DNA of 64,000 bases from positions 186,001-250,000 of the forward strand of contig NZ_JAMAYG010000002.1 in the NCBI RefSeq assembly GCF_023712425.1, written 5' to 3'. The DNA is from Rothia sp. P100 (lineage in GTDB: Bacteria > Actinomycetota > Actinomycetes > Actinomycetales > Micrococcaceae). Made by a program: the position numbers and the translations under genes. Of the stretch, positions 1-64,000 are shown one piece after another; position 1 is the stretch's first letter; each line of letters begins with the position of its first letter. The notes below the pieces were generated by a model. That model saw only the letters and a list, made by a program, of their open reading frames with translations, had not been told where the DNA came from and did no database searches.

Positions 1-227
1 TTATCGTCGCCTGAAGCCGCAACTACTACATCAGCGTTCTCTGGCTTAGCGTGGCGCAGAACTGACAGCTCACAGGCATCGCCAATCACCCATTGGGCGT
101 TTTGAATCCCGCTGCGTGAAATCGCTTCAGGCTTGAGATCAATAATGGTGACATTGTGGTGGTGGGACAGCAGTTCTTTAGCGCTTGATGAGCCTACCGA
201 ACCGGCTCCGATAATAATTACTTCCAT
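1..227 (-). CDS. TrkA-family potassium uptake regulator (CeoC-like), partial
   Basis: The gene runs off the left edge, so only about 75 N-terminal residues are visible. They begin MEVIIIGAGSVG, the glycine-rich Rossmann loop of an RCK/TrkA-N domain, and continue through the acidic end of strand 2 (TIIDLK) and a GDA segment typical of NAD(H)-binding TrkA domains. Such proteins are cytosolic gating subunits of Trk/Ktr potassium channels. The ATG at 225-227 overlaps the last 10 bases of the upstream trkA-like gene, so the two are translationally coupled. The pair matches the mycobacterial ceoB-ceoC arrangement. The C-terminal TrkA_C domain is outside the window. Confidence 0.88.
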   Translation of the reverse strand, partial: MEVIIIGAGSVGSSSAKELLSHHHNVTIIDLKPEAISRSGIQNAQWVIGDACELSVLRHAKPENADVVVAASGDD

Positions 228-910
228 GAAAGATCACTTTCAGCGTCGCTGGCGGGGGGCTGGGACAGAATGCGGGCAATATCGTTGATGTCTTCAGTGC
301 CCATCATGGCATGCACTGTATCGCCCTGCTGGTAGGAGGTATCGGGGCCGGGTAAGAGGCCCTCACCGAAGCGCGTGATGTATGCGATGCGCACACCGGC
401 GAAGCGTTCAATATCGGTCAGTGCGTGGCCGGCCCAGGATTCGTGCAGGTTGAGTTCTCCCAGCAGAAGACGGCCGGATGCCTCTCTAAAGTCACCAGCC
501 ATGGCCTGCTCCGGTAGGAGGCGGCGTAGCACCTGGTCAGTAGACCAGCGCACCGCTGCCACGGTTGGAATGCCAAGACGCTGGTAAAACTCCGCGCGGT
601 TAGGGTCATAAATTCGAGCCACCACGTTTTGTACTTTGAAAGTCTCGCGGGCGACTCGGGAAGCAATGATGTTGGAATTATCCCCTGAAGAGACAGCGGC
701 AAAAGCGTAGGCCTTCTCAATGCCGGCACGTTTCAGGGTTTCGCGGTCAAACCCCACTCCGGTGACCTTCTGCCCGGCAAACTCTTTGCGCAGACGCCTG
801 AAGGAGCGGTCATCCTGGTCGATGACTGCTACCGTGTGCCCGGCGTCCTCTAAGGTATGGGCAAGCATGACGCCGACCCTGCCGGCTCCCATAATGACGA
901 AGTGGGGCAC
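218..910 (-). CDS. TrkA-family potassium uptake protein (CeoB-like)
   Basis: This 230-residue protein has a TrkA-N Rossmann domain at about residues 1-125, with the dinucleotide loop GAGRVG near the start and the strand-2 acidic motif VAVIDQD, followed by a TrkA-C ligand-binding domain at about 140-220. It should be the cytosolic NAD(H)-responsive regulator of a Trk-type potassium system. Its stop overlaps the start of a second trkA-like gene, as in ceoB-ceoC pairs, where the two proteins are thought to act together. A KimA-like carrier is transcribed divergently from the shared ~145-bp spacer. Together this makes a potassium homeostasis locus. No membrane TrkH/KtrB subunit is seen in the window. 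Confidence 0.9.
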   Translation of the reverse strand: MPHFVIMGAGRVGVMLAHTLEDAGHTVAVIDQDDRSFRRLRKEFAGQKVTGVGFDRETLKRAGIEKAYAFAAVSSGDNSNIIASRVARETFKVQNVVARIYDPNRAEFYQRLGIPTVAAVRWSTDQVLRRLLPEQAMAGDFREASGRLLLGELNLHESWAGHALTDIERFAGVRIAYITRFGEGLLPGPDTSYQQGDTVHAMMGTEDINDIARILSQPPASDAESDLSWK

Positions 911-1054
911 GTGCGCTCCTTAATCAATCGTGATGGTGACGTGTGGGCGCCAGGCCCGCTACCAGTCTACGCCTTCATCAGCTGAGGAGGACAAGCACAA
1001 AATGTGGTGTGTACGGCTGTTATTTACCGGGTGAGGCGACTACGGTTAGAGCCT

Positions 1055-3028
1055 GTGAAGACTATGAGAAGCAGGGCGTCAGTCCTGGTGCTGGGGGCAC
1101 CTATTTCAAGCAGGCAGGCTAAGGCCGGAAACCTGCCTAAACGCCGCGCCTTCCCGCTCTTTGGAGCCGATGGCGTCTCTTCTGTAGCCTACGCACCTGA
1201 TGAAATTATCCTCACCGTGCTCATCGCAGGTCAGATGGCACTTGCCTATTCCCCCTGGGTGGGGCTGGGTGTCGCAACCATTTTGATGCTGGTGATAGGA
1301 ACCTACCGCTACAACATTCAGCGGGTAGGCGAAAAGGGCGATTTCGCCCTGGTGCAGAAGAATCTGGGCACCGGATTCGCTGTACTTCTAGGAGCAGCAA
1401 TGATGGTGGACTTTGTACTCACCGTTGCTGTCTCGCTCTCTTCGGCAACCCAGTATCTTGAATCGCTTCTACCTGCGCTCTACTCGCATCAGCGCCTGGT
1501 GGCCTGCTCTCTGATTGCAGTGGTCACTCTGGTGTGTCTACGAGGCATTAATTTCATGTTTAGGGTAGCCCACTGGCCCACCTACATCTTTCTTCTTCTA
1601 CTGGGTGGGACGCTTGTGATTGGGCTGGCTGCCGATATGGCAGGAACCCTGGGCACAGCGGTATCGGCGGACTACGAAATAGCGCAGTCCACCTCCCCAG
1701 AGGAACTGGCTACAGGGGTGGGGCTTCTGGTACTACTGCTGAGAGTTTTCGCCTCGGGGTCTGTTGCAATGACCGGTGTGAACACTATTAGCAATGCCAC
1801 GCGTGCCTTTGCACGCCCGCGACCGCGCAATGCCGCTCTCACCCTCATGCTGATGGGGTCAGTAACCTCTTTGCTCCTGGTGGGGGTGCTCTACCTGACC
1901 TGGCGTACAGGCGCTATTTTTGTGCTTGATCCCGCCCAAACGCTACGGGTTGATGGGCAGAACGTTAGCTCTGACTTCCATCAAACTTCCTTGCTCCTGC
2001 AGATTTCAGATACCGTTTTCGCAGCTCATTGGGTTACCGTCCTCCTGGGGGTCTCAACCGTTGGTGTGCTGGTCGTGGCAGCCATGACCGCCTTTACAGG
2101 TTTCCCCATGCTGGCTACTGTGCTGGCGCACCGCCAGTATCTACCCGTTTACCTCTCAGCCCGTGACTCGACAGCGCTCTACGGCAATGGTGTCCTGGTG
2201 CTGGGGCTCAGCTCAATGGTACTGGTAGGCGTCGTGGGGCCAGATGTGCACACCCTGGTGCAGATGTACATTGTGGGTGCCTTCACCGCTATGCTGCTCA
2301 CCCAAGTATCAGTACTCAAGAACAGTTGGCTGGCCCAGCGGATTACCCCCGATACCAAAAAACGCAGACTTATCTGGCGCGACCTTATCATCACATCCAT
2401 TGGCGTGCTGGCATCGGGCACGGTTTTGATGGTCATTATCCTCACTAAATTCACTCACGGGGCATGGTTCTCCATGCTCCTCATTCTGTTCCTGCTAGGC
2501 CTCATGATGAAAATTAATAAGCACTACCAGCGCGTAGATCGCCAATTAGCCCTGCCGCAAACGGAGGCCGAGCTAGCTGAAGCTCGGGCTCTGCCCTCCC
2601 GCGTCCACGCCCTGATTTATGTTGAGCGGGTGCGTAAGCCAGTATTGCGGGCGGTCTCTTACGCACGCGCTACTCGGCCCTCATCCATCGAAGCGTTGGT
2701 GGTCAATATTGACGAAGAGCGCACGCGTCAGAATATCGATGCTTGGCAACAGCTGGGCCTGCCGCTGGACCTCACTGTGCTGGACGCGCCCTACCGCAAC
2801 CCAGTGGACGCCGTCATGGACTATGTGCACCGCTCGCGCCAGAAATCACCGCGTGATGTTCTGGTGATTTACCTCCCCGAGTACGTCGTTTCACGATGGT
2901 GGGAGGGTATCTTTCACCGTCGCACCGTGCACCGTCTCAAAGCGCAGCTACGTCACGAGCCCGGAGTGGTGGTTGCCTCAGTGCCCTGGCAAATAGAAAA
3001 GGGATCACCGGCTACTTCTTCACAGTAA
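1055..3028 (+). CDS. APC-superfamily permease, KimA/YdaO-like potassium transporter candidate
   Basis: A large integral membrane protein with about 12 transmembrane segments in residues ~40-500 and a soluble C-terminal tail of ~150 residues. Features I associate with KimA (YdaO) potassium/proton symporters are visible: SSVAYAPDEI near the N-terminus, LTVAVSLSSAT in the third helix region, a SNATRAFARPRPRNA loop, HYQRVDRQ after the last helix, and a tail ending with RWWEGIFHRRTVHRL and VASVPW. In Bacillus the tail of KimA binds cyclic di-AMP. It is commonly annotated only as an amino-acid permease, but divergent paired trkA genes favour potassium. GTG 1055 is chosen; ATG 1064 and ATG 1004 are in frame, and 1004 would add an unlikely basic extension. 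Substrate is an inference. Confidence 0.8.
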   Translation: MKTMRSRASVLVLGAPISSRQAKAGNLPKRRAFPLFGADGVSSVAYAPDEIILTVLIAGQMALAYSPWVGLGVATILMLVIGTYRYNIQRVGEKGDFALVQKNLGTGFAVLLGAAMMVDFVLTVAVSLSSATQYLESLLPALYSHQRLVACSLIAVVTLVCLRGINFMFRVAHWPTYIFLLLLGGTLVIGLAADMAGTLGTAVSADYEIAQSTSPEELATGVGLLVLLLRVFASGSVAMTGVNTISNATRAFARPRPRNAALTLMLMGSVTSLLLVGVLYLTWRTGAIFVLDPAQTLRVDGQNVSSDFHQTSLLLQISDTVFAAHWVTVLLGVSTVGVLVVAAMTAFTGFPMLATVLAHRQYLPVYLSARDSTALYGNGVLVLGLSSMVLVGVVGPDVHTLVQMYIVGAFTAMLLTQVSVLKNSWLAQRITPDTKKRRLIWRDLIITSIGVLASGTVLMVIILTKFTHGAWFSMLLILFLLGLMMKINKHYQRVDRQLALPQTEAELAEARALPSRVHALIYVERVRKPVLRAVSYARATRPSSIEALVVNIDEERTRQNIDAWQQLGLPLDLTVLDAPYRNPVDAVMDYVHRSRQKSPRDVLVIYLPEYVVSRWWEGIFHRRTVHRLKAQLRHEPGVVVASVPWQIEKGSPATSSQ

Positions 3029-3079
3029 GCTAGAGAAGAAGAACCGACCGCCCCTCCATCAACTGCATTGAGAGATACC

Positions 3080-4570
3080 GTGACTGAACAGACCCAGCAA
3101 AACCAAGCACCCGAGTTTGAGGTGGGGCAACTCGTGGAAGTAACTCCCGAACGCGCTGCTCACGGTGGCGCTTTCGTTGCCCGCGTCGATGGGCGAGTGG
3201 TCTTTGTACGCCACGGCCTGGTGGGCGAAACCGCTACCGCCCGTATCACCGGACGAGGCCCTAAGGGGCGCTTCTTTTTCGCTGATGTAGTGAACGTAGA
3301 TGTTCCAGCAATTGCGCGCCGCCCGCACCCCTGGTCTGCGGCAGATTCCCTGGCTCACGCTCACCCTCTGGGCGGTATGGAGTACGGGCATATCGTGCCC
3401 ACTGTGCAGCGCCGCTACAAAAAACAAGTGGTGGCCGAACAGCTGGCCCGGCTGGGCGGCGTACCAGCTGAACATCCCATGCTCACCGATTTGCCCATTC
3501 ATGCCCTCCCAGAGGCTCCCGGCGCTACCGGTGAGGGGCTGAACTGGCGCACCCGAGCCCACTTCACCGTGGAGCGCGCCACCGGAAAAATTGCTATGTT
3601 CCCCCATAACTCCGGCACTCCCGTGCCTGTTGATTCCTTCCCTCTGGTCGATTCCCGCATCGAATCACTGGGCCTGGGCGAACTGACTTTCACCGGCGTT
3701 AAGCGTCTGGATGTCGCTGTTTCTGCCACGGACATGCTGGCCTTAGTTTTTACCGTTCCAGCCTCCCAGAACATGGTTGAGGTCGCTGATGCTGTCGAAG
3801 CCACTTGCCAGGAGGCTTGGGGCAATATTGAAGACCGCCTTATCACCCTCATTTTTACCGCGGAAAAGCAGGCTGGACGCCGCCGCGGTGCTAAACCCGC
3901 TGACATCGTGCGCGGTGCTGGCAACGCCGCCCTGCTAGAAACTGCTACCGTTTATGCCCAAGATTTCTACTGGAACGTAGCCGCTAACGGCTTCTGGCAG
4001 ATTCACCGCTTTGCCCCCGAGATTCTGGGCAACGCCGTGCTTGATATGGCGCGTTTGCGCAAGGGCCAGACTGTCTACGACCTCTACTCCGGTGCCGGTC
4101 TTTTCACCGCCATCGTAGCCGACGCTGTGGGGGACCGCGGCACCGTCCTTTCGGTGGAAGGCTCCCCGGTTACCAGCAAAAATGCCGCTGATAACTTTGC
4201 GGAGGACGGGTCCTCACGCACCCACCGCTCCGAACGCACCACTGTGCGTGTTGAGCGCGGTGATGTTTCCCGCGTCCTTACCGGGGTCACCGCAGAGGTA
4301 AAAGCCGGCAGGTTCCCTGCCCCTGATGTCGTCATCGCTGACCCCTCACGCGAAGGTTGCGGCAAAACCGTGATGCAACAAATTGCTGATCTGAACCCAC
4401 CCACCGTGGTCTACGTTGCCTGCGACCCGGCAGCCCTGGGTAGAGATACTGCTTATCTGCGGGCATCTGGCTACCGCCTCATGCGGGTGGAAGCCTTCGA
4501 TATGTACCCGAACACCCACCACGTGGAAACCCTGGCAGTCTTCACCAAGTACTCAGGCAGCCAGCGGTAG
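3080..4570 (+). CDS. Class I SAM-dependent RNA methyltransferase, TrmA/RumA family
   Basis: About 496 residues. The N-terminus is a TRAM-type beta-barrel (about residues 10-70: GQLVEVTPERAAHGGAFVARVDG, RNA binding) and the C-terminal half is a Rossmann methyltransferase with SAM motif VYDLYSGAGLFTA, the catalytic-cysteine segment VVYVACDPAALGRD, and the end motif FDMYPNTHHVETLAVF. This family makes 5-methyluridine in tRNA or rRNA. The four cysteines of the RumA iron-sulfur cluster are not evident. It follows the KimA-like gene by ~50 bp and is probably co-transcribed; the same order is known in mycobacteria (Rv2690c-Rv2689c). GTG 3080 is preferred over an in-frame TTG at 3068. Which RNA it methylates cannot be told from sequence. 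Confidence 0.88.
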   Translation: MTEQTQQNQAPEFEVGQLVEVTPERAAHGGAFVARVDGRVVFVRHGLVGETATARITGRGPKGRFFFADVVNVDVPAIARRPHPWSAADSLAHAHPLGGMEYGHIVPTVQRRYKKQVVAEQLARLGGVPAEHPMLTDLPIHALPEAPGATGEGLNWRTRAHFTVERATGKIAMFPHNSGTPVPVDSFPLVDSRIESLGLGELTFTGVKRLDVAVSATDMLALVFTVPASQNMVEVADAVEATCQEAWGNIEDRLITLIFTAEKQAGRRRGAKPADIVRGAGNAALLETATVYAQDFYWNVAANGFWQIHRFAPEILGNAVLDMARLRKGQTVYDLYSGAGLFTAIVADAVGDRGTVLSVEGSPVTSKNAADNFAEDGSSRTHRSERTTVRVERGDVSRVLTGVTAEVKAGRFPAPDVVIADPSREGCGKTVMQQIADLNPPTVVYVACDPAALGRDTAYLRASGYRLMRVEAFDMYPNTHHVETLAVFTKYSGSQR

Positions 4571-4572
4571 AA

Positions 4573-4590
4573 CAAACCCGCAAGGGTTTG
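4573..4590 (+). terminator. Short hairpin after the RNA methyltransferase gene
   Basis: A perfect 7-bp stem CAAACCC / GGGTTTG closes a GCAA tetraloop directly after the stop codon. No T run follows, so this is only a possible terminator or mRNA 3'-end stabiliser. Confidence 0.35.
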
Positions 4591-4950
4591 CTCACCGGCT
4601 ATCAATAAGTTGCCTACCGGCGCTCCCTCCCCACTTCCTCTGAACTTGTTACTGAGGAATGGACGCGCACACGTCATAAAATTGCAACATAATTAGGTCA
4701 TGTTTTTCTTTCCGAAGCTGCAATCGTGCGGCGGGAGTGCATACTATATCGAATGCTGGTCTTAGCTATCTGAAATAAAGACTGTGTCCTGACCTGAAAA
4801 TATGTGAATAAGGTGACACGGGGTACACTGGTTTCGATAGCTTAGCGTCAGAGTGTCCCTTAAGTGTGCATCACACACGGGCCGGCATCGCAGCCGGTTG
4901 GCACCGGGCGGTAGGCGAAGATGAAGACAGTGTCGAGAGGAGTCCCACAT
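4591..4950 (+). promoter_or_regulatory. acnA upstream region with candidate promoter and ~115-nt leader
   Basis: The ~360 bases between the methyltransferase and aconitase genes contain no convincing gene. A TACACT (4824-4829) is a plausible -10 element; no good -35 match is obvious. The resulting leader (about 4837-4950) is G+C-rich and has a self-complementary GCCGGC...GCCGG segment near 4882-4902. A strong ribosome-binding sequence GAGAGGAG lies at about 4934-4941. I see no known riboswitch. Confidence 0.35.
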
Positions 4951-7626
4951 ATGAGCACTGTGGATAGCTTCGGTTCAAAGGGCGTTTTGAACGTCAACGG
5001 AACCGAGTATGAAATTTTCCGTCTAAAGGCAGTTGACGGCTCGCAGAAGCTGCCTTATTCACTCAAGGTTTTGCTTGAGAACCTACTGCGCACCGAAGAC
5101 GGTGCCAACATTACCGAGGGCCACATTAAGGCACTTGCTAACTGGGACGCATCGGCTGAACCCGATACTGAAATCCAGTTCACCCCTGCGCGCGTTATTA
5201 TGCAGGACTTCACCGGTGTTCCCTGTGTGGTTGACCTTGCTACCATGCGTGAGGCCGTGAAGGAACTGGGCGGCGATCCCTCAAAGATTAACCCCCTGGC
5301 ACCTGCTGAACTGGTCATTGACCACTCCGTTCAGATTGATAGCTTCGGTACTTCAGATGCGATCACCCGCAACATGGACATCGAATACCAGCGCAATGGC
5401 GAACGCTACAAGTTCCTGCGCTGGGGTCAGACCGCCTTTGACGACTTCAAGGTGGTTCCCCCGGGCATGGGCATCGTGCACCAGGTCAACATTGAATACC
5501 TGGCACGCACCATCATGGCCCGCGAGGTTGACGGCGTGTTGCGCGCCTACCCCGATACCGTGGTAGGTACTGACTCCCACACCACCATGGTTAATGGCCT
5601 GGGTGTTCTGGGCTGGGGCGTTGGCGGCATTGAGGCCGAGGCAGCTATGCTGGGCCAGCCCGTTTCCATGCTGATTCCCCGCGTGGTTGGCTTCAAGCTC
5701 ACCGGCACCATCCCCTCCGGCGCTACCGCAACCGACGTGGTGCTTACCATCACCGAAATGTTGCGTGAGCACGGCGTTGTGGGCAAGTTCGTTGAATTCT
5801 ACGGCGAGGGTGTAGGCCAGGTGCCCCTGGCAAACCGCGCAACCATCGGTAACATGAGCCCCGAATTCGGCTCAACCGCTGCCATGTTCCCCATCGACGA
5901 AAACACCCTTGAATACCTGCGCCTGACCGGCCGTAGCGAAGATCAGGTTGCTCTGGTGGAGGCTTACACCAAGGAACAGGGCCTCTGGCACGACCCCAAG
6001 GCCGAGGTTGAATACTCCGAGTACCTAGAACTCGACCTGTCCACCGTGGTTCCCTCCATTGCTGGTCCCAAGCGTCCTCAGGACCGCATCCAGGTATCTG
6101 ACGCCAAGAAGCAGTTCGCTTCAGACATCAAGAACTACGGCGAAGCCGGCAAGTCCGCATCCGTCTCCATGGCAGATGGTCGCGAGTTTGAGTTGAAGAA
6201 TGGCGCGGTCTCCATCGCATCCATCACCTCCTGTACCAACACCTCCAACCCTTCCGTGATGATGGCAGCGGGCGTGCTGGCACGCAACGCAGCAGCCAAG
6301 GGTCTGACCTCCAAGCCCTGGGTGAAGACCTCCATCGCACCGGGTTCAAAGGTTGTTACCGACTACTACGAAAAGTCGGGACTGCTGCCTGACCTCGAAG
6401 CCTTGGGCTTTTACGTCGTAGGCTACGGTTGCGCTACCTGTATCGGTAACTCCGGCCCGCTGGAGCCCGAGATTTCAGATGCTATCCAGGACAACGACCT
6501 CTCCGTGACCGCCGTTCTCTCCGGCAACCGTAACTTCGAAGGTCGTATCTCACCGGACGTCAAGATGAACTACCTGGCCTCCCCGCCCCTGGTCATCGCC
6601 TACGCTTTGGCCGGCACCATGGACTTCGATTTCGAGAAGGACGCTCTGGGCACCGATGCCGATGGTAACGACGTTTACCTGCGCGACATCTGGCCCGATC
6701 CCGCTGAGGTTCAGAAGATCATCGACGAGTCCCTGGACACCGCGATGTACAACAAGGAATACAGCACCATCTTTGACGGTGACGAGCGCTGGAAGGCCCT
6801 GGACACCCCCACCGGCAACACCTTCGAGTGGGATGCTCAGTCCACCTACGTGCGCAAGCCTCCTTACTTCGAGGGTATGAGCATGGACATCACCCCCGTG
6901 GAAGACATCAAGGGCGCTCGCGTACTGCTCAAGCTGGGCGATTCGGTGACCACTGACCACATTTCACCTGCTGGTTCTTTCAAGTCAGACACCCCTGCTG
7001 GTAAGTACCTGATTGAGAACGGTGTGCAGCGCAAGGACTTCAACTCCTACGGTTCACGTCGTGGTAACCACGAGGTCATGATTCGCGGTACCTTCGCGAA
7101 CATCCGCATCAAAAACCAGTTGCTGGACGGCGTTGAGGGCGGTTACACCCGCGACTTTACCGCTGGCGGCGAGCAGGCAACTGTTTACGATGCATCTCAG
7201 AACTACCAGGCTGCTGGCATCCCGCTGGTCGTTTTGGGCGGTAAGGAATACGGCACCGGCTCATCCCGTGACTGGGCAGCGAAGGGTACCACCCTATTGG
7301 GCGTCAAGGCTGTTATTGCTGAGAGCTTCGAACGCATCCACCGTTCAAACCTGATCGGTATGGGTGTTGTTCCCCTGCAGTTCCCCGCCGGTGAATCACA
7401 TGAATCACTGGGCCTGACCGGTACCGAAACCTTCGATATCACCGGGCTGACCGAACTCAATGAGGGCACCACCCCCAAGACCCTGAAGGTCACTGCCACC
7501 GCAGAAGACGGCAAGGTCACCGAGTTCGATGCTGTAGTACGCATCGACACCCCGGGTGAAGCTGACTACTACCGCAACGGCGGCATCCTGCAGTACGTAC
7601 TGCGCAACCTGGTCCGCGGCTCCTAG
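4951..7626 (+). CDS. acnA: Aconitate hydratase A
   Basis: At 891 residues this is a full-length aconitase of the AcnA/IRP type, converting citrate to isocitrate through cis-aconitate with a [4Fe-4S] cluster. The cluster cysteines are visible in [11 protein letters not shown] and [14 protein letters not shown]. The swivel domain contains [10 protein letters not shown] and the substrate-binding [15 protein letters not shown] 4951 is chosen because GAGAGGAG lies just upstream; an in-frame ATG at 4921 would add ten residues that do not fit the family. It stands alone between its own leader and a strong terminator, and serves the TCA cycle together with sdhCAB further along. Confidence 0.97.
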
Positions 7627-7643
7627 TAGCTCGCTGATTAGCT

Positions 7644-7689
7644 CATAGACCGGTGGCCCCCATCATCTGATGGGGGCCACCGGTCTATG
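7644..7689. terminator. Strong bidirectional terminator between acnA and mug
   Basis: A nearly perfect inverted repeat with 22-base arms (7644-7665 and 7668-7689), rich in G/C (GGTGGCCCCCATC), lies between two convergent genes. On the plus strand TTTT follows at 7690-7693. The two-base centre means the tip must open into a loop. It can serve both genes. Confidence 0.85.
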
Positions 7690-7713
7690 TTTTCAGGGTC
7701 AGGACCACCGGTT

Positions 7714-8331
7714 TTAGCTCCGGGTAGTCTCCCACACACGGCGCCATGTATCAGCCAATGAATCAACGGTTTCGTGGGCGTTGAGCCCGCTGGGCTGAGG
7801 CACCACCCACAGCTGAGTAGCCGGGTTCCACCCCTCAATCTGAGAAGTATCTTGCTGCCCCACCTTCGCCTTCCTGTCGCTGAAAGCCTCCCTGTAGGCG
7901 GTGATACCGACGACGGCTACTGTTTGGGGCGTGTAGGTGTGGGTGAGCTTTATCAGCCGGGGGAGGGCATCCTGAAGCTCTTGGCGGGTCAACTCATCGG
8001 CTCGCGCTGTAGCTCGACCGACCAGGTTGGTGATGCCGATGCCCAGCGCGGCAAGCTGAGCTTCAACCTCATCACTGAGCCCGCGGGAAGCGTCCACCCT
8101 AGGGGTCACGATGCCAGCACGGTCCAATGAAGGCCAGAACCTGTTACCGGGAAATGCAAAAGGTGCATTGACTGCCGCCGTCCATAGGCCCGGGTTGATG
8201 CCCACAATCAGCAGGCGCAGGGCAGTGCCGGGCAACGGAAGCCTGTCATCAAGGCTACCGTTGATAAATCCTGCTAGTTGATCACGGGTGGGACGTTCGC
8301 CATTAAGAGGTGAGGGGTGTTCTGTGCTCAT
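7714..8331 (-). CDS. mug: Mismatch-specific (G:U/G:T) uracil-DNA glycosylase, MUG family
   Basis: The 205-residue protein has the MUG/TDG hallmarks: active-site motif GINPG at about residue 46-50 and the second conserved loop PQPSGLNAH near residue 175. Family members remove uracil or thymine opposite guanine in base excision repair. The ATG at 8331 is the natural start. The gene is convergent with acnA and follows the symporter gene on the same strand, but a hairpin at 8350-8384 separates them. Confidence 0.9.
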   Translation of the reverse strand: MSTEHPSPLNGERPTRDQLAGFINGSLDDRLPLPGTALRLLIVGINPGLWTAAVNAPFAFPGNRFWPSLDRAGIVTPRVDASRGLSDEVEAQLAALGIGITNLVGRATARADELTRQELQDALPRLIKLTHTYTPQTVAVVGITAYREAFSDRKAKVGQQDTSQIEGWNPATQLWVVPQPSGLNAHETVDSLADTWRRVWETTRS

Positions 8332-8349
8332 ATACTCACCCTAAACCAC

Positions 8350-8384
8350 AGCGCCCCCGCTCACAGAAAGTAAGCGGGGGCGCT
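8350..8384 (-). terminator. Hairpin terminator after the alanine/glycine symporter gene
   Basis: Perfect 12-bp stem AGCGCCCCCGCT / AGCGGGGGCGCT with an 11-base loop. In the minus direction a short T-rich stretch (GTGGTTTAG) follows. It sits between the symporter gene and mug. Confidence 0.7.
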
Positions 8385-8413
8385 GATATCAGGAACGTAC
8401 TAAGGAGTGAGCG

Positions 8414-9943
8414 CTACTTGTTTTGAACCGGGATTGCTCCGGTCTTCACGTCGTAGTAGTTCTCCCAGAAGTCTGCGTTCTTGATGCCCAGGGGACGGGG
8501 GTCAAACATGGGGTCCAGACCCTGCTTCTTCTGCTGTTCGTAGTCACGCAGAACCTGCAGGGCAGGCTTCTGAATCACCAGGATGCCCAAAATGTTGAGC
8601 CAAGCCATGAGACCCACCCCGATGTCGCCTAACGCCCAGGCAGAGCCTGAGGAGGACACACAACCCAGTACAGTTGCTACAAGAATGAGAAGTTGCAAGC
8701 AACGGAGCAGGACGTTGGATGCAACCTGGTTGTTGAGGTTGCGGGTGAGGTAACGCAGGTTGGTTTCTGCCATGTAGTAATAGGCAATAATTGTGGTGAA
8801 GGCGAAGAAAGCCAGTGAGATAGCAATGAAGATGGGGCCAGCGCCAGGGATGAAAGTGTCAAAAGCGTTCTGTGCGAAAGCGGGACCAACGGTAACGTTT
8901 TCTGCCAGGCCGCCCGAGCCTTCAGCTAGTACCGGTGATTCAATTGAGCCACCCTCGTAGACGCGGTACATACCGGTCGACAGAATGAGGAATGCTGTTG
9001 CTGAACAAACAAAGAGAGTGTCAATGTAGACCGCCATAGCCTGAACGAAGCCCTGAGCGGCGGGATGCTTGACCTCAGCTGCTGCAGCTGCGTGAGGGCC
9101 GGTGCCCTGGCCAGCTTCGTTGGAGTAGATGCCGCGCTTGACGCCCCACTCAATAGCGGTGCCGACGATAGCGCCGAAAGTAGCGTTTAGACCAAATGCT
9201 GAGGTGAAAATCAGGTTGATGACATCACCGAGCATATCGATATTGACGAAGGCTACAACCATGGCCAGAATGATGTACACGATAGCCATGACGGGCACTA
9301 CTACCGAGGCAAAGGTAGCAATACGCTTGACGCCACCGACCACAATGAAAGCCAGCAGGATGGTGATGCCGGTAGCTGCCATCCAGGGGTGAACGGACGG
9401 GAAGGCACCTTCCATTGAAGTTGCAATACCGTTAGCCTGTACACCGGGGAGGAAGAAACCACAGGCAAGAACCGTGGCGAAAGCAAAGATTGATGCGTAG
9501 ACCTTAAAAAGCCCGGCGTACTTGGTGTGCTTGTAGGCCTTCTCAAAGTAGTAGGCGGGACCACCACGGTATTCACCGGTAATCTTGTCGCGTTCTTTGA
9601 AAACCTGACCCAGGGTAGATTCGATAAAGGATGTAGATGAACCTAGGAAAGCAACCGTCCACATCCAGAAGACTGCACCGGGGCCACCAAAAGCAATAGC
9701 GGTTGCAACGCCAGCGATATTGCCGGTGCCCACGCGACCTGCAAGTGACATCGCTAGAGCCTGGAAGGAGGAGACTCCGTCTTTGGAGGATTCGCCTTTG
9801 AAAGTGCAGCGAATCATGGTGGGGATTTGCCGGATCTGCAACAACCGGGTGCGAATGGTGAAATACACACCTACTGCTAGGCAGAGATAGACAAGTACGG
9901 GAGACCAGATTATTCCGTTCACCCAGTCAATGACTGCAGTCAT
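8414..9943 (-). CDS. Alanine/glycine:cation symporter family (AGCS/AlsT) protein
   Basis: A 509-residue membrane protein with about 10-11 transmembrane helices. It starts with NGIIWSPVLVYLCLAVGVYF and carries the AGCS signatures SLAGRVGTGNIAGVATAIAFGGPGA and YSNEAGQGTGPHAAAAA, regions that bind the amino acid and sodium. Members import alanine or glycine with sodium or protons. Length is normal for the family (about 480-540). The ATG at 9943 follows a 324-bp upstream region in which I looked for a glycine riboswitch and did not recognise one. Confidence 0.92.
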   Translation of the reverse strand: MTAVIDWVNGIIWSPVLVYLCLAVGVYFTIRTRLLQIRQIPTMIRCTFKGESSKDGVSSFQALAMSLAGRVGTGNIAGVATAIAFGGPGAVFWMWTVAFLGSSTSFIESTLGQVFKERDKITGEYRGGPAYYFEKAYKHTKYAGLFKVYASIFAFATVLACGFFLPGVQANGIATSMEGAFPSVHPWMAATGITILLAFIVVGGVKRIATFASVVVPVMAIVYIILAMVVAFVNIDMLGDVINLIFTSAFGLNATFGAIVGTAIEWGVKRGIYSNEAGQGTGPHAAAAAEVKHPAAQGFVQAMAVYIDTLFVCSATAFLILSTGMYRVYEGGSIESPVLAEGSGGLAENVTVGPAFAQNAFDTFIPGAGPIFIAISLAFFAFTTIIAYYYMAETNLRYLTRNLNNQVASNVLLRCLQLLILVATVLGCVSSSGSAWALGDIGVGLMAWLNILGILVIQKPALQVLRDYEQQKKQGLDPMFDPRPLGIKNADFWENYYDVKTGAIPVQNK

Positions 9944-10267
9944 GATTTGTATCCGTTCGTGTGGGGCTAGCTGATAATGCTAGCTGTGTAATGATGCCAG
10001 TCTCTGCGGCGTATAAAACTGCTTCATACCGCTTAATGTGAGCTGTTGAACACTGATAATAAACGCTGGGTCAAACTTATGGAAGCAGCCACGCGCCCTG
10101 AAACCTAAACGAAACACAAAAGGGCGGCCTAATGTTTGCCCGGTAAAATCGCTAATCGTTCGGTGAGCGGGTAAAGTTACTTTCCTGTACGACATAGTTT
10201 AATGACCGGTGAGCAGTGCTGAGCTACCAGAGATGCTTGGGTAGATCCGGTCCTTTAGGGAGCAACC
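9944..10267. other. Divergent intergenic region between symporter gene and dxs
   Basis: About 320 bases without a gene. It holds the promoters of both divergent genes. An inverted repeat GCTAGCTG...TGCTAGCTG at about 9967-9986 lies 25-45 bp upstream of the symporter start and could be an operator. Near dxs an AGGGAG at about 10256-10261 is a good ribosome-binding site for its GTG start. I see no riboswitch consensus. Confidence 0.4.
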
Positions 10268-12244
10268 GTGGGACTACTTGAAACAATCCGCGAACCGGGC
10301 GACCTCAATAGCCTAACTGCCTTACAGCTCACTGAGTTGGCGCAGGAGATTCGGGAATTTCTGGTGAAAACTGTTTCTCAGACCGGTGGGCACCTGGGCC
10401 CTAACCTTGGGGTCGTAGAGCTAACTGTGGGTATTCACCGTGTCTTTAGCTCACCGCGTGACTCTCTCATCTTTGACACCGGGCACCAGTCCTACGTTCA
10501 CAAACTGCTGACCGGACGGCAAAATTTTGAAACTTTGCGCCAAAAAGATGGCCTAGCGGGTTACCCTGAGCGAGCTGAATCTGAACACGATATCGTCGAG
10601 TCATCTCACGCGTCCTCGTCGCTGTCCTGGGCCGACGGCGTCTCTCGCGCGCGCCAGCTGGCAGGAGAAACCGACCGCTACACCGTTGCTGTCATTGGTG
10701 ATGGAGCATTAACCGGTGGCATGGCCTGGGAAGCTGTCAATAACATTGCGGCAGACAAGAACCGTAAGGTAGTTATCGTGGTCAATGATAACGGCCGATC
10801 CTACGCACCTACAGTGGGCGGCTTTGCCAACCAGCTGGCAGCCCTACAACACGAACTGCAAAACAAGCTGGATAAGGTTCGCCTTGATAGTCGTTACGAG
10901 CGCACCTTGACCACCGCCCGGGAGAAACTTCAGCAGGGCGGGCCCCTCGGTCGCATGGTTTACCAGGGCCTGCACGGTATGAAAGCCGGGATCAAGGACG
11001 TGATGGTGCCCGGCGGTATCTTTGAGGACCTGGGCATGAAGTATGTGGGCCCGATTGACGGGCATGATCTTGAAGCCGTTGAATCAGCCCTTGAATCTGC
11101 CAAGAACTTTGGTGGCCCCGTGATTGTTCACGCAATCACTGAGAAGGGGCACGGTTACGCGCCTGCCGTCAATGATAAGGACGACATGTTCCACGCCGTA
11201 GGCGTGATTGACCCCGAAACGGGTGAAGCGCTAGCTAAGCCCTCGGATAAGTCCTGGACCTCGGTCTTTGCCCAGGAAATCAAAGAGATTGCCGACGAAC
11301 GCAAAGATATCGTGGGTATCACCGGAGCCATGCTGATTCCGGTGGGCCTCAAGCCTATGGCCGCAGCCCACCCTGACCGGGTCATCGACGTGGGAATCGC
11401 CGAACAGCACGCGATTGCTATGAGCGCCGGTCTAGCCTACGGCGGACAGCACCCGGTCATCGCCCTATACGCGACCTTTCTCAACCGCGGCTTTGACCAG
11501 TTGCTCATGGACGTTGCGCTCCACAAGGCGGGTGTGACCATTGTGCTGGACCGTTCAGGTGTTACCGGCCCCGACGGCGCCAGCCACCACGGTATGTGGG
11601 ACCTGGCCCTGCTGCAATTCATCCCGGGTCTGCACCTGGCAGCGCCGCGCGATGCCGTAACACTGCGCGAAGAACTGCGTGAAGCAGTCGCCATCGAGGA
11701 CGCCCCCAGCGTGGTGCGCTACCCCAAGGGTTCGGTAGGTGTAGACATCCCTGCTCTTGAGCGACTGGCAGATGGAACTGATATCCTCGCACGTACCGGC
11801 GAACCGCACACCGAAACCGGTCAACGCGATGTCTTGTTGATTGGTGTGGGAGCCTTTGCCCGCCTGGCTCTGCAGGTGGCTGAACTCCTTGAAGACCGGG
11901 GTGTTACCGTTACTGTGATTGACCCCCGCTGGGTCATGCCTGTGCCGGCTTCTGTGGTTGATCTTGCCGGGCAACACCGCATCGTGGTGTCAATGGAGGA
12001 TGGCGTGCGAGCAGGTGGTGTGGGTTCTCGCATCCGCCAGGAAATGCGAGCAGCAGGTATCGATACCGCACTCAACGAGTTGGGTCTGCCCGCTGAATTC
12101 ATCAAGCACGCTGAGCGTCAAGAAATTCTTGAAGAAGTTGGGCTGACTCCCCAGAAGATTAGCTCTGATATTCTCTCCCAGCTTTCTGGCACCATGGTTC
12201 CCTTTGCGCGAGGTGAAGGTGAAAAGCCCAAACATACTCTCTAA
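10268..12244 (+). CDS. dxs: 1-deoxy-D-xylulose-5-phosphate synthase
   Basis: The 658-residue thiamine-diphosphate enzyme joins pyruvate and glyceraldehyde 3-phosphate, the first step of the MEP isoprenoid pathway. Visible are the N-terminal [12 protein letters not shown] motif, the TPP-binding stretch [16 protein letters not shown], the transketolase-like pyrimidine-binding domain with [17 protein letters not shown], and [18 protein letters not shown]. The C-terminal transketolase domain is complete. GTG 10268 is supported by the AGGGAG sequence just before it. The gene is single and ends in a clear terminator. Confidence 0.97.
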
Positions 12245-12273
12245 AGTGCCCTAGCGGTGGGCAACAGATACAG

Positions 12274-12305
12274 AAAAGGCCGGGGATAGTTATCCCCGGC
12301 CTTTT
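12274..12305. terminator. Bidirectional terminator between dxs and the Rieske gene
   Basis: A 15-bp stem AAAAGGCCGGGGATA / TATCCCCGGCCTTTT with the T tract built into the arm. A-rich on the left and T-rich on the right, so it can act on both convergent transcripts. Confidence 0.88.
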
Positions 12306-12321
12306 GAGTCGAGTGGAAGGC

Positions 12322-12810
12322 TTAGCCTACCCAGATACGGTCTCCCTTAATTTCAAGGGGGAATTCTGGCAAAGCCGTTTCAGCCGGACCACCCTGAGGC
12401 GCGCCGTCCTCAGTGGAAAAGACAGAAGCATGACAGGGGCAGTTTATGGTCTTTTCTTTCTGCGCGTTAACCTGGCAACCCTGGTGGGTGCAGACGGACG
12501 AGAAAGCATGGAAGGTGCCCTCGGTAGGCTGAGTAATCATCACGCTGGTTCCCTGAGCGGTAGCCTTAATAACTCCGCCCACCGGCACATCTGCTACAGC
12601 CGCCATGTCAGTGGGCTCGGCAGGGGCACCGGGGTCGATGGAGGTGGCGGTGGCATCGGAATCCATGGAGGAGCCGCATGCGGTAAGAGTTAGAGCTCCT
12701 GCACCAGCGCCAACAGCGCCGACTGCTGCGCGGCGCGTCATTCCAGGGTTTTCAGTGATTTCTTTGGCTGATGAAGAGTTGGCTGATGAACAACCACAGG
12801 TATTGCACAC
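12322..12810 (-). CDS. Rieske [2Fe-2S] lipoprotein with Tat-like signal and N-terminal Cys cluster
   Basis: The 162-residue protein ends in a Rieske domain with CTHQGC (C107, H109, C112) and CPCHASVF (C124, C126, H127), giving the Cys-His pairs for a [2Fe-2S] cluster plus the two disulfide cysteines. A twin arginine (residues 26-27) and hydrophobic stretch end in LTAC (Cys45), suggesting a Tat-exported lipoprotein. The GTG start at 12810 has an excellent AAGGAG seven bases upstream, so the 23 residues before the internal Met24 are probably real; they contain a CxxCxC cluster (MCNTCGC), unusual ahead of a signal peptide. The gene follows RNase D by three bases. Its redox partner is unknown. 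Confidence 0.85.
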   Translation of the reverse strand: MCNTCGCSSANSSSAKEITENPGMTRRAAVGAVGAGAGALTLTACGSSMDSDATATSIDPGAPAEPTDMAAVADVPVGGVIKATAQGTSVMITQPTEGTFHAFSSVCTHQGCQVNAQKEKTINCPCHASVFSTEDGAPQGGPAETALPEFPLEIKGDRIWVG

Positions 12811-12813
12811 GGT

Positions 12814-14151
12814 TTACTCCTTAGAGGTAGAGGGGGCAGACCCCAGAATCTCACCAAAAATCTTAGCAAGAGAGCCTACTACCACTTCAATTTGCCACTC
12901 TCGGGCTCCCAATTCAAGCAGGGCTGACCTAAGTCGCGCGGCGGTTGGCTCGGCGGGAGGGTCCCAGCAGAGACGGCGCAGAGTATCAGGCGACAAGAGG
13001 TTTTCCTGGGGCAGGGTAAGTTCCTCTGCCAGGGCGACTATGGCAGGTTTAGCCTCAGCAAAGAGCTGGGCTGATAGAGGGCGCTTAGTCTCCCACGCCT
13101 TGAGCGGTGGTGGCCCCTCTGCCGGGGTGGTGAAGGGAACCGGTTGGGCATCGTTTTTAGCGTCGGCGATTGCCCGAACCCAGCGCGGAGCTTCTCGCTT
13201 GAGGGCACGCGTCTGGAAACCCGGAACCTGTAAAATGGCGGGGACCGAACGGGGCATGAGCCGTGCTGCTTGAATCAGAGCGGGATCGGGTAGCAGACGC
13301 TTAGGCGCTACGTCTTTTGTTTGGGCAAGACGCTCACGCTCGTACCAGAGGTTGCGCAACGCGGTCAGCTGACGGCGGTTCTTTAGCTCTCTGATTCCCT
13401 TAGTTTTACGCCAGGGGTCCTTTTTGGGCTCCCTTTCCCAGACCTCGCACTCATACCTAAACTCTTCAAGGGCGTACCCGAGCTTATCTTGCTCTCGCAA
13501 CACCTCTTCAACAGCTTCGCGCAGGTCCAGCAGAATCTCGACGTCCAAGGCGGCGTAGTTGAGCCACTCTTCGGGGAGGGGCCGCTTGGACCAGTCAACC
13601 GATGAGTGCTCCTTGGCCAGTTTGAAACCTAAAAGGTTTTCTACCATGAACCCCAGGCCAACGCGCTCGAAGCCGGCCAGACGTCCGCCCATTTCGGTAT
13701 CAAAAAGAGCGTCTGGGTACATCCCCAGTTCAGCCAGGCACGGGAGGTCCTGGGTGGCAGCATGCAATACCCATTCCACACCTGAGAGAGCATCATTGAC
13801 GGGGGAGAGATCCTCAAAGGCTTCGGGATCAATGATGATGACGCCCGACTCGCCGCGCTTGAGTTGCACCAGGAAGGCACGTTGCCCGTATCTAATCCCC
13901 GAGGCACGTTCGGTGTCGACGGCGACCGGGCCGCTTTGCTCTGATAAAATCTGAGCAACTCTTCTGAGCCCACGCTCGGTATTAATCACGCTGGGTGTGC
14001 CACCAGCGGGAGCCTCAAGCTTGACTAGCTCAGGAATCTGAAGGTTACTGGGTAGCCCAAAGTCGCTGCTCACGGGCCCGGTGGGTGCCGCCGAAGCACC
14101 GGGGGGAGTAGATGCGGGCATGGGCCAACTCTCTTTCACGGCAGTAGACAT
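12814..14151 (-). CDS. rnd: Ribonuclease D-like 3'-5' exonuclease with HRDC domain
   Basis: In the N-terminal half the DEDDy exonuclease motifs are seen: VAVDTERASG (D and E of Exo I), HAATQDLPCL (Exo II), and LNYAALDVEILLDL (Exo III, YxxxD). An HRDC nucleic-acid-binding domain follows at about residues 215-310 (ELKNRRQLTALRNLWYERERLA onward), then a C-terminal helical part. Members trim tRNA and other stable RNA 3' ends. At 445 residues it is longer than E. coli RNase D but normal for actinobacteria. The first ~30 residues are Pro/Ala-rich and may not be conserved, so a later start is possible. The Rieske gene follows immediately. Confidence 0.9.
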   Translation of the reverse strand: MSTAVKESWPMPASTPPGASAAPTGPVSSDFGLPSNLQIPELVKLEAPAGGTPSVINTERGLRRVAQILSEQSGPVAVDTERASGIRYGQRAFLVQLKRGESGVIIIDPEAFEDLSPVNDALSGVEWVLHAATQDLPCLAELGMYPDALFDTEMGGRLAGFERVGLGFMVENLLGFKLAKEHSSVDWSKRPLPEEWLNYAALDVEILLDLREAVEEVLREQDKLGYALEEFRYECEVWEREPKKDPWRKTKGIRELKNRRQLTALRNLWYERERLAQTKDVAPKRLLPDPALIQAARLMPRSVPAILQVPGFQTRALKREAPRWVRAIADAKNDAQPVPFTTPAEGPPPLKAWETKRPLSAQLFAEAKPAIVALAEELTLPQENLLSPDTLRRLCWDPPAEPTAARLRSALLELGAREWQIEVVVGSLAKIFGEILGSAPSTSKE

Positions 14152-14208
14152 ACTTAACTATTATGCCACTTTGTAGAAAACGGCTCCTCAGTCTGAGTTA
14201 AGCGCGGT

Positions 14209-14631
14209 TTACTTCTGTACAGGCTTCTCTTCGAGAGTAAGACAAATAGAGTTGATGCAGTAGCGCAGATCGGTGGGCGTAGCGTAGCCTTCACCCTCGA
14301 AAACGTGCCCCAGATGGGAATCGCAAGCTGCACAGCGCACCTCGGTACGCACCATACCCATGCTACGGTCCTGGATGTAACGCACGCTTGACTCGGCTGC
14401 AGGTTCATAAAAAGAGGGCCAACCGCAGTGGCTCTCAAATTTCTCGCTAGAGCGAAAGAGCTCAACCCCGCAGGCTCGGCACGAGTAGACACCTTCAGTG
14501 GTGGTGTCCCAGTATTCGCCGGTATAGGGACGCTCGGTGCCGCCCTCGCGCAACACAGCATACTCGGTGGGATTCAGCACAGATTTCCAGTTCTTAACCA
14601 CAGAGCCAACGCCGGGCTTAAAATCGTTCAC
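14209..14631 (-). CDS. msrB: Peptide-methionine (R)-S-oxide reductase MsrB
   Basis: A complete 140-residue MsrB domain. Zinc-binding CxxC pairs are seen in YSCRACGVELF and VRCAACDSHLGHVF, substrate residues in HCGWPSFYEP, and the catalytic cysteine in RYCINSICL. It reduces methionine-R-sulfoxide in proteins using thioredoxin. The start is GTG at 14631. An A/T-rich hairpin-forming sequence at about 14651-14680 precedes it. It lies next to rnd on the same strand with a 57-bp gap, so co-transcription is possible. Confidence 0.95.
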   Translation of the reverse strand: MNDFKPGVGSVVKNWKSVLNPTEYAVLREGGTERPYTGEYWDTTTEGVYSCRACGVELFRSSEKFESHCGWPSFYEPAAESSVRYIQDRSMGMVRTEVRCAACDSHLGHVFEGEGYATPTDLRYCINSICLTLEEKPVQK

Positions 14632-14803
14632 GATAGTGCCTTTCTTTTTCAGTAGAGGGTATTTTTTACCCTACCTCTAGTAGCGTGCCGGCACACCTTC
14701 TTATTCCCGCTTTATACCCACCCAGGGCAGCTGCCCTGCCCGAGCGATGAGGTTGAGCACACCAATCTCGGCCACGTAACTCCAGTGTTCTAAACTGGTC
14801 ACT

Positions 14804-16072
14804 ATGGTTCAACTAAGCCCTGAAGAAAAACCCGCGAAAATGTGGAAACCGCTGACCTTTGGCCTGGTGTCTGGTGCGACCTTGGCTACCGTTGGTCTGG
14901 CAGGCTCAGCCGGTCTAGCAACCTATTTCGCTCGGCGCGTAGTGGTCCCTCCCAAAACCCCGGGAGAGGACGTGCGGGTACACTCTCTGGGGTATGACTC
15001 CGTTGATATCGCCGAGGGGCAAGAACCGAGCAGTATCAGAATAGACGCCACAGACCGAACTCGTGCTCGCGGCAATTACGGCTTCTACTTTTCGGGTGGA
15101 GCGGGCTTTGCGGTGCTGGGGGAGGTCACCAGTTACTCACCCAAAGACCAGACCGTCACCCGTCAGATTCTAAAAATTATGCGTGGCGATATCTCAGACA
15201 TCGAGCGGGGGCGGCTGAGTGGAGTGGTAGCACCCCACCCTAGGGATGCTGGCTATGCTTTTGAAGATATTGAGCTTAATCTACCGGTTGGGCCCGCCCC
15301 TGCCTGGCTGATTCGGCCCGGTGCGTCCCTCACTGCGCTGCCAGCTCAGAAGGCTGAAAGTAGCCCTGCTACCCGTAGCTCTACCTGGGCCATCATGGTG
15401 CACGGTATGGGCGCGACCAGGGCTGAAACTCTGCGTGCCCTGAGTGCAACGCAGGCCCTAGGTCTCACCTCTTTGCATATGAGCTACCGCAATGACCGCG
15501 AAGCTCCCGCCTCAGAAGACGGTAGGTACGGTTTAGGGTTCACGGAATGGCGTGATGTTGAGGTTGCCATCGACTACGCCTTAGAGCACGGCGCGGACGA
15601 TGTGGTACTTTTTGGGTGGTCTATGGGTGGGTCTATTTCACTACAGGCTGCCGATAAGGCGCGCAACCGACAGCACGTTAGGGCACTCGTATTGGACGGC
15701 CCCGCCCTTAACTGGATTGAACTCATTCAATACCACTCTCAACTCAACAAAATGCCCCTGCGTATTGGGCAGCTGGGTGTTTCGATGATTACCCACCCTG
15801 CGCTCAAGGTCTTCACCGGGCTCAAGGATCCCATCCGGTTAGAGGAAATCTCCTGGCCACACCGGGCTTCAGATATTAAGGTGCCTACCCTCATCATGCA
15901 CTCAGTCGATGATGCCTATGTGCCGGTTGGCCCTTCACAGGAGCTCGCCACAAAGTCAGCCCTCGTTGATTTCGTCCCCTTCGAGGAGGCATCCCACACC
16001 CGCGAGTGGAACGTGGACCCCGTCAAGTGGGAGCGGACTGTGATTGACTGGCTAGGGCCCCGTCTGGGCTAG
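14804..16072 (+). CDS. Membrane-anchored alpha/beta hydrolase
   Basis: The 422-residue protein has one N-terminal hydrophobic segment (about residues 18-42), then a soluble region and an alpha/beta-hydrolase fold. The nucleophile elbow GWSMGG is near residue 273, an acid loop SVDDAYVPVG near 370, and the histidine in EEASHTREW near 395, giving a complete Ser-Asp-His triad. An oxyanion-region HGMG motif is near residue 200. Substrate is not predictable; esterase or peptidase activity is likely. Its stop codon abuts the stop codon of the convergent ybaK-like gene with no space, and no terminator is visible. Confidence 0.85.
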   Translation: MVQLSPEEKPAKMWKPLTFGLVSGATLATVGLAGSAGLATYFARRVVVPPKTPGEDVRVHSLGYDSVDIAEGQEPSSIRIDATDRTRARGNYGFYFSGGAGFAVLGEVTSYSPKDQTVTRQILKIMRGDISDIERGRLSGVVAPHPRDAGYAFEDIELNLPVGPAPAWLIRPGASLTALPAQKAESSPATRSSTWAIMVHGMGATRAETLRALSATQALGLTSLHMSYRNDREAPASEDGRYGLGFTEWRDVEVAIDYALEHGADDVVLFGWSMGGSISLQAADKARNRQHVRALVLDGPALNWIELIQYHSQLNKMPLRIGQLGVSMITHPALKVFTGLKDPIRLEEISWPHRASDIKVPTLIMHSVDDAYVPVGPSQELATKSALVDFVPFEEASHTREWNVDPVKWERTVIDWLGPRLG

Positions 16073-16567
16073 CTAGGAAGCTGCGATATCAGCGTAGGAA
16101 CCGGCGGTGATCGCCACCAGGTCATCGCCGGTTAGCTCTACGTCCAACCCCCTTTTGCCTCCCGAGACCAACACAGTGTCAAAAAGCTGGGCAGATTCAT
16201 CGACCAGCGTCGGGTGGGCAGTCTTCTGCCCCAGCGGTGAGATGCCTCCCACCACATAGCCCGTGCGTTTCTGAGCGACCGCTGGGTCAGCCATGACCGC
16301 GTTCTTCCAACCCAGCGCCGCAGCGGCAGCTTTGAGGTTAAGCTTGCCACCCACCGGCACCACACAGACCGCGAAATCCTGTTCGTGATTAATCATCAGG
16401 GTCTTGAAAACCTGTTCGGGGGAGCGGCCCAGCTTCTGGGCAGCCTCAACCCCAAAGTTGGTTTCCCCGGCAGTGTGTTCATACTCCCGCACCTCAAAGT
16501 GCACCCCGGCGCCCTGCAAAACAGCTAGCGCGGCAGTAGCAGCAGCGGTCTTCTTCTTTTTAGCCAT
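16073..16567 (-). CDS. ybaK: Cys-tRNA(Pro)/Cys-tRNA(Cys) deacylase, YbaK family
   Basis: The 164-residue protein fits the YbaK/ProX editing domain. It shows the conserved lysine in QVFKTLMI, the beta-strand VCVVPVGGKLNLKAAA and the loop GYVVGGISPLGQK. The family hydrolyses mischarged Cys-tRNA(Pro) in trans. A Lys/Ala-rich N-terminus (MAKKKKTAAATAAL) is typical of actinobacterial members. The ATG at 16567 is the only reasonable start. Confidence 0.93.
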   Translation of the reverse strand: MAKKKKTAAATAALAVLQGAGVHFEVREYEHTAGETNFGVEAAQKLGRSPEQVFKTLMINHEQDFAVCVVPVGGKLNLKAAAAALGWKNAVMADPAVAQKRTGYVVGGISPLGQKTAHPTLVDESAQLFDTVLVSGGKRGLDVELTGDDLVAITAGSYADIAAS

Positions 16568-16701
16568 GAGACAACCTTTCTCTACTACCCATCAACCCTA
16601 GTACCCTCGCGGCAGAGCGCAACATTGGGTAAAAGTGGGGTACAGCACTAGACTAAGCCTGTAAGAATCACCGACACGCACACGGGATAAGAGTCACACC
16701 C

Positions 16702-17754
16702 TTGGTCACCACCGTCCACCTCACTGATCGCACCCCCAACGTCTCAGCAGACGAACTGCTGGCGGGCTTCCGCCCCTCCGAACGATTCGGTGAGGTCTCC
16801 TTTGACACCTACCGCCCGGACCCTGCCCAGCCATCACAGCAACAAGCGGTGGACGCCCTCCGAGCCTTTGGTGCCAGCATCAACAGGGGAAGTGCAACAA
16901 CAGGCGGCTTCTTCGGCAAGCTTTTCGGTGGAACCAAGAAAAAACCAGCGACTAAGGCCGGGCTCTACCTGGACGGCGGCTTTGGCGTTGGCAAAACCCA
17001 CCTGCTGGCCTCCCTTTGGCACTCGGTAGAGGGCCCCAAAGCCTTTGGTACCTTCGTGGAATACACCAACCTGGTGGGTGCCCTCACCTTCCGCAAAACC
17101 GTAGAAGCCCTCTCTGCCTACAAGCTGGTCTGCATCGACGAATTTGAACTCGATGATCCCGGTGACACCGTGCTCATGTCCCGACTCATGCGCGAACTAG
17201 CAGAGGCTGGCGTCAAGCTGGTCGCCACCTCTAACACCCTGCCGGGATCACTCGGCGAAGGCCGTTTCGCTGCGGCTGACTTCAAACGTGAAATCCAGGT
17301 GCTGGCCGAACAGTTCGACGTCATCCGAGTAGACGGTGAGGACTTCCGCCACCGCGGCCTACCCGCAGCGCCCGCCCCCGTCTCTGACACGGACTTTGAC
17401 ACCACCGTCGCCCAAAACTTCGGTGACCTCGGCACCATCGCCGTTGATAACTTCCTAGACCTCATCAACCATCTTTCACGCGTGCACCCCTCCCGCTACC
17501 GCGAATTTATCACCGGTCTCGACGCTGTCGCCTGGAAAAACGTACAAACCATCGACCAGCAAGCTGTAGCCCTTCGCTTCGTTGTACTCGCCGACCGCCT
17601 CTACGACAAAGACCTTCCCATCATCGCCAGCGGCGTACCCTTCAATCGCGTCTTCACCCAAGAAATGATGGAAGGTGGCTACCAGAAGAAGTACTTCCGC
17701 GCGGTTTCACGCCTCACCGCACTGGCTCGTGAAGGATCTGGCCAACCGGAATAG
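16702..17754 (+). CDS. zapE: Cell division protein ZapE / AFG1-like ATPase
   Basis: A 350-residue AFG1-type P-loop ATPase. Walker A is in GGFGVGKTHLLA (about residues 92-103), Walker B in LVCIDEFELDDPGD, and sensor-type SNTLPGSLGEGRF follows; the C-terminal region with YDKDLPIIASGVPFNRVF and KKYFRAVSRL is complete. Family members act at the inner face of the membrane and in E. coli promote Z-ring remodelling. The start is TTG 16702; no ATG or GTG fits. The last ~42 bases of the gene are duplicated ~108 bp downstream, but the copy inside the gene remains in frame. Confidence 0.9.
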   Translation: MVTTVHLTDRTPNVSADELLAGFRPSERFGEVSFDTYRPDPAQPSQQQAVDALRAFGASINRGSATTGGFFGKLFGGTKKKPATKAGLYLDGGFGVGKTHLLASLWHSVEGPKAFGTFVEYTNLVGALTFRKTVEALSAYKLVCIDEFELDDPGDTVLMSRLMRELAEAGVKLVATSNTLPGSLGEGRFAAADFKREIQVLAEQFDVIRVDGEDFRHRGLPAAPAPVSDTDFDTTVAQNFGDLGTIAVDNFLDLINHLSRVHPSRYREFITGLDAVAWKNVQTIDQQAVALRFVVLADRLYDKDLPIIASGVPFNRVFTQEMMEGGYQKKYFRAVSRLTALAREGSGQPE

Positions 17755-17878
17755 GAGGCGCGAAACCACTCCGTTCGCTCTTGTGAGCTCGCGCGCTCGC
17801 TCCCGCTCACTCCGTCCCGTCTCACCGCACTGGCTCGTGAAGGAGCTGGCCAACCGGAGTAGGAGGCGCGAAACCACT
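17713..17878 (+). repeat. Tandem duplication of the zapE 3' end (two 58-bp copies)
   Basis: Copy 1 (17713-17770) contains the last codons and stop of zapE plus 16 bp; copy 2 (17821-17878) matches it at 56 of 58 positions. A 50-bp spacer of G/C-rich low-complexity sequence (GTTCGCTC, GCGCGCTCGC) separates them. The second copy lies outside any gene. Confidence 0.9.
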
Positions 17879-17883
17879 TCTTC

Positions 17884-18453
17884 CTAAACAGGGAATCCCT
17901 TCTCAGCCCACTGAGCACGAGTCATGGTAGCTGTTCGCGCCGTTAGTCGAGGCTGCTCACCGCCAGGTAACCGGCGGTCAAACGTCCCCTCAGGCACCGT
18001 CCTGATGTCGGCAAAACCTACCGCCAGGGCAGCTTTCTCAGAAGCTGTGTTGCCCTCAATAGCAGTCCACGTCAGCTGATTCAGACCTATACCCTGAGGG
18101 TCAAAGGCAAAACCCATCATGACTGCCAAAGCCTCTTTAAGGATTCCCTTGCCCCGCATCTGCGGTGCCATCCAAAAGCCGACCTCAGCAGAGTCTTCCT
18201 CAATCTCAAACAAAGTGACCACACCCGCGAAAACCCCGCTATAGTCAATAGCCCATACCAGCTCACTGCCATTGGACGCCGCAACGCGAGTATAGTCAAT
18301 GAACAGACGCGCATTATCCAGGGTGTAGTTCAAGGGAATGCTCTTACACCAACGCACAATCTCAGGGTCGACGCAGGCAGCGGCAATAGCTGCAGCGTCC
18401 GCATCTCGCAGGGGACGCAGGGTGAAACGTTCAGCAATCAAGCTTGGATACAT
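17884..18453 (-). CDS. GNAT-family N-acetyltransferase (RimJ/RimL-like)
   Basis: A 189-residue acetyltransferase of the RimJ/RimL type: it begins MYPSLIAERFTLRPLRDAD, has a VTLFEIEEDSAEVGFWMAP beta-hairpin, the acetyl-CoA loop MRGKGILKEAL, and NQLTWTAIEGNTASEKAALAVGF, the typical penultimate motif. Such enzymes acetylate ribosomal proteins, other N-termini or small amines; the substrate here is unknown. The gene is transcribed towards the duplicated zapE 3' end and away from the tRNA cluster. Confidence 0.88.
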   Translation of the reverse strand: MYPSLIAERFTLRPLRDADAAAIAAACVDPEIVRWCKSIPLNYTLDNARLFIDYTRVAASNGSELVWAIDYSGVFAGVVTLFEIEEDSAEVGFWMAPQMRGKGILKEALAVMMGFAFDPQGIGLNQLTWTAIEGNTASEKAALAVGFADIRTVPEGTFDRRLPGGEQPRLTARTATMTRAQWAEKGFPV

Positions 18454-18600
18454 AGCTAACCTCTCAATGCAGTAAACACTTCAATCCTAAATGGCTGTGG
18501 CGCAGTGCATAGACTAAAAAAATCTCTTGACTAGGGTGAGAAGGTCAAAAATTTCGCTCTGACTAGTGTAAATGAAAATTTCCGCGGAGTGTGACCTAAT

Positions 18601-18629
18601 TTGGCAAGCGGCCGAAAAGGCTGTAATGT
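18601..18629 (+). promoter_or_regulatory. Promoter of the first tRNA cluster
   Basis: TTGGCA (18601-18606), a 17-base spacer and TAATGT (18624-18629) form a good sigma-70-type promoter about 40 bases upstream of the first tRNA-Gly. The rest of the 18454-18600 interval is A/T-rich and without a gene. Confidence 0.65.
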
Positions 18630-18672
18630 ATATACACGTTGGTTCGAAGCGTGAAAACGCAACGAAACATCT

Positions 18673-18745
<73 letters not shown>

Positions 18746-18768
18746 CGCAAAACCTTTTGTAGGTTTAT

Positions 18769-18840
18769 GCGCGATTGGCGCAGCGGTAGCGCACTTCCTT
18801 GACATGGAAGGGGTCACTGGTTCGATCCCAGTATCGCGCA
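18769..18840 (+). tRNA. tRNA-Val(GAC), copy 1
   Basis: Acceptor stem GCGCGAT/ATCGCGC, anticodon arm with TTGACAT (anticodon GAC), and T-arm CTGGTTCGATCCCAG. It lies 23 bases after the first tRNA-Gly in the same transcript. CCA is not encoded. Confidence 0.97.
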
Positions 18841-18887
18841 CGCATGATACTTAGGTATCGCGTACAGAACTTCGGTTCAACACATCT

Positions 18888-18960
<73 letters not shown>

Positions 18961-18965
18961 CCAAG

Positions 18966-18994
18966 AAAACCCCGGTCCCAGTGACCGGGGTTTT
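18966..18994 (+). terminator. Terminator of the first tRNA cluster
   Basis: Stem AAAACCCCGGTC / GACCGGGGTTTT followed by further T residues (GTTTTA). It ends the Gly-Val-Gly transcript just after the second tRNA-Gly. Confidence 0.9.
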
Positions 18995-19125
18995 GTTTTA
19001 CTCTCTCCCAGCAAGCGAGCGTGCATCTTCGCGCCGAGCGTCCGCTCTAAAATGGTACATTCGGTGCTACTGAGACGCACATTCACACGGTAGACATCCA
19101 GGGGCTGGGAACGGCAACACCACAT

Positions 19126-19154
19126 TTGCCAAGATCCCCACACCTCTGTATAGT
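19126..19154 (+). promoter_or_regulatory. Promoter of the second tRNA cluster
   Basis: TTGCCA (19126-19131), a 17-base spacer and TATAGT (19149-19154) give a near-consensus promoter 10 bases before the third tRNA-Gly. Together with the terminator at 18966-18994 this shows a second transcription unit. Confidence 0.75.
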
Positions 19155-19164
19155 AATTCGAGTT

Positions 19165-19237
<73 letters not shown>

Positions 19238-19287
19238 CTCACGAAAACCAAAAGTTTTCGCCCCTCAAACCCCAGGTTTGAGCGTGT

Positions 19288-19358
19288 GGTGAGGTGGTCG
19301 AGTGGTTAGGCAACGGTCTGCAAAACCGTGTACGCGGGTTCGAGTCCCGTCCTCACCT
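19288..19358 (+). tRNA. tRNA-Cys(GCA)
   Basis: Acceptor GGTGAGG/CCTCACC, anticodon loop CTGCAAA (anticodon GCA), T-arm GCGGGTTCGAGTCCCGT. The discriminator T is followed by CCA at 19359-19361, so the 3' CCA may be encoded here. Confidence 0.96.
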
Positions 19359-19362
19359 CCAC

Positions 19363-19434
19363 GCGCGATTGGCGCAGCGGTAGCGCACTTCCTTGACATG
19401 GAAGGGGTCACTGGTTCGATCCCAGTATCGCGCA
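19363..19434 (+). tRNA. tRNA-Val(GAC), copy 2
   Basis: Identical to the copy at 18769-18840, starting one base after the tRNA-Cys CCA. Its last 24 bases plus four flanking bases are repeated exactly at 19531-19558. Confidence 0.97.
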
Positions 19435-19530
19435 CAAATGATATATGGGTATCTGGTGCTCACTGTTTCATTACAGTGACCACTCCAGGAAATTTTTATT
19501 TCCTCGCTAGCTCGGAAAATTTCCTTCCGT

Positions 19531-19558
19531 CTGGTTCGATCCCAGTATCGCGCACAAA
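19531..19558 (+). repeat. Orphan copy of the tRNA-Val 3' end (att-like repeat)
   Basis: 28 bases, beginning CTGGTTCGATCCCAGT and ending at the tRNA 3' end plus CAAA, are identical to 19411-19438. They cover the T-arm and the 3' acceptor strand without the rest of the tRNA. The intervening 92 bases are A/T-rich and carry no gene. Such 3'-end duplications are the usual footprint of tRNA-targeting integrases, but a simple local duplication is also possible. Confidence 0.85.
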
Positions 19559-19559
19559 G

Positions 19560-19590
19560 AAAACTCCCTAGCTTTTAGCTGGGGAGTTTT
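19560..19590 (+). terminator. Terminator of the second tRNA cluster
   Basis: Stem AAAACTCCCTAGC / GCTGGGGAGTTTT (one G-T pair) with a short loop and terminal T run. It lies directly after the duplicated tRNA-Val end. Confidence 0.88.
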
Positions 19591-19631
19591 CGCTTTAAAA
19601 CCTAAAGGTGAAAACCGAACAAACGTAAAAA

Positions 19632-19650
19632 TTGAACTTAAACGGTTCAA
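19632..19650. promoter_or_regulatory. Palindrome upstream of sdhC
   Basis: TTGAAC and GTTCAA arms separated by seven bases, about 100 bp before sdhC. It could be an operator or could supply a -35 element (TTGAAC). The spacing does not fit an actinobacterial LexA box. Confidence 0.3.
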
Positions 19651-19747
19651 GGTGGCATCTGGTCTAGAAACCACACTCCGAAAGTGCCAGGCTGAAAATG
19701 ACGGTTTGAAAGCCCCTCACAGGGCCCCACCAGCACAGGAACACCAC

Positions 19748-20461
19748 ATGACTTCGAGAACCCCCGCCGCCAAGCCTCCACTGATCTCCAACGTCCTCGC
19801 CAAGTACATTATGGCCATCACCGGCATCGTCTTCGCCCTCTTCGTGATGGTGCATATGTACGGCAACCTCAAAGTCTATAAAGGCCCTGAAGCCTTCAAC
19901 GACTACGCCCTCTTCCTGCGAACCCTCTTCGAGCCGCTCTTCCCCTACGAGGGTTTCCTCTGGATTTTCCGTGTCGCCCTGCTGGTCTGTCTCATCGGGC
20001 ACGTAGGTTGCGCTGTCCTCCTCTCAGCACGTGCTAAAAAAGCCCGCGGATCCCACAAGCGCAGGGGCCTTAAAGGCTTCAAATCCTTCACCGCCCGCAC
20101 TATGCCTGTCACAGGCGTCGTCCTCTTGCTCTTTATCATCTTCCACATTCTTGACCTGACCGCAGGCGTGGGTGTGGCACCCGCAGAATTCCAGCACGGT
20201 AGCCAAGCAGGCAGTTTCGCCTATGAGAACTTGGTCGCCAGTTTCCAACGCCCTGTAGTAGCCCTCATCTACCTTCTTGCCATGGTCATTCTCTTCCTGC
20301 ACCTAGCCCACGGGCTCTGGGCAGCGGTCTACGACTTCGGTGTGACCGTCAGCGAAAAAGCCCGCTCCTGGGTCATCCTCGTTGCCGGTGTGTACGCGCT
20401 CATCATCATGCTGGGCAACATCAGCATCCCCCTTGCTGTGCTCTTCGGGCTAGTGAAATAG
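19748..20461 (+). CDS. sdhC: Succinate dehydrogenase cytochrome b558-type subunit
   Basis: A 237-residue membrane subunit with five predicted helices, of the single-subunit (type B, menaquinone) class. The first helix region PLISNVLAKYIMAITGIVFALFVMVHMYGNL contains a conserved heme-ligand type His; further histidines occur in LIGHVG, IFHILDL and LHLAHGLW. It anchors SdhAB and passes electrons to menaquinone. ATG 19748 with an upstream AGGAA is preferred; an in-frame extension to 19652 would add 32 hydrophilic residues before helix 1. It is the first gene of sdhCAB. Confidence 0.93.
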   Translation: MTSRTPAAKPPLISNVLAKYIMAITGIVFALFVMVHMYGNLKVYKGPEAFNDYALFLRTLFEPLFPYEGFLWIFRVALLVCLIGHVGCAVLLSARAKKARGSHKRRGLKGFKSFTARTMPVTGVVLLLFIIFHILDLTAGVGVAPAEFQHGSQAGSFAYENLVASFQRPVVALIYLLAMVILFLHLAHGLWAAVYDFGVTVSEKARSWVILVAGVYALIIMLGNISIPLAVLFGLVK

Positions 20462-20475
20462 AAAGATAAGCAATC

Positions 20476-22416
20476 ATGGTTAACGTCAATATTTCCTACG
20501 CAGACCCCGTTGACGGCAAAGTGCCGGACGGCCCTCCCTCGACCGCCTGGGCTCGCCGCCGCGACCAATACAAACTAGTCTCGCCCCTTAACCGCCGCAA
20601 GTTCAAAGTCATTGTGGTGGGGACAGGTCTAGCCGGTGCCGGCTGTACCGCGGCACTGGGGGAGTTGGGCTACCAGGTATCTGCCTACACCATTCACGAC
20701 GCGGCCCGCCGTGCCCACTCGGTAGCAGCCCAGGGCGGCATTAACGCGGCCCGTGCCCGTAAGGTTGATAATGACTCCATCCACCGCTTCGTCAAAGACA
20801 CCGTCAAGGGCGGGGACTTCCGCGGACGCGAGGCCGATGTTTTCCGTCTGGCCGAAGAATCGGTGCGCGTCATCGACCACATGAACGCCATTGGCGCCCC
20901 TTTCGCCCGGGAGTACGGTGGCCAGCTGACCACCCGCTCCTTCGGTGGTGTGCAGGTCTCCCGCACCTACTACACTCGCGGACAGACCGGGCAGCAGCTG
21001 CAGGTTTCAGCGTCCCGTTCACTTCAACGCCAGGTTGCCGCCGGTACCGTTACTCTGCATACCCACGAGGAGATGCTGGACCTCATCATCAAGGACGGAC
21101 GTGCCCGGGGCATCGTCACCCGCAACCTGAAAACCGGTGAGGTGCGAGCAGAAACTGCCCACGCCGTCGTGCTGGCAACCGGCGGCTATGGCAACGTTTT
21201 TCACCGCTCAACTTTGGCAAAGAACTCCAACGTGACCGCTGCCTGGCGCGCAGTGCGCCGGGGGGCCTACTTTGCGTCCCCCTCCTACATTCAGTTCCAC
21301 CCCACCGCCTTACCGATTAGCCACAAGTGGCAGTCCAAGACCACGCTGATGTCTGAGTCCCTGCGCAACGACGGGCGTATCTGGGTGCCCAAATTGGCAA
21401 GCGATGACCGGCCTGCCAACGCCATTCCCGAGGACGAACGGGACTACTACCTGGAGCGCAAGTACCCCGCCTTTGCGAACCTCACCCCGCGCGATATTGC
21501 CTCGCGTGCAGCCCGCGAACAGATTGAAAGCGGCCACGGCGTTGGGCCGCTGAAGAACTCGGTTTACCTAGACTTTAGAGACGCCAAGGAGCGTCTGGGC
21601 GTCAAAGTGCTGGATGAACGTTACGGCAACCTCTTTGAGATGTACCGGGACGCAACCGGCGAGGACCCCCACGAGGTGCCTATGCGTATCGCCCCCGGCG
21701 CCCACTTCGCCATGGGCGGGTTGTGGACTGACTACGACCAGATGAGCAACATACCCGGGCTTTTTGTGGGCGGTGAAGCCGGCTGGGGCTACCACGGTGC
21801 TAACCGGCTGGGAGCTAACTCCCTGCTCTCTGCCTGTGTAGACGGCTGGTTCACCCTGCCCTACTCGGTCCCCAACTACCTGGCCCAGCACCTGGGTGAA
21901 ACCCTGCTAGAACGTACTGACCCCGCCGTGCAGGGCGTCCTGAAGGACGTTTCAAAGAGAGTAAACCACCTGATGAAGATTGGCGGTAAAACTCCGGCAG
22001 ACCGTATCCATGCTGAACTGGGTGAAATCCTCTACGAGGGCTGCGGGGTGAGCCGTAGCGAAGCTAAACTCACCGCCGCCATCGAGAAAATCAGGGCTCT
22101 AAGAGAGGTCTTCTACACCGACCTCTTTATTCCGGGCAACCCCCAGAGCTTCAACCAGGAACTCGAGCGCGCCGGCCGCCTGGAGGACTACCTGCAGATG
22201 GCAGAACTCATGTGCATCGATGCCTTGGACCGCAAGGAATCAGCTGGTGCCCACTTCCGCGAGGAATACCAAACCGAAGAGGGCGAGGCAGCCCGCAACG
22301 ATGAGGACTGGTGCTTTGTCAGCATCTGGGAGGAGGGCGCAGATGGTGCCCACATCCGCCACGCTGAACCGCTGGACTTCAAAGACATCACCCTAGAAAC
22401 GAGGAACTACAAGTGA
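20476..22416 (+). CDS. sdhA: Succinate dehydrogenase / fumarate reductase flavoprotein subunit
   Basis: 646 residues with the FAD-binding GTGLAGAGCTAALGELG near residue 50, the covalent-FAD histidine motif HSVAAQGGINAA, active-site FHPTALPISH and a MGGLWTDYDQMSNIPGLF(V) segment. It oxidises succinate at the cytoplasmic face of the membrane complex. It lies 14 bp after sdhC and its TGA overlaps the GTG of sdhB. The length and the five-helix anchor place it with the actinobacterial and Bacillus menaquinone-reducing enzymes. Confidence 0.96.
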   Translation: MVNVNISYADPVDGKVPDGPPSTAWARRRDQYKLVSPLNRRKFKVIVVGTGLAGAGCTAALGELGYQVSAYTIHDAARRAHSVAAQGGINAARARKVDNDSIHRFVKDTVKGGDFRGREADVFRLAEESVRVIDHMNAIGAPFAREYGGQLTTRSFGGVQVSRTYYTRGQTGQQLQVSASRSLQRQVAAGTVTLHTHEEMLDLIIKDGRARGIVTRNLKTGEVRAETAHAVVLATGGYGNVFHRSTLAKNSNVTAAWRAVRRGAYFASPSYIQFHPTALPISHKWQSKTTLMSESLRNDGRIWVPKLASDDRPANAIPEDERDYYLERKYPAFANLTPRDIASRAAREQIESGHGVGPLKNSVYLDFRDAKERLGVKVLDERYGNLFEMYRDATGEDPHEVPMRIAPGAHFAMGGLWTDYDQMSNIPGLFVGGEAGWGYHGANRLGANSLLSACVDGWFTLPYSVPNYLAQHLGETLLERTDPAVQGVLKDVSKRVNHLMKIGGKTPADRIHAELGEILYEGCGVSRSEAKLTAAIEKIRALREVFYTDLFIPGNPQSFNQELERAGRLEDYLQMAELMCIDALDRKESAGAHFREEYQTEEGEAARNDEDWCFVSIWEEGADGAHIRHAEPLDFKDITLETRNYK

Positions 22417-23165
22417 AACTCACCATTGAAGTCTGGCGCCAAGATAACACGGCTACAGCAGGCCGATTTGAAACCTACACTGTTACCGGTGCCTACGAAG
22501 AAATGTCCCTGTTAGAGCTCATTGACTACCTCAACGATCAGCTAGTTTCGGAGGGTCGCGAGCCGATTGCCTACGAGTCTGACTGCCGTGAAGGTATCTG
22601 CGGCACCTGCGGTATCACCGTTAACGATCAGCCCCACGGCCCGGTGCCCAACACGCCCTCCTGCCGCCAGCATCTGCGTTCCTTCAAGGACGGGGACAAT
22701 CTCCGCCTAGAGCCCTTCCGGTCCGAAGCATTCCCCGTCGTCCGTGACCTGGTGGTTGACCGCACCGCCCTAGACGACGTCATCCGCGCCGGCGGTTTTG
22801 TCTCGGTGGATGCTGGGACTGCTGCAGATGCCGACTCCATGCAAATCGGTCACGGTCGGGCTGAACAGGCACTCGACTTTTCAGCCTGCATTGGGTGCGG
22901 TGCCTGCATCGCAGCCTGCCCCAACGGTTCAGCTAACCTCTACGCTGGTTCAGCGCTGCAAAGCCTTTCCCTGCTGCCTCAGGGGCAAGCTGAACGCTCC
23001 TCCCGCGCCCGTAACCTGCTGGCCGAAGCGGATACCCACTTTGGCCCCTGCTCGGTTTACGGTGAATGTGCTGTTACCTGCCCGGCAGGCATCCCGCTTT
23101 CAGCTATCGCCGCCGTCAACCGTGAGCGAGCCCGCTCCGCCTTCCGTAAGGGCAAGGACGACTAG
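22413..23165 (+). CDS. sdhB: Succinate dehydrogenase iron-sulfur subunit
   Basis: 250 residues. Cluster motifs are complete: [2Fe-2S] in CREGICGTCGITV plus a distal Cys (NTPSC), [4Fe-4S] in CIGCGACIAACPN, and [3Fe-4S] in CSVYGECAVTCPAGIPL. It relays electrons from SdhA to the SdhC quinone site. The GTG start overlaps the sdhA stop by four bases, so translation is coupled. Confidence 0.96.
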   Translation: MKLTIEVWRQDNTATAGRFETYTVTGAYEEMSLLELIDYLNDQLVSEGREPIAYESDCREGICGTCGITVNDQPHGPVPNTPSCRQHLRSFKDGDNLRLEPFRSEAFPVVRDLVVDRTALDDVIRAGGFVSVDAGTAADADSMQIGHGRAEQALDFSACIGCGACIAACPNGSANLYAGSALQSLSLLPQGQAERSSRARNLLAEADTHFGPCSVYGECAVTCPAGIPLSAIAAVNRERARSAFRKGKDD

Positions 23166-23264
23166 CCTCCTCGCTGGGGAATTAACCCTTAGACGGGAGT
23201 AGGCTAGGAAGAAAAAATACCTACTTCGAGCGCGTAGCTTGAGGGCTGCGCGAAGAAAGCAACC

Positions 23265-24731
23265 ATGACATCTGCACCACAGCCAGGAGTTCCTGTAGCC
23301 CCGGCACCAGCTCGTGAACGAAATATGATGATTGCCAAAATCATAGCGATTTTGGCTGTGACTCTAATTCTTTTCTTCCTGCCTGCCCCCGAAGGGGTCG
23401 ACCCACGCGGTATGCACATGGCGGGTATTTTTGCCGGTACCATTTTGGGGTTGATTCTGCAGCCCCTGCCTACTGCGTCAGTGGCGCTGATTGGTCTGGC
23501 TGCAGCGATGATGACCGGCACCATGGCTGCAAAAGATGAGGCACTGACCGGCTTTGGCAATCCCACCATCTGGCTGATTGTCGCCGCTTTCTTCATTGCC
23601 GACGGTTTCTTGATCACCGGCCTGGGGCGCCGTATCGCCCTGATGTTTGTATCCAAGCTGGGGCGCTCGTCCCTGGGCCTTGCCTACGGCATGGCACTGA
23701 CCGACCTAGTTCTTGCACCGGCTACGCCCTCTAACACGGCTCGTGCCGGTGGCGTGGTCTACCCCATCATCAAATCGCTGGCAATGGTGAATAACTCTGA
23801 ACCCACCACCACGGACTCCCGCAAACGTCTGGGCTCTTACCTGTCGCTGACCGCGATTCAGGTCAATACCATCACCTCAGCCATGTTCATTACGGCGATG
23901 GCGGGCAACCCTCTGGCAGTGGGCTTCGCTGAGCAGCAGGGCGTTCACATTACCTGGGGCACCTGGGCTCTGGGCGCACTGGTGCCCGGTTTGGTCGCTT
24001 TGCTGGCTATGCCCTGGGTCATGATGAAAATCTATCCGCCCACCCTGCGCCAGACTCCGGACGCTCCTGCTCACGCTCGTGTGCAACTCAAGGAATCGGG
24101 GCCTATGTCCCGCGCCGAAATCATTATGCTGATGACCTTCCTGCTCCTTTTGGCGCTGTGGATTCTAGGCTCAACCATCGGTGTCAATGCCACCTCAGCT
24201 GCCTTCTTGGGCATCGCGATTCTGCTGGCCGGCAAGGTACTGACCTGGAACGACATGGCGAAGAATTCCGGTGCCTGGTCCACCCTCATTTTCTTCTCGG
24301 TGCTGGTAGCTATGGCAGAACACCTCAACACCCTGGGGGTTATTACCTGGATTGGTAACTCTGGGAGCTCACTGGTCGGAGGCATGCCCTGGCCGCTCGC
24401 TTTCGCCGTGCTCTTCCTGGTCTACTTCTACGTCCACTACCTCTTTGCGTCCAACACCGCACAAATTGTCGCCATGTACGCGGTCTTCCTGGCAGCGGCT
24501 GTCGCCGCAGGCACCCCGGCGATGTTCGCTGCTCTGATGTTCGGTTTCGCCGGCAACCTGATCGGCGGGTTGACCCACTACGCCTCGGGCCCTGCAGGCG
24601 TCATCTTTGGTTCGGGTTACGTTCCCACCAACGAATGGTTCAAAAAGAGCTTCATTGCCTCGGTCGTTAACATCGTCATATGGGGTAGCGTTGGCACGCT
24701 CTGGCTCATGCTGATCGGCCTGTGGAATTAG
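23265..24731 (+). CDS. Anion permease of the SLC13/DASS family (dicarboxylate:sodium symporter)
   Basis: A 488-residue protein with about 12 helices. DASS features include the paired substrate/sodium loops, seen here in DLVLAPATPSNTARAGGVVYP (TPSNTAR) and in LFASNTAQIVAMYAVF (SNTAQ). It resembles 2-oxoglutarate/malate translocators and citrate/C4-dicarboxylate carriers. Its place 99 bp after sdhB suggests it supplies or exports dicarboxylates such as succinate, fumarate or malate; that substrate choice is an inference from context. Confidence 0.85.
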   Translation: MTSAPQPGVPVAPAPARERNMMIAKIIAILAVTLILFFLPAPEGVDPRGMHMAGIFAGTILGLILQPLPTASVALIGLAAAMMTGTMAAKDEALTGFGNPTIWLIVAAFFIADGFLITGLGRRIALMFVSKLGRSSLGLAYGMALTDLVLAPATPSNTARAGGVVYPIIKSLAMVNNSEPTTTDSRKRLGSYLSLTAIQVNTITSAMFITAMAGNPLAVGFAEQQGVHITWGTWALGALVPGLVALLAMPWVMMKIYPPTLRQTPDAPAHARVQLKESGPMSRAEIIMLMTFLLLLALWILGSTIGVNATSAAFLGIAILLAGKVLTWNDMAKNSGAWSTLIFFSVLVAMAEHLNTLGVITWIGNSGSSLVGGMPWPLAFAVLFLVYFYVHYLFASNTAQIVAMYAVFLAAAVAAGTPAMFAALMFGFAGNLIGGLTHYASGPAGVIFGSGYVPTNEWFKKSFIASVVNIVIWGSVGTLWLMLIGLWN

Positions 24732-24768
24732 CCTTTTGCCGCGCTGTGTGGCTTGTTAAGCTGGGGGT

Positions 24769-25575
24769 ATGCTCCAGCTAACGGTCACACACTTCGGTTT
24801 CAGCCCGGTCAAAGGCGCCCGGCACACCGCCCACACGAGGGCGGAACGTGGCCCCGGTGGCATTGTTTTTAATCGCCGCTGGGGTCTTGTTCTGCCCCAG
24901 ACGGGTAAGGTAGCGCGATCTGTTGCCTACCCGAAACTGGTGCAGGTAGAGAATTCTGTGAGCGAGTGTGGTCACGGGACGGTACTCGAGGTGCGTATCC
25001 TGGGGAAGGGCAGCTTCACTCTTGAGCCACTATCTAAGGGAGAAGTCCGGGCTTTTGATTTTTGGGGTCAGCCTAAGCGCCTATCCCTCTACGACCACCC
25101 GGTCAATAGAGCTCTGTCTGATTTCCTTCACGAGCAGGTGGTGCTGGCCTATGCCCTTGACCCGCTGATTTTTGGCGCCCCGCTGAGTCTGGTAGGTTCT
25201 GCCACTTTAGAGGAGCTAGGACGTAGGGTAGAGCTACCTTCTAACCACGAAACCGGCGTGGTGTCAGTAGACGCTGCCCGCCTGCGGTGCAACCTGGTCG
25301 TCCAGACGGATGAACCCTTTATTGAAGACACGTGGGCAGGGCAACAGGTTCAGCTACACGTGCTAGCCCACCGAGAGGGGAAGCCCGTTCCTGGCGACTT
25401 AGACGGGGTAAAACTCACCCTCGGTGAGCCTATCGGCAGGTGCGCTGTCATCGATACCAACCCGGTCTCAGGCGTCCGCGACATGAAACTGCTCAAGAAC
25501 CTGGCAGGCTACCGGCCCCGCAATCAGCGTGGAGAACCGGTGGCGGGTGTCTATGCAAACTTCAACGTAACGTAA
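24769..25575 (+). CDS. MOSC domain-containing protein
   Basis: A 268-residue protein with an N-terminal MOSC beta-barrel domain (FSPVKGARHTAHTRAERGPGG) and a C-terminal MOSC domain (RCNLVVQTDEPFIEDTWAGQ and GRCAVIDTNPVSG). MOSC domains occur in molybdenum-cofactor sulfurases and in mARC-like or YiiM-type molybdoenzymes, where a conserved cysteine binds the cofactor. Cysteines in RCNLV and GRCAV are candidates. No other molybdenum-cofactor gene is in the window, so the reaction is unknown. Confidence 0.82.
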   Translation: MLQLTVTHFGFSPVKGARHTAHTRAERGPGGIVFNRRWGLVLPQTGKVARSVAYPKLVQVENSVSECGHGTVLEVRILGKGSFTLEPLSKGEVRAFDFWGQPKRLSLYDHPVNRALSDFLHEQVVLAYALDPLIFGAPLSLVGSATLEELGRRVELPSNHETGVVSVDAARLRCNLVVQTDEPFIEDTWAGQQVQLHVLAHREGKPVPGDLDGVKLTLGEPIGRCAVIDTNPVSGVRDMKLLKNLAGYRPRNQRGEPVAGVYANFNVT

Positions 25576-25647
25576 TAAGCGGGAGCAAAGAGGGGCACCG
25601 GTAGAGTGGGAAGCATAGTTCTTTCCCACGGTGAAACGAGTTGACGC

Positions 25648-26715
25648 ATGAAGAGCCCCCACATAGTTTTGGCTTTAGCCGCCGCAACGACCCTCCTTCT
25701 CTCCGGCTGTACCGGTGATTTTTTGGTGCACAATCTCTTGTGGGCTCAGGCCAGTACTGATGCCCGCTTGACCGGGCAAGAGCTGCTGGATTTTGAGCCG
25801 ATGATTGCATCTCAAAAGCCCTACTTAGAGAAATCAGATCTGGCCGTGTGCCAAATGGAAACCCCGGTAGCCGTTGAAAGCGGCCCCTACAGCGGCTACC
25901 CCAGCTTCAATGTACCTCCTCAGATTCTTACGGCGGCAGCTAACATTGGCTGGGACGCCTGCATGACGGCCAGTAATCACTCCATTGATCAGGGGACTGC
26001 GGGGCTCGAACGAACCTATAGAGCCGTTGAGGCAGCCGGTATGGGGGTCACCGGCACCAACCTGAGCGAAGATGAATCCCAGCAACCCGATATCTTTGAA
26101 AGCGCCAATGGCGTCAAGATTGCGGTGGTTACCGGCACCTACGGGCTTAACGGGCAGGTTCCCGAGCACAACTGGCAGGTAGATATGCTCGACACCAAGA
26201 CTATGCTCGCTAAGGCTCAACGAGCTAGAGAAAAAGGTGCTGATATCGTGGTCGCCAATATGCACGCCGGTGATGAATACGTCACCGAGCCCAACAACCA
26301 ACAGGTCACAGTCGCTCGTGAGCTGTCAGATTCCGAGGCCTTTGATCTGATCGTAGGTCAGCACGCTCACACCGTCCAGCCCATCGAAAAGTTCGGGGAC
26401 ACCTGGGTTGTCTACGGTATGGGCAATAACGTCACGGAGCTCTCACCGTCCATCGTGGGTAACAACGAGGGCATTATGGTCAACGCCATCATGACGCGCG
26501 ATGATGCAGGGGACTGGTCGGTCAAGACGATGCGCTGGGCACCGAGCATGATGGTTGATGACCCTAGCTACCGCTACTGCATTACCTCACCCAGTGCAGC
26601 AGCAAGCTCCTGCGCTGCGCCGGCACTTGCAGCAGCTTCTTACGCGCGTGTTAAACAGGCAGTAGAATCCCGCGGAGGAGTTGCTGATGGGTTGCAGGAA
26701 TGGGTGCTTAACTAA
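25648..26715 (+). CDS. CapA-family lipoprotein (metallophosphatase-like)
   Basis: 355 residues with a lipoprotein signal ending LLLSGC (Cys21), so the protein should sit on the outer face of the membrane. The body matches the CapA/PgsA fold: CQMETPV (usual NLETPV), MTASNHSIDQG, VANMHAGDEY and GQHAHTVQPIEKF, which carry the metal-binding residues. CapA proteins take part in poly-gamma-glutamate or capsule processing in Bacillus, but many members are uncharacterised. No other capsule gene is adjacent, so the role here is open. The 270 bases that follow hold no gene I can support. Confidence 0.83.
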   Translation: MKSPHIVLALAAATTLLLSGCTGDFLVHNLLWAQASTDARLTGQELLDFEPMIASQKPYLEKSDLAVCQMETPVAVESGPYSGYPSFNVPPQILTAAANIGWDACMTASNHSIDQGTAGLERTYRAVEAAGMGVTGTNLSEDESQQPDIFESANGVKIAVVTGTYGLNGQVPEHNWQVDMLDTKTMLAKAQRAREKGADIVVANMHAGDEYVTEPNNQQVTVARELSDSEAFDLIVGQHAHTVQPIEKFGDTWVVYGMGNNVTELSPSIVGNNEGIMVNAIMTRDDAGDWSVKTMRWAPSMMVDDPSYRYCITSPSAAASSCAAPALAAASYARVKQAVESRGGVADGLQEWVLN

Positions 26716-26913
26716 AAACCAGAGAGCGCAAAGGACACTGGGCACATGGGAGGCAACCTCAGGGGAAAACTGCTCAATGAAAATCTTGGCAAAGACCGCG
26801 AAAACGGGAGTGGCGCCCTGAGCAGGTGCCATGGTAAAGGTATCAAAACCCATGATGGAATCCTCAGAGAGAATCACAAAGCCTGCTGCCTGCCAGAAAT
26901 ATTTTTCTGCTGA

Positions 26914-28368
<1,455 letters not shown>

Positions 28369-28378
28369 CCACCGGGGC

Positions 28379-28425
28379 GGCAGGGGAGTTAGCTGAGCTA
28401 ACCCTGCCACCCCACTTAGAAAGTG
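28379..28425 (+). repeat. Terminator after the glycosidase gene; left copy of island-flanking repeat
   Basis: A hairpin (GGCAGGG...CCCTGCC with an inner GTTAGCT/AGCTAAC stem) lies just after the GH1 stop. The stretch from 28382, AGGGGAGTTAGCTGAGC and the ~27 bases after it, recurs at 40094-40137 with about four differences. It is a likely terminator and also the left member of a direct repeat pair around the 11.7-kb island. Confidence 0.75.
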
Positions 28426-28591
28426 GTTCTACCCCTCCAAAGCGAGGCAGGCGTACGGTCCGCCTGCTGGTTCAAGACTGGTTTAAATCGTCTTGTTAGT
28501 GAAACGAACCAGAAGAGGGGATCAGTCGGGGCACGTGTGCGCCAGCGATACTAGTTTTACAATATCTTTAGAATGAGATTCCTTGAACAAA
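28426..28591. other. Non-coding segment at the left edge of the island
   Basis: No gene is seen. There are short inverted repeats such as CTGGTTC...GAACCAG around 28469-28514 and AAGAC...GTCTT, but no recognisable integrase site or gene fragment. Confidence 0.4.
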
Positions 28592-28725
28592 GGGGCCCGA
28601 CCCCCGGAAAGTAGACACGGGGGATGTGATCAGGAAGCAGATCTCAGCGTAACAGGACATTGCTCCTCAAACACTGCTGGAGCGAGATACCCGCACCAGG
28701 AATGCCGACGCGTGGTGTTGTAGCG
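28592..28725 (-). mobile_element. IS3-family element remnant (134 bp, orfB 3' end and one terminus)
   Basis: These 134 bases are identical to 32531-32664, the left end of the complete IS3-family element. They include one terminal repeat and the C-terminus of the transposase (RRHSWCGYLAPAVFEEQ). Homology stops abruptly at 28725, where the TetR fragment starts. The fortuitous reading frame 28660-29049 joining the two is not considered a gene. Confidence 0.93.
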
Positions 28726-29049
28726 ATCGAGACGCTTGACTGGGCGACTGCGCAACTCTTCTTGATCCCGACGACCGAACTGGACAGGCGACGACAGGCG
28801 ATTCGCAATCAGCTTGGCGACGATGCGCGCGTTCAGCGCCAACTCGCCTACCTCCATGAGTCACTTAGCATCCGGCTGCGCGATGCCTACGTTCGCCGCC
28901 TCGGCATAGACCCCGCCGACACATCTGACTTGCGTCCACAGATTCTCGTGGGGCTTTACCTCTCTCTCGCTACTGAGGTGTCGGGCCGGTCACAATCACC
29001 GGAAGAGACGCGCCAGCGGTGGATTGCGTCGCTTCGCAGTCTGCTTTGA
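28726..29049 (+). pseudogene. C-terminal fragment of a TetR-family regulator
   Basis: The frame starting exactly at the IS junction encodes 107 residues: TLDWATAQLFLIP, a helical middle and PQILVGLYLSLATEVSGR ending in RWIASLRSLL. This looks like the ligand-binding C-terminal half of a TetR regulator; the DNA-binding helix-turn-helix is missing, removed with the rest of the IS. It is encoded just upstream of and in the same direction as the ABC-F/MFS pair and may once have repressed it. Family assignment rests on pattern only. Confidence 0.6.
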
Positions 29050-29099
29050 GAGGTCGGCACTGCTATCGACATTTACATGCTTGGTTGCGGAGGTGGGGA

Positions 29100-29129
29100 T
29101 TGAGCGTTGCCGACCTTATGGGGTACACT
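29100..29129 (+). promoter_or_regulatory. Promoter of the ABC-F/MFS operon
   Basis: TTGAGC (29100-29105), an 18-base spacer and TACACT (29124-29129). The predicted start point, about seven bases downstream, coincides with the ATG at 29136, so the short leader peptide may be translated from a leaderless mRNA. Confidence 0.6.
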
Positions 29130-29135
29130 GGAAGC

Positions 29136-29156
29136 ATGCATTTGTATTTCCTGTGA
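29136..29156 (+). CDS. Putative leader peptide MHLYFL of the ABC-F/MFS operon
   Basis: ATG CAT TTG TAT TTC CTG TGA encodes the six-residue peptide MHLYFL right at the predicted transcript start, 160 bp before the ABC-F gene. Short leader peptides upstream of ABC-F and other ribosome-protection genes commonly act as sensors of stalled ribosomes. Existence and translation are inferred from position only. Confidence 0.45.
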   Translation: MHLYFL

Positions 29157-29289
29157 CGGTTGAGTAGGCCTACCGCGCTCGTTGAGCAACTCCGAGCTAG
29201 CGACGGCCGCTCGTTCTGACCCTGGAAGGGTCCCCGTCATTTGCGTGCCCGCTGGCTGTTTGGCTCGTCGTGGTGCGCCTTGCTGAAGG
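29157..29289 (+). promoter_or_regulatory. Candidate attenuator between leader peptide and ABC-F gene
   Basis: This untranslated segment can form several competing hairpins, including GACCC/GGGTC (about 29218-29232) enclosed by GACGG/CCGTC, and GCTCG/CGAGC pairings around 29188-29215. Mutually exclusive stems after a leader peptide suggest antibiotic-responsive attenuation. No classical U-tract terminator was found, so the mechanism could equally act on translation. GAAGGA at 29284-29289 is the ribosome-binding site. Confidence 0.4.
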
Positions 29290-29295
29290 ATTTGA

Positions 29296-30951
29296 ATGCT
29301 TACCCCTACTAACCGTCATCCGGCGCGCCATCGCGCGCAACTCACCGCTTCCGACGTCTCCGTAATGCGAGGCGTAACCCCGGTGCTCAACCATGTCGAT
29401 CTCGTCGTCACTCCCGCGTCCCGTGTGGCGATCGTCGGAGAGAACGGGCGCGGAAAGACCACACTTCTGCACGCGCTCGCGGGCACGCTGGTACCTGATA
29501 GTGGAACGATCCAGCGCATCGGCACGCTCGGGCTCGCTGAACAAGAGATGGACTCCACCGACAACCGAACCGTTGGGCAGGCCGTCGCGGAGGCCATCGC
29601 CGAACCGCTCGCAGCGCTGGCCACACTCGACGACGCCGCTGCCGCTCTCGCGGAAGGGAGTAGCGAGGCCGCAGAGCAGTACGCTGCGGCCTTGGAAGAT
29701 GCGGAAGCGCTCGACGCTTGGGATGCCGAGCGCCGGGTACAAATCGCGCTCGAAGCACTCGACGCCGAAACCGACATGACGCGGTTGCTCGCTGATCTGT
29801 CTGTGGGGCAGCGATATCGAGTGCGGTTGGCCTGCCTGTTGGGGGCTGAAGATGATTTCTTACTGCTGGACGAGCCCACCAATCACCTCGACCGCAGCGG
29901 ACTTGATTTCTTGACCATGCAACTCCGCACGCGCAACGGTGGTGTCGTCATCGTCAGCCACGATCGCGCGCTGCTCTCTGACATTGCGGAGACGGTGGTC
30001 GACCTCGATCCGACACCTGATGATCGCCCCCGCATCTACGGCAACGGGTACGCGGGATACCGAGAAGGGCGCGTGGCCGAGCGGGAACGCTGGGAGCAGG
30101 AGTACGACCGCCAGCAGCAGGAACAGGCCCGGCTGCAGGACAGTCTCAGCGCTGCACAGAACCGACTCGTATCGGGTTGGCGACCGGAGAAGGGGTCACC
30201 GAAGCACGGCCGCGCGACGCGCGCGGGCGGGCTGGTGCAGAGCGTGCACCGACGCCAGGAAGCACTCGAAGCACACGCGGTGACGGTACCTGAACCACCG
30301 CAGCTATTCCAGTTCCCCGACCTGCCCACACGAAAAGGGGCGGTGCTACTAAACGTCGACAACGTGAGCCTTGCCGGGCGGTTAGCGCAGCCAGTGTCGT
30401 TCGAACTCTCGCACCGCGGCAGGCTCGTGGTCACCGGCTCGAACGGGGCCGGAAAGTCGACGCTCCTGAGTATCGCGGCGGGCGAACTACTGCCAGATAC
30501 GGGAACAGTGCGGACATCCCGTGGCACGCGTTTGGGTTTTCTTCGTCAGGAGACGATGCTGCCGCCTGATCGCCGGGCGAACGAGGTATACGCCCGACAC
30601 CTCGACGAACTCGTCGGTCAAGGAACGCTTCAATCATCTGAGGCGGTCGGTCTCGGTCAACTTGGACTGCTGCGATCGCGCGAGGCAGGCAAACGAGTGG
30701 GTGAACTGTCGATGGGTCAACAACGACGCCTCGATCTGGCGCTCGTACTCGCGGCACGCCCGCACGTGCTACTACTAGACGAGCCCACCAACCACCTCTC
30801 CATCGCGCTCGTTGACGAACTCACCGAGGCACTCGGGGCTACCCAAGCGGCCGTCGTACTGTCGACCCACGATCGGCAACTCCTGCGCGATGTCGCCCAA
30901 TGGCCTCATGTACATCTGATGGCGATGGCTGAAGGCGAGGCACTGGTATGA
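29296..30951 (+). CDS. ABC-F family ribosomal protection ATPase (antibiotic resistance type)
   Basis: 551 residues with two ABC domains and no membrane segments. Walker A motifs are GENGRGKTT (about 48-56) and GSNGAGKST (about 380-388); signatures LSVGQRYR and LSMGQQRR; Walker [12 protein letters not shown] and [11 protein letters not shown]. The inter-domain linker (about 245-330) is charged and helical. ABC-F proteins of this layout bind the ribosomal E site and displace antibiotics such as macrolides, lincosamides or pleuromutilins. The stop overlaps the ATG of an MFS gene, recalling mef/msr pairs. G+C content and codon use look higher than the neighbouring defence cassette, consistent with a separate origin. 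Drug specificity is unknown. Confidence 0.88.
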
Positions 30952-32210
30952 GCAACACCATCAAGCTACGCGCACTCCGCCCATTGGCATCACGTGATTA
31001 CCGTCTCCTGTTTGCCGCCGTCGGCATCGAGGTATTCGGGACCGGTATGTGGACGATCGTCATGGTCTTCCAAGTACTCGCACTCGATGACAGCCCACTT
31101 GCCTTGTCGGCGGTTGCAACCGGAATGAGTCTTGGCCTGTTTGCGTTCTCCGTTCTCGGTGGGGTTGTCGCAGACCGGTTCTCCAAACGGCGGATTCTCA
31201 TTACAGTGCAGGGCTCAACGGCCGCGATCATGACCGCCGTGGCGGTCCTGTCGCTCACCGGGAATATCGAACTTTGGCACGTCGCCGCAGCCTCGTTCGC
31301 GATGGGTGCCGGGAGCGCCTTTTTCTACCCTGCGTACAGCGCTTACCTACCTGTGGTCCTTCCGCCGGAGCAACTCCTGGCCGCGAATGGGCTCGAAGGG
31401 GCGCTCCGTCCATCGATGGGGCAAGGGCTGGGCCCGGCCCTCGGTGGAGTCATCGTCGGTATGTTCTTCCCCGCTATCGGAGCGGTCATCGTCGCGGCTT
31501 CGTACGCGATTGCTTTCGTCATCACGTTGTTTCTTAGCCGTCGTGACGAACACACTGAGCCCACTCCTCCCGAGGATCGCCCGACCGTCTGGGGTGACCT
31601 TCGTGCGGGGGTTGCCTACGTGGCTCGTACACGCTGGTTGCTTTGGACGCTGATCTTCGGGTCTTCGCTTGCGCTCATTGTCCAAGGCCCGATCGAAGTT
31701 CTCCTCCCGTTCCTCACCCGCGACCGATTCGAGGATGCTGAAGCTACTTTCGGGTTCCTTCTGGCCGCCTATGGGATAGGTGGGGCTGTCGGTTCGCTGA
31801 TCGTGTCGTCGTTGAAGCTTCCTCGTCGGTACTTGACGTTTATGATCCTGTGCTGGGGTGGAGGAACACTACCTCTTGTGGTCATTGGCGTTGCCGACAA
31901 TTTGATCCTCATGCTCTCCGCGCTCTTTGTCGTCGGTGCACTCACCGGGGCTGGCGTTGTCGTGTGGGGAACATTGCTGCAACGGTTGGTGCCGCTCGAC
32001 ATGATCGGCCGAGTCGCCAGCCTCGACTTCTTCGTTTCGATCGCGTTCATGCCGGTCTCAATCGCCATCGCAGGGCCGCTCTCACTGTTGGTTCCCATCC
32101 CCATCATCTTTGTGATTGCGGGAGTCATTCCGCCAGCTCTCGCGTTGATCGCATTGCTGGCCGGGCGCATGCGCCAGACCGAGGACAGTCAACCACTAGA
32201 CGCAGACTGA
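30948..32210 (+). CDS. MFS efflux transporter (MFS_3/Tap/Mef-like)
   Basis: 420 residues with 12 predicted helices. The N-terminus [26 protein letters not shown] and the loop [15 protein letters not shown] (MFS motif A) are typical of the MFS_3 group that includes Tap, Mef and EntS-like exporters. The start ATG overlaps the ABC-F stop (ATGA), so the two are translationally coupled. Coupled ribosome protection and efflux suggests resistance to one class of ribosome-targeting drug. A perfect terminator follows. Confidence 0.88.
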
Positions 32211-32215
32211 CCTCG

Positions 32216-32530
32216 ATGGCTCTGGGAATATCCCGGACGTTCGGCTTCGAGCCTTTAGTGGCTCGAAGCCGAACTTTTCGTACCGCTGGCCCGATCTCCG
32301 CAGAAGACTGCGCGAGGCTGATCTTCGTGCGTGCCGGATCGGTTCTGTTGCACAACGAGCTGGGTGTGCAACAGGCGAACGTTGGAGACGTCATCACATT
32401 GGGGTCAAATGCCATGTTCGGCTATGAACCGGAAGGCTTCGTGACCGTGACAACGATCTGCCTTGATCTCGACTACGTTATCGACCAAGTGTTCTGGCAA
32501 CATGCCGCCAAGTTCACCGACCGGCTGGAG
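32216..32530 (+). pseudogene. N-terminal fragment of an AraC-family regulator, cut by IS3-family element
   Basis: About 105 residues with the AraC-type cupin sensor pattern: FGFEPLVARSRTFRTAGP, LIFVRAGSVLLHNEL and VGDVITLGSNAMFGYEPEG. The frame runs directly into the left end of the insertion sequence, and no AraC helix-turn-helix is found on the far side, so the rest has been lost. The ATG 32216 overlaps the terminator of the MFS gene (32239-32278), so the true start may be later. Confidence 0.6.
32239..32278 (+). terminator. Terminator of the ABC-F/MFS operon
   Basis: A perfect 15-bp stem GTTCGGCTTCGAGCC / GGCTCGAAGCCGAAC with six-base loop and TTTT immediately after. It starts 28 bp after the MFS stop, inside the reading frame of the truncated AraC gene. 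Confidence 0.92.
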
Positions 32531-32568
32531 GGGGCCCGACCCCCGGAAAGTAGACACGGGGGATGTGA

Positions 32569-33465
32569 TCAGGAAGCAGATCTCAGCGTAACAGGACATT
32601 GCTCCTCAAACACTGCTGGAGCGAGATACCCGCACCAGGAATGCCGACGCGTGGTGTTGTAGCGGGTACACCAGCGGAAAACAACTCGCCGGCACTGCAA
32701 CTGATTGGCAAACGTCTTTGCGTCCTGGAGGACCTCACGCTTCAACGCGGCGTTGAAGGACTCCGCCAGGGCGTTATCAGCGCTGCTGCCGATCGCGCCC
32801 ATCGACTGCCGGATCCCCAGCTGCGTACACGTGTCCTGGAACGCATGGGAAGTGTAGACACTGCCATGGTCCGAGTGAAAAATTGCGTCGTCGAGACTTC
32901 CGTGCTGGCCCTTGGCCATCACCAGGGCGTCCTGGACCAGGGAAGAACGCATGTGATCGGCAATCGCGAAGCCGACCAGCCGGCGGGAGAAACAGTCGAT
33001 GACCGTGGCCAGGTACATATTCGACCCGTCCGCGATCGGCAGGTACGTGATATCGCCGACGTAGACCTGGTTCGGTGCCGGGGCGGTGAACCTCCGGCCG
33101 ACGAGATCCGGAAACACCGGCTTCCTCCCATCCGAGACAGTCGTGGTGACCTTGCGTTTCTTGGAGTAGCCAACCAGTTGCAACGAGCGCATGATCCGGG
33201 CGACTTTCTTGTGATTGACCGGACTGCCGGGCGAGTCGTCGTTGAGTTGCGCCGTGATGCGTTTGGAGCCGTAGCAGCCGCGTTCTGCGGCGAACACGGC
33301 CTTGACCCGTGCGCCGAGGATCGCGTCGCTGAGCAGGCGTTGTGTCCTGGCGGAGGAGGTGTTTCTCCATTTGTAATACGAGGACCGGTTGAGTTTCAGA
33401 ACCTCACATAACCGCTTGACCGAATGGCTGTTCTTGGCGTCGTCAACGAACTGGAAGCGGATCAC
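32569..33465 (-). CDS. IS3-family transposase OrfB (DDE catalytic subunit)
   Basis: 298 residues, complete. The DDE triad is visible in YVGDITYLP, FHSDHGSVYTS and SADNALAESFNAALKREV, with the N-terminal HTH_21 region (CYGSKRITAQL). The frame overlaps orfA by four bases, so production of the fused OrfAB transposase by -1 frameshifting is likely, as usual in this family. The C-terminal end also occurs in the remnant at 28592-28725. Confidence 0.95.
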   Translation of the reverse strand: MIRFQFVDDAKNSHSVKRLCEVLKLNRSSYYKWRNTSSARTQRLLSDAILGARVKAVFAAERGCYGSKRITAQLNDDSPGSPVNHKKVARIMRSLQLVGYSKKRKVTTTVSDGRKPVFPDLVGRRFTAPAPNQVYVGDITYLPIADGSNMYLATVIDCFSRRLVGFAIADHMRSSLVQDALVMAKGQHGSLDDAIFHSDHGSVYTSHAFQDTCTQLGIRQSMGAIGSSADNALAESFNAALKREVLQDAKTFANQLQCRRVVFRWCTRYNTTRRHSWCGYLAPAVFEEQCPVTLRSAS

Positions 33466-33773
33466 CAGGTCGTCTCTTCCGCAAAATATTTCGCGGCCTT
33501 GCGCAGGATGTCGCGCTCTTCCTTCAGTCGGGCGTTTTCCCGTTCCAGCTGGCGGATACGTTCGGCATCGGTCACCGATGTCGGGGTCTGCGAGGCGGCC
33601 TCGGTGCTGGTGGTGGTGCGGGCGCCGGTGCCGTATTTGCGGACCCAGATCTGGAGGGTGTTGCGGTTGACGCCGAGTTCGGTGGCGAGGGCGTTGATCG
33701 ATACGCCGGGGGAATTCTCGTAGAGGGCGACCGCGTCGTGGCGGAATTCCTCGGTGTAGGTCTTGCTGGGCAT
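33462..33773 (-). CDS. IS3-family transposase OrfA
   Basis: 103 residues with a helix-turn-helix (KTYTEEFRHDAVALYE, ATELGVNRNTLQIWVRKYG) and a leucine-zipper-like C-terminus (IRQLERENARLKEERDILRK), the standard OrfA layout for binding IS ends. Intact and in frame. Confidence 0.95.
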   Translation of the reverse strand: MPSKTYTEEFRHDAVALYENSPGVSINALATELGVNRNTLQIWVRKYGTGARTTTSTEAASQTPTSVTDAERIRQLERENARLKEERDILRKAAKYFAEETTW

Positions 33774-33845
33774 GGTGGCAGGTTACCTTTCTTCCCCGGC
33801 AGAAAGCCGGGTTGTCGGGTGTCTACCAAACAGGGGTCAGGTCCA

Positions 33846-34081
33846 AGTCCCTCATGGATCTTTAAAAAGATCAGCCCGGATACGTTGTTGTTCCTGGTCC
33901 GCGGCTGATGTTGGGAGTTACATCAGCAGATAAGAGGAAATCTAATGACTTAGCGTATGGATGGCCGGGGTATTCACGAAGTCTGCTGTAGACTTCCGAT
34001 TTCCCGCCGCAATCAGCAGGTTGCGATTATCATATATCCTGAGTAGGTAGTGTTAAAGAAAGATGATACTTATAGTTGAGC
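33846..34081 (+). promoter_or_regulatory. Upstream region of the sce7726/sce7725 cassette
   Basis: No gene is seen in these 236 bases. They contain hairpins GATCTTT/AAAGATC-like at about 33857-33872, CTGATGT/ACATCAG at 33907-33928 and GAAGTCT/AGACTTC at 33978-33996. TTGCGA (34021-34026), a 17-base spacer and TAGGTA (34044-34049) could be the promoter of the following operon. Confidence 0.4.
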
Positions 34082-35056
34082 ATGACTAGCTTGTTTTTTT
34101 TAGAACAAAAATGCCACTATTACGCTAGTCAGTTGATTCCCTATGCAATGAAACAGTCTTCGGAAGGTGCCCAAATGTTTACCCAAGATGCTCTTCTCCT
34201 GGAGCGCATCTTCTCACCCACGATTTTTACGGATTTTGCTAAGCACCAGAAATCTGCTTTTTTCTCCAAGATTGTCTCGTCAGAAGCTTACCGAGAAAAA
34301 TTCGATACCCAGTTCTCCGTCGGAAAAGCATTCGATCAAGCTTTCTCTTTACTCGCCCAACCCGGCACACGCAACGAATACATCTATAAAAACACCATCG
34401 CCGAAAAGATCCTTCTCGGCCGCCACTCACTGAATACAGCTGTACTCGTCCAGGAAATGCGAGCGCTACGTTCCAAAGCAGACACCGTTATCTTCAACGG
34501 AACTTCCACTGCTTATGAAATAAAATCCGATCGCGATTCACTCGCTCGACTACCTATACAAGTAGAGGATTATCGAAAAGTCTTCGCCAAAGTCATAGTA
34601 GTAGCTGATGCAAAGCACCTTACGACATTAGAGAAAATTCTCCCTGCTGACGTCGGCATACTAGAACTGAATAAAAAGCTATCTTTATCCACAATCCGTC
34701 AAGCAGAACAAAGTCTTAGCACTCTCGAGAAACCAGCAATACTTGATGCTTTAAAACTTTCTGAACTTCAGATGATGCTCAATGACCTAGGCTGTGAAAA
34801 GCCTACGGTGCCCAATACTCGGCAGCGACGTGTTTATACTGAGATTCTGAGTGAATTTCCTGTGGAACAGCTACATGCTTCTATGGTGAAGACGGTGAGA
34901 AGTTCTCGTTCGCAGGCGTCCATGAGTAGTTATCTCTCTCAGCTACCTCAATCGTTATATGCAGCAGCTTTACGTTCTCACCCTTCTGCTACGCAAAAAA
35001 ACCATATACTAAAGGCAATACAAACCCCACTGTACGAAGCTGTTAGTTGGTCTTAG
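34082..35056 (+). CDS. sce7726-like protein with PD-(D/E)XK nuclease pattern
   Basis: 324 residues, AT-rich and with codon use unlike the chromosome. I assign it to the sce7726 family by its partner and by the central block: SKADTVIFNG (Asp134), AYEIKSDRDSL (Glu146-x-Lys148) and YRKVFAKVIVVAD, which reads as a PD-(D/E)XK nuclease core; EYIYKNTIAEK just before is a plausible fourth motif. The function of the family is not established to my knowledge. ATG 34082 is used; TTG 34076 is also possible. The stop is directly followed by the ATG of the sce7725-like gene, so the two form an operon and probably work together. Confidence 0.72.
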   Translation: MTSLFFLEQKCHYYASQLIPYAMKQSSEGAQMFTQDALLLERIFSPTIFTDFAKHQKSAFFSKIVSSEAYREKFDTQFSVGKAFDQAFSLLAQPGTRNEYIYKNTIAEKILLGRHSLNTAVLVQEMRALRSKADTVIFNGTSTAYEIKSDRDSLARLPIQVEDYRKVFAKVIVVADAKHLTTLEKILPADVGILELNKKLSLSTIRQAEQSLSTLEKPAILDALKLSELQMMLNDLGCEKPTVPNTRQRRVYTEILSEFPVEQLHASMVKTVRSSRSQASMSSYLSQLPQSLYAAALRSHPSATQKNHILKAIQTPLYEAVSWS

Positions 35057-36028
35057 ATGTACTACCCAATTCTCCGGGGCAAGCAATTTGAGCTTGCTGC
35101 TATCCGTGACCTTGCCAAAGCCGATACCCTTAGATCGGATAAAGTGTTCCCGATCATTGAGCCCGTAAGAGCAAATCTTTCTACATTGCAAAGAACATTA
35201 GAGGTTCTAGAGAGCAAAGGCATCTCATCAGGTTTTATCTTTAACCCCCGTGTGGGTGAGTTAGTTCAAGAGGATCAGACACTCTCGACGTTATATCAGG
35301 AACACTTCGCAGCTTCTGATCCAGTAATTCACCCTGTTCTAGTTGTGGGAGGTTCAACGAATGCAGACGATATTGAGAGCTACAGGTATAGCGTCTCTAG
35401 TGAAGACTCCCGCCCTCTATATTTTCTACATGACTCAGCAGTTGAAGATGCCCAGGCGCTATCAAAGCTAGTTTCATTGTCTGCTCAAAACTCACAGGTT
35501 GTACATCTTTTTGAAGATGAAAACACTTCTACCCTCTATCGTAGAAAATTTAGTGACGCTCAGTGGATTCTTCTCCAGGATGGGTTTATCTCAGAGGAAC
35601 GCAATAAAGACTATAAGGATAAAGATCTCTTCACTGATCTCCATGTAGTTTACGAAGATCTTAAACTATCTGGATTTGGCGACTATCAAATTGTGGGTTC
35701 AGGATACAGAGAATCTGGTGGACCGGCTTACGCTGTTGCGTTGCATCTGACCTATATTGACCCCGCACAAGATGATGTGATGTTTGTTCGACATTTTGTC
35801 TCGGATTCAAATGAGACCTTCGCTGACCCCGGTAATAAATTCTCTGAGGCGTTGGATAAGATGATCACTTTTCTAGACAAGCATCCTGTCTTGATTTATG
35901 AAGGAAAAGCGGTAGCGGAGTTCCGGGACCTTCATACCAGAGGACACTTCCCCGGCCTGGGGTTCGTAAAAAAACTATCAATTCAGCACCACATAGAGCT
36001 GGTAGATTCCTACCTTTCAGGTAAGTAA
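35057..36028 (+). CDS. sce7725-like / T4 beta-family protein
   Basis: 323 residues starting MYYPILRGKQFELAAIRDLA, the opening I recognise from the sce7725 and phage T4 beta-protein families. The family looks like an alternating alpha/beta barrel: VFPIIEPVR, GFIFNPRVG, IHPVLVVGGS, and near the end YEGKAVAEFRDLHTRGHF. No catalytic residues are known to me. sce7725 and sce7726 proteins recur as neighbours, which fits the zero-base spacing here. A RES-type gene follows nine bases later. Low G+C again marks it as acquired. Confidence 0.75.
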   Translation: MYYPILRGKQFELAAIRDLAKADTLRSDKVFPIIEPVRANLSTLQRTLEVLESKGISSGFIFNPRVGELVQEDQTLSTLYQEHFAASDPVIHPVLVVGGSTNADDIESYRYSVSSEDSRPLYFLHDSAVEDAQALSKLVSLSAQNSQVVHLFEDENTSTLYRRKFSDAQWILLQDGFISEERNKDYKDKDLFTDLHVVYEDLKLSGFGDYQIVGSGYRESGGPAYAVALHLTYIDPAQDDVMFVRHFVSDSNETFADPGNKFSEALDKMITFLDKHPVLIYEGKAVAEFRDLHTRGHFPGLGFVKKLSIQHHIELVDSYLSGK

Positions 36029-36036
36029 TACTGCCA

Positions 36037-37101
36037 ATGGGTAACCAATATTGTAACCTCTGTCTAGGTGATGACCTGTTCAAAGTGTTGGACCCCAATA
36101 CCTGGTCTTTTTCAAGCAAGGCTTGTTGTTGCTGTGATTCAACCAACTAAAAGTTGGTAGGTGTTGATCAACTACCCGATTATTTTGAATGGGCACGTGT
36201 CATCTATCGGCCTACTGAAAAAGCTGAGGGAAAGCCCTTGCTGTCCTGGCTGAAATCAGACTGGGGGCTATTATCTACTCTTTATACTTCGCAGGCTAAT
36301 CTGCTCTTACAGGATATTGTTTCTGGCGATACATTTGATGTGTTAGCGAACCTGTTACCTGATTCTTTAGAGGATGAGAAGAATTCAGAGCGATGGAGAG
36401 AGCATAAAGAGGAGATACAGCATCGAAACCGATGGCCGCCTGGGGCTTTCGGAAGTGATGTCAGCCTCTTTGAAGAAGTCGTAAATTACCTGAGCAGATT
36501 AGAAGAGGCATCAGTAGCCGAAAATTACTATCGTGCACGGATTCATGATTCTGAAGAATCGTTTGAACCCAAGGACTTAGGTGCGCCTCCTCGTGAGAAA
36601 GCAGGCCATGGAAGGCTGAACCCTGCTGGTATTCCTTATCTCTATCTTGCTTCTGAAAAGTCAACGGCGATAGCGGAAGTCCGTCCTCACCCTGGACAGA
36701 AAGTCGTAACTGCCAGTTTTCAGATAGATACGGTGGAAAATGAGGGCTTGAAAATTGCAGATCTTGTTCAGGTTGCCTCGTTATTTTCCCCATTTGATTA
36801 TCTTGAATCTACCCCAATTTTGAGGGCTAGAGATTTTCAAGAAATGGTACGGGAGATTGCTGATGAGTTCTCACGTCCGGTGCGTCCAGATGCTGCACCT
36901 TACAGGTATGTTCCGACCCAGTATCTCTGTGAACTCCTAAAAAGAAAAGGATTTGATGGGGTAGCTTATTCTAGTGCTCTTGCCGAGGGGCACAATCTTG
37001 TTTTGTTTGAACCAGAAAAGTTCACAGCCCAGCCAGAAACTTTACAAGAACACGATATAAGCTCAGTACATGTGGACTATAGAACATTGAAGAAGTTCTG
37101 A
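36037..37101 (+). pseudogene. HEPN/RES-type protein gene with in-frame TAA after the zinc-ribbon segment
   Basis: Starting at ATG 36037, nine bases after the sce7725-like stop, the frame reads MGNQYCNLCLGDD...CCCCDSTN and then meets TAA at 36148-36150; the same frame continues without further stops to 37101. The first 37 residues have the C-x2-C...C-x2-C spacing of a zinc ribbon that normally heads HEPN/RES N-terminal proteins, and the sequence after the stop (VGVDQLPDYFEWARVIYRP) is the expected continuation. The gene therefore looks like one ORF broken by a single nonsense codon. Re-initiation at TTG 36154 could still make the RES part. Confidence 0.7.
36154..37101 (+). CDS. RES-domain protein (HEPN/RES N-terminal type), possible re-initiation product
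   Basis: 315 residues from TTG 36154. The first ~110 residues are helical and acidic, like the HEPN/RES N-terminal domain. The RES domain follows at about 120-290 with NYYRARI (Arg127/129), GRLNPAGIPYLYLASEKS, AIAEVRPHPG (Glu175) and VAYSSALAEGHNLVLF (Ser near 272), matching the Arg-Glu-Ser residues of RES toxins, which degrade NAD+ in RES-Xre toxin-antitoxin pairs. No Xre-type antitoxin is adjacent. In its place stand the sce7726/sce7725 genes. Whether this shorter frame is translated is uncertain. Confidence 0.65.
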   Translation: MVGVDQLPDYFEWARVIYRPTEKAEGKPLLSWLKSDWGLLSTLYTSQANLLLQDIVSGDTFDVLANLLPDSLEDEKNSERWREHKEEIQHRNRWPPGAFGSDVSLFEEVVNYLSRLEEASVAENYYRARIHDSEESFEPKDLGAPPREKAGHGRLNPAGIPYLYLASEKSTAIAEVRPHPGQKVVTASFQIDTVENEGLKIADLVQVASLFSPFDYLESTPILRARDFQEMVREIADEFSRPVRPDAAPYRYVPTQYLCELLKRKGFDGVAYSSALAEGHNLVLFEPEKFTAQPETLQEHDISSVHVDYRTLKKF

Positions 37102-37221
37102 ATGAAGAAAACCATTATTCGAGAACTAGGCGAAGTTGAACGGTCAGATGCGTATATCCCTGTCTGTCGGAACCATCTGGTGGATGGAAATCTCAAGAGG
37201 CAGGTGCGCAAAGACGTTTAG
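37102..37221 (+). CDS. Small ORF directly after the RES gene
   Basis: ATG 37102 follows the RES stop codon without a gap and opens a 39-residue frame: MKKTIIRELGEVERSDAYIP, then VCRNHLVDGNLKRQVRKDV. I do not recognise it. The tight spacing suggests either a small partner protein or the 5' remnant of a fourth gene truncated on its right, since sequence character changes after 37221. Confidence 0.35.
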   Translation: MKKTIIRELGEVERSDAYIPVCRNHLVDGNLKRQVRKDV

Positions 37222-37488
37222 GGCATGTCAACCAGCGAGGTCGTGGCCCATTTATAAGTCTCCTGGCCGCCGGTAGAGCGCTGAGACGGCCGCTACAAGG
37301 GCGGAGAGTCGTCAGAGAGGCGTTGGCGTGGCTAAATAGACGCTCGATAAGACCGCAAAAGGATATCGACGCTAGATTGTCTACTTTGAGACCACCACGT
37401 GTCGCACCTTGAAACCCTGAGTGGCACGGCATCGAGGGACATCGTGCCTGACTAAGGGCAGACGGCGAATATTTGAGGGTGCAGCGGA
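37222..37488. other. Non-coding junction between the AT-rich cassette and the SDR gene
   Basis: G+C rises again here. No complete gene is visible. Minus-strand frames look vaguely like a decayed transposase or other fragment, but all are interrupted and none matches a family I can name. Confidence 0.35.
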
Positions 37489-38319
37489 TTAGTTCGTGGT
37501 CTGGAACCCTGGCTGTCGCCTATAATCCTGTTGGCGTTGATCAAGAACCATGCGAATCTGGTCGACAGAGTCTTCGCCAAGGACTAAACGCAGGGGACCC
37601 TCTTGCGCAACGACGTGATTGAAAATACCCTCGGCTATGACCTCCGGCGACGACCCACCGCCCGTGGCACCAGGCTCGTTTGGCCAGGGTACAACGGCGG
37701 TACCAAAGAGCTGTTCGCGTAACTCGTCATAGGCGGGGATCGGCGTGCTGAACTGCATCCCGGTGGTTGCCCAGCAGGTATCCATAGAGCCGACCTCGAC
37801 GAGAGTGACTCGCACACCCTGGGAGCGAACCTCACCTGCCAATGCCTCGGTAAAGCCCTCGAGGCCCCACTTCGCAGCATTGTAGGTACCGAGTAGGGGC
37901 ATGGCCCCGACTCCGCCTGTTGACGAGATTTGCACAATGTGACCGCCGCCCTGGGCACGCATCAGCGGAAGCGCTGCCTGCGTGAGCCACAAGGGGCCGA
38001 GAAGATCGACGTCAAGGATTGCCCTCACCTGCTTCTCGCTAACTTCCTCGATAGCACCGACGAGACCATAGCCCGCGTTGTTCACTAAGACGTCGAGTCG
38101 ACCCGCGGCTGCGTGCGCTGCGTGCACAGCCCGTTGGCAGTCTTCTCGGTCTGCCGGATTCAACCGCAATACAGTCAGTGAGGGGTGATGCAGGGGGAGG
38201 TCACCACTGCGACTCGTGGCCATAACGCGATCACCAGCTGCCAGCACCCGCTGGGTCAAGGCAAGACCCAAGCCGCTACTTGCGCCGGTGATGAACCAAG
38301 TGTTTTTTGTTGTAGACAT
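37489..38319 (-). CDS. Short-chain dehydrogenase/reductase (classical SDR)
   Basis: 276 residues. The NAD(P) loop TGASSGLG (about 12-19), NNAGYG, catalytic Ser in VQISSTGG and YNAAK (Tyr-x3-Lys) are all intact. A C-terminal extension (PEVIAEGIFNHV, LRLVLGEDSVDQI) is typical of SDRs often annotated as oxidoreductases linked to small regulators. The substrate is unknown. It lies inside the accessory island but its G+C content resembles the chromosome. A palindrome upstream may be its operator. Confidence 0.9.
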   Translation of the reverse strand: MSTTKNTWFITGASSGLGLALTQRVLAAGDRVMATSRSGDLPLHHPSLTVLRLNPADREDCQRAVHAAHAAAGRLDVLVNNAGYGLVGAIEEVSEKQVRAILDVDLLGPLWLTQAALPLMRAQGGGHIVQISSTGGVGAMPLLGTYNAAKWGLEGFTEALAGEVRSQGVRVTLVEVGSMDTCWATTGMQFSTPIPAYDELREQLFGTAVVPWPNEPGATGGGSSPEVIAEGIFNHVVAQEGPLRLVLGEDSVDQIRMVLDQRQQDYRRQPGFQTTN

Positions 38320-38360
38320 GACTCTAATTAAAGCACCACATGAGATGCTGTGCCTAGTTT

Positions 38361-38377
38361 CTATACATTCAGGTATA
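38361..38377. promoter_or_regulatory. Palindrome upstream of the SDR gene
   Basis: CTATAC and GTATAG arms separated by five bases, 42-58 bp upstream of the SDR start. This spacing fits an operator or a dyad lying in a promoter spacer, as with MerR-type regulators, but no such regulator gene is next to it. Confidence 0.4.
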
Positions 38378-38496
38378 GCTCATCCTGACACACCGCCGCT
38401 TGGTGAGAGCGTATCACGACGTATTTACTAATCAGGTGGGGCACTGAAGCCAGTTAGCTCCAAGCTCAGTAAACCAGCTCCGCATTTATTTTGCGC

Positions 38497-38775
38497 CTAG
38501 ACTAATACCCCGGCAACATCACGACTCATAAGGGTATAGGTCAAACCATCTGAAGGTGTAAAGATACCCGCTGGAACCAAATCGCTGACGATTATCCCAG
38601 CGTCGATCATGGATGTTCGGGTGACGCGAAGGATGTAGGTGGCTACGCGGTCTTGGAAGAGGATGTCGTTGAGGTCTATGTTAACGGCTGAGCAGTCTTG
38701 GTGAGCAGTCTTGCGCTGGGGGGGGGGGGGGGGGGAGCCAGCTGGTAGACGGGTTTCTGGGGCTTTGAGCACCAC
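38497..38775 (-). pseudogene. Truncated, decayed umuD-like gene containing an 18-bp G tract
   Basis: The 92-residue frame from GTG 38775 keeps recognisable UmuD landmarks: RLPAGSPPPPP at the usual P-x-G-F-P-S-P self-cleavage region, NIDLNDILFQDRVATYILRV, and SMIDAGI with the catalytic serine. After that the sequence no longer follows the family and stops early; intact UmuD has about 140 residues and a second catalytic lysine, which is missing. A run of 18 G (38718-38735; C on the coding strand) encodes the proline run. No umuC is present nearby. It is a relic, though its frame is open in the present tract length. Confidence 0.6.
38718..38735. repeat. Homopolymer of 18 G residues
   Basis: Uninterrupted G run inside the umuD-like relic. 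Such tracts slip during replication and are also prone to sequencing length errors, so its length is uncertain. Confidence 0.85.
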
Positions 38776-38787
38776 CGAGGTGGTGCT
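38768..38787. repeat. Perfect palindrome at the umuD-like start codon
   Basis: AGCACCACC / GGTGGTGCT with a two-base centre overlaps the GTG start of the umuD-like frame and could hide it in mRNA. Confidence 0.55.
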
Positions 38788-38826
38788 TGCGCGCTTGGTG
38801 ATTATGTGTATTTACATAGCGAAACG

Positions 38827-38867
38827 ATAGTATATATGTTCTATTATTTATAGAATACATATACTAT
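38827..38867. promoter_or_regulatory. AT-rich inverted repeat (operator/promoter candidate)
   Basis: Two 18-base arms, ATAGTATATATGTTCTAT and ATAGAATACATATACTAT, differ at only a few positions and are separated by five bases. It lies between the umuD-like relic and the small ORF at 38874 and could be a regulator binding site controlling either. Confidence 0.5.
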
Positions 38868-38873
38868 GAGAAT

Positions 38874-38990
38874 ATGATGGAAATTGAAGGAGCGTTGGGG
38901 CTGTATCAAGACGGAGTTGACACCTGTTTTGATACAGGATCGACGCCGTTGGATAGAGCAGTTCGGCATGAAACTCAAGCTATATCGTAA
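38874..38990 (+). CDS. Small ORF of unknown function after the AT-rich inverted repeat
   Basis: 38 codons from ATG 38874 (MMEIEGALGLYQDGVDTCFD, then TGSTPLDRAVRHETQAIS). It starts seven bases after the inverted repeat. An internal inverted repeat CTGTATCAA / TTGATACAG (38901-38937) lies within it. No family is recognised; it may be non-coding. Confidence 0.25.
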   Translation: MMEIEGALGLYQDGVDTCFDTGSTPLDRAVRHETQAIS

Positions 38991-39101
38991 ACGACCGGCT
39001 CTGAAGACAAAATTTTATATGTGCCAAGGCTCTGGGTATTGTCCTCGTAAATCTGACCTCTAAAAATTTAAGGAGATTTAATCAAGGCTATTGATGAGAC
39101 T

Positions 39102-39689
39102 TTGGCAGGTGTGAGCAATGCACTAATGGGCACTATTTTTGGGCGAGGTATAAATATATTAGTCCTGCTCTACACCTATTTATGGGTTCTTTTTGGCAGG
39201 TCCATAGCTCCTCTCAACTGGCTTGATTGGCTGTTAAATAGTTTTTTTGGAGCAAGCCCCACCTGGCTGACAGTTGCTTCAGCCGCTATGCGCAATGGTA
39301 ATGCTGAAGGTACAGCATGGGCTTTGGTTTGTATTGCAGCAATCATAATCGTTATTCATGGAACGTTTATTAATAGAGGGAATCTGTACATACTGACTTT
39401 TGTAACGCTTCTTTTGTTGTGCTCTGTGCAAATATCAGGAAATCTATGGGGCACATATCTCAGCTATTTAGGTCTCACCTTAATACCTGTAGCCATAGCT
39501 TTTATCAGATGCTGGCTTCAAAAGGGCGGTAGCATCTGGGCATCTTTCGAAAATGTAGGGGACTGGTGGTTTTCATGGATGATGGGACCCGCTATTCACC
39601 TAGGATTGGCGACTGTAGGTCTTTGGGTAATTTTCTATAGTGTTCTGGGTAATGAGTATTTGCCTCTTGACCCAGAAAGCTCCAGATGA
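39102..39689 (+). CDS. Unknown polytopic membrane protein
   Basis: About 195 residues with roughly five hydrophobic segments (ILVLLYTYLWVLFG, TAWALVCIAAIIIVIHGTF, ILTFVTLLLLCSVQI, YLGLTLIPVAIAFIRCW, AIHLGLATVGLWVIFYSVL). I do not recognise the family. TTG 39102 is the first standard start, but an AGGAG at 39071-39075 points to an in-frame ATC at 39081, or to a lost ATG there, which would add KAIDET before the present start. The base composition is AT-rich. The stop overlaps the ATG of a serine recombinase pseudogene, so both came in together, perhaps as part of a mobile element. Confidence 0.6.
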   Translation: MAGVSNALMGTIFGRGINILVLLYTYLWVLFGRSIAPLNWLDWLLNSFFGASPTWLTVASAAMRNGNAEGTAWALVCIAAIIIVIHGTFINRGNLYILTFVTLLLLCSVQISGNLWGTYLSYLGLTLIPVAIAFIRCWLQKGGSIWASFENVGDWWFSWMMGPAIHLGLATVGLWVIFYSVLGNEYLPLDPESSR

Positions 39690-40100
39690 AAATAGGCTAC
39701 TGTCGCATATCCACCCGTGAACCAGTAGAACTTCTTGATAGTCAGGAGAAGACTCTGATGGATTACGGGTGTGAATGCTTCTGTAAAGATGTTGCTTCCG
39801 GGTTTAAGGCTTAACGTCCGGGCCTTATTGATGCACTTATATTTCGCGCGGGATGGCGACACTATTGTCGTGACTCGATTTGATTGCTTAGGTAGAACAA
39901 CGTTAGATACCTTGCGAACAGCTCGGGATTTAGACCAACGCAACATCAAGCTCCAAGCCCTGGATATAGCTACTTCTACTCAGGCAGGACGGCTTGTGCT
40001 AAAAAAGATAGCCTCCCTTGCTGAGTAGGAACATGATGTACTTTGATTGAGCCAACCAGAGATGGTATAGCATATGCCCGCTATTATGATGTTAGGGGAG
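39686..40100 (+). pseudogene. Decayed serine recombinase (resolvase/invertase family)
   Basis: The start MKIGYCRISTREP carries the catalytic serine motif, and GYVASGxK-type text follows (DVASGFKA). Then a TAA replaces the usual acidic codon before RPGLIDAL; a +1 shift leads into FARDGDTIVVTRFDCLGR and RDLDQRNIKLQAL...AGRLVL; a TAG follows LAE; and after another shift the family pattern resumes as LIEPTRDGIAYARYYDV. Two nonsense codons and two frameshifts make it a pseudogene. It reaches the right-hand island repeat, and its DNA-binding tail is missing. Confidence 0.85.
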
Positions 40101-40137
40101 TAGCTGAGCTAACCCTGCCACCCCCTTAGCAAGTGCG
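40094..40137 (+). repeat. Right copy of island-flanking repeat
   Basis: AGGGGAGTAGCTGAGC and the ~27 bases that follow repeat the sequence at 28382-28425 with about four differences. The right part supplies the -35 element (TTAGCA) of the next promoter. Recombinase homology ends where this copy begins. Confidence 0.75.
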
Positions 40138-40154
40138 AGCGCGCCGCGTATAAT
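40126..40154 (+). promoter_or_regulatory. Promoter of the nuclease-def-fmt operon
   Basis: TTAGCA (40126-40131), 17-base spacer, TATAAT (40149-40154): a perfect -10 box 45 bp upstream of the nuclease gene. The -35 lies in the repeat shared with the left end of the island. Confidence 0.75.
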
Positions 40155-40198
40155 CGATAGAGCGCCAACCGGCGCGGCTCCCAACCCGTCAGGACACC

Positions 40199-41116
40199 AT
40201 GACCACTCCTATGCTCGCTAGCGCCACCGATTACGGTCGCATGTACGCGCGCGAAGTGGGCGGTGAGCTACTGGTTCCTTCGATTACTACGGTGATTGGG
40301 CAGCAAGCCAACGACCTGAGTGGTTGGCACGGCTACATGGCTGCTAAGGCGGCGCTGGAAGACCAGCGCTCCTACAGGGCCAGCAGTTCAGCTGGCCTTA
40401 AGTTTGCGGTCATTAGAGATGCTGCCTCCGCCTCCGAACGCTTTAGGGATGCCGCCGCAGCCCGCGGGGACCGCGTGCACAACTATGCTGAGCAAGTTGC
40501 CCTGCGAGCCATGGGGCAGCCCCACGAAGTAGAGGGACACCGCGAGAACCTCATTGCTCACGGGGAGCAGGCTTTTGCTGATCGTTTTGACGAGTGGTGG
40601 GAGCTGTACCGCCCCAAGCCCCTGGCCACAGAAGTGACTATTTGGAATGAGACCGTAGGTTACGCCGGCACCCTAGATTTGGTCGCTGAGATTGCTGGGC
40701 ACACCTGCATCATCGACTACAAAACCAAGGGCACCGACCGCAAGGGTCGGGTCAAGCCGTTGGACGACAAAGTGGTCATGCAGCTGGTTGCCGGTCTCAA
40801 AGCTGAAGAAGCGCTGGTCGATGCAGAACAGGGCGACTGGGAGCCCTGGAAGCATGGTGAAGCCCCTATCTTGATGGGCGTTGCTCTGGGCGAGACCCAG
40901 GTGGTGCCTCAGCAGGCTAACCCTCATCTCCTGAAAAGCAACTGGTTCAAGTTCTGCGCCCTCAAGCGCGTGTGGGACTACAATCGGGAGCTGACCGAGG
41001 CCGATCACGAGGCGCTCATGCCGGTGATTCCACCGCCCACCCCCAAAGAGCTGGCAGCAGCAGCTCACGTCGCTGCAAGTCAGCTTGAAGAGACTCCAGA
41101 CGCCGCGGCGTCCTGA
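40199..41116 (+). CDS. RecB/Cas4-like PD-(D/E)XK exonuclease family protein
   Basis: 305 residues. The nuclease core is visible as ERGDRVH-like AARGDRVHNYAEQVA (motif with His), GYAGTLDLVAEI (Asp) and CIIDYKTKG (Asp-x-Lys), followed by helix VVMQLVAGL. This is the pattern of RecB-family exonuclease domains. Such genes are common next to def-fmt in this group of actinobacteria; the cellular role is not known. It is the first gene of a run with def, fmt and the rRNA methyltransferase gene. Confidence 0.82.
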   Translation: MTTPMLASATDYGRMYAREVGGELLVPSITTVIGQQANDLSGWHGYMAAKAALEDQRSYRASSSAGLKFAVIRDAASASERFRDAAAARGDRVHNYAEQVALRAMGQPHEVEGHRENLIAHGEQAFADRFDEWWELYRPKPLATEVTIWNETVGYAGTLDLVAEIAGHTCIIDYKTKGTDRKGRVKPLDDKVVMQLVAGLKAEEALVDAEQGDWEPWKHGEAPILMGVALGETQVVPQQANPHLLKSNWFKFCALKRVWDYNRELTEADHEALMPVIPPPTPKELAAAAHVAASQLEETPDAAAS

Positions 41117-41156
41117 TCCTGGCCCCCTGAACCCCTAGATAAGAGAAAAGAGCCCC

Positions 41157-41783
41157 ATGACCATCCTGTCCATTCGAACCGTTGGCGACCCGGTGCTGCG
41201 CACCGCCTGCGAGGAGGTCACCGTCTTTGACGCTGACCTAGAGAAGCTGATTGCTGACATGCTCGAAACCATGTACAACGTGGGAGGGGTAGGTCTGGCA
41301 GGCCCACAGGTTGGTATTTCTAAGCGCATCTTTACCTTTGGTGGCATTGATGACCGCGAGGGACACATTATTAACCCCGTGCTAGAGACCGGGCAAGAGC
41401 CGCAAGAAGGCGGTGAAGGGTGCCTGTCGGTACCCGGCGTATCTGCCGAAACACCCCGTAAAAATTGGGCACGGGTGACCGGCGTGGACTGCTACGGTGA
41501 ACCGGTGATATACGACGGTGAGGGGTTGTTTGCCCGCATGCTTCAGCACGAAACTGACCACCTGGGCGGGACCATGTTCATCGACCGGCTGGTGGGCGAA
41601 GAGAAGAAAAATGTCTGGCGCAAAATCCGCCAGAACAACTACAACGACGTCGCCGCTGCCGTGCAGGGGGAGCGCGCCGCTCACTTAAGCTCCGTCTTCG
41701 GAGCAACTGGTGGTTCTTTTGGCACAGCTCAGCCAGGAACCACGCAGAGCGGTAGCGCTCAACCCGGTTCTTTCGGTATCTAG
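41157..41783 (+). CDS. def: Peptide deformylase
   Basis: 208 residues with the three deformylase motifs: GVGLAGPQVGI, EGCLSVPG (metal-binding Cys) and HETDHLGG (metal-binding histidines and catalytic Glu). It removes the formyl group from nascent proteins. The C-terminus (after about residue 180) is a Gly/Thr/Ser/Gln-rich tail with small repeats (AQPGTTQSGSAQPGSFG) not needed for activity. It is followed by fmt after 15 bp, pairing the enzymes that add and remove formyl groups. Confidence 0.96.
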   Translation: MTILSIRTVGDPVLRTACEEVTVFDADLEKLIADMLETMYNVGGVGLAGPQVGISKRIFTFGGIDDREGHIINPVLETGQEPQEGGEGCLSVPGVSAETPRKNWARVTGVDCYGEPVIYDGEGLFARMLQHETDHLGGTMFIDRLVGEEKKNVWRKIRQNNYNDVAAAVQGERAAHLSSVFGATGGSFGTAQPGTTQSGSAQPGSFGI

Positions 41784-41798
41784 GCAGAGACAGAGAAG

Positions 41799-42728
41799 AT
41801 GATGAAAGTTATTTACGCTGGAACGCCGCAGATCGCGGTGGCCCCGCTCGATGGTCTGCTGGAGGCAGGCTACGAGGTCGTAGCTGTACTGACCCGCGAG
41901 GACGCTCCGGTAGGACGCAAGCGCGTGCTCACCCCCTCACCCGTTGCTGCCCGAGCGACTGAGCTAGGCATCCCCGTCATTAAGGCCAACCGCTGGGATG
42001 ACGAAACCCAGGATGCTGTTGCGGCGGTGGGTGCCGATATCGCCGCAGTCGTTGCCTACGGCGCTATCCTGCCCGCCCGCGCCCTGGATCTTCTGCCTCA
42101 CGGCTGGATCAACCTGCACTTTTCTGCTCTTCCTGCCTGGCGCGGTGCTGCACCGGTGCAGCGAGCACTTATGGCGGGGGAGACCGAGATTTTCTCTAAC
42201 ACCTTCCGCATCGAAACCGGGCTGGATACCGGCCCTGTTTTCGCCACCGAATCGGCGCTGGTGGGGCCTGAAGATAGTGCTGGCAGCATGCTAGAGAAAC
42301 TGGCGTCCACTGGCGGTGCCCTGCTTGCTTCAACCTTTGCTGAGATTAAAGCTGGTGCTACGGGAATACCCCAGACCGGCGATCCTACCCACGCCGCGAA
42401 GCTCACCATTGCAGACGGCAAAGTTGACTTCACACGCAACCGGGCAGACATCATTGCACAGGTACGAGGTGTAACCCCCGAACCCGGTGCCTGGTGTGAA
42501 TACGCTGGTGCCCGCTTGAAGCTGGGCCTCCTTTTGCCCAGCGACGCGCCAGCAGAGGGTGCGCCCGGTACCGTCCGTCTAGTCGCCAAAAAACCCGTGG
42601 TCACCTGTGCAGATGGCAGTCTAGAACTAACTCAGGTACAGCCTTCGGGCAAGAAAATGATGAACGCAGCTGACTGGGCACGAGGCCTTGGCTCAGCACT
42701 CACCGAACAGAAAGTAGTGCTGGCATGA
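41799..42728 (+). CDS. fmt: Methionyl-tRNA formyltransferase
   Basis: 309 residues. The N-terminal formyltransferase domain starts VIYAGTPQIAVAPLDGLL and carries the catalytic region INLHFSALPAWRGAAPVQ and the GETEIFSNTFRIETGLDTGPV loop; the C-terminal OB domain follows. It formylates initiator Met-tRNA. Two ATG codons (41799 and 41802) are adjacent. The stop overlaps the next gene by four bases. Confidence 0.97.
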   Translation: MMKVIYAGTPQIAVAPLDGLLEAGYEVVAVLTREDAPVGRKRVLTPSPVAARATELGIPVIKANRWDDETQDAVAAVGADIAAVVAYGAILPARALDLLPHGWINLHFSALPAWRGAAPVQRALMAGETEIFSNTFRIETGLDTGPVFATESALVGPEDSAGSMLEKLASTGGALLASTFAEIKAGATGIPQTGDPTHAAKLTIADGKVDFTRNRADIIAQVRGVTPEPGAWCEYAGARLKLGLLLPSDAPAEGAPGTVRLVAKKPVVTCADGSLELTQVQPSGKKMMNAADWARGLGSALTEQKVVLA

Positions 42729-44602
42729 GCATGAACGCAGGCGGCGCTAGCCGCAACCACCAGAACCGAGACGGCAACCAGAGCCGCGGTGCTGACCGAT
42801 CAGGGCAAAACCGTGCAGGCCAGGGCCGCAGCGGTGCCCGCACATTCGATGATCGACGTAGCGATAGCCAGCCCCGCCGTGACCGGGACGACCAGGGCTA
42901 TAACAGCAGGCGCAACGACAGTTCAGAAAGACGGGGCTACCGCGGCGAAGAACGTAATAATGAAGGCCGCGGGGGCTTTGGTGCCCGCGGCGGTAACCGA
43001 CGCGGTGGCGAGGGCCGCCCGGATTCCCGTGGTGGCAATCGAGATAACCAGGGGGAGCGTCAAGAGTTTAAGCGAGATGGAGGGGGAGAAACCCGCCGTA
43101 ATGTCCAGGGCCGGGAACGTAACCGTCGCGGGCAGCATGAGCGTGACTTCAGTGCCTCTGCCCCTTCCCAGCGTGCCCGCAGCGGTGATGCTGCCCGTAC
43201 CGCAGCTTTTGAGGTTCTGGTAGCTGTAGCTACTGAGGATGCCTACGCTAACCTGGTTCTACCCAAAACCATCCGTGCCTATCATCTAGACCAGCGAGAC
43301 GCCGGTTTCGCTACCGAACTTACCTACGGCACCCTGCGTAACCAGGGCACCTATGATGCCATTCTGGCGCATTGCGTGGACCGTGAAGTAGCCAGAATTG
43401 GCACCAAGATTCTGCTGGTTCTGCGTCTGGGCGTCCACCAGCTGCTGGCTATGCGCGTGCCCGATCACGCCGCCCTCAACCAGACCGTTGCCCTGGCCCG
43501 TGCCGAGATCGGCACCGGCCCAGCCAACTTTGTGAACGCAGTGCTCCGCAGGGTCTCAGAACGTAGCTCCGAAGAGTGGCATCAGCTCATTAGCAACGAG
43601 GCCACCGATGATCTTCAGCGCATGGCACTGGATAAGTCCCATCCAGCTTGGATTGTGCGCGCCTTCCGCCAGTCACTGGCTGCCCACGGCAGGAAGCCCG
43701 CCGAAATTGAGGCACTGTTGGACGCTGATAACGCGGCTCCCACGGTCAACCTAGTGGAACTTCCCGGTCTGGGGTCCCTGGATGAGGCTCGCTCCAAGGG
43801 TGCTGAAGACGGCACTTTAGTTACAGGTTCAGCTCTCTATTCATCAGGCGATCTTGCCCGCCTAGATTCGGTGCGTGAGGGTACTGTGCGCGCCCAGGAC
43901 GCCGGATCCCAGCTGGTGGCTCGCGCGCTGGCTCAAGCTGAACTTCAGGGTGAGGACTCCAATTGGCTTGATCTCTGCGCCGGCCCCGGTGGTAAGGCTG
44001 CCCTGTTGGGCGTCCTGGGTGCTCAGCGCGGTGCCCGACTGTTGGCTAATGAGTCAGCTGCGCACCGTGCTCGCCTGGTTGAGCAGTCACTGCAACCCTT
44101 GCCCGCTGGTTCCTATAGCGTGGTGACCGGCGATGGACGCCAGATCGAAAAGACCGCAACTGGTCAGATGTTTGACCGCGTGATGGTCGATGTTCCCTGC
44201 TCTGGTCTGGGTGCCCTGCGTCGCCGCCCCGAGGCTCGCTGGCGTAAAACCCCGCGAGATATCGCCGAGTTGCTGCCCCTACAACTGGACCTCTTCAAGG
44301 CTGCCGCATCAGTCACCCGCCCAGGCGGTCTCATTGCCTACGTGACCTGCTCACCGCACATGGCTGAAACCCAGAACATTGTGCACGATATTCTTCGTAC
44401 CGGGCAGGTTGAACTGCTTGATTCAGCAGCTGCCCTGCGAGCAGCTGCTCTCACCGATGAAGCGGGCACCAGCGTCCTGACCGGTGATCTTGACCCGGGC
44501 TTCACCCCGGACGACAAGAGCCCGGCCGCCACCACCGGCCAGCTCTGGCCTCACGTGCACGGCACAGATGCCATGTTCTTTGCACTCTTCCGCAAGAAGT
44601 AG
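42725..44602 (+). CDS. RsmB-family 16S rRNA (cytosine-C5) methyltransferase with RG-rich N-terminal tail
   Basis: 625 residues. The first ~150 are Arg/Gly/Asn-rich low-complexity sequence (RRGGEGRPDSRGGNRDNQGE and similar), probably disordered and RNA-binding. Then come a NusB-like domain (about 155-300) and a C-terminal SAM-dependent methyltransferase with LDLCAGPGGKAALLG, the catalytic VDVPCSGLGALRRRPEARW and the second cysteine in VTCSPHMAETQ. It should methylate C967-like positions of 16S rRNA. The tail is much longer than in E. coli RsmB but is common in high-G+C Gram-positives. ATGA overlap with fmt indicates coupling. Confidence 0.92.
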   Translation: MSMNAGGASRNHQNRDGNQSRGADRSGQNRAGQGRSGARTFDDRRSDSQPRRDRDDQGYNSRRNDSSERRGYRGEERNNEGRGGFGARGGNRRGGEGRPDSRGGNRDNQGERQEFKRDGGGETRRNVQGRERNRRGQHERDFSASAPSQRARSGDAARTAAFEVLVAVATEDAYANLVLPKTIRAYHLDQRDAGFATELTYGTLRNQGTYDAILAHCVDREVARIGTKILLVLRLGVHQLLAMRVPDHAALNQTVALARAEIGTGPANFVNAVLRRVSERSSEEWHQLISNEATDDLQRMALDKSHPAWIVRAFRQSLAAHGRKPAEIEALLDADNAAPTVNLVELPGLGSLDEARSKGAEDGTLVTGSALYSSGDLARLDSVREGTVRAQDAGSQLVARALAQAELQGEDSNWLDLCAGPGGKAALLGVLGAQRGARLLANESAAHRARLVEQSLQPLPAGSYSVVTGDGRQIEKTATGQMFDRVMVDVPCSGLGALRRRPEARWRKTPRDIAELLPLQLDLFKAAASVTRPGGLIAYVTCSPHMAETQNIVHDILRTGQVELLDSAAALRAAALTDEAGTSVLTGDLDPGFTPDDKSPAATTGQLWPHVHGTDAMFFALFRKK

Positions 44603-44613
44603 CAAGAACTTAC

Positions 44614-44770
44614 CGGCTAACCACCAGGATTCACTACTGCGGACGTGCACAGCGGCGGCAAGCTGACCCTCTCGCCTGGTTCGCTTCGCTCACTAGGGCG
44701 ATTCACGCCGCCCCGAGCCAGCTTCGCCGCGCACAGCACTGTCCGCTATTTTTCCTGGTGGTTAAGCCCG
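44614..44770. repeat. Long imperfect inverted repeat (~157 bp)
   Basis: The left arm CGGCTAACCACCAGGA...GCGGAC...CGGCGGCAAGCTG and the reverse complement of the right arm CGGGCTTAACCACCAGGA...GCGGAC...GCGGCGAAGCTGG match in the same order, so the whole segment can fold into one long hairpin. The centre contains GGTTCGCTTCGCTCAC. It carries no gene. It may be a MITE-like or other dispersed repeat. Confidence 0.65.
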
Positions 44771-44783
44771 CCCTCAAGCATAT

Positions 44784-44818
44784 AAATAACTCCCGGCAGA
44801 GCATGCCGGGAGTTATTT
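44784..44818. terminator. Bidirectional terminator between rsmB-like and antiporter-family genes
   Basis: Stem AAATAACTCCCGGC / GCCGGGAGTTATTT with further T residues after it. It separates two convergent genes and can act in both directions. Confidence 0.88.
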
Positions 44819-44837
44819 TTGTTTGTCTACTGGCTGG

Positions 44838-46190
44838 CTAGAGAACCATGGCAGCTATCCAGCCGGCCGCCAGAAGGGGCAGGTTGAAGTGTAGGAAGGT
44901 GGGAATCACTGAGTCGCGAATATGGTCGTGCTGCCCATCCACGTTCAGACCCGCGGTGGGGCCCAGCGTTGAATCGGATGCAGGGGACCCGGCATCACCT
45001 AGAGCGCCAGCGGTGCCGATGATGGAAACTGTTGCTAGAGGGGAGAAACCCAGCGCCAGGCAGAGGGGCACGTAGATAGTGGCAATGATGGGCAGCGTGG
45101 AGAAGGAAGAACCGATACCCATGGTGACGATGAGACCGACCACCAGCATCGCTATTGCCGCTGCGCCCTTGTTTCCTGCAAAGAGGTCAGCTACCACGGT
45201 CACCAGGGGGTCCACGGCACCGGTGGCATCCATGACCGCTGCGAAACCCTGGGCTGAAATCATGATGAAGCCGATGAGCGCCATCATGCGCATACCGGCA
45301 GTGAACACGTCGTCGGCTTCACGCCATTTGACGGCACCGGTCAGCATGAAAATCATGAGACCAACCAGGGCACCTACCAGAAGGGAGTTAGCTTCGGTGC
45401 CCATGCTCTGCATGATGACCTGAACCGTAAAAGTAGCAATGATCGCGATGATCGCTACGATGATACTGAAGCGGGAAGGCTCTTTAGTCTCATAGTCGGT
45501 GGGGGCAAGATCGATAGAGTGATAATTGCGGGGCTTTCGGTAGGTGAAAAAGACCGCGGTGAGCAAACCAATGACCATGCCCAAGGCAGGGATGCTCATT
45601 GCCTTCATGACGTTGATGCCGGCTACGCTCATGCCGGCAAGCTCGATGTTGCCGAGCAGAATATCGTTGAGGAAGATTGAACCGAAACCGACCGGGATAA
45701 ACATGTAAGTGGTGACCAGGCCGAAAGTCAGCACGCAAGCAATGAGGCGGCGGTCAACTTTCAGTCGGTTGAATACAGCGAGCAGCGGCGGAATGATCAG
45801 CGGGATAAAGGCAATGTGAACGGGGATTAGGTTCTGGCTCATAATCGCCATGGCAAGGATTCCGACCAATAGCAGCCAGCGCATGGTGAACTCGATGCGG
45901 GCGTTGGCCTCGTTTGATTCGCTGCCGACCCTGCTAATGAGATGGTTAGCCAGGAGCTGCGGCAGACCAGAACTAGAGACGGCCATAGCGAACGCACCCA
46001 GCAGAGCATAAGAGAGGGCTAGCATGGCTCCGCCAGAGAGTCCATCTTGGTAGGCAACCATGGTGCCATCCAAGCCCAGGCCTCCGGCTAGACCGCCCAC
46101 CAGGGCCCCGATAAAGAGCGCCAGGACCACGTGCACGCGCGCTGCTGAAAGCGCCAGCATAATGATTACCGCAAGCAAAACTGCGTTCAT
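44838..46190 (-). CDS. Na+/H+ antiporter-family protein (YuiF/NhaC-like)
   Basis: 450 residues with about 11-12 helices. It begins [33 protein letters not shown] and contains [14 protein letters not shown] and [20 protein letters not shown]-like text ([20 protein letters not shown]), which I associate with the YuiF group of the ion-transporter superfamily that includes NhaC. Some relatives have been linked to amino-acid (histidine) uptake, so both sodium export and amino-acid transport are possible. It is transcribed alone, divergent from rpe. Confidence 0.8.
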
Positions 46191-46352
46191 GAGAAACCTT
46201 TGTTGTGTGTAAAAGACCCTAAGAGTTTACCGCTCGCCGCGGAGGTAGAGCCCTGTAATACCGTCATATGACCTGTGACGGCGCTTATGTTCAGCGCTGC
46301 TCTAGCCGATAAGATAGAGAGAAGACCGGCCGCTAGTACAAGGGATCACCAC

Positions 46353-47018
46353 ATGACCTGCCACATCAACCCCTCCATTCTGAGTGCAGATTTCTCTCGA
46401 CTGGGTGAGGAACTAACTGCGATTTCAACAGCTGATGCCGCCCATATTGACGTGATGGACGGCCACTTCGTGCCCAACCTGACGTGGGGCCTGCCGGTGG
46501 TTAAGCGGCTCAAAGAAGTTTCCCCGGTACCTTTTGATGTGCACCTGATGATTGAGGACGCCGATCGCTGGGCGCCGGATTACGCTGAGGTGGGGTGTGA
46601 GTCGGTAACTTTCCACGCTGAGGCTGCTATTGCGCCCATCAAACTGGCCCGCACTCTGCGCGAGAGCGGTGCTAAGGCGGGCATGGCGCTGAGGCCTGCA
46701 ACAGCCGTTGAACCCTACCTGGATATGTTGATAGAGCTAGATATGCTCCTGATTATGACCGTTGAGCCTGGCTTTGGCGGCCAAAAGTTCCTTGATGTCA
46801 CCCTGCCCAAGATTCGCCGTGCTGCCGCAGCTCTTGAGGGCTCTGATGCTCCGGTCATGGTGCAGGTGGACGGCGGCATCACCGAAGAAACTATTGTGCG
46901 CGCTGCAGAGGCAGGGGCTACGTGTTTTGTGGCGGGTTCATCGGTCTATGGAACCGATGATGTGGAAGCATCTATTGCCGGTTTGCGCCAAGCTGCCGCG
47001 TCCGCCCACCGTCACTAG
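46353..47018 (+). CDS. rpe: Ribulose-phosphate 3-epimerase
   Basis: 221 residues forming a TIM barrel. Conserved motifs: INPSILSADFSRLGEE, HIDVMDGHFVPNLTWG (metal-binding His/Asp), DVHLMIED, TVEPGFGGQKF and VDGGITEET. It interconverts ribulose and xylulose 5-phosphate in the pentose phosphate pathway. ATG 46353 starts right before the first family motif; an upstream in-frame start at 46275 would add 26 unsupported residues. Confidence 0.96.
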   Translation: MTCHINPSILSADFSRLGEELTAISTADAAHIDVMDGHFVPNLTWGLPVVKRLKEVSPVPFDVHLMIEDADRWAPDYAEVGCESVTFHAEAAIAPIKLARTLRESGAKAGMALRPATAVEPYLDMLIELDMLLIMTVEPGFGGQKFLDVTLPKIRRAAAALEGSDAPVMVQVDGGITEETIVRAAEAGATCFVAGSSVYGTDDVEASIAGLRQAAASAHRH

Positions 47019-47088
47019 ATCATTTGACTCAACCAACCACAAGCCTTTGACCGCCTCGCGTGGCACAAGAACCGAAAACACAGGGACT

Positions 47089-47889
47089 ATGAATATTGCT
47101 TTAGAGCAAGCAGACAGCGCGCTCACCGCAGCCCAGGAGCTCATTGAGGCAGGGCAGCTGACAGAGGCCCTGACCCATCTGGAAACTGCGATTGCAGGGT
47201 TTGAAGGGGCGGGGGAGAGCTACGGGTTGATTATCGCTCTGAAGGTAGCTTCAGAAACTAACAGGGACTTAGGTCATCTTGAGACTTCCCTTGAGCAGGT
47301 CAAGCGTGCGCACGGCGTCCTGATTGATATTAAACCTGATGCTGAGCAGGTGGCAGATTTTGCCACGGAGGTCGGGTCAATTTACGCCCAGATGGGGCAG
47401 CTGGTTGCTGCGCGCATCTGGTATGTGCAGGGGCTTTACGGCTATGAGGGGAGCGGGCGAACGCTGAACGCAGCCCATAACCTGACCTGTATCGCTGGCC
47501 TTGACCGGGCTGAAGGGGCTGAGGATAAAGCGCAGGAGATGCTGGCGGCCGCCTATGACCTTTATGAGGCAGAGCAGAAAGCTGACCAGATGATTCAGAC
47601 CCGCCTGTCGATGGCTCAGGGGCTGGCGGCTCAAGGGAACACAGAAACCGCTCTGCTCTATCTCACCCAGGTACACCACAGCGCAGAGGAGCTGGGGGAG
47701 CAAGAACTGCTGGGGGCTATCCACCAGCAGCTTGCCCTAGTGCAGGCTCAACTAGGTAACACCGATCAGGCTGGTGACCACCTGGTTCAGGCTAAAAAAC
47801 TCTTTGCAACTGTAGGGCTGTGGGAAGATGCTTCTTTTGCAGATGAGCTTCTATTCTCCCTGCAAAAAGGCCAGGAGAGCGGGCGGTGA
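47089..47889 (+). CDS. TPR-like helical repeat protein of unknown role
   Basis: 266 residues from ATG 47089, almost all alpha-helical. Repeating pairs such as EQADSALTAAQELIEAGQLT, ALTHLETAIAGFEGAGESYG, AARIWYVQGLYGYEGSGRTL and AQEMLAAAYDLYEAEQKADQ resemble tetratricopeptide repeats, used for protein-protein contacts. No signal peptide, so cytosolic. It follows rpe by 70 bp. I do not recognise a specific family. Confidence 0.65.
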   Translation: MNIALEQADSALTAAQELIEAGQLTEALTHLETAIAGFEGAGESYGLIIALKVASETNRDLGHLETSLEQVKRAHGVLIDIKPDAEQVADFATEVGSIYAQMGQLVAARIWYVQGLYGYEGSGRTLNAAHNLTCIAGLDRAEGAEDKAQEMLAAAYDLYEAEQKADQMIQTRLSMAQGLAAQGNTETALLYLTQVHHSAEELGEQELLGAIHQQLALVQAQLGNTDQAGDHLVQAKKLFATVGLWEDASFADELLFSLQKGQESGR

Positions 47890-47893
47890 GGAG

Positions 47894-48586
47894 CTAGGCT
47901 GGGGCGAAGAGCAGGTCCTCAATTATCCATCGCTCACCGGTGAAACGTGCAAAGATAGTCGCTGGTATACCCCTGGAGCCTTCCGTACATTCGTATGTTT
48001 CGGTGTGGTCTATTGTCCAGGATCCGCACTCACGGCCGTAGCGAACGTTCATGCTGTAGACACCGGGTCGCTCGGTTTCAGCAAAACTTTTTGGGGCAGG
48101 TTCGAGATACATAATCCCCCCTACAATCCAGCTGTCCTGCCGATAGACCTCATCGTAGGTGTCATACATTTCTACGAAGGCTGGCAGCGTCTTGCTATCA
48201 ATAGCTGCTCTGGCTACCGCGCTATCACCGGTGGTTACGGCGTAGTTGTGGCTGACCATCCAATCCATCGTGGCGTAGCTGAGGCCCCGGGCAGTTAACT
48301 CGGTGGATTCATCGTAGATTTTGGGTTTTGGTGGGTTCTGCGCTGGAGCCTTATTTGTTGCCGGAGTGTAGACGCTATCCTCATGGTGAGAAGTGTTGTG
48401 GGTTGGTTCTGTTGCAGCAGTTGATGAGGGAGGCGAGCTTGAGGTGGGTGAGGCGCTGGTTACCGGCGTCTCCTCGGCGTTAGTTTCGGTGGACGCTGGG
48501 GGCGAGGTGAGCACTCCGCAGCCGCTGAGCAGCAGTGCAAAAGCAGCAAAAGCGGGGATAATTTTGGGTGCAGTAGAACGAAACAT
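47894..48586 (-). CDS. Secreted lipoprotein, possibly DUF6318 family
   Basis: 230 residues with a lipoprotein signal ending LLLSGC (Cys23), then ~70 residues of Ser/Thr/Pro-rich linker and a C-terminal globular domain (ELTARGLSYATMDWMVSHNYAVTTGD, VGGIMYLEPAPKSF, GRECGSWTIDH). This resembles lipoproteins labelled DUF6318 in Micrococcaceae, but I cannot confirm it. Two cysteines (CGSWT and YECTEG) could form a disulfide outside the cell. Convergent with the TPR-like gene with four bases between the stops. Confidence 0.65.
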   Translation of the reverse strand: MFRSTAPKIIPAFAAFALLLSGCGVLTSPPASTETNAEETPVTSASPTSSSPPSSTAATEPTHNTSHHEDSVYTPATNKAPAQNPPKPKIYDESTELTARGLSYATMDWMVSHNYAVTTGDSAVARAAIDSKTLPAFVEMYDTYDEVYRQDSWIVGGIMYLEPAPKSFAETERPGVYSMNVRYGRECGSWTIDHTETYECTEGSRGIPATIFARFTGERWIIEDLLFAPA

Positions 48587-48790
48587 GATGTTTTCTCCGG
48601 AGTTGAGGTCTGCCTGAAACTGGGCTTCTTGTGTGCCCCAGTATTACCGGCGGAAAAGCGCCACGGCCAACAAAGCACCTCATCCACAGGGGATCTCAGA
48701 GAATAAACTGAAATGTGACACGTTTTTCTCTCATACCGCGAGACCATCCACAGCCCTCGTTCACCACCTCTTAGACCTAGCAGAAGGCTC

Positions 48791-50161
48791 TTAGCGAGCT
48801 TTCGTCTCCGGAAGAAATAGAGCCGCTGCTGCAGCTGTGCAGAAGGCGGCGGCAAAGACTGCAAAGAGACCGGTGACCCCTACCAAACCGACGAGCACCG
48901 GGACGATCAGTGGGGCGGCAATTGAGGCTAGGCGTCCGAAGCCAGCAGCTGCACCGGTCCCAGCTCCACGCAACTGAACCGGGTAAAGCTCCGGACCCAC
49001 CGCGTAGAGAGCACCCCAGGCACCCAGGTTAAAGAAGGAGAGGAAACAGCCAGCGGTAATAATCATCCAGGGCTCAGTGGCTAGACCGTACGCCACGGCA
49101 GATAGCGCTGAACCTGCCAAGAAGGTGGCGAGGGTGGCGCGGCGCCCCCACGCTTCAATTAGCCAGGCGCTCACCGCATAACCGGGTAGCTGAGCCAGGG
49201 TCATGATGAGGGTAAAGGTAAACGACTTCACCAAATCAAAACCTGCTGCCACCAGTAGTGAGGGTATCCAGATAAAGGCCCCGTAATAGGCCAGGTTGAC
49301 GCAGAACCAAATCACCCACAGGGCACCGGTACGACGTTTGAGTGCGGGCGACCAGATGGAGGTTGCTGCTTGGGCCCCAAGATCTGGGCTCTCCTCAATG
49401 ATGGCTTGAGTGGTTTCAGAAGAAGCGCGCAGAGGCCGCGACCGCTCAAAACTTTCAACAACCTGTTGGGCTTCTTCGCGGCGTCCGCGGGACACCAAAT
49501 AGCGCACTGACTCTGGCAAACCTAGCCGTACCACCGCTGCATACGCAGCCGGGATGCAGCCAAAAGCGAGGGCAAATCGCCAGCCGTTTTCAGAACTGCC
49601 TACGACGAAGGTCCCGATGAGGGCGGCAGCAATCCACCCTAGAGCCCAGAATGCTTCAAGAATGACCACCATGCGGCCGCGCACTCTGCGGGGTGAAAAT
49701 TCAGAAATATAGGTGGAGGCAACCGGAAGCTCAGCGCCTAGACCCAGACCTACGATGAAACGTAGCACCAGCAAGGTGGTAAAGGTGAGGGCCAGAGCTG
49801 ATAACCCTGTAGCCACCCCATAGACCAGAAGGGTGATGGCAAAAATGTGCCGTCTGCCGTACTTATCAGAGAGTTTTCCGCCAAAAGTTGCCCCCAGCGC
49901 CATCCCCAGAAAACCGAGAGAGGCAAGTAAGGAGGCTTGCCCAGGGCTAATCTGCCAGTGTGCTATCAGGGCAGCCATGACAAAAGAAATGAGCCCGATA
50001 TCCATGGCGTCAAGAGCCCACCCAATACCAGTTACTCCTAAGAGGCGAGCATGACGCCGGGTGACGGGCAGTTGATCTAGGCGGTCATTGAGGTCATCGG
50101 TGGACGCCGGGATGCTGGCTAGTGTACCCGGTGGGAGGTTGTGGGAGGGCATAGGAAACAT
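48791..50161 (-). CDS. MFS transporter, NiaP-like (nicotinate or aromatic acid uptake)
   Basis: 456 residues with 12 helices. The segment RRHARLLGVTGIGWALDAMDIGLISFV, motif A GGKLSDKYGRRHIFA and GAELPVASTYISEFSPRRVRGRMV resemble the niacin permease NiaP and the AAHS symporters. The start ATG 50161 or ATG 50152 is uncertain. A perfect palindrome with GTCA-N3-TGAC core lies 13-33 bp upstream and resembles NrtR-type operators of NAD metabolism, which supports nicotinate as substrate. That is an inference. Confidence 0.75.
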   Translation of the reverse strand: MFPMPSHNLPPGTLASIPASTDDLNDRLDQLPVTRRHARLLGVTGIGWALDAMDIGLISFVMAALIAHWQISPGQASLLASLGFLGMALGATFGGKLSDKYGRRHIFAITLLVYGVATGLSALALTFTTLLVLRFIVGLGLGAELPVASTYISEFSPRRVRGRMVVILEAFWALGWIAAALIGTFVVGSSENGWRFALAFGCIPAAYAAVVRLGLPESVRYLVSRGRREEAQQVVESFERSRPLRASSETTQAIIEESPDLGAQAATSIWSPALKRRTGALWVIWFCVNLAYYGAFIWIPSLLVAAGFDLVKSFTFTLIMTLAQLPGYAVSAWLIEAWGRRATLATFLAGSALSAVAYGLATEPWMIITAGCFLSFFNLGAWGALYAVGPELYPVQLRGAGTGAAAGFGRLASIAAPLIVPVLVGLVGVTGLFAVFAAAFCTAAAAALFLPETKAR

Positions 50162-50173
50162 TTCTCAAAGGTA

Positions 50174-50194
50174 ATAAAGTCACCATGACTTTAT
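50174..50194. promoter_or_regulatory. Palindromic operator upstream of the NiaP-like gene (NrtR-like)
   Basis: ATAAAGTCA and TGACTTTAT are perfect inverted arms around CCA. The core GTCA-N3-TGAC resembles sites of NrtR, the Nudix-related repressor of NAD genes. It lies directly before the start of the NiaP-like transporter gene, placed to block its transcription. No nrtR gene is in the window. Confidence 0.55.
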
Positions 50195-50360
50195 CCCAGA
50201 GCGGTGGTTAAAACCTAGCGGAACGCCTCTATAAGACAGTATATTTCATGGCTTTTAACCCCGCCAAACAGTAGGGAATCCCTCAACGATAATTGGTGGC
50301 GGTCAACAAGGGAATAGAAAGGGGTGCTGCTGTGCTATAACTGAAACATAAATAAAAAAT

Positions 50361-50490
50361 CGTGCTCCGGGACCCGGTGAAAATCCGAACCTGCGGTGAC
50401 AGCCCGCTAATTGACGGCACTCTTGAGTGCCCGATACCTGCAAGGTGAAATTCCTTGGCAGACAGTACAGTCTGGATGGAAGGTAGCACG
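50361..50490 (+). promoter_or_regulatory. FMN riboswitch (RFN element)
   Basis: The conserved RFN core is clear: closing stem CGTGCT/AGCACG, GGTGAAAATCCGAACCTGC, GGTGACAGCCCGC, GGTGAAATTCCTTGGC, GACAGTACAGTCTGGATGGA and AGG. A TATAAC at about 50335-50340 is a plausible -10 box. It precedes pnuX and the rib genes, which it should repress when FMN is abundant. The 146 bases to the pnuX start contain further inverted repeats (GCCGCTCAGCGGC) that may form the expression platform. Confidence 0.95.
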
Positions 50491-50636
50491 AACAAACACT
50501 CGTCCCACTGTTATACCCGGTGGGGTGGGGTACCTGCACCGGCCAAAACCCAGTGCGCCGCTCAGCGGCGTCCTCAGTTTTAGCCTCTGCCCGTAGTCCG
50601 TTTGTTCTCCCGGAGCCACCAGCATAAGGGAAACAT

Positions 50637-51344
50637 ATGGATTTTCTACGGTGGCTCTTCGACGCTCAAATAGCGATTGGTGATAATCAATCCCTATTGG
50701 TGCGCGAAGTCCTTGGCAACATTTTTGGCCTGCTTTCGGCCTTGGGCGGTATGCGCCGCAAGGTGTGGGCATGGCCGGTGGGCATTATCGGTAATCTTCT
50801 GCTCCTCACCGTTTTCTTGGGTACCCTCTTTGGCACGAGCTACGGCACCTCTAACCTGCTGGGGCAAGCCGGGCGTCAAATCATGTTCATTGCCGTTTCA
50901 ATCTGGGGCTGGTACCGCTGGAACCAAACGCGTCATAGCGGCAGTACCCAAGCTGCCGTCATTCCCCAGTGGGCTAGCTGGAAAGAACGCCTCTTCATGA
51001 TCGCTTTCATGCTGATTGGTACTGGCGTGCTGACCCCAATCTTCCGTGCCCTCGGCTCCTATGAGCCGGTGTGGTCTGACGCTTGGATCTTCGCTGGCTC
51101 CCTGCTGGCAACCTACGGCATGGCTAAAGGCTGGGTAGAGTTCTGGCTGGTCTGGGTAGCCGTTGATATCGTGGGTGTGCCCCTGCTGTGGAGCGCCGGC
51201 TACTACGCCAGTGCTTTTATGTACATCTTCTACGGTATCTTTACCCTCATTGGCTTCTTTGTATGGTGGCGCACCCGCAACCAGGAAGCTGCCCGTGTTC
51301 AGGTCGAAACAGCCTTCCCTGATCCCACGGTAGATGTCCGCTAA
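50637..51344 (+). CDS. pnuX: PnuC-family transporter, riboflavin type (PnuX)
   Basis: 235 residues with about seven helices and the PnuC family pattern (REVLGNIFGLLSALGGMRRK, WAWPVGIIGNLLLLTVF, GWVEFWLVWVAVDIVGVPLL). PnuC proteins usually carry nicotinamide riboside, but members behind FMN riboswitches in corynebacteria and relatives (PnuX) import riboflavin. The riboswitch and the overlap with ribD (TAATG) support riboflavin here. Confidence 0.85.
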   Translation: MDFLRWLFDAQIAIGDNQSLLVREVLGNIFGLLSALGGMRRKVWAWPVGIIGNLLLLTVFLGTLFGTSYGTSNLLGQAGRQIMFIAVSIWGWYRWNQTRHSGSTQAAVIPQWASWKERLFMIAFMLIGTGVLTPIFRALGSYEPVWSDAWIFAGSLLATYGMAKGWVEFWLVWVAVDIVGVPLLWSAGYYASAFMYIFYGIFTLIGFFVWWRTRNQEAARVQVETAFPDPTVDVR

Positions 51345-52423
51345 TGCTAGGTAATATCGGGCAAGAACTCACCGACTCTCAGGCTATGGCTCTTGCTCTA
51401 CATGCTGCCCGGTGTGGGCAGCGTGGTGCTAACCCCCTGGTGGGTGCGGTAGTTCTCTCCCCTGAGAACCGAGTGCTGAGCGTTGGTTGGCACCGAGGTG
51501 CTGGTACCCCTCATGCTGAAGCGGACGCCCTCGCCCGCGCTCACCAGGCAGGCACAGATCTGCGCGGTGCCCGCATGCTAGTCACGCTTGAGCCCTGCAA
51601 CCATACTGGCCGCACCGGCCCCTGCTCTCATGCCGTGGCGGAAGCCGGAATCAGGGAGCTGATCTACGCTTACGCCGATACCACCGCTGAAGCCAGCGGC
51701 GGCGCCGACTATCTGCGGAGCCGCGGAGTTCAGGTAACCCACGGGCTGCTGGGACAAGAAGCCTATGAGCTAAACGCCCGATGGTTTGCCGCCGCCGGTC
51801 GGCGTCCTTTCATCACCGCCAAAATTGCCTCAAGCTTAGACGGCTTCATAGCGGCGGCTGATGGTAGCAGCCAGTGGATTACCGGCCCAGAAGCTCGCGC
51901 TGATGGGCACACTCTCCGAGCGCGGGTGGACGCCATTTTGGTGGGTACCGGCACAGTGAAAGCCGATAACCCCCAGCTCACCGCACGAATCGATGGGCAA
52001 CTGGCACCCCGCCAGCCCCTGCGCGTTGTTATGGGCCATACCCTGCCGCCCCGCTCTCACCTTGCTGCTGAAACTCTCGCAGGTAAAGCACTTCACTTGG
52101 CTACCCGTGACCCGCGAATCGCTGCTGCTGAACTCTATCGCAGGGGAGTGCGCCACCTGATGATTGAGGGTGGCCCCACGGTGCTATCGGCTTTTTTGGC
52201 AGCAAATCTGGTCGATGAGCTGATCTGGTATCGAGCCCCGCTGCTTCTAGGAGTAGGACGCGCCGCCGTGACCGACCTTGGGGTCGATACCCTCAGCCAA
52301 GCCCACCACTGGCAACTCGATGATTTGGGGTTACAGCCTGCCCTCCGCCAGTTGGGTGCCGATAATGTCACCCATTTACTTCTTGCCGATCAGCAGGGTA
52401 CCCCTGCGCCGTCCGAAAGGTAA
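51344..52423 (+). CDS. ribD: Bifunctional pyrimidine deaminase/reductase RibD
   Basis: 359 residues. The N-terminal zinc deaminase has HAEADALARA and EPCNHTGRTGPCSHA; the C-terminal reductase has ITAKIASSLDGFIAAADGSS, ARVDAILVGTGTV and IEGGPTVLSAF. It performs the second and third steps of riboflavin synthesis. The ATG overlaps the pnuX stop by one base. Confidence 0.95.
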   Translation: MLGNIGQELTDSQAMALALHAARCGQRGANPLVGAVVLSPENRVLSVGWHRGAGTPHAEADALARAHQAGTDLRGARMLVTLEPCNHTGRTGPCSHAVAEAGIRELIYAYADTTAEASGGADYLRSRGVQVTHGLLGQEAYELNARWFAAAGRRPFITAKIASSLDGFIAAADGSSQWITGPEARADGHTLRARVDAILVGTGTVKADNPQLTARIDGQLAPRQPLRVVMGHTLPPRSHLAAETLAGKALHLATRDPRIAAAELYRRGVRHLMIEGGPTVLSAFLAANLVDELIWYRAPLLLGVGRAAVTDLGVDTLSQAHHWQLDDLGLQPALRQLGADNVTHLLLADQQGTPAPSER

Positions 52424-52428
52424 CCCAC

Positions 52429-53742
52429 ATGTTTACAGGAATTGTTGCTGCAACCGGCACCGTCCTCTCGCTTGAACCTGTCACCTCTGCCAGCGGCGAG
52501 GTGGAGTCAGCTGTACTAACCGTCGATGCCGGGGAGATTATCTCTGACCTTGCCCACGGCGGCTCCCTTGCCATTAATGGTGTATGTCTAACCGCTACCC
52601 GCACCCAGGAACTGGGCGAGGGCGTTTTTGCCGCTGACATGATGGGTGAAACCCTGGCTCGTACTAACCTGGGTACGTTAACTCCGGGTTCCCGCGTCAA
52701 TCTAGAACGCTGCATGCCCGCCGGTGGGCGGTTTGATGGGCACGTGGTGCAAGGTCACGTAGATGGGCTGGGCACCATTGCTCGGGTGGAAGACCACGCC
52801 AGCTGGCGGACCCTGCGCGTGCACGTGCCCCGTGAGTTGGCAGGCCAGCTGGCATACAAGGGCTCCATTACTATTTCTGGTGTCTCCCTCACCATCACCG
52901 CGGTTTCACCGGCAGGGGAGGCGAATCCATGGTTCGAGGTGGGGCTGATTCCCGCCACCCTAGAAGCCACCACCTTGGGCCATGTTCAGGTGGGGGACAC
53001 CGTCAATCTTGAAACCGACGCCCTCGCCAAGTACGTTCAGCGGTTACTGGAAGTATCCGGTGCAGTTGCGGGTTTGGGTATAGACGCCACCCTACCGGCT
53101 AGCCCCGAGACCGAAACTCAAACGCCGTCCGCCCTAGATACCATCCAAGACGCCATCGAACAGATTGGACGTGGGGGAGCGGTCGTGGTGGTCGATGACG
53201 AGGACCGCGAGAACGAGGGCGATATCATCTTCGCCGCTGAACACGCCACCGCTGATCTCATGGGTTTCACCGTACGCTACACCTCAGGTGTCATCTGCGC
53301 TCCCATGAGTAACCAGCGAGCTGACGCCCTCAACCTACCGCCCATGGTCCAGCACAATGAGGATTCCAAGGGCACCGCCTACACCCTCACCTGCGATGCC
53401 CGAGAGGGAGTAACCACCGGCATTTCGGCCGCTGACCGCGCCCGCACCGTGCAGGTACTGGCCCACGCGGCGTCCGGCCCGGCTGATCTCACCCGCCCCG
53501 GGCACATTCTGCCCCTCCGCGCAGTAGAGGGCGGGGTGCGCCAGCGCCCCGGCCACACCGAAGCCGCGGTTGAACTCACTCAGCTTGCGGGCCTATCCGG
53601 AGTAGGAGTCATCGCCGAGCTAGTGCACGACACTGGCCACATGATGCGCTTTGATGCCCTGCGTACCTTTGCCACCGAACACCACCTGCCCATGATTTCT
53701 ATTGCTGACCTAGTCAGCTACCTGGAGGGTCAGCATGACTAA
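52429..53742 (+). CDS. Fused riboflavin synthase (RibE) - 3,4-DHBP synthase (RibB)
   Basis: 437 residues with two enzymes in one chain. Residues ~1-205 are riboflavin synthase alpha: MFTGIVAATGTV, two lumazine-binding halves with GSLAINGVCLT and GRFDGHVVQGHVDG, and KGSITISGVSLTIT. After a short linker (about 210-230, PASPETETQTPSA) residues ~232-437 are DHBP synthase: VVVDDEDRENEGDIIFAAE, NEDSKGTAYTLTCDAREGVTTG and RPGHTEAAVELTQLAG. The usual partner of RibB is RibA; here RibA is a separate gene that overlaps the 3' end by eight bases. Both halves keep their key residues, so both activities are expected. Confidence 0.93.
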   Translation: MFTGIVAATGTVLSLEPVTSASGEVESAVLTVDAGEIISDLAHGGSLAINGVCLTATRTQELGEGVFAADMMGETLARTNLGTLTPGSRVNLERCMPAGGRFDGHVVQGHVDGLGTIARVEDHASWRTLRVHVPRELAGQLAYKGSITISGVSLTITAVSPAGEANPWFEVGLIPATLEATTLGHVQVGDTVNLETDALAKYVQRLLEVSGAVAGLGIDATLPASPETETQTPSALDTIQDAIEQIGRGGAVVVVDDEDRENEGDIIFAAEHATADLMGFTVRYTSGVICAPMSNQRADALNLPPMVQHNEDSKGTAYTLTCDAREGVTTGISAADRARTVQVLAHAASGPADLTRPGHILPLRAVEGGVRQRPGHTEAAVELTQLAGLSGVGVIAELVHDTGHMMRFDALRTFATEHHLPMISIADLVSYLEGQHD

Positions 53743-54361
53743 CCCAAGAGGTCTCACCCAAACCAGTGAACCCGTCACCGTTCCCACCCCTCACGGGGTT
53801 TTCTTGATGCAGGCATTTGGTTTTGCCGATGGCAGCGAGCACCTAGCTCTCACGGCCTTACCCACTGAAGGGCAGCCCCAGAGCCGCTCGCAGGCAAACC
53901 AAGCGCCACTGGTGCGTATTCACTCCGAATGCGCTACCGGCGACATCTTTGGCTCCTACCGCTGTGACTGCGGCCCGCAACTCGAACAGGCCCTAGAAAT
54001 GATGGCCGAACAAGGCGGTGTGCTCATCTACATGCGTAACCACGAGGGCCGCGGGATTGGCCTGGTTAACAAACTGCGGGCCTACGCCCTGCAGGACGGC
54101 GGGCTAGACACCCTGGACGCCAACCTCTCTCTAGGGCTGCCAGCAGATGCCAGAGACTACACCCAGGCAGTGGTGATGATCAAGGAATTGGGTATCAAGC
54201 AGTTGCGGTTACTCACCAATAACCCTGCCAAAGCAGAGGCACTGGAAGAGCTGGGGCTGACCATCACCGAACTGGTCCCCGATGAAATCACCCCGCGGGC
54301 CGAAAATGCTCGCTATCTAGCCACCAAACGTGACCGCATGCGTCACCGCCTGACCTTCTAA
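53735..54361 (+). CDS. ribA: GTP cyclohydrolase II
   Basis: 208 residues, stand-alone. Zinc-binding cysteines are in SECATGDIFGSYRCDCGPQL, and the catalytic region MRNHEGRGIGLVNKLRAYALQDGG and LLTNNPAKAEAL are intact. It opens the GTP ring in the first step of riboflavin synthesis. The start overlaps the ribE-ribB stop by eight bases. Confidence 0.95.
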   Translation: MTNPRGLTQTSEPVTVPTPHGVFLMQAFGFADGSEHLALTALPTEGQPQSRSQANQAPLVRIHSECATGDIFGSYRCDCGPQLEQALEMMAEQGGVLIYMRNHEGRGIGLVNKLRAYALQDGGLDTLDANLSLGLPADARDYTQAVVMIKELGIKQLRLLTNNPAKAEALEELGLTITELVPDEITPRAENARYLATKRDRMRHRLTF

Positions 54362-54394
54362 CTTTTTTCTGTTCACTACCCTAAGGAGAACCTC

Positions 54395-54868
54395 ATGAGC
54401 GGAGCAGGAGCACCCGCCCCCACCCTTAACCCCGAAGAAGCCAAAGGACTAAAGGTCGCCGTTGTGGCGGCGTCCTGGCATACCCAAATTATGGACGGAC
54501 TGCTGGACGGCGCTCGCCGTGCGGCAGCCGACGCGGGTATCGAACCGACCGTGGTGCGTGTACCTGGCACCTTTGAACTGCCGGTGGCCGCATCTACCCT
54601 GGCTGAATCCTTTGATGCTGTGGTCGCCCTGGGCGTAGTGGTACGTGGTGGCACCCCTCACTTTGATTATGTGTGTGATGCTGCGACCACAGGACTGACC
54701 ACCGTTTCAGTGCAGAGCAAGACTCCCGTGGGCTTCGGGGTCTTGACCTGCGATACAGAGCAGCAGGGAATCGACAGGGCTGGACTACCCGGCTCCTCAG
54801 AGGATAAAGGTTATGAGGCTTTCGCTGCTGCAGTAGAGACAGTGCTGGCCTTGCGTAACATCAGTTAG
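54395..54868 (+). CDS. ribH: 6,7-dimethyl-8-ribityllumazine synthase
   Basis: 157 residues: [49 protein letters not shown] (catalytic His region) and [16 protein letters not shown]. It joins the RibB and RibD products for riboflavin synthase. Last gene of the riboflavin operon, preceded by AAGGAG. Confidence 0.96.
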
Positions 54869-54897
54869 CTGACGCAGGACGTATCCCTGGATGTAAG

Positions 54898-54944
54898 CCG
54901 AAACTTTACTGGCATGGAGGAAGAACATGCCAGTAAAGTTTCGG
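54898..54944. terminator. Long perfect hairpin after ribH
   Basis: CCGAAACTTTACTGGCAT and its perfect complement form an 18-bp stem around an 11-base loop, 30 bp after the ribH stop. No T run follows (TTGACA comes next), so it may act as a terminator of another type or as a transcript stabiliser. TTGACA at 54945-54950 could be the -35 of the next gene. Confidence 0.6.
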
Positions 54945-55115
54945 TTGACATAGTTAACGGGTCACTATTTTGTGTAAATATTCTGTCCATATTACTGATT
55001 GGTAACAAAGCCTGTTTGCAATGGCTTAAAGTAGATGAAGGCTTATTGTGGCCTGCTTTACTCTGCTAGCTGAGCAGAAACCTTCATACATAAGCACACA
55101 TGTCACAGAGGAAAT

Positions 55116-56279
55116 ATGAAAATAGGTATTCGCCGTGCAATACTGGTAATTCCAGCGCTACTACTCCTGGTCGGTTGTTCGTCTACAGATGAGGTTCAGC
55201 CAAAACCGGAACCTTCGGCAACATCGCAAGCAGCAACAACAACGCAGGCTTTATCTGCGTCAGCTACCGTAAAACGGGTGATAGACGGCGATACTATTGA
55301 AGTTGATGATTCAGGCAAAGCAACAGTTATCCGCCTGCTGAACATCGATACTCCTGAGACAAAGCACCCTAATAAGACCGTTCAATGTCTCGGGCCTGAA
55401 GCAACGGAGTTCTTAGAGCGTAAATTACCTGCTGGTACTCAGGTTCACCTTGAATATGATGTCCAGAAAAAGGACAAATACGACAGAACACTTGCCGGTG
55501 TATTCTTACTCGATGGCGAATTTGTCAATGAAGAAATAGCTCGATCCGGTTTTGGTACTGCGGTAGTATTCGAACCCAACAGCAAATTCTATGCCAGGGT
55601 TCTTAATGCCCAAAATATGGCTATCAATACTAAGACTGGGTTATTCAGCCCTGATATTTCATGTTCGATTCCTGCACAAATTAATGCTCTACAGTCTCGA
55701 ATGGAGAGTGCCCAAACTCAGGAAGAACTCGATTCTTTACTATCAGAGGCAGACCTGCTCATTGAGATTCTTGAAAAAGTACCCACCGACGAAGCATTTA
55801 CGCACTTAGCTTCTTACGGCGCTACATTCGCTGCCCAAAAACAACTAATTCAGTTAAAAGATCTGAAATCTCAGTATGCGCAAACAATTCCGGCTCAGTC
55901 CGCTGTAGATGATGGAAGTGCTGGTGAGACCAATACACAGCACGATGCCGCAGAAATGGAGCAAGTAGCCGCTGAACAGCAAGCCGCCGCCCAGAGAATC
56001 GCAGAAGAACAAGCCGAAGCAGCTCAAGCGGAAGCTGACAGAGTAGCATCAGAACAGGCCGAAGCAGCTCAAGCGGAAGCTGACAGAGTAGCAGCAGAAC
56101 AGGTTGTTCAGCCGGAGTATGCACCTGCTCCAGCTCCAGATAACCCGAACCCGGAACCTGCCCAGCCTGCTCCTCAACCTACTTATCAGGAGCCAGCTCC
56201 GGTTCAAGAACCTTATCCTAACTACACTGGGCCGCGCTGTTACGCCCCTGGCGGTAAGACATGGAAACCTTGTCCCTAA
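55116..56279 (+). CDS. Secreted thermonuclease-family (SNase) lipoprotein
   Basis: 387 residues. Lipoprotein signal LLLVGC (Cys21). The SNase domain (about 48-175) has VKRVIDGDTIEVDD, VIRLLNIDTPETKHP (catalytic Arg, Asp, Glu), KYDRTLAGVFL (second Arg) and a GTAVVFEPNSKF tail, so the active site is complete. A helical region then leads to Glu/Ala/Gln-rich 15-residue repeats and a Pro-rich end PNYTGPRCYAPGGKTWKPCP with two cysteines. It should be an extracellular, membrane-tethered nuclease. Base composition is somewhat AT-rich compared with neighbours. Confidence 0.88.
   Translation: MKIGIRRAILVIPALLLLVGCSSTDEVQPKPEPSATSQAATTTQALSASATVKRVIDGDTIEVDDSGKATVIRLLNIDTPETKHPNKTVQCLGPEATEFLERKLPAGTQVHLEYDVQKKDKYDRTLAGVFLLDGEFVNEEIARSGFGTAVVFEPNSKFYARVLNAQNMAINTKTGLFSPDISCSIPAQINALQSRMESAQTQEELDSLLSEADLLIEILEKVPTDEAFTHLASYGATFAAQKQLIQLKDLKSQYAQTIPAQSAVDDGSAGETNTQHDAAEMEQVAAEQQAAAQRIAEEQAEAAQAEADRVASEQAEAAQAEADRVAAEQVVQPEYAPAPAPDNPNPEPAQPAPQPTYQEPAPVQEPYPNYTGPRCYAPGGKTWKPCP
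56013..56102 (+). repeat. Tandem repeat of 45 bp inside the nuclease gene
   Basis: Two consecutive 45-bp units starting GCCGAAGCAGCTCAAGCG differ at two positions or fewer each and encode AEAAQAEADRVASEQ and AEAAQAEADRVAAEQ. Weaker copies lie upstream. Repeat number may vary between strains. Confidence 0.85.
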
Positions 56280-56436
56280 GCTCAAAAGTGAAAATATTTG
56301 TTTTTCAGCCAGTTAGATACCTTCGAACCGCCGGTTGATGTTACCTGACCTCGATAAAAGCCGTAGGTCTTGCCGTGGTGGTACTTAGGTTAAGCCTGCT
56401 TGATGATCGGGCGTTAGAAGCGATAGCCTCGATAAT

Positions 56437-57810
56437 ATGACCCACTACGTTGAAACCTATAAATTCTTATCTTTAGTGGGCGATTCACTCATCCGCAGTG
56501 GGGCAAGCTCTGCCTCAACCACCAAAACCCTCCTGGGCATCAGTACAGCAGCGGGTCTTACGAGCGTGACTGTGAGCGTCACGATGGGGCAACTCATTAT
56601 TAGCGATTCACGCGGCGAGAACCAGCTGCCCTATACAGAGATTTTTGAAGTCACCCCCGCCGGCCTAGACATTCAATGGCGGTCAAAGACCGAAGATACA
56701 GTACAACGGTTTCTCACTCACCAAATTAGTGCAGCTGAGGGTATCGAACTTCTTGAACAAGAGCAGAGCTCGTTACACTCGCTTTCATGGACGTGGTCGA
56801 TGTTAGGATTTGGTCTACTTGGCATAGGTTTCAGCCAAATCATTGGAGCTACCTGGATTACTGCTCTCGGTGCTCTGATTTCTTCTCTTCTGGTTTCATT
56901 GGTCTACAGCTGGGTTAATTTTGCTCGTGCCCCGGGCCTGTTTAGGTTTGCTGGTGCAGGCTTTACAGCGGTGCTCAGCGCCACGGTTTTCAGTATGCTG
57001 ACGGCAACCACAGACGTAGCGATCATCGTGGTGTCGTCCCTAGCCGCTTACCTGGCGGGAATCGCAGCTTACGCAGCGGCGCAGGACTCCATTACAGGGT
57101 GGTACCTTTCGGCTCTTGGTCGACTAATGGATGCAATTATCTGTACAGCGGGTCTGGTGACAGGCGTTAGCGTTGGTATCGGTGTTTCTCGCCTGTTCGC
57201 CCCCGACAACCTTATCTTCATCAAACTTTTGGATGCTGAAACCGAGGTTTCCACTGACCCCATCGTGGGAGCTGCCCTCGTTAGTCTGGGTTTTGCGATT
57301 TCCTGCGGCGGAAGAAAATGGCAGTTGCTGGTCTTAGCCGCAACGGGTGTAGCTGCACAGGCAACCTACCTTCTCATCACTAACCTAGGGTTAAGCCCTC
57401 ACGCCGCCACAGCTCTAGCCGCCCTCACAGTAGGTGGCGCCTGCGTCCTCTTAGCAAAGCCGATGAAACTAACCTCTAACGCTATTATGACTGTCAGCTT
57501 TTTGCCTCTTTTTCCGGGGATGATGATTTATCAAGGCATGCTGGGAACCCTCTTTGGCGTAGAAGGTGCACTGGGGACGCTGGGGCAGGCGCTGCTGATT
57601 ACCTACTGTCTATCGGCAGGCGGCACTGCTGGACAGTACCTGGTATCAGAAATGATGTGGGCCCTCAGACGCGCCCAGTTCAAACATAGCCACCCAGGGC
57701 AAACCTTTAGCAAGGTGATGGTCGATGAGTACAATGCGCAGGACATTATTTTGCCCGTATTTAGTAAGCCATTTTCTAAGGTTGAGAGTGATGGTGGCGG
57801 GCAACGCTAA
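56437..57810 (+). CDS. Threonine/serine exporter family protein (ThrE-like)
   Basis: 457 residues. The N-terminal soluble part (KFLSLVGDSLIRSGASSAST) leads to two blocks of about five helices each, the ThrE arrangement (Pfam ThrE plus ThrE_2 in one chain). It should export threonine or serine, as ThrE does in Corynebacterium glutamicum. The C-terminal block contains ISCGGRKWQLLVLA and FLPLFPGMMIYQGML. ATG 56437 is used. Single gene before hisE. Confidence 0.82.
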   Translation: MTHYVETYKFLSLVGDSLIRSGASSASTTKTLLGISTAAGLTSVTVSVTMGQLIISDSRGENQLPYTEIFEVTPAGLDIQWRSKTEDTVQRFLTHQISAAEGIELLEQEQSSLHSLSWTWSMLGFGLLGIGFSQIIGATWITALGALISSLLVSLVYSWVNFARAPGLFRFAGAGFTAVLSATVFSMLTATTDVAIIVVSSLAAYLAGIAAYAAAQDSITGWYLSALGRLMDAIICTAGLVTGVSVGIGVSRLFAPDNLIFIKLLDAETEVSTDPIVGAALVSLGFAISCGGRKWQLLVLAATGVAAQATYLLITNLGLSPHAATALAALTVGGACVLLAKPMKLTSNAIMTVSFLPLFPGMMIYQGMLGTLFGVEGALGTLGQALLITYCLSAGGTAGQYLVSEMMWALRRAQFKHSHPGQTFSKVMVDEYNAQDIILPVFSKPFSKVESDGGGQR

Positions 57811-57897
57811 CCTTCAAACGAAGAGAACACCTCGGCATGTGAGAAACAAACCGTTCAAACTTTGAGCCATGCTAAGGCCAGGGGTTAGAGTTAGACG

Positions 57898-58161
57898 GTG
57901 AAGAACTTTGAATCGCTATTCGCAGAACTAACCGAAAAAGCAGAAACCCGCCCCGAAGGCTCTGGCACCGTTGCAGAGCTGGATCAGGGCGTCCATTTCA
58001 TCGGCAAGAAAATTGTTGAAGAGGCCGCCGAGGTCTGGATGGCTGCTGAGTTCCAGTCGGACGCTGAGTTCGCTGAGGAAGCTTCACAATTGATTTACCA
58101 TTTGCAGGTCATGATGATCGCCAAGGGACTGACTCCCGAAGATATCTACACGTACCTCTAA
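57898..58161 (+). CDS. hisE: Phosphoribosyl-ATP diphosphatase
   Basis: 87 residues, normal for stand-alone His[41 protein letters not shown] (metal-binding Glu residues) and [18 protein letters not shown]. Second step of histidine synthesis. The start is GTG 57898. hisG follows after 17 bp. Confidence 0.95.
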
Positions 58162-58178
58162 GCAAAAGGAAAACCAAT

Positions 58179-59024
58179 ATGCTGCGCGTTGCAGTCCCCA
58201 ATAAAGGCATGCTCTCACAGGCAGCTGCCACCATGCTCACCGAAGCTGGCTACCTCCAGCGCCGTGATTCCCGCGAACTAGTGCTCGTGGACCAAGAGAA
58301 TGAGATTGAGTTCTTTTACCTGCGCCCCCGTGATATTGCGGTTTATGTAGGCGAAGGAACTCTCGACGTTGGAATCACCGGCCGCGACCTGCTACAGGAT
58401 TCTGGTACCCACGCAGAAGAAGCTCTCAATCTAGACTTCGCTAAATCAACCTTCCGTTTCGCTGGCCCGGCTGGAGTCTTCTCTGACCCCGCCCAACTCA
58501 AGGGCAAGCGCATTGCCACCTCCTACAAGAAACTGCTGACTAACTACCTGGAACGCTCAGGTATCGACGCTGAAGTTATCCGTCTGGACGGCGCCATCGA
58601 GTCCTCCATCCGTCTGGGCGTAGCGGACGCGATCGCTGACGTAGTTGAAACTGGCAACACTATGCGCGCAGCCGGTCTGGAGCCTTTCGGTGACCCTATT
58701 ATGCGCAGCGAAGCTCTGCTGATTAAGCGCCCCGGCGTTGAAGACCACGCGGGGCTGGAGCGCCTGCAGCGTCGTCTAGAAGGTGTGCTGATTGCTCGCC
58801 AGTATGTGATGATTGACTACAACATTGAAGAATCCTTGCTCCCTCAGGCGACTACTCTCACCCCGGGCCTAGAATCACCCACGATTTCTCCTCTGTCTCG
58901 TGAAGGTTGGGTCGCGGTGCGCTCTATGGTTCCGCGCAAGTCAGCTAACCGAGTGATGGATTCTCTCTACCACATCGGTGGTAGGGGCATTCTAGTGACC
59001 GCCATCCAGGCTGCTCGCCTGTAA
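58179..59024 (+). CDS. hisG: ATP phosphoribosyltransferase (long form)
   Basis: 281 residues, the long HisG form with a C-terminal regulatory domain that binds histidine, so it does not need HisZ. LRVAVPNKGMLSQAA, the DIAVYVGEGTLDVGITGRD loop, RIATSYKKLLTNYL, and LGVADAIADVVETGNTMRAAGL mark the catalytic core. First enzyme of histidine synthesis. Co-transcribed with hisE; ends in a terminator. Confidence 0.96.
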   Translation: MLRVAVPNKGMLSQAAATMLTEAGYLQRRDSRELVLVDQENEIEFFYLRPRDIAVYVGEGTLDVGITGRDLLQDSGTHAEEALNLDFAKSTFRFAGPAGVFSDPAQLKGKRIATSYKKLLTNYLERSGIDAEVIRLDGAIESSIRLGVADAIADVVETGNTMRAAGLEPFGDPIMRSEALLIKRPGVEDHAGLERLQRRLEGVLIARQYVMIDYNIEESLLPQATTLTPGLESPTISPLSREGWVAVRSMVPRKSANRVMDSLYHIGGRGILVTAIQAARL

Positions 59025-59033
59025 AACTCTTGC

Positions 59034-59066
59034 GGCGGCGTCCTCACTGAGGGGCGCCGCCTTTTT
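59034..59066 (+). terminator. Terminator after hisG
   Basis: GGCGGCG...CGCCGCC stem with inner CCTC/GAGG, followed by a run of T. It separates hisEG from hisF. Confidence 0.85.
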
Positions 59067-59099
59067 ACTTAATTTCTCGTGTGAAAGTGAGGTGGCGCT

Positions 59100-59861
59100 G
59101 TGGGCGTTGCTATTCGTGTGATTCCTTGCCTGGATGTGGACGCTGGCCGCGTGGTGAAGGGCGTTAAATTTGAAGGCTTACGGGATGCCGGTGACCCGGT
59201 TGAGCTAGCTAAGCGCTATAACGAGGCGGGCGCTGATGAACTGACCTTCCTGGATGTCACGGCGTCTTCCTCCGACCGAGCCACTACTTTTGAGGTGGTA
59301 GGGCAGACCGCTGAGCAGGTCTTTATTCCTCTGACTGTTGGTGGTGGAGTGCGTACTGCTGAGGACGTTGACCGTCTGCTGCGCACCGGTGCCGATAAGG
59401 CGTCCATTAATACTGCTGCCATTCATCGCCCCGAAGTAATCAATGAGATTACCGAGCGGTTTGGCTCTCAGGTTTTGGTACTGTCCCTTGACGCTAAGAA
59501 GACCGGTAACACTGCATCTGGCTGGGAAGTAACTACCCACGGTGGGCGCAAGGATACCGGTCTTGACCTGCTGGAATGGGCTGCTGAAGCTCAGGAGCGC
59601 GGGGTGGGTGAGATTCTTCTGAACTCGATCGACGCTGACGGAACTAAGGCTGGTTTTGACCTGCCCATGATTCGCGCGGTGCGCGATGTTGTCTCTATTC
59701 CGCTGATTGCCTCGGGTGGCGCTGGCGCTCCCGAGCATTTCCCACCTGCTGTTGAGGCTGGTGCGAACGCCGTGCTGGCAGCGTCCATTTTCCACTTCGG
59801 CGAGGTTTCAATAGGAGAGGTCAAGGACGCTATCCGCGCTGCGGGCTACGAGGTTCGCTAA
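59100..59861 (+). CDS. hisF: Imidazole glycerol phosphate synthase cyclase subunit
   Basis: 253 residues: [28 protein letters not shown] (catalytic Asp), [42 protein letters not shown] and [21 protein letters not shown] barrel cyclase acting with HisH, which is not in the window. The GTG start 59100 lies 34 bp after the hisG terminator. A weak hairpin (AAACCCACC...GGCGGGTTT) follows the stop. Confidence 0.95.
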
Positions 59862-59973
59862 AAAACCCACCACCACTTTGGCTGGTATTTCTGGCAGAGG
59901 GCGGGTTTCAGGCGCGTCTTCATACGGCCTATAAAAACTTAGGTGAAATAGAAAAAATCGTAAGGCCGGTTCG

Positions 59974-60609
59974 CTAAATTTTTTTCACCTGAGCCACGTC
60001 CTGACGTCCGAAGAGGTAGAGCACTAGCTCGGCTGGCTGACCGCTGAGCACTGTTGCTACCTTTCCTGGTTTAGGCCCCTGAATAGTCGCAGTAGAGGGG
60101 GAGTAACCCGGTGCTTCAAGAACCAGCCCTTCAGGGTAACTCTTGCCGGCCAAAAGACGCCCGCGGCTGCGCACATCATCCCAAATTTTTTGCTGGGTTT
60201 CAGCAGGCACCTCTCGAGGGCTCAGATCACCGGTTGCACGGCGTACATCCTCGGTATGGACCAGATATTCGAGGGTATTCATAGCGGCATCGGCTACAGG
60301 CCAGCGTTTGCGCATGCCACCATAGCCGGATAGGTCAGCGAACTTCTGCACTGCCAACCGGTAGGACGCGGGGTCAGCCAACTGCTGAGCGTACTCATTG
60401 GTCAGCCGCTCTGTCCTCTTGCCCAAGGGGCCCCCCATCACACCGGCAGCAACCAGCGGCTGGGTTTCTCGCAGAATCAAGTGAGCTAGCAGGTGCCGGG
60501 TTTGCCATCCCTCACACAGGGTGGGTGCAGCAGGCCCCGCTTCATTGAGGGTCCCTACGAGGGCGGTACGTTCAGCGGCAATTACATCGGCGGCAGAATA
60601 AGTAGTCAT
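59974..60609 (-). CDS. TIGR03085-type DinB-fold, putative mycothiol-related metal-binding protein
   Basis: 211 residues. CEGWQTRHLLAHLILRE and EYLVHTEDVRRATGD contain the three histidines of the DinB/maleylpyruvate-isomerase fold. The family, annotated as TIGR03085 in actinobacteria, is related to mycothiol-dependent enzymes, but its reaction is unknown. It splits hisF from hisI on the opposite strand. Confidence 0.82.
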   Translation of the reverse strand: MTTYSAADVIAAERTALVGTLNEAGPAAPTLCEGWQTRHLLAHLILRETQPLVAAGVMGGPLGKRTERLTNEYAQQLADPASYRLAVQKFADLSGYGGMRKRWPVADAAMNTLEYLVHTEDVRRATGDLSPREVPAETQQKIWDDVRSRGRLLAGKSYPEGLVLEAPGYSPSTATIQGPKPGKVATVLSGQPAELVLYLFGRQDVAQVKKI

Positions 60610-60775
60610 AGCCCCATCCTAACCCTCGCACGTCTGCCTGTTGCATGATTAACCTGCGGAGCACCCACCCAAAACATAGGGTAAAAACTCAGCTAGCGTT
60701 CACTATGGTGTGAGATGCAGCCGGTAGCGTGAAAGGTAAGACCCCAGAAAGAGATGGTCACGACCCCAGATAGAG

Positions 60776-61600
60776 ATGATGAAGCGAACAATTCTCGAAC
60801 GCCTAACCCTAGGTGCCTTTGCCCTCATGGTCTTATCAGCCTGCGCCAACGATCAGCAAAGCTCCAAGGGGGCTGATGCTCTCCCCAGTCATTTGCCGTC
60901 GGCCCCCCTTCAGGTTTTACCTCCGAGCACTGGCTCAGCAGACCAAGCGGAGGCAGAAGTCAGCGGTCAGTCAGACCAACTCTCAGCTACTGAGCTGGCC
61001 GAACGGCCCACCACCGTTGCGGTTGATAATAGCTGGTTAGATTCCACGGCTATAGCAACTGATATTCCTCGCAGGGTTCTGGCAGCCTATGCGGGGGCGT
61101 CCTTGCGGGTCACCCAAACCTACCCCCAGTGCCAACTGGGCTGGAACACCATCGCGGGTCTTGGCGCTGTTGAAACCCTTCATGGCACCTACCAGGGGGC
61201 TAACACTGATGAATCAGGGCTTGTACGCCCCAAGATTTACGGCCCAGCGCTGGATGGCAGCCCCGGTTTCATGGCGATTGAAGATACCGATGACGGAGCA
61301 CTGGATGGCGATAAAGAATGGGACAGGGCAGTGGGGCCTCTGCAGTTCATCCCCTCAACATGGGATTACATCGGCCAAGACGGCAACGGGGACGGGATTA
61401 AAGACCCCCACCACATCGATGATGCAGCGCTGGCTGCCGCAGTCTATCTATGCCAGGGGCAGCGCGATGTAACTACCGATGAAGGGTGGCAGCGCGGGAT
61501 ACTCTCCTATAACCGCTCTATTGCCTATACCCACCAGGTCGCTACCTACACAGAAGAGTATCGACAGGCAACCTTGTCTGGGCCCGAAGCCGCAGAGTAG
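60776..61600 (+). CDS. Lytic murein transglycosylase-like lipoprotein (MltB/SLT_2 type)
   Basis: 274 residues with a lipoprotein signal ending LSAC (Cys23) and a Ser/Glu-rich linker to about residue 95. The catalytic domain has IAGLGAVETLHGTY (Glu near 132), VGPLQFIPSTWDYIGQDGNGDG and SYNRSIAYTHQV, the SLT_2/MltB pattern. It should cleave peptidoglycan glycan strands outside the cell. The DGNGDG loop could bind calcium. ATG 60776 or 60779. Confidence 0.88.
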   Translation: MMKRTILERLTLGAFALMVLSACANDQQSSKGADALPSHLPSAPLQVLPPSTGSADQAEAEVSGQSDQLSATELAERPTTVAVDNSWLDSTAIATDIPRRVLAAYAGASLRVTQTYPQCQLGWNTIAGLGAVETLHGTYQGANTDESGLVRPKIYGPALDGSPGFMAIEDTDDGALDGDKEWDRAVGPLQFIPSTWDYIGQDGNGDGIKDPHHIDDAALAAAVYLCQGQRDVTTDEGWQRGILSYNRSIAYTHQVATYTEEYRQATLSGPEAAE

Positions 61601-61659
61601 AGGCAAGCCCAGATGCTGAGAAGCCCTATCACCACCAGCAGGCGCCCCGACGTATCAGT

Positions 61660-61672
61660 TAGGATAGATGGG
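61660..61672 (+). promoter_or_regulatory. -10 box placed for leaderless hisI transcription
   Basis: TAGGAT (61660-61665) sits seven bases before the hisI GTG at 61673, so the transcript probably begins at or next to the start codon. Confidence 0.45.
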
Positions 61673-62065
61673 GTGAACACAGCACAGCAGAGCACCTCCT
61701 CAGATTCCCCGCTTGACCCGGCCCTTGCCGCCCAACTCAAGCGAGATGGTAACGGGCTTTTCGCAGCAATCATTCAGCAGTATGACACCAAAGATGTGCT
61801 CATGCTGGGCTGGATGAACGACGAGGCCCTGCGCAGAACCCTCACCGAAGGACGGGTCACTTTCTGGTCCCGATCCCGCCAGGAATACTGGCGCAAGGGG
61901 GACACCAGCGGGCATAGCCAGTACGTCAAAGACGTTAGCATCGATTGCGACGGTGATGCCCTGCTCATCCTGGTCGATCAGGTAGGTGCAGCCTGCCATA
62001 CCGGTACAACCACCTGTTTTGAAGCCGGCGGCCACCTAGAAGCACAGGTAGGGGCACGCCCTTAG
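61673..62065 (+). CDS. hisI: Phosphoribosyl-AMP cyclohydrolase
   Basis: 130 residues from GTG 61673. [40 protein letters not shown] and the zinc/metal residues in [16 protein letters not shown] and [10 protein letters not shown] are intact. Third step of histidine synthesis. An upstream in-frame ATG (61613) would add 20 residues lacking family resemblance. The gene stands apart from hisE-hisG and hisF, next to trpE. Confidence 0.94.
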
Positions 62066-62164
62066 ACCGGCATTCTAGCAGCCCAAAAAATTTCACGTTA
62101 CGGTGCGCGTTCACTCGGCATACACACACCGCCTAGCCCAGCAATTTTGTCAGAGGTAGAGACC

Positions 62165-63733
62165 ATGCAGGATCTTGGAATCATTGAACCAACTCTAGAA
62201 GAGTTCCGCGCGCTCGCCGCCACCCGTCGCGTTATACCGGTGCGGGTTAAAGTGCTAGCTGATGCAATAACTCCTATCGGGCTTTACCGTTCGCTGGTGT
62301 GCGCTGAGGGTGAACCTGCCCCGGGTACCTTCCTGCTGGAATCAGCTAATGAGCAGAAGCAGTGGTCCCGTTATTCCTTTGTGGGGGTGGCTAGCCGATC
62401 TACGCTAAGCACAAAGGCAGGGGAGATTGTCTGGCAGGGGCTGACTCCTCAGGGAGCCCCCACCCAGGGTGACCCGGTTGATGCCGTACGCCAAACCCTT
62501 GAGATGCTCCATACCGAGCCGTTCGACGGGCTTCCCCCGCTCACCAGCGGCATGGTGGGGTTTATGGGGTGGGACGTGGTTCGTCACTGGGAAAAACTGC
62601 CCGGCGGGCCCGCCAGCGACATCAACCTGCCCGAGTTCGCCCTGAATATTGTCTCGGACATGGCGGTGCACGATAACTCGGACGGCACCGTCACTCTCAT
62701 CGCCAACGCTATTAACTTCAACGGCACCGACGATAACGTGGATGCCGCCTACGCCGATGCCACCTCCCGCGTGCTAGATATGCTCGATAAGGTGGCCCAG
62801 CCCGCTGGTGCCGCTGTTTCAACCTTGGTGGGCACCGCCACTGTAGAAGAAAAAGTAGTGGACGTTAAGCACACCTGGGATGAGCAGGGTTTCTTGGACG
62901 CCATCGATAAGTCCAAGAAAAACATTCTTGATGGCGATGTATTTCAGATCGTGGTCTCCCGCCGTTTTGAAACAGAGAACTCTGCCAGCGCCCTCGACGT
63001 TTACCGTGTGCTGCGCCAGAGCAACCCTTCACCCTACATGTACCTCTTTAACTTTGAATCTACAGAGGACGGCCAGCCCTTTCAGATTGTTGGTTCATCA
63101 CCTGAGGCTCTGGTGACTCTCAAGGACGGCACAGCTACCACCCACCCCATCGCTGGGTCCCGCCCCCGCGGGGCTACTCGTGAGGCTGATATCGCTTTAG
63201 CTGAAGAGCTATTGGCCGATGAAAAGGAACGCTCCGAGCACCTCATGCTGATCGACCTGGCGCGCAATGACCTCTCCCGCATCGCGGTTCCGGGCAGTGT
63301 AGAGGTTACTCAATTTATGGAAATTGAGCGCTTTAGCCACATCATGCACATCTCCTCGGAGGTCAAGGCGCAGCTGGCTGAGGGAAGGAGCGCCTATGAC
63401 GTTCTGCGCGTTGCCTTCCCTGCAGGTACCCTCTCTGGTGCGCCAAAGCCCCGCGCTATGCAACTGTTAGACGAATATGAAGTCAGTGCCCGCGGGATTT
63501 ACGGCGGTGTTTGCGGCTACTTCGACTTCGCCGGAAACATGGATATGGCGATCGCTATCCGAACCGCCGTTCTTAAAGGAGGCAAGGGATATGTCCAGGC
63601 GGGGGCAGGTATCGTCATGGATTCAGTCCCTGCAAGCGAGGCCCAAGAAACTGTGGACAAGGCTGCAGCGCCTCTGCGCGCTGTTATCACGGCATCCGGA
63701 CTGGCACCCTTGCCAGCTGGGAAAGGTCAATAA
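62165..63733 (+). CDS. trpE: Anthranilate synthase component I
   Basis: 522 residues from ATG 62165 (AGAGG upstream; TTG 62147 is an in-frame alternative). The N-terminal domain contains a tryptophan-binding-type LLESANEQKQWSRYSFVG, and the C-terminal chorismate-binding domain has DGDVFQIVVSRRF, SPEALVTLKDG, HPIAGSRPRGATREAD, ERSEHLMLIDLARNDLSRI and FPAGTLSGAPKPRAMQL. It makes anthranilate from chorismate with TrpG. No tryptophan-rich leader peptide is visible upstream. The next gene starts without any gap. Confidence 0.96.
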   Translation: MQDLGIIEPTLEEFRALAATRRVIPVRVKVLADAITPIGLYRSLVCAEGEPAPGTFLLESANEQKQWSRYSFVGVASRSTLSTKAGEIVWQGLTPQGAPTQGDPVDAVRQTLEMLHTEPFDGLPPLTSGMVGFMGWDVVRHWEKLPGGPASDINLPEFALNIVSDMAVHDNSDGTVTLIANAINFNGTDDNVDAAYADATSRVLDMLDKVAQPAGAAVSTLVGTATVEEKVVDVKHTWDEQGFLDAIDKSKKNILDGDVFQIVVSRRFETENSASALDVYRVLRQSNPSPYMYLFNFESTEDGQPFQIVGSSPEALVTLKDGTATTHPIAGSRPRGATREADIALAEELLADEKERSEHLMLIDLARNDLSRIAVPGSVEVTQFMEIERFSHIMHISSEVKAQLAEGRSAYDVLRVAFPAGTLSGAPKPRAMQLLDEYEVSARGIYGGVCGYFDFAGNMDMAIAIRTAVLKGGKGYVQAGAGIVMDSVPASEAQETVDKAAAPLRAVITASGLAPLPAGKGQ

Positions 63734-64000
63734 ATGAGCACCGCACCCGATTCTTCACAGAAGGTTACTGCCAGCGTCCGCAGTGATGTTGATAAGAAGC
63801 CTAATTTCTCTACCCCTGGGCGCGTCATGGGGGCCTCTTTGCTGGCCGCAGGTCTAGCTTTTGCCTCGACCCTGCCCATATGGATTCGGGCTGAGGTGAC
63901 CACCGTGCTTGAAACTACCACCCTTGAAATTTCTGGTGCGGACGCCGCCAGCGCGGTGAGTGCACTGGCACTCGTAGCCCTCGCAGCGGCAATCGCTGTG
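63734..64000 (+). CDS. Trp biosynthesis-associated membrane protein, partial
   Basis: The ATG follows the trpE TAA directly (TAAATG). The 89 visible residues have a hydrophilic N-terminus, then GRVMGASLLAAGLAFASTLPIWI, an EVTTVLETTTLEISGADA loop and a second helix (AVSALALVALAAAIAV). This is the pattern of the Trp-operon-associated membrane family found behind trpE in actinobacteria (TIGR02234). It runs off the right edge. The function is unknown. Confidence 0.8.
   Translation, partial: MSTAPDSSQKVTASVRSDVDKKPNFSTPGRVMGASLLAAGLAFASTLPIWIRAEVTTVLETTTLEISGADAASAVSALALVALAAAIAV

Follow-up and report, generated by a model that had tools for sequence, protein, structure and literature searches.

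Three co-directional ORFs on the forward strand, arranged in the order sce7726-sce7725-RES, were confirmed at 34082-37221 of the window, by which we mean the whole 64-kb stretch of Rothia sp. P100 DNA that was analyzed. The G+C content of this cassette is 0.44 vs 0.56 for the entire window, in agreement with the AT-rich composition reported in the original prediction. The first gene (34175..35056, +; 293 aa) codes for a protein of the sce7726/P4-CII family with a predicted PD-(D/E)XK nuclease-type fold, and the second (35057..36028, +; 323 aa) for a sce7725 protein with a predicted TIM barrel. The third gene comprises two pieces in a common frame, namely a cysteine-rich, zinc-ribbon-like 5' piece (36037..36150, +) and a RES-domain ORF (36154..37101, +; 315 aa, TTG start) specifying a predicted NAD+ phosphorylase effector. 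The stop codon of the first gene abuts the start of the second (35056/35057), so that of the tight spacing originally described (0 and 9 bp), the shared direction and the 0-bp gap stand, whereas the second gap measures 8 bp. The segment 37102-37221 constitutes a separate 39-aa frame, which among the fetched loci matches only the Rothia endophytica and window copies. A scan for promoters and terminators was uninformative, recovering no promoter-like site on the forward strand and 5 terminator-like sites vs 2.9 expected.

In a gapped alignment the window and R. endophytica run collinearly over 27277-42770 at 98.5% (20410-27277 lies outside this comparison), and the flanking aligned blocks of more than 800 bases are 85-94% identical. 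An ungapped comparison had suggested transfer of the cassette by itself between the two Rothia; this was dropped because the whole block is collinear in the gapped alignment, and the alignment of the window with R. endophytica yielded no evidence for the cassette moving alone.

Families and predicted folds of the three proteins

The first protein belongs to the sce7726 family by its match to NF033832 (177.5 bits, curated cut-off 70), and is also recovered by the PADLOC 'cll' model at E 1.5e-28. The CII protein of P4 matches the latter model at 3.2e-113 and scores 151.4 bits on NF033832, above the 70-bit cut-off, while direct comparison of the sce7726 and CII profiles returned a probability of 99.8 (E 2e-28). 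Hence, judged by the NCBIfam cut-off on its sequence, P4 CII falls within the sce7726 family. The gene 1 ORF is open from TTG 34076; however, its start is probably ATG 34175, given the AAGGTG just 5' of this codon, the low pLDDT of residues 1-29 of the longer ORF (mostly <50), and the length of 295 aa of each of the homologs in two other Rothia copies. Counted from TTG 34076, the residues D136 (34481-34483), E148 (34517-34519), K150 (34523-34525) and Q162 are invariant in 93/93 sce7726 proteins, and the first three are identical to the D134, E146 and K148 of the PD-(D/E)XK-like protein first proposed here, which is thus corroborated. The structure model (pLDDT 91.9) finds its best match in 3dnx (Z 9.1, 141 residues, rmsd 4.5), followed by matches to the restriction enzyme PaqCI (Z 8.6, 153 residues, rmsd 5.5) and, at Z 5.8 and below, to the ligand-activated nucleases Card1 and Can2. 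We take 3dnx, PaqCI and the weaker matches to be PD-(D/E)XK proteins. Taken together, the model and the conservation pattern indicate that a PD-(D/E)XK core fold with a D...ExK...Q motif is present in this protein, which is accordingly a predicted nuclease. Matches of the sce7726 profile to CagY and an immunoglobulin-blocking protein were dismissed as parts of long chains falling outside the nuclease motif.

The second protein is a member of the sce7725 family (NF033831, 301.7 bits, cut-off 60). Its model (pLDDT 93.9) is that of a predicted TIM barrel, with a VIA match to 3qqw (Z 12.1, rmsd 3.7, 198 residues) tied with many other barrels. Nine residues, namely E35, N63, N183, D209, H230, H246, S249, K261 and K305, are invariant in 94/94 sce7725 proteins. 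The protein had been likened to "T4-beta", but the Beta in question belongs to the satellite phage P4 rather than to T4. PF14350, the Pfam Beta family, scores 16.6 bits over residues 2-55 of the window protein, below the 27-bit gathering score, and at E <= 0.01 it matches 3/36 sce7725 proteins, with the window copy included as a below-cut-off match. An hhalign comparison of sce7725 with Beta gave a probability of 55 (E 1.2e-4), and no P4 Beta is named among the 50 BFVD matches listed for the sce7725 model. The homology is weak, and sce7725 may be distantly related to P4 Beta. The model also matches an uncharacterized Gordonia phage protein (E 4.8e-10, TM 0.64). A separate scan of viral contigs with P4 beta recovered 3 close copies.

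The assignment of the third protein as RES-type was borne out by a PF08808 match of 68.9 bits against a gathering score of 23.2; the same model matches 33/33 aligned RES relatives. The original prediction, however, had treated this gene as a single intact frame. ATG 36037 opens the cysteine-rich piece in the frame of the RES ORF, and TAA 36148-36150, which is common to the window and R. endophytica, cuts that frame. Two CxxC motifs N-terminal to the RES domain are present in 78/81 aligned RES proteins. As the effector frame is interrupted, the Rothia copy is probably impaired, unless re-initiation at TTG 36154 produces the downstream piece. The HEPN label given to this gene finds no counterpart in the window RES ORF, which lacks the N-terminus and shows no match to PF18870 (HEPN/RES N-terminal), although this model matches 11/33 aligned RES proteins at E <= 0.01. 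Within the RES domain, R154 (36613-36615), Y164 (36643-36645), E175 (36676-36678), S274 and N281 (36994-36996) are conserved in 81/81 proteins, and the R, Y and E align weakly with those of ParT (6d0i, E 0.65); the NCBIfam ParT score is 19.8 bits, below its cut-off of 110. On this weak alignment, the conserved residues are candidate counterparts of known active sites. The RES toxins studied to date are NAD+ phosphorylases, and the window RES protein is predicted from its family membership to be an effector of the same kind. One of them, NatT, was shown to have this activity, with R23, R82, Y93, S184 and N193 as its named residues (PMC11535050). Fibrillarin and histone matches of the RES protein were discarded, having E-values at chance level.

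Recurrence and mobility of the operon

Among the best 80 of 429 sce7725 relatives at genome loci, which span at least eight phyla, RES lies downstream of sce7725 in all 80 (in pieces in 5, and cut by a contig end in 2) and sce7726 lies upstream in 79; at another of the 80 (L064) a contig end truncates sce7726. Outside this set the linkage is looser. Two random draws, with the centers excluded, found RES in one of five genomes positive for sce7725. On viral contigs it accompanies 18/29 sce7725 loci (10 of those 18 representing one contig type), and on plasmids the trio is found at four of the six sce7725 loci opened, from 12 records found. The window sce7725 itself groups not with a large clade of 84 in which RES is always present but with a mixed set of 12 sce7725 proteins, eight with RES and four without. 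The protein distances of the three families are strongly correlated over 78 loci (Mantel r 0.92-0.94, permutation maxima 0.22-0.34), indicating co-inheritance, although just 25 of these loci have nearest neighbors that are concordant across the three proteins. The three genes thus recur as one operon, in which linkage to RES is not universal.

These patterns bear on the earlier caution that the third gene may be an accidental neighbor. We regard it as very improbable that RES is a chance associate of a pair acting alone, or that the trio is non-defense mobile cargo: RES is indeed missing from 11/104 loci of the sce7725 tree, but its adjacency at 80/80 loci over at least eight phyla argues against an accidental neighbor and, along with the correlated distances, already largely contradicts this explanation.

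The cassette is carried on plasmids and on mobilizable and conjugative elements, including a Salmonella integrating conjugative element. Such carriage would suit an addiction module that stabilizes its element in the manner of a toxin-antitoxin pair, with a resident RES toxin neutralized by sce7725 or sce7726, loss of the element being harmful, and phage defense incidental. The association of RES-Xre modules with plasmid stability and persistence (PMC11535050) and the toxicity of Gop without Beta (PMC9122126) lend themselves to the same explanation. Nevertheless, we consider it unlikely. The cassette lacks an Xre antitoxin, and many sce7726-sce7725 pairs occur without RES, implying that the pair does not need RES to persist. 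Furthermore, RES is intact at a locus with a broken sce7725 (L062) and, together with sce7725, at one without sce7726 (L081), which is hard to square with either protein being a strict antitoxin. The defense-annotated neighbors seen in E. coli also speak against it.

Defense setting and proposed mode of action

The cassette is present in 18/5,426 E. coli genomes, and the six of these 18 loci that were opened all lie in mobile islands with defense-annotated genes nearby, although they are not independent, having related mobile elements in common. A KwaB-like gene is located 1-4 kb upstream of the cassette in five of the six, and caspase/TIR, type I RM, McrBC, AbiE or BREX genes lie near some of the cassettes. 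At E <= 1e-15, PADLOC models of 52 families (25 of them listed) matched among 113 flanking ORFs of 17 loci, vs 11 families among 118 ORFs taken from the same genomes as controls; these are counts of families rather than proteins, several models match one protein, and mad3 matches both sets. The three-gene proposal therefore survived the refutation test set for it in advance, with RES at 80/80 nearest loci and defense genes near the six E. coli loci.

Given that gop-beta-cII of P4 is a proven anti-phage system, the best reading appears to be a RES-armed relative that would work through depletion of NAD, and on balance we think it rather probable that the cassette is a mobile three-gene anti-phage operon of this kind. 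The CII-family PD-(D/E)XK protein would recognize or process invading nucleic acid; the sce7725 barrel would restrain the RES effector or couple it to the sensor; and the released RES protein would split NAD+ with phosphate, stopping growth of the infected cell. The phage trigger, the controlling role of sce7725, NAD+ as the RES substrate and the abortive outcome are here what we infer, whereas candidate catalytic residues are invariant in each of the three families. Loci L062 and L081, the RES-less pairs, the weak sce7725-Beta homology and the limited concordance of nearest neighbors count against this reading. Of the nuclease-like sensor and NADase effector design first put forward, the layout of a nuclease-type protein with a predicted NAD-destroying effector is retained, with the reservations that the window RES gene is interrupted and that RES does not always accompany the pair.

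The same invariance, in the sce7726 motif (93/93) and the polar residues of sce7725 (94/94), is what one would expect of enzymes, and could point instead to signaling: RES would produce an ADP-ribose messenger, ADP-ribose-1''-phosphate for instance, to switch on the sce7726 nuclease, the sce7725 barrel would bind or degrade this messenger, and the output would be DNA cleavage rather than NAD loss. The predicted TIM barrel, the Card1 and Can2 matches and the placement of RES among signal-generating enzymes (PMC9503650) are all compatible with such a circuit. Yet the Card1/Can2 matches are middling, and RES-less pairs are common, suggesting that the nuclease does not always depend on a RES product; we therefore hold this alternative to be decidedly unlikely.

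In a broader view, RES NAD+ phosphorylases would be working effectors of bacterial immunity, and a widespread mobile operon would link NAD+ destruction to a PD-(D/E)XK nuclease of the CII family and a TIM-barrel protein of the Beta type; CII/sce7726 and Beta/sce7725 would then form a general sensor-control pair mounting different effectors (Gop, RES, perhaps none). We advance this wider generalization tentatively, with the odds slightly against it. A 2022 comparative survey counts RES among the NAD-using domains of prokaryotic immune systems (PMC9503650), and the operon makes the question of RES in immunity directly testable, as it occurs in E. coli, spans ~2.9 kb, and offers candidate catalytic residues in each gene.

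Relationship to known systems

Some or all of the sce7726, sce7725 and RES families are mentioned in PMC9394441, PMC12457778, PMC8248536 and PMC13414232. The literature searched, which covers few subscription papers, yielded neither a study nor a functional test of the trio.

The cassette shares with the RES-Xre modules (NatR-NatT, ParST, MbcAT) a RES protein above the Pfam cut-off, with R, Y and E residues weakly alignable to ParT. It differs from them in that its RES protein is longer, begins with a zinc-ribbon-like segment and, in 11/33 cases, matches the HEPN/RES N-terminal domain, and in having sce7725 and sce7726 as partners in place of an Xre-type antitoxin. PD-lambda-2 resembles it in possessing a P4-beta-like protein, the third component, which is required for its defense (Vassallo et al. 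2022, PMC9519451); however, the toxin pair there is HigB-like with an Xre-peptidase, and the available part of that paper mentions neither sce7726 nor RES.

The closest comparison is with gop-beta-cII of P4, which confers protection from both lambda and P1 (Rousset et al. 2022, PMC9122126). Both systems comprise three genes including a toxin, both are carried by mobile elements, and CII belongs to the sce7726 family, while Beta may be distantly related to sce7725. Contrary to the earlier statement that no established function is known for the pair, its sce7726 family therefore has a functional lead in P4 CII. The differences are that the P4 effector is the 133-aa Gop whereas that of the cassette is RES; that gop-beta is convergent with cII whereas the cassette genes are all co-directional; and that sce7725 scores below the Pfam Beta cut-off. 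The PADLOC gop and beta models show no match to the window proteins at E <= 1, the operon having RES instead. Through its CII-family protein the operon is tied to a satellite defense system that is proven yet unexplained, and solving the cassette could also explain the roles of Beta and CII in gop-beta-cII.

The trio as a recurrent unit

A profile search of species-level genomes with sce7725 recovered at least 429 relatives, the best 80 of which were retained. All 80 of these nearest loci carry a RES gene, whole or in pieces, 3' of sce7725, and 79 carry sce7726 on its 5' side, the exception being a Xenorhabdus locus. The expected adjacency is thus borne out among the best 80 of at least 429 relatives, and the reservation in the original prediction that the third gene could be an accidental neighbor can be set aside. 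The distance from the sce7725 stop to the start of the RES ORF is -8 to +9 bp in 60 of the 80 loci, more negative in 16 where the longest ORF start was used, and longer in 4 where a gene is interrupted. The phyla named are Actinomycetota, Pseudomonadota, Acidobacteriota, Thermodesulfobacteriota, Nitrospinota, Planctomycetota, Cloacimonadota, and Spirochaetota. Across 78 loci, the pairwise distances correlate among the three proteins (Mantel r 0.919, 0.919, and 0.940; permutation maxima 0.22 to 0.34), although in only 25 of the 78 do all three share the same nearest neighbor. It is nearly certain that the RES-linked trio constitutes a unit.

These 80 loci represent the nearest relatives only. 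Class-wide random draws recovered sce7725 in 3 of 394 genomes from the class of the window and 4 of 369 from the class of a Burkholderia genome; with the two centre genomes left out, a RES gene lies 3' of sce7725 in one of the five carriers from both draws. Among viral contigs, 18 of 29 loci have RES after sce7725, with one contig type accounting for 10 of the 18; the other 11 include one cut short by the contig end, for which no call is possible. Twelve plasmid records contain sce7725, and RES is present at four of the six such loci opened. Over a tree of 104 sce7725 proteins, of which 93 have RES, the RES label requires 5 changes as against a shuffled mean of 10.7, and none of 500 shuffles is as low. 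One clade of 84 has RES throughout; the window copy is not part of it and belongs to a 12-member group (support 97/80) with RES in 8 and none in 4, although such placements are unsure because the branches are long.

The Rothia copy and its interrupted RES gene

In the 2.4 Mb genome of Rothia sp. P100, three genes running in one direction (34175-37101) match sce7726 (NF033832), sce7725 (NF033831), and RES (PF08808), all above curated cut-offs. The G+C content is 44% over the cassette versus 56% for the window, in agreement with its original description as AT-rich and co-directional. The first gene, previously begun at 34082, most likely starts at ATG 34175, since this start is preceded by AAGGTG and yields a 293-aa protein, similar in length to two other Rothia copies (295 aa), and since the additional N-terminus of the longer ORF is mostly modeled with pLDDT below 50. 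The third gene, formerly read as one gene, is interrupted: a cysteine-rich 5' piece extends from ATG 36037 to TAA 36148-36150, and a 315-aa RES ORF follows in the same frame from TTG 36154. The window copy is probably impaired.

Of 81 RES proteins, 78 have two CxxC motifs ahead of the RES domain; the other three are the window copy, an R. endophytica copy that shares its stop (L018), and a second copy in R. endophytica (L019). The last has an uninterrupted RES frame of 354 aa, and its sce7725 is 62% identical to that of the window. Across the genus, four cassette copies occur in 3 of 35 genomes, with RES in all four and the stop in two. By a test that calls a gene broken unless one ORF covers 85% of the profile, RES is broken in 5 of 78 judgeable loci (the other 2 of the 80 reach a contig end); the RES domain of L018 is complete, so that this copy passes. 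Only one of the 80 loci has a broken sce7725, a class under-sampled because sce7725 was the query, and sce7726 is broken in one, cut by a contig end in one, and absent from one. RES is annotated as frameshifted in 2 of 6 E. coli loci opened, together with sce7725 in one of them. At a further locus (L119, 6899-9097) the sce7725 frame is truncated to about 90 aa, and 3 bp beyond it begins a 641-aa ORF that we read as DNA methyltransferase-like.

The cassette lies within a 15.5 kb segment (27277-42770) collinear with R. endophytica at 98.5% identity, flanked by aligned blocks of more than 800 bases that are 85-94% identical; judging from these alignments, it is perhaps a recently exchanged block. 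Within it, besides the cassette and an IS, lie an SDR-like gene and ORFs at 41157-42728 that we take to resemble def and fmt. Two 134-base R. endophytica stretches match at 100% at 28592-28725 and 32531-32664, enclosing two genes (29296-32210), presumably for an ABC-F-like ATPase and an MFS transporter-like protein, in a composite-element-like layout beside IS3-type transposase genes. Clustered repeats of about 75-90 bases at 18669-19443 have matches at several positions of the corresponding R. endophytica region.

Genomic surroundings

In E. coli the cassette occurs in 18 of 5,426 genomes, at every place over at least 80% of the query. All six of these loci opened have integrase or relaxase genes nearby, and in five a KwaB-like gene lies 1-4 kb upstream. 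Caspase and TIR genes (two loci), type I RM with McrBC (one), AbiE with BREX (two), and kinase-phosphatase genes (one) are likewise close by. At the two caspase loci (L186 and L189), the opposite strand beside the cassette carries genes for a caspase-family protein and a short TIR-domain protein together with hypothetical genes, one of which, in L186, is annotated as Pycsar effector family. E. coli CT02 has the same KwaB-like flank with different cargo, and a Salmonella houtenae element also bears the trio.

At 17 other loci, the 113 ORFs called in the flanks (at least 150 aa, within 6 kb) matched, at a PADLOC threshold of E up to 1e-15, 52 families versus 11 for 118 control ORFs, taken from 136 called far from the cassette in 17 regions of the same genomes; these figures count families rather than proteins, and several models match one protein. 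The 25 flank families listed of the 52 include Septu PtuA, PDC-M01A/B, PDC-S58, mad3, and a type II restriction enzyme and methyltransferase. The control families include DpdJ, SspA, DndA, BrxHI, SngC, mad3, control protein, and DpdF, several of which we take as housekeeping cross-hits. Together with the E. coli loci, this comparison supports the proposed proximity to defense genes. Pfam matches in the flanks include IMP dehydrogenase (4), GMP synthase (4), exonuclease VII (3), resolvase (3), and relaxase (2); the 25 Pfam families listed for the control contain none of these. A sequence motif for guaA or IMP dehydrogenase lies within 8 kb of the cassette in 6 of the 80 loci (L028, L033, L038, L043, L062, and L092), which suggests a recurrent island insertion site. 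The trio is a real, widespread, and mobile three-gene operon.

In the literature, a P. aeruginosa mobilizable element is recorded as carrying the trio (PMC9394441); a Delftia island combines RES with an unnamed ATP-binding protein and sce7726, plus a NADAR gene (PMC8248536); a Leptospira region lists sce7726 and sce7725 (PMC12457778); and a table of strain-specific loci lists sce7726 and a beta family protein (PMC13414232). In our literature search, no report addressed the function of the trio.

Folds, conserved residues, and relationship to gop-beta-cII

The sce7726 model (pLDDT 91.9) has a single Foldseek match under E 0.001, SPO1766 (3dnx), which VIA aligns at Z 9.1 over 141 residues (rmsd 4.5). 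Other VIA matches are PaqCI (Z 8.6), XisH (6.7), a Pyrococcus repair endonuclease (6.3), and a McrBC chain (6.0), values under 8 being middling; all five we assume to be PD-(D/E)XK proteins. Residues D136, E148, K150, D154, and Q162 (counted from TTG 34076) are kept in 93/93 proteins. For sce7725 (pLDDT 93.9), Foldseek matches are weak and VIA indicates a TIM barrel (3qqw, Z 12.1, rmsd 3.7, 198 residues), with many barrels tying. E35, N63, D209, H230, H246, K261, and K305 are invariant in 94/94, a hint that the barrel is an enzyme or binds a ligand. R154, Y164, E175, and N281 of RES (counted from TTG 36154) are kept in 81/81; the R-Y-E residues align weakly with those of the toxin ParT (E 0.65), and 11 of 33 RES proteins match HEPN_RES_NTD1. 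A 2022 survey classes RES with the signal-generating and immune NAD enzymes (PMC9503650).

The window sce7726 and P4 CII match the same PADLOC model, 'cll' (1.5e-28 and 3.2e-113, respectively). At 151.4 bits against a cut-off of 70, CII falls within the sce7726 family, and the alignment of the two profiles (probability 99.8, E 2e-28) covers the nuclease motif. In the Burkholderia class, 5 of 274 genomes have sce7726, with sce7725 beside it in three (one the centre genome, one truncated) and a convergent Pfam Beta gene in two. A search for sce7725 alone found none beside sce7726 at plasmid loci of S. aureus and Mycolicibacterium alvei. The window sce7725 scores 16.6 bits against Pfam Beta, under the cut-off of 27; 3 of 36 sce7725 proteins match it at E up to 0.01, and hhalign gives probability 55 and E 1.2e-4, making sce7725 only a possible relative of P4 Beta.

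The trio is most likely a defense of the NAD+-destroying, abortive-infection type, akin to gop-beta-cII through CII. We hold a role in defense to be quite probable, and action specifically by NAD depletion to be an even chance. P4 gop-beta-cII protects against lambda and P1, with Gop toxic when Beta is missing (PMC9122126), and PD-lambda-2 needs its P4-beta-like protein, but not for neutralizing its toxin (PMC9519451). The likeness of the trio to gop-beta-cII runs through CII, itself a member of the sce7726 family.
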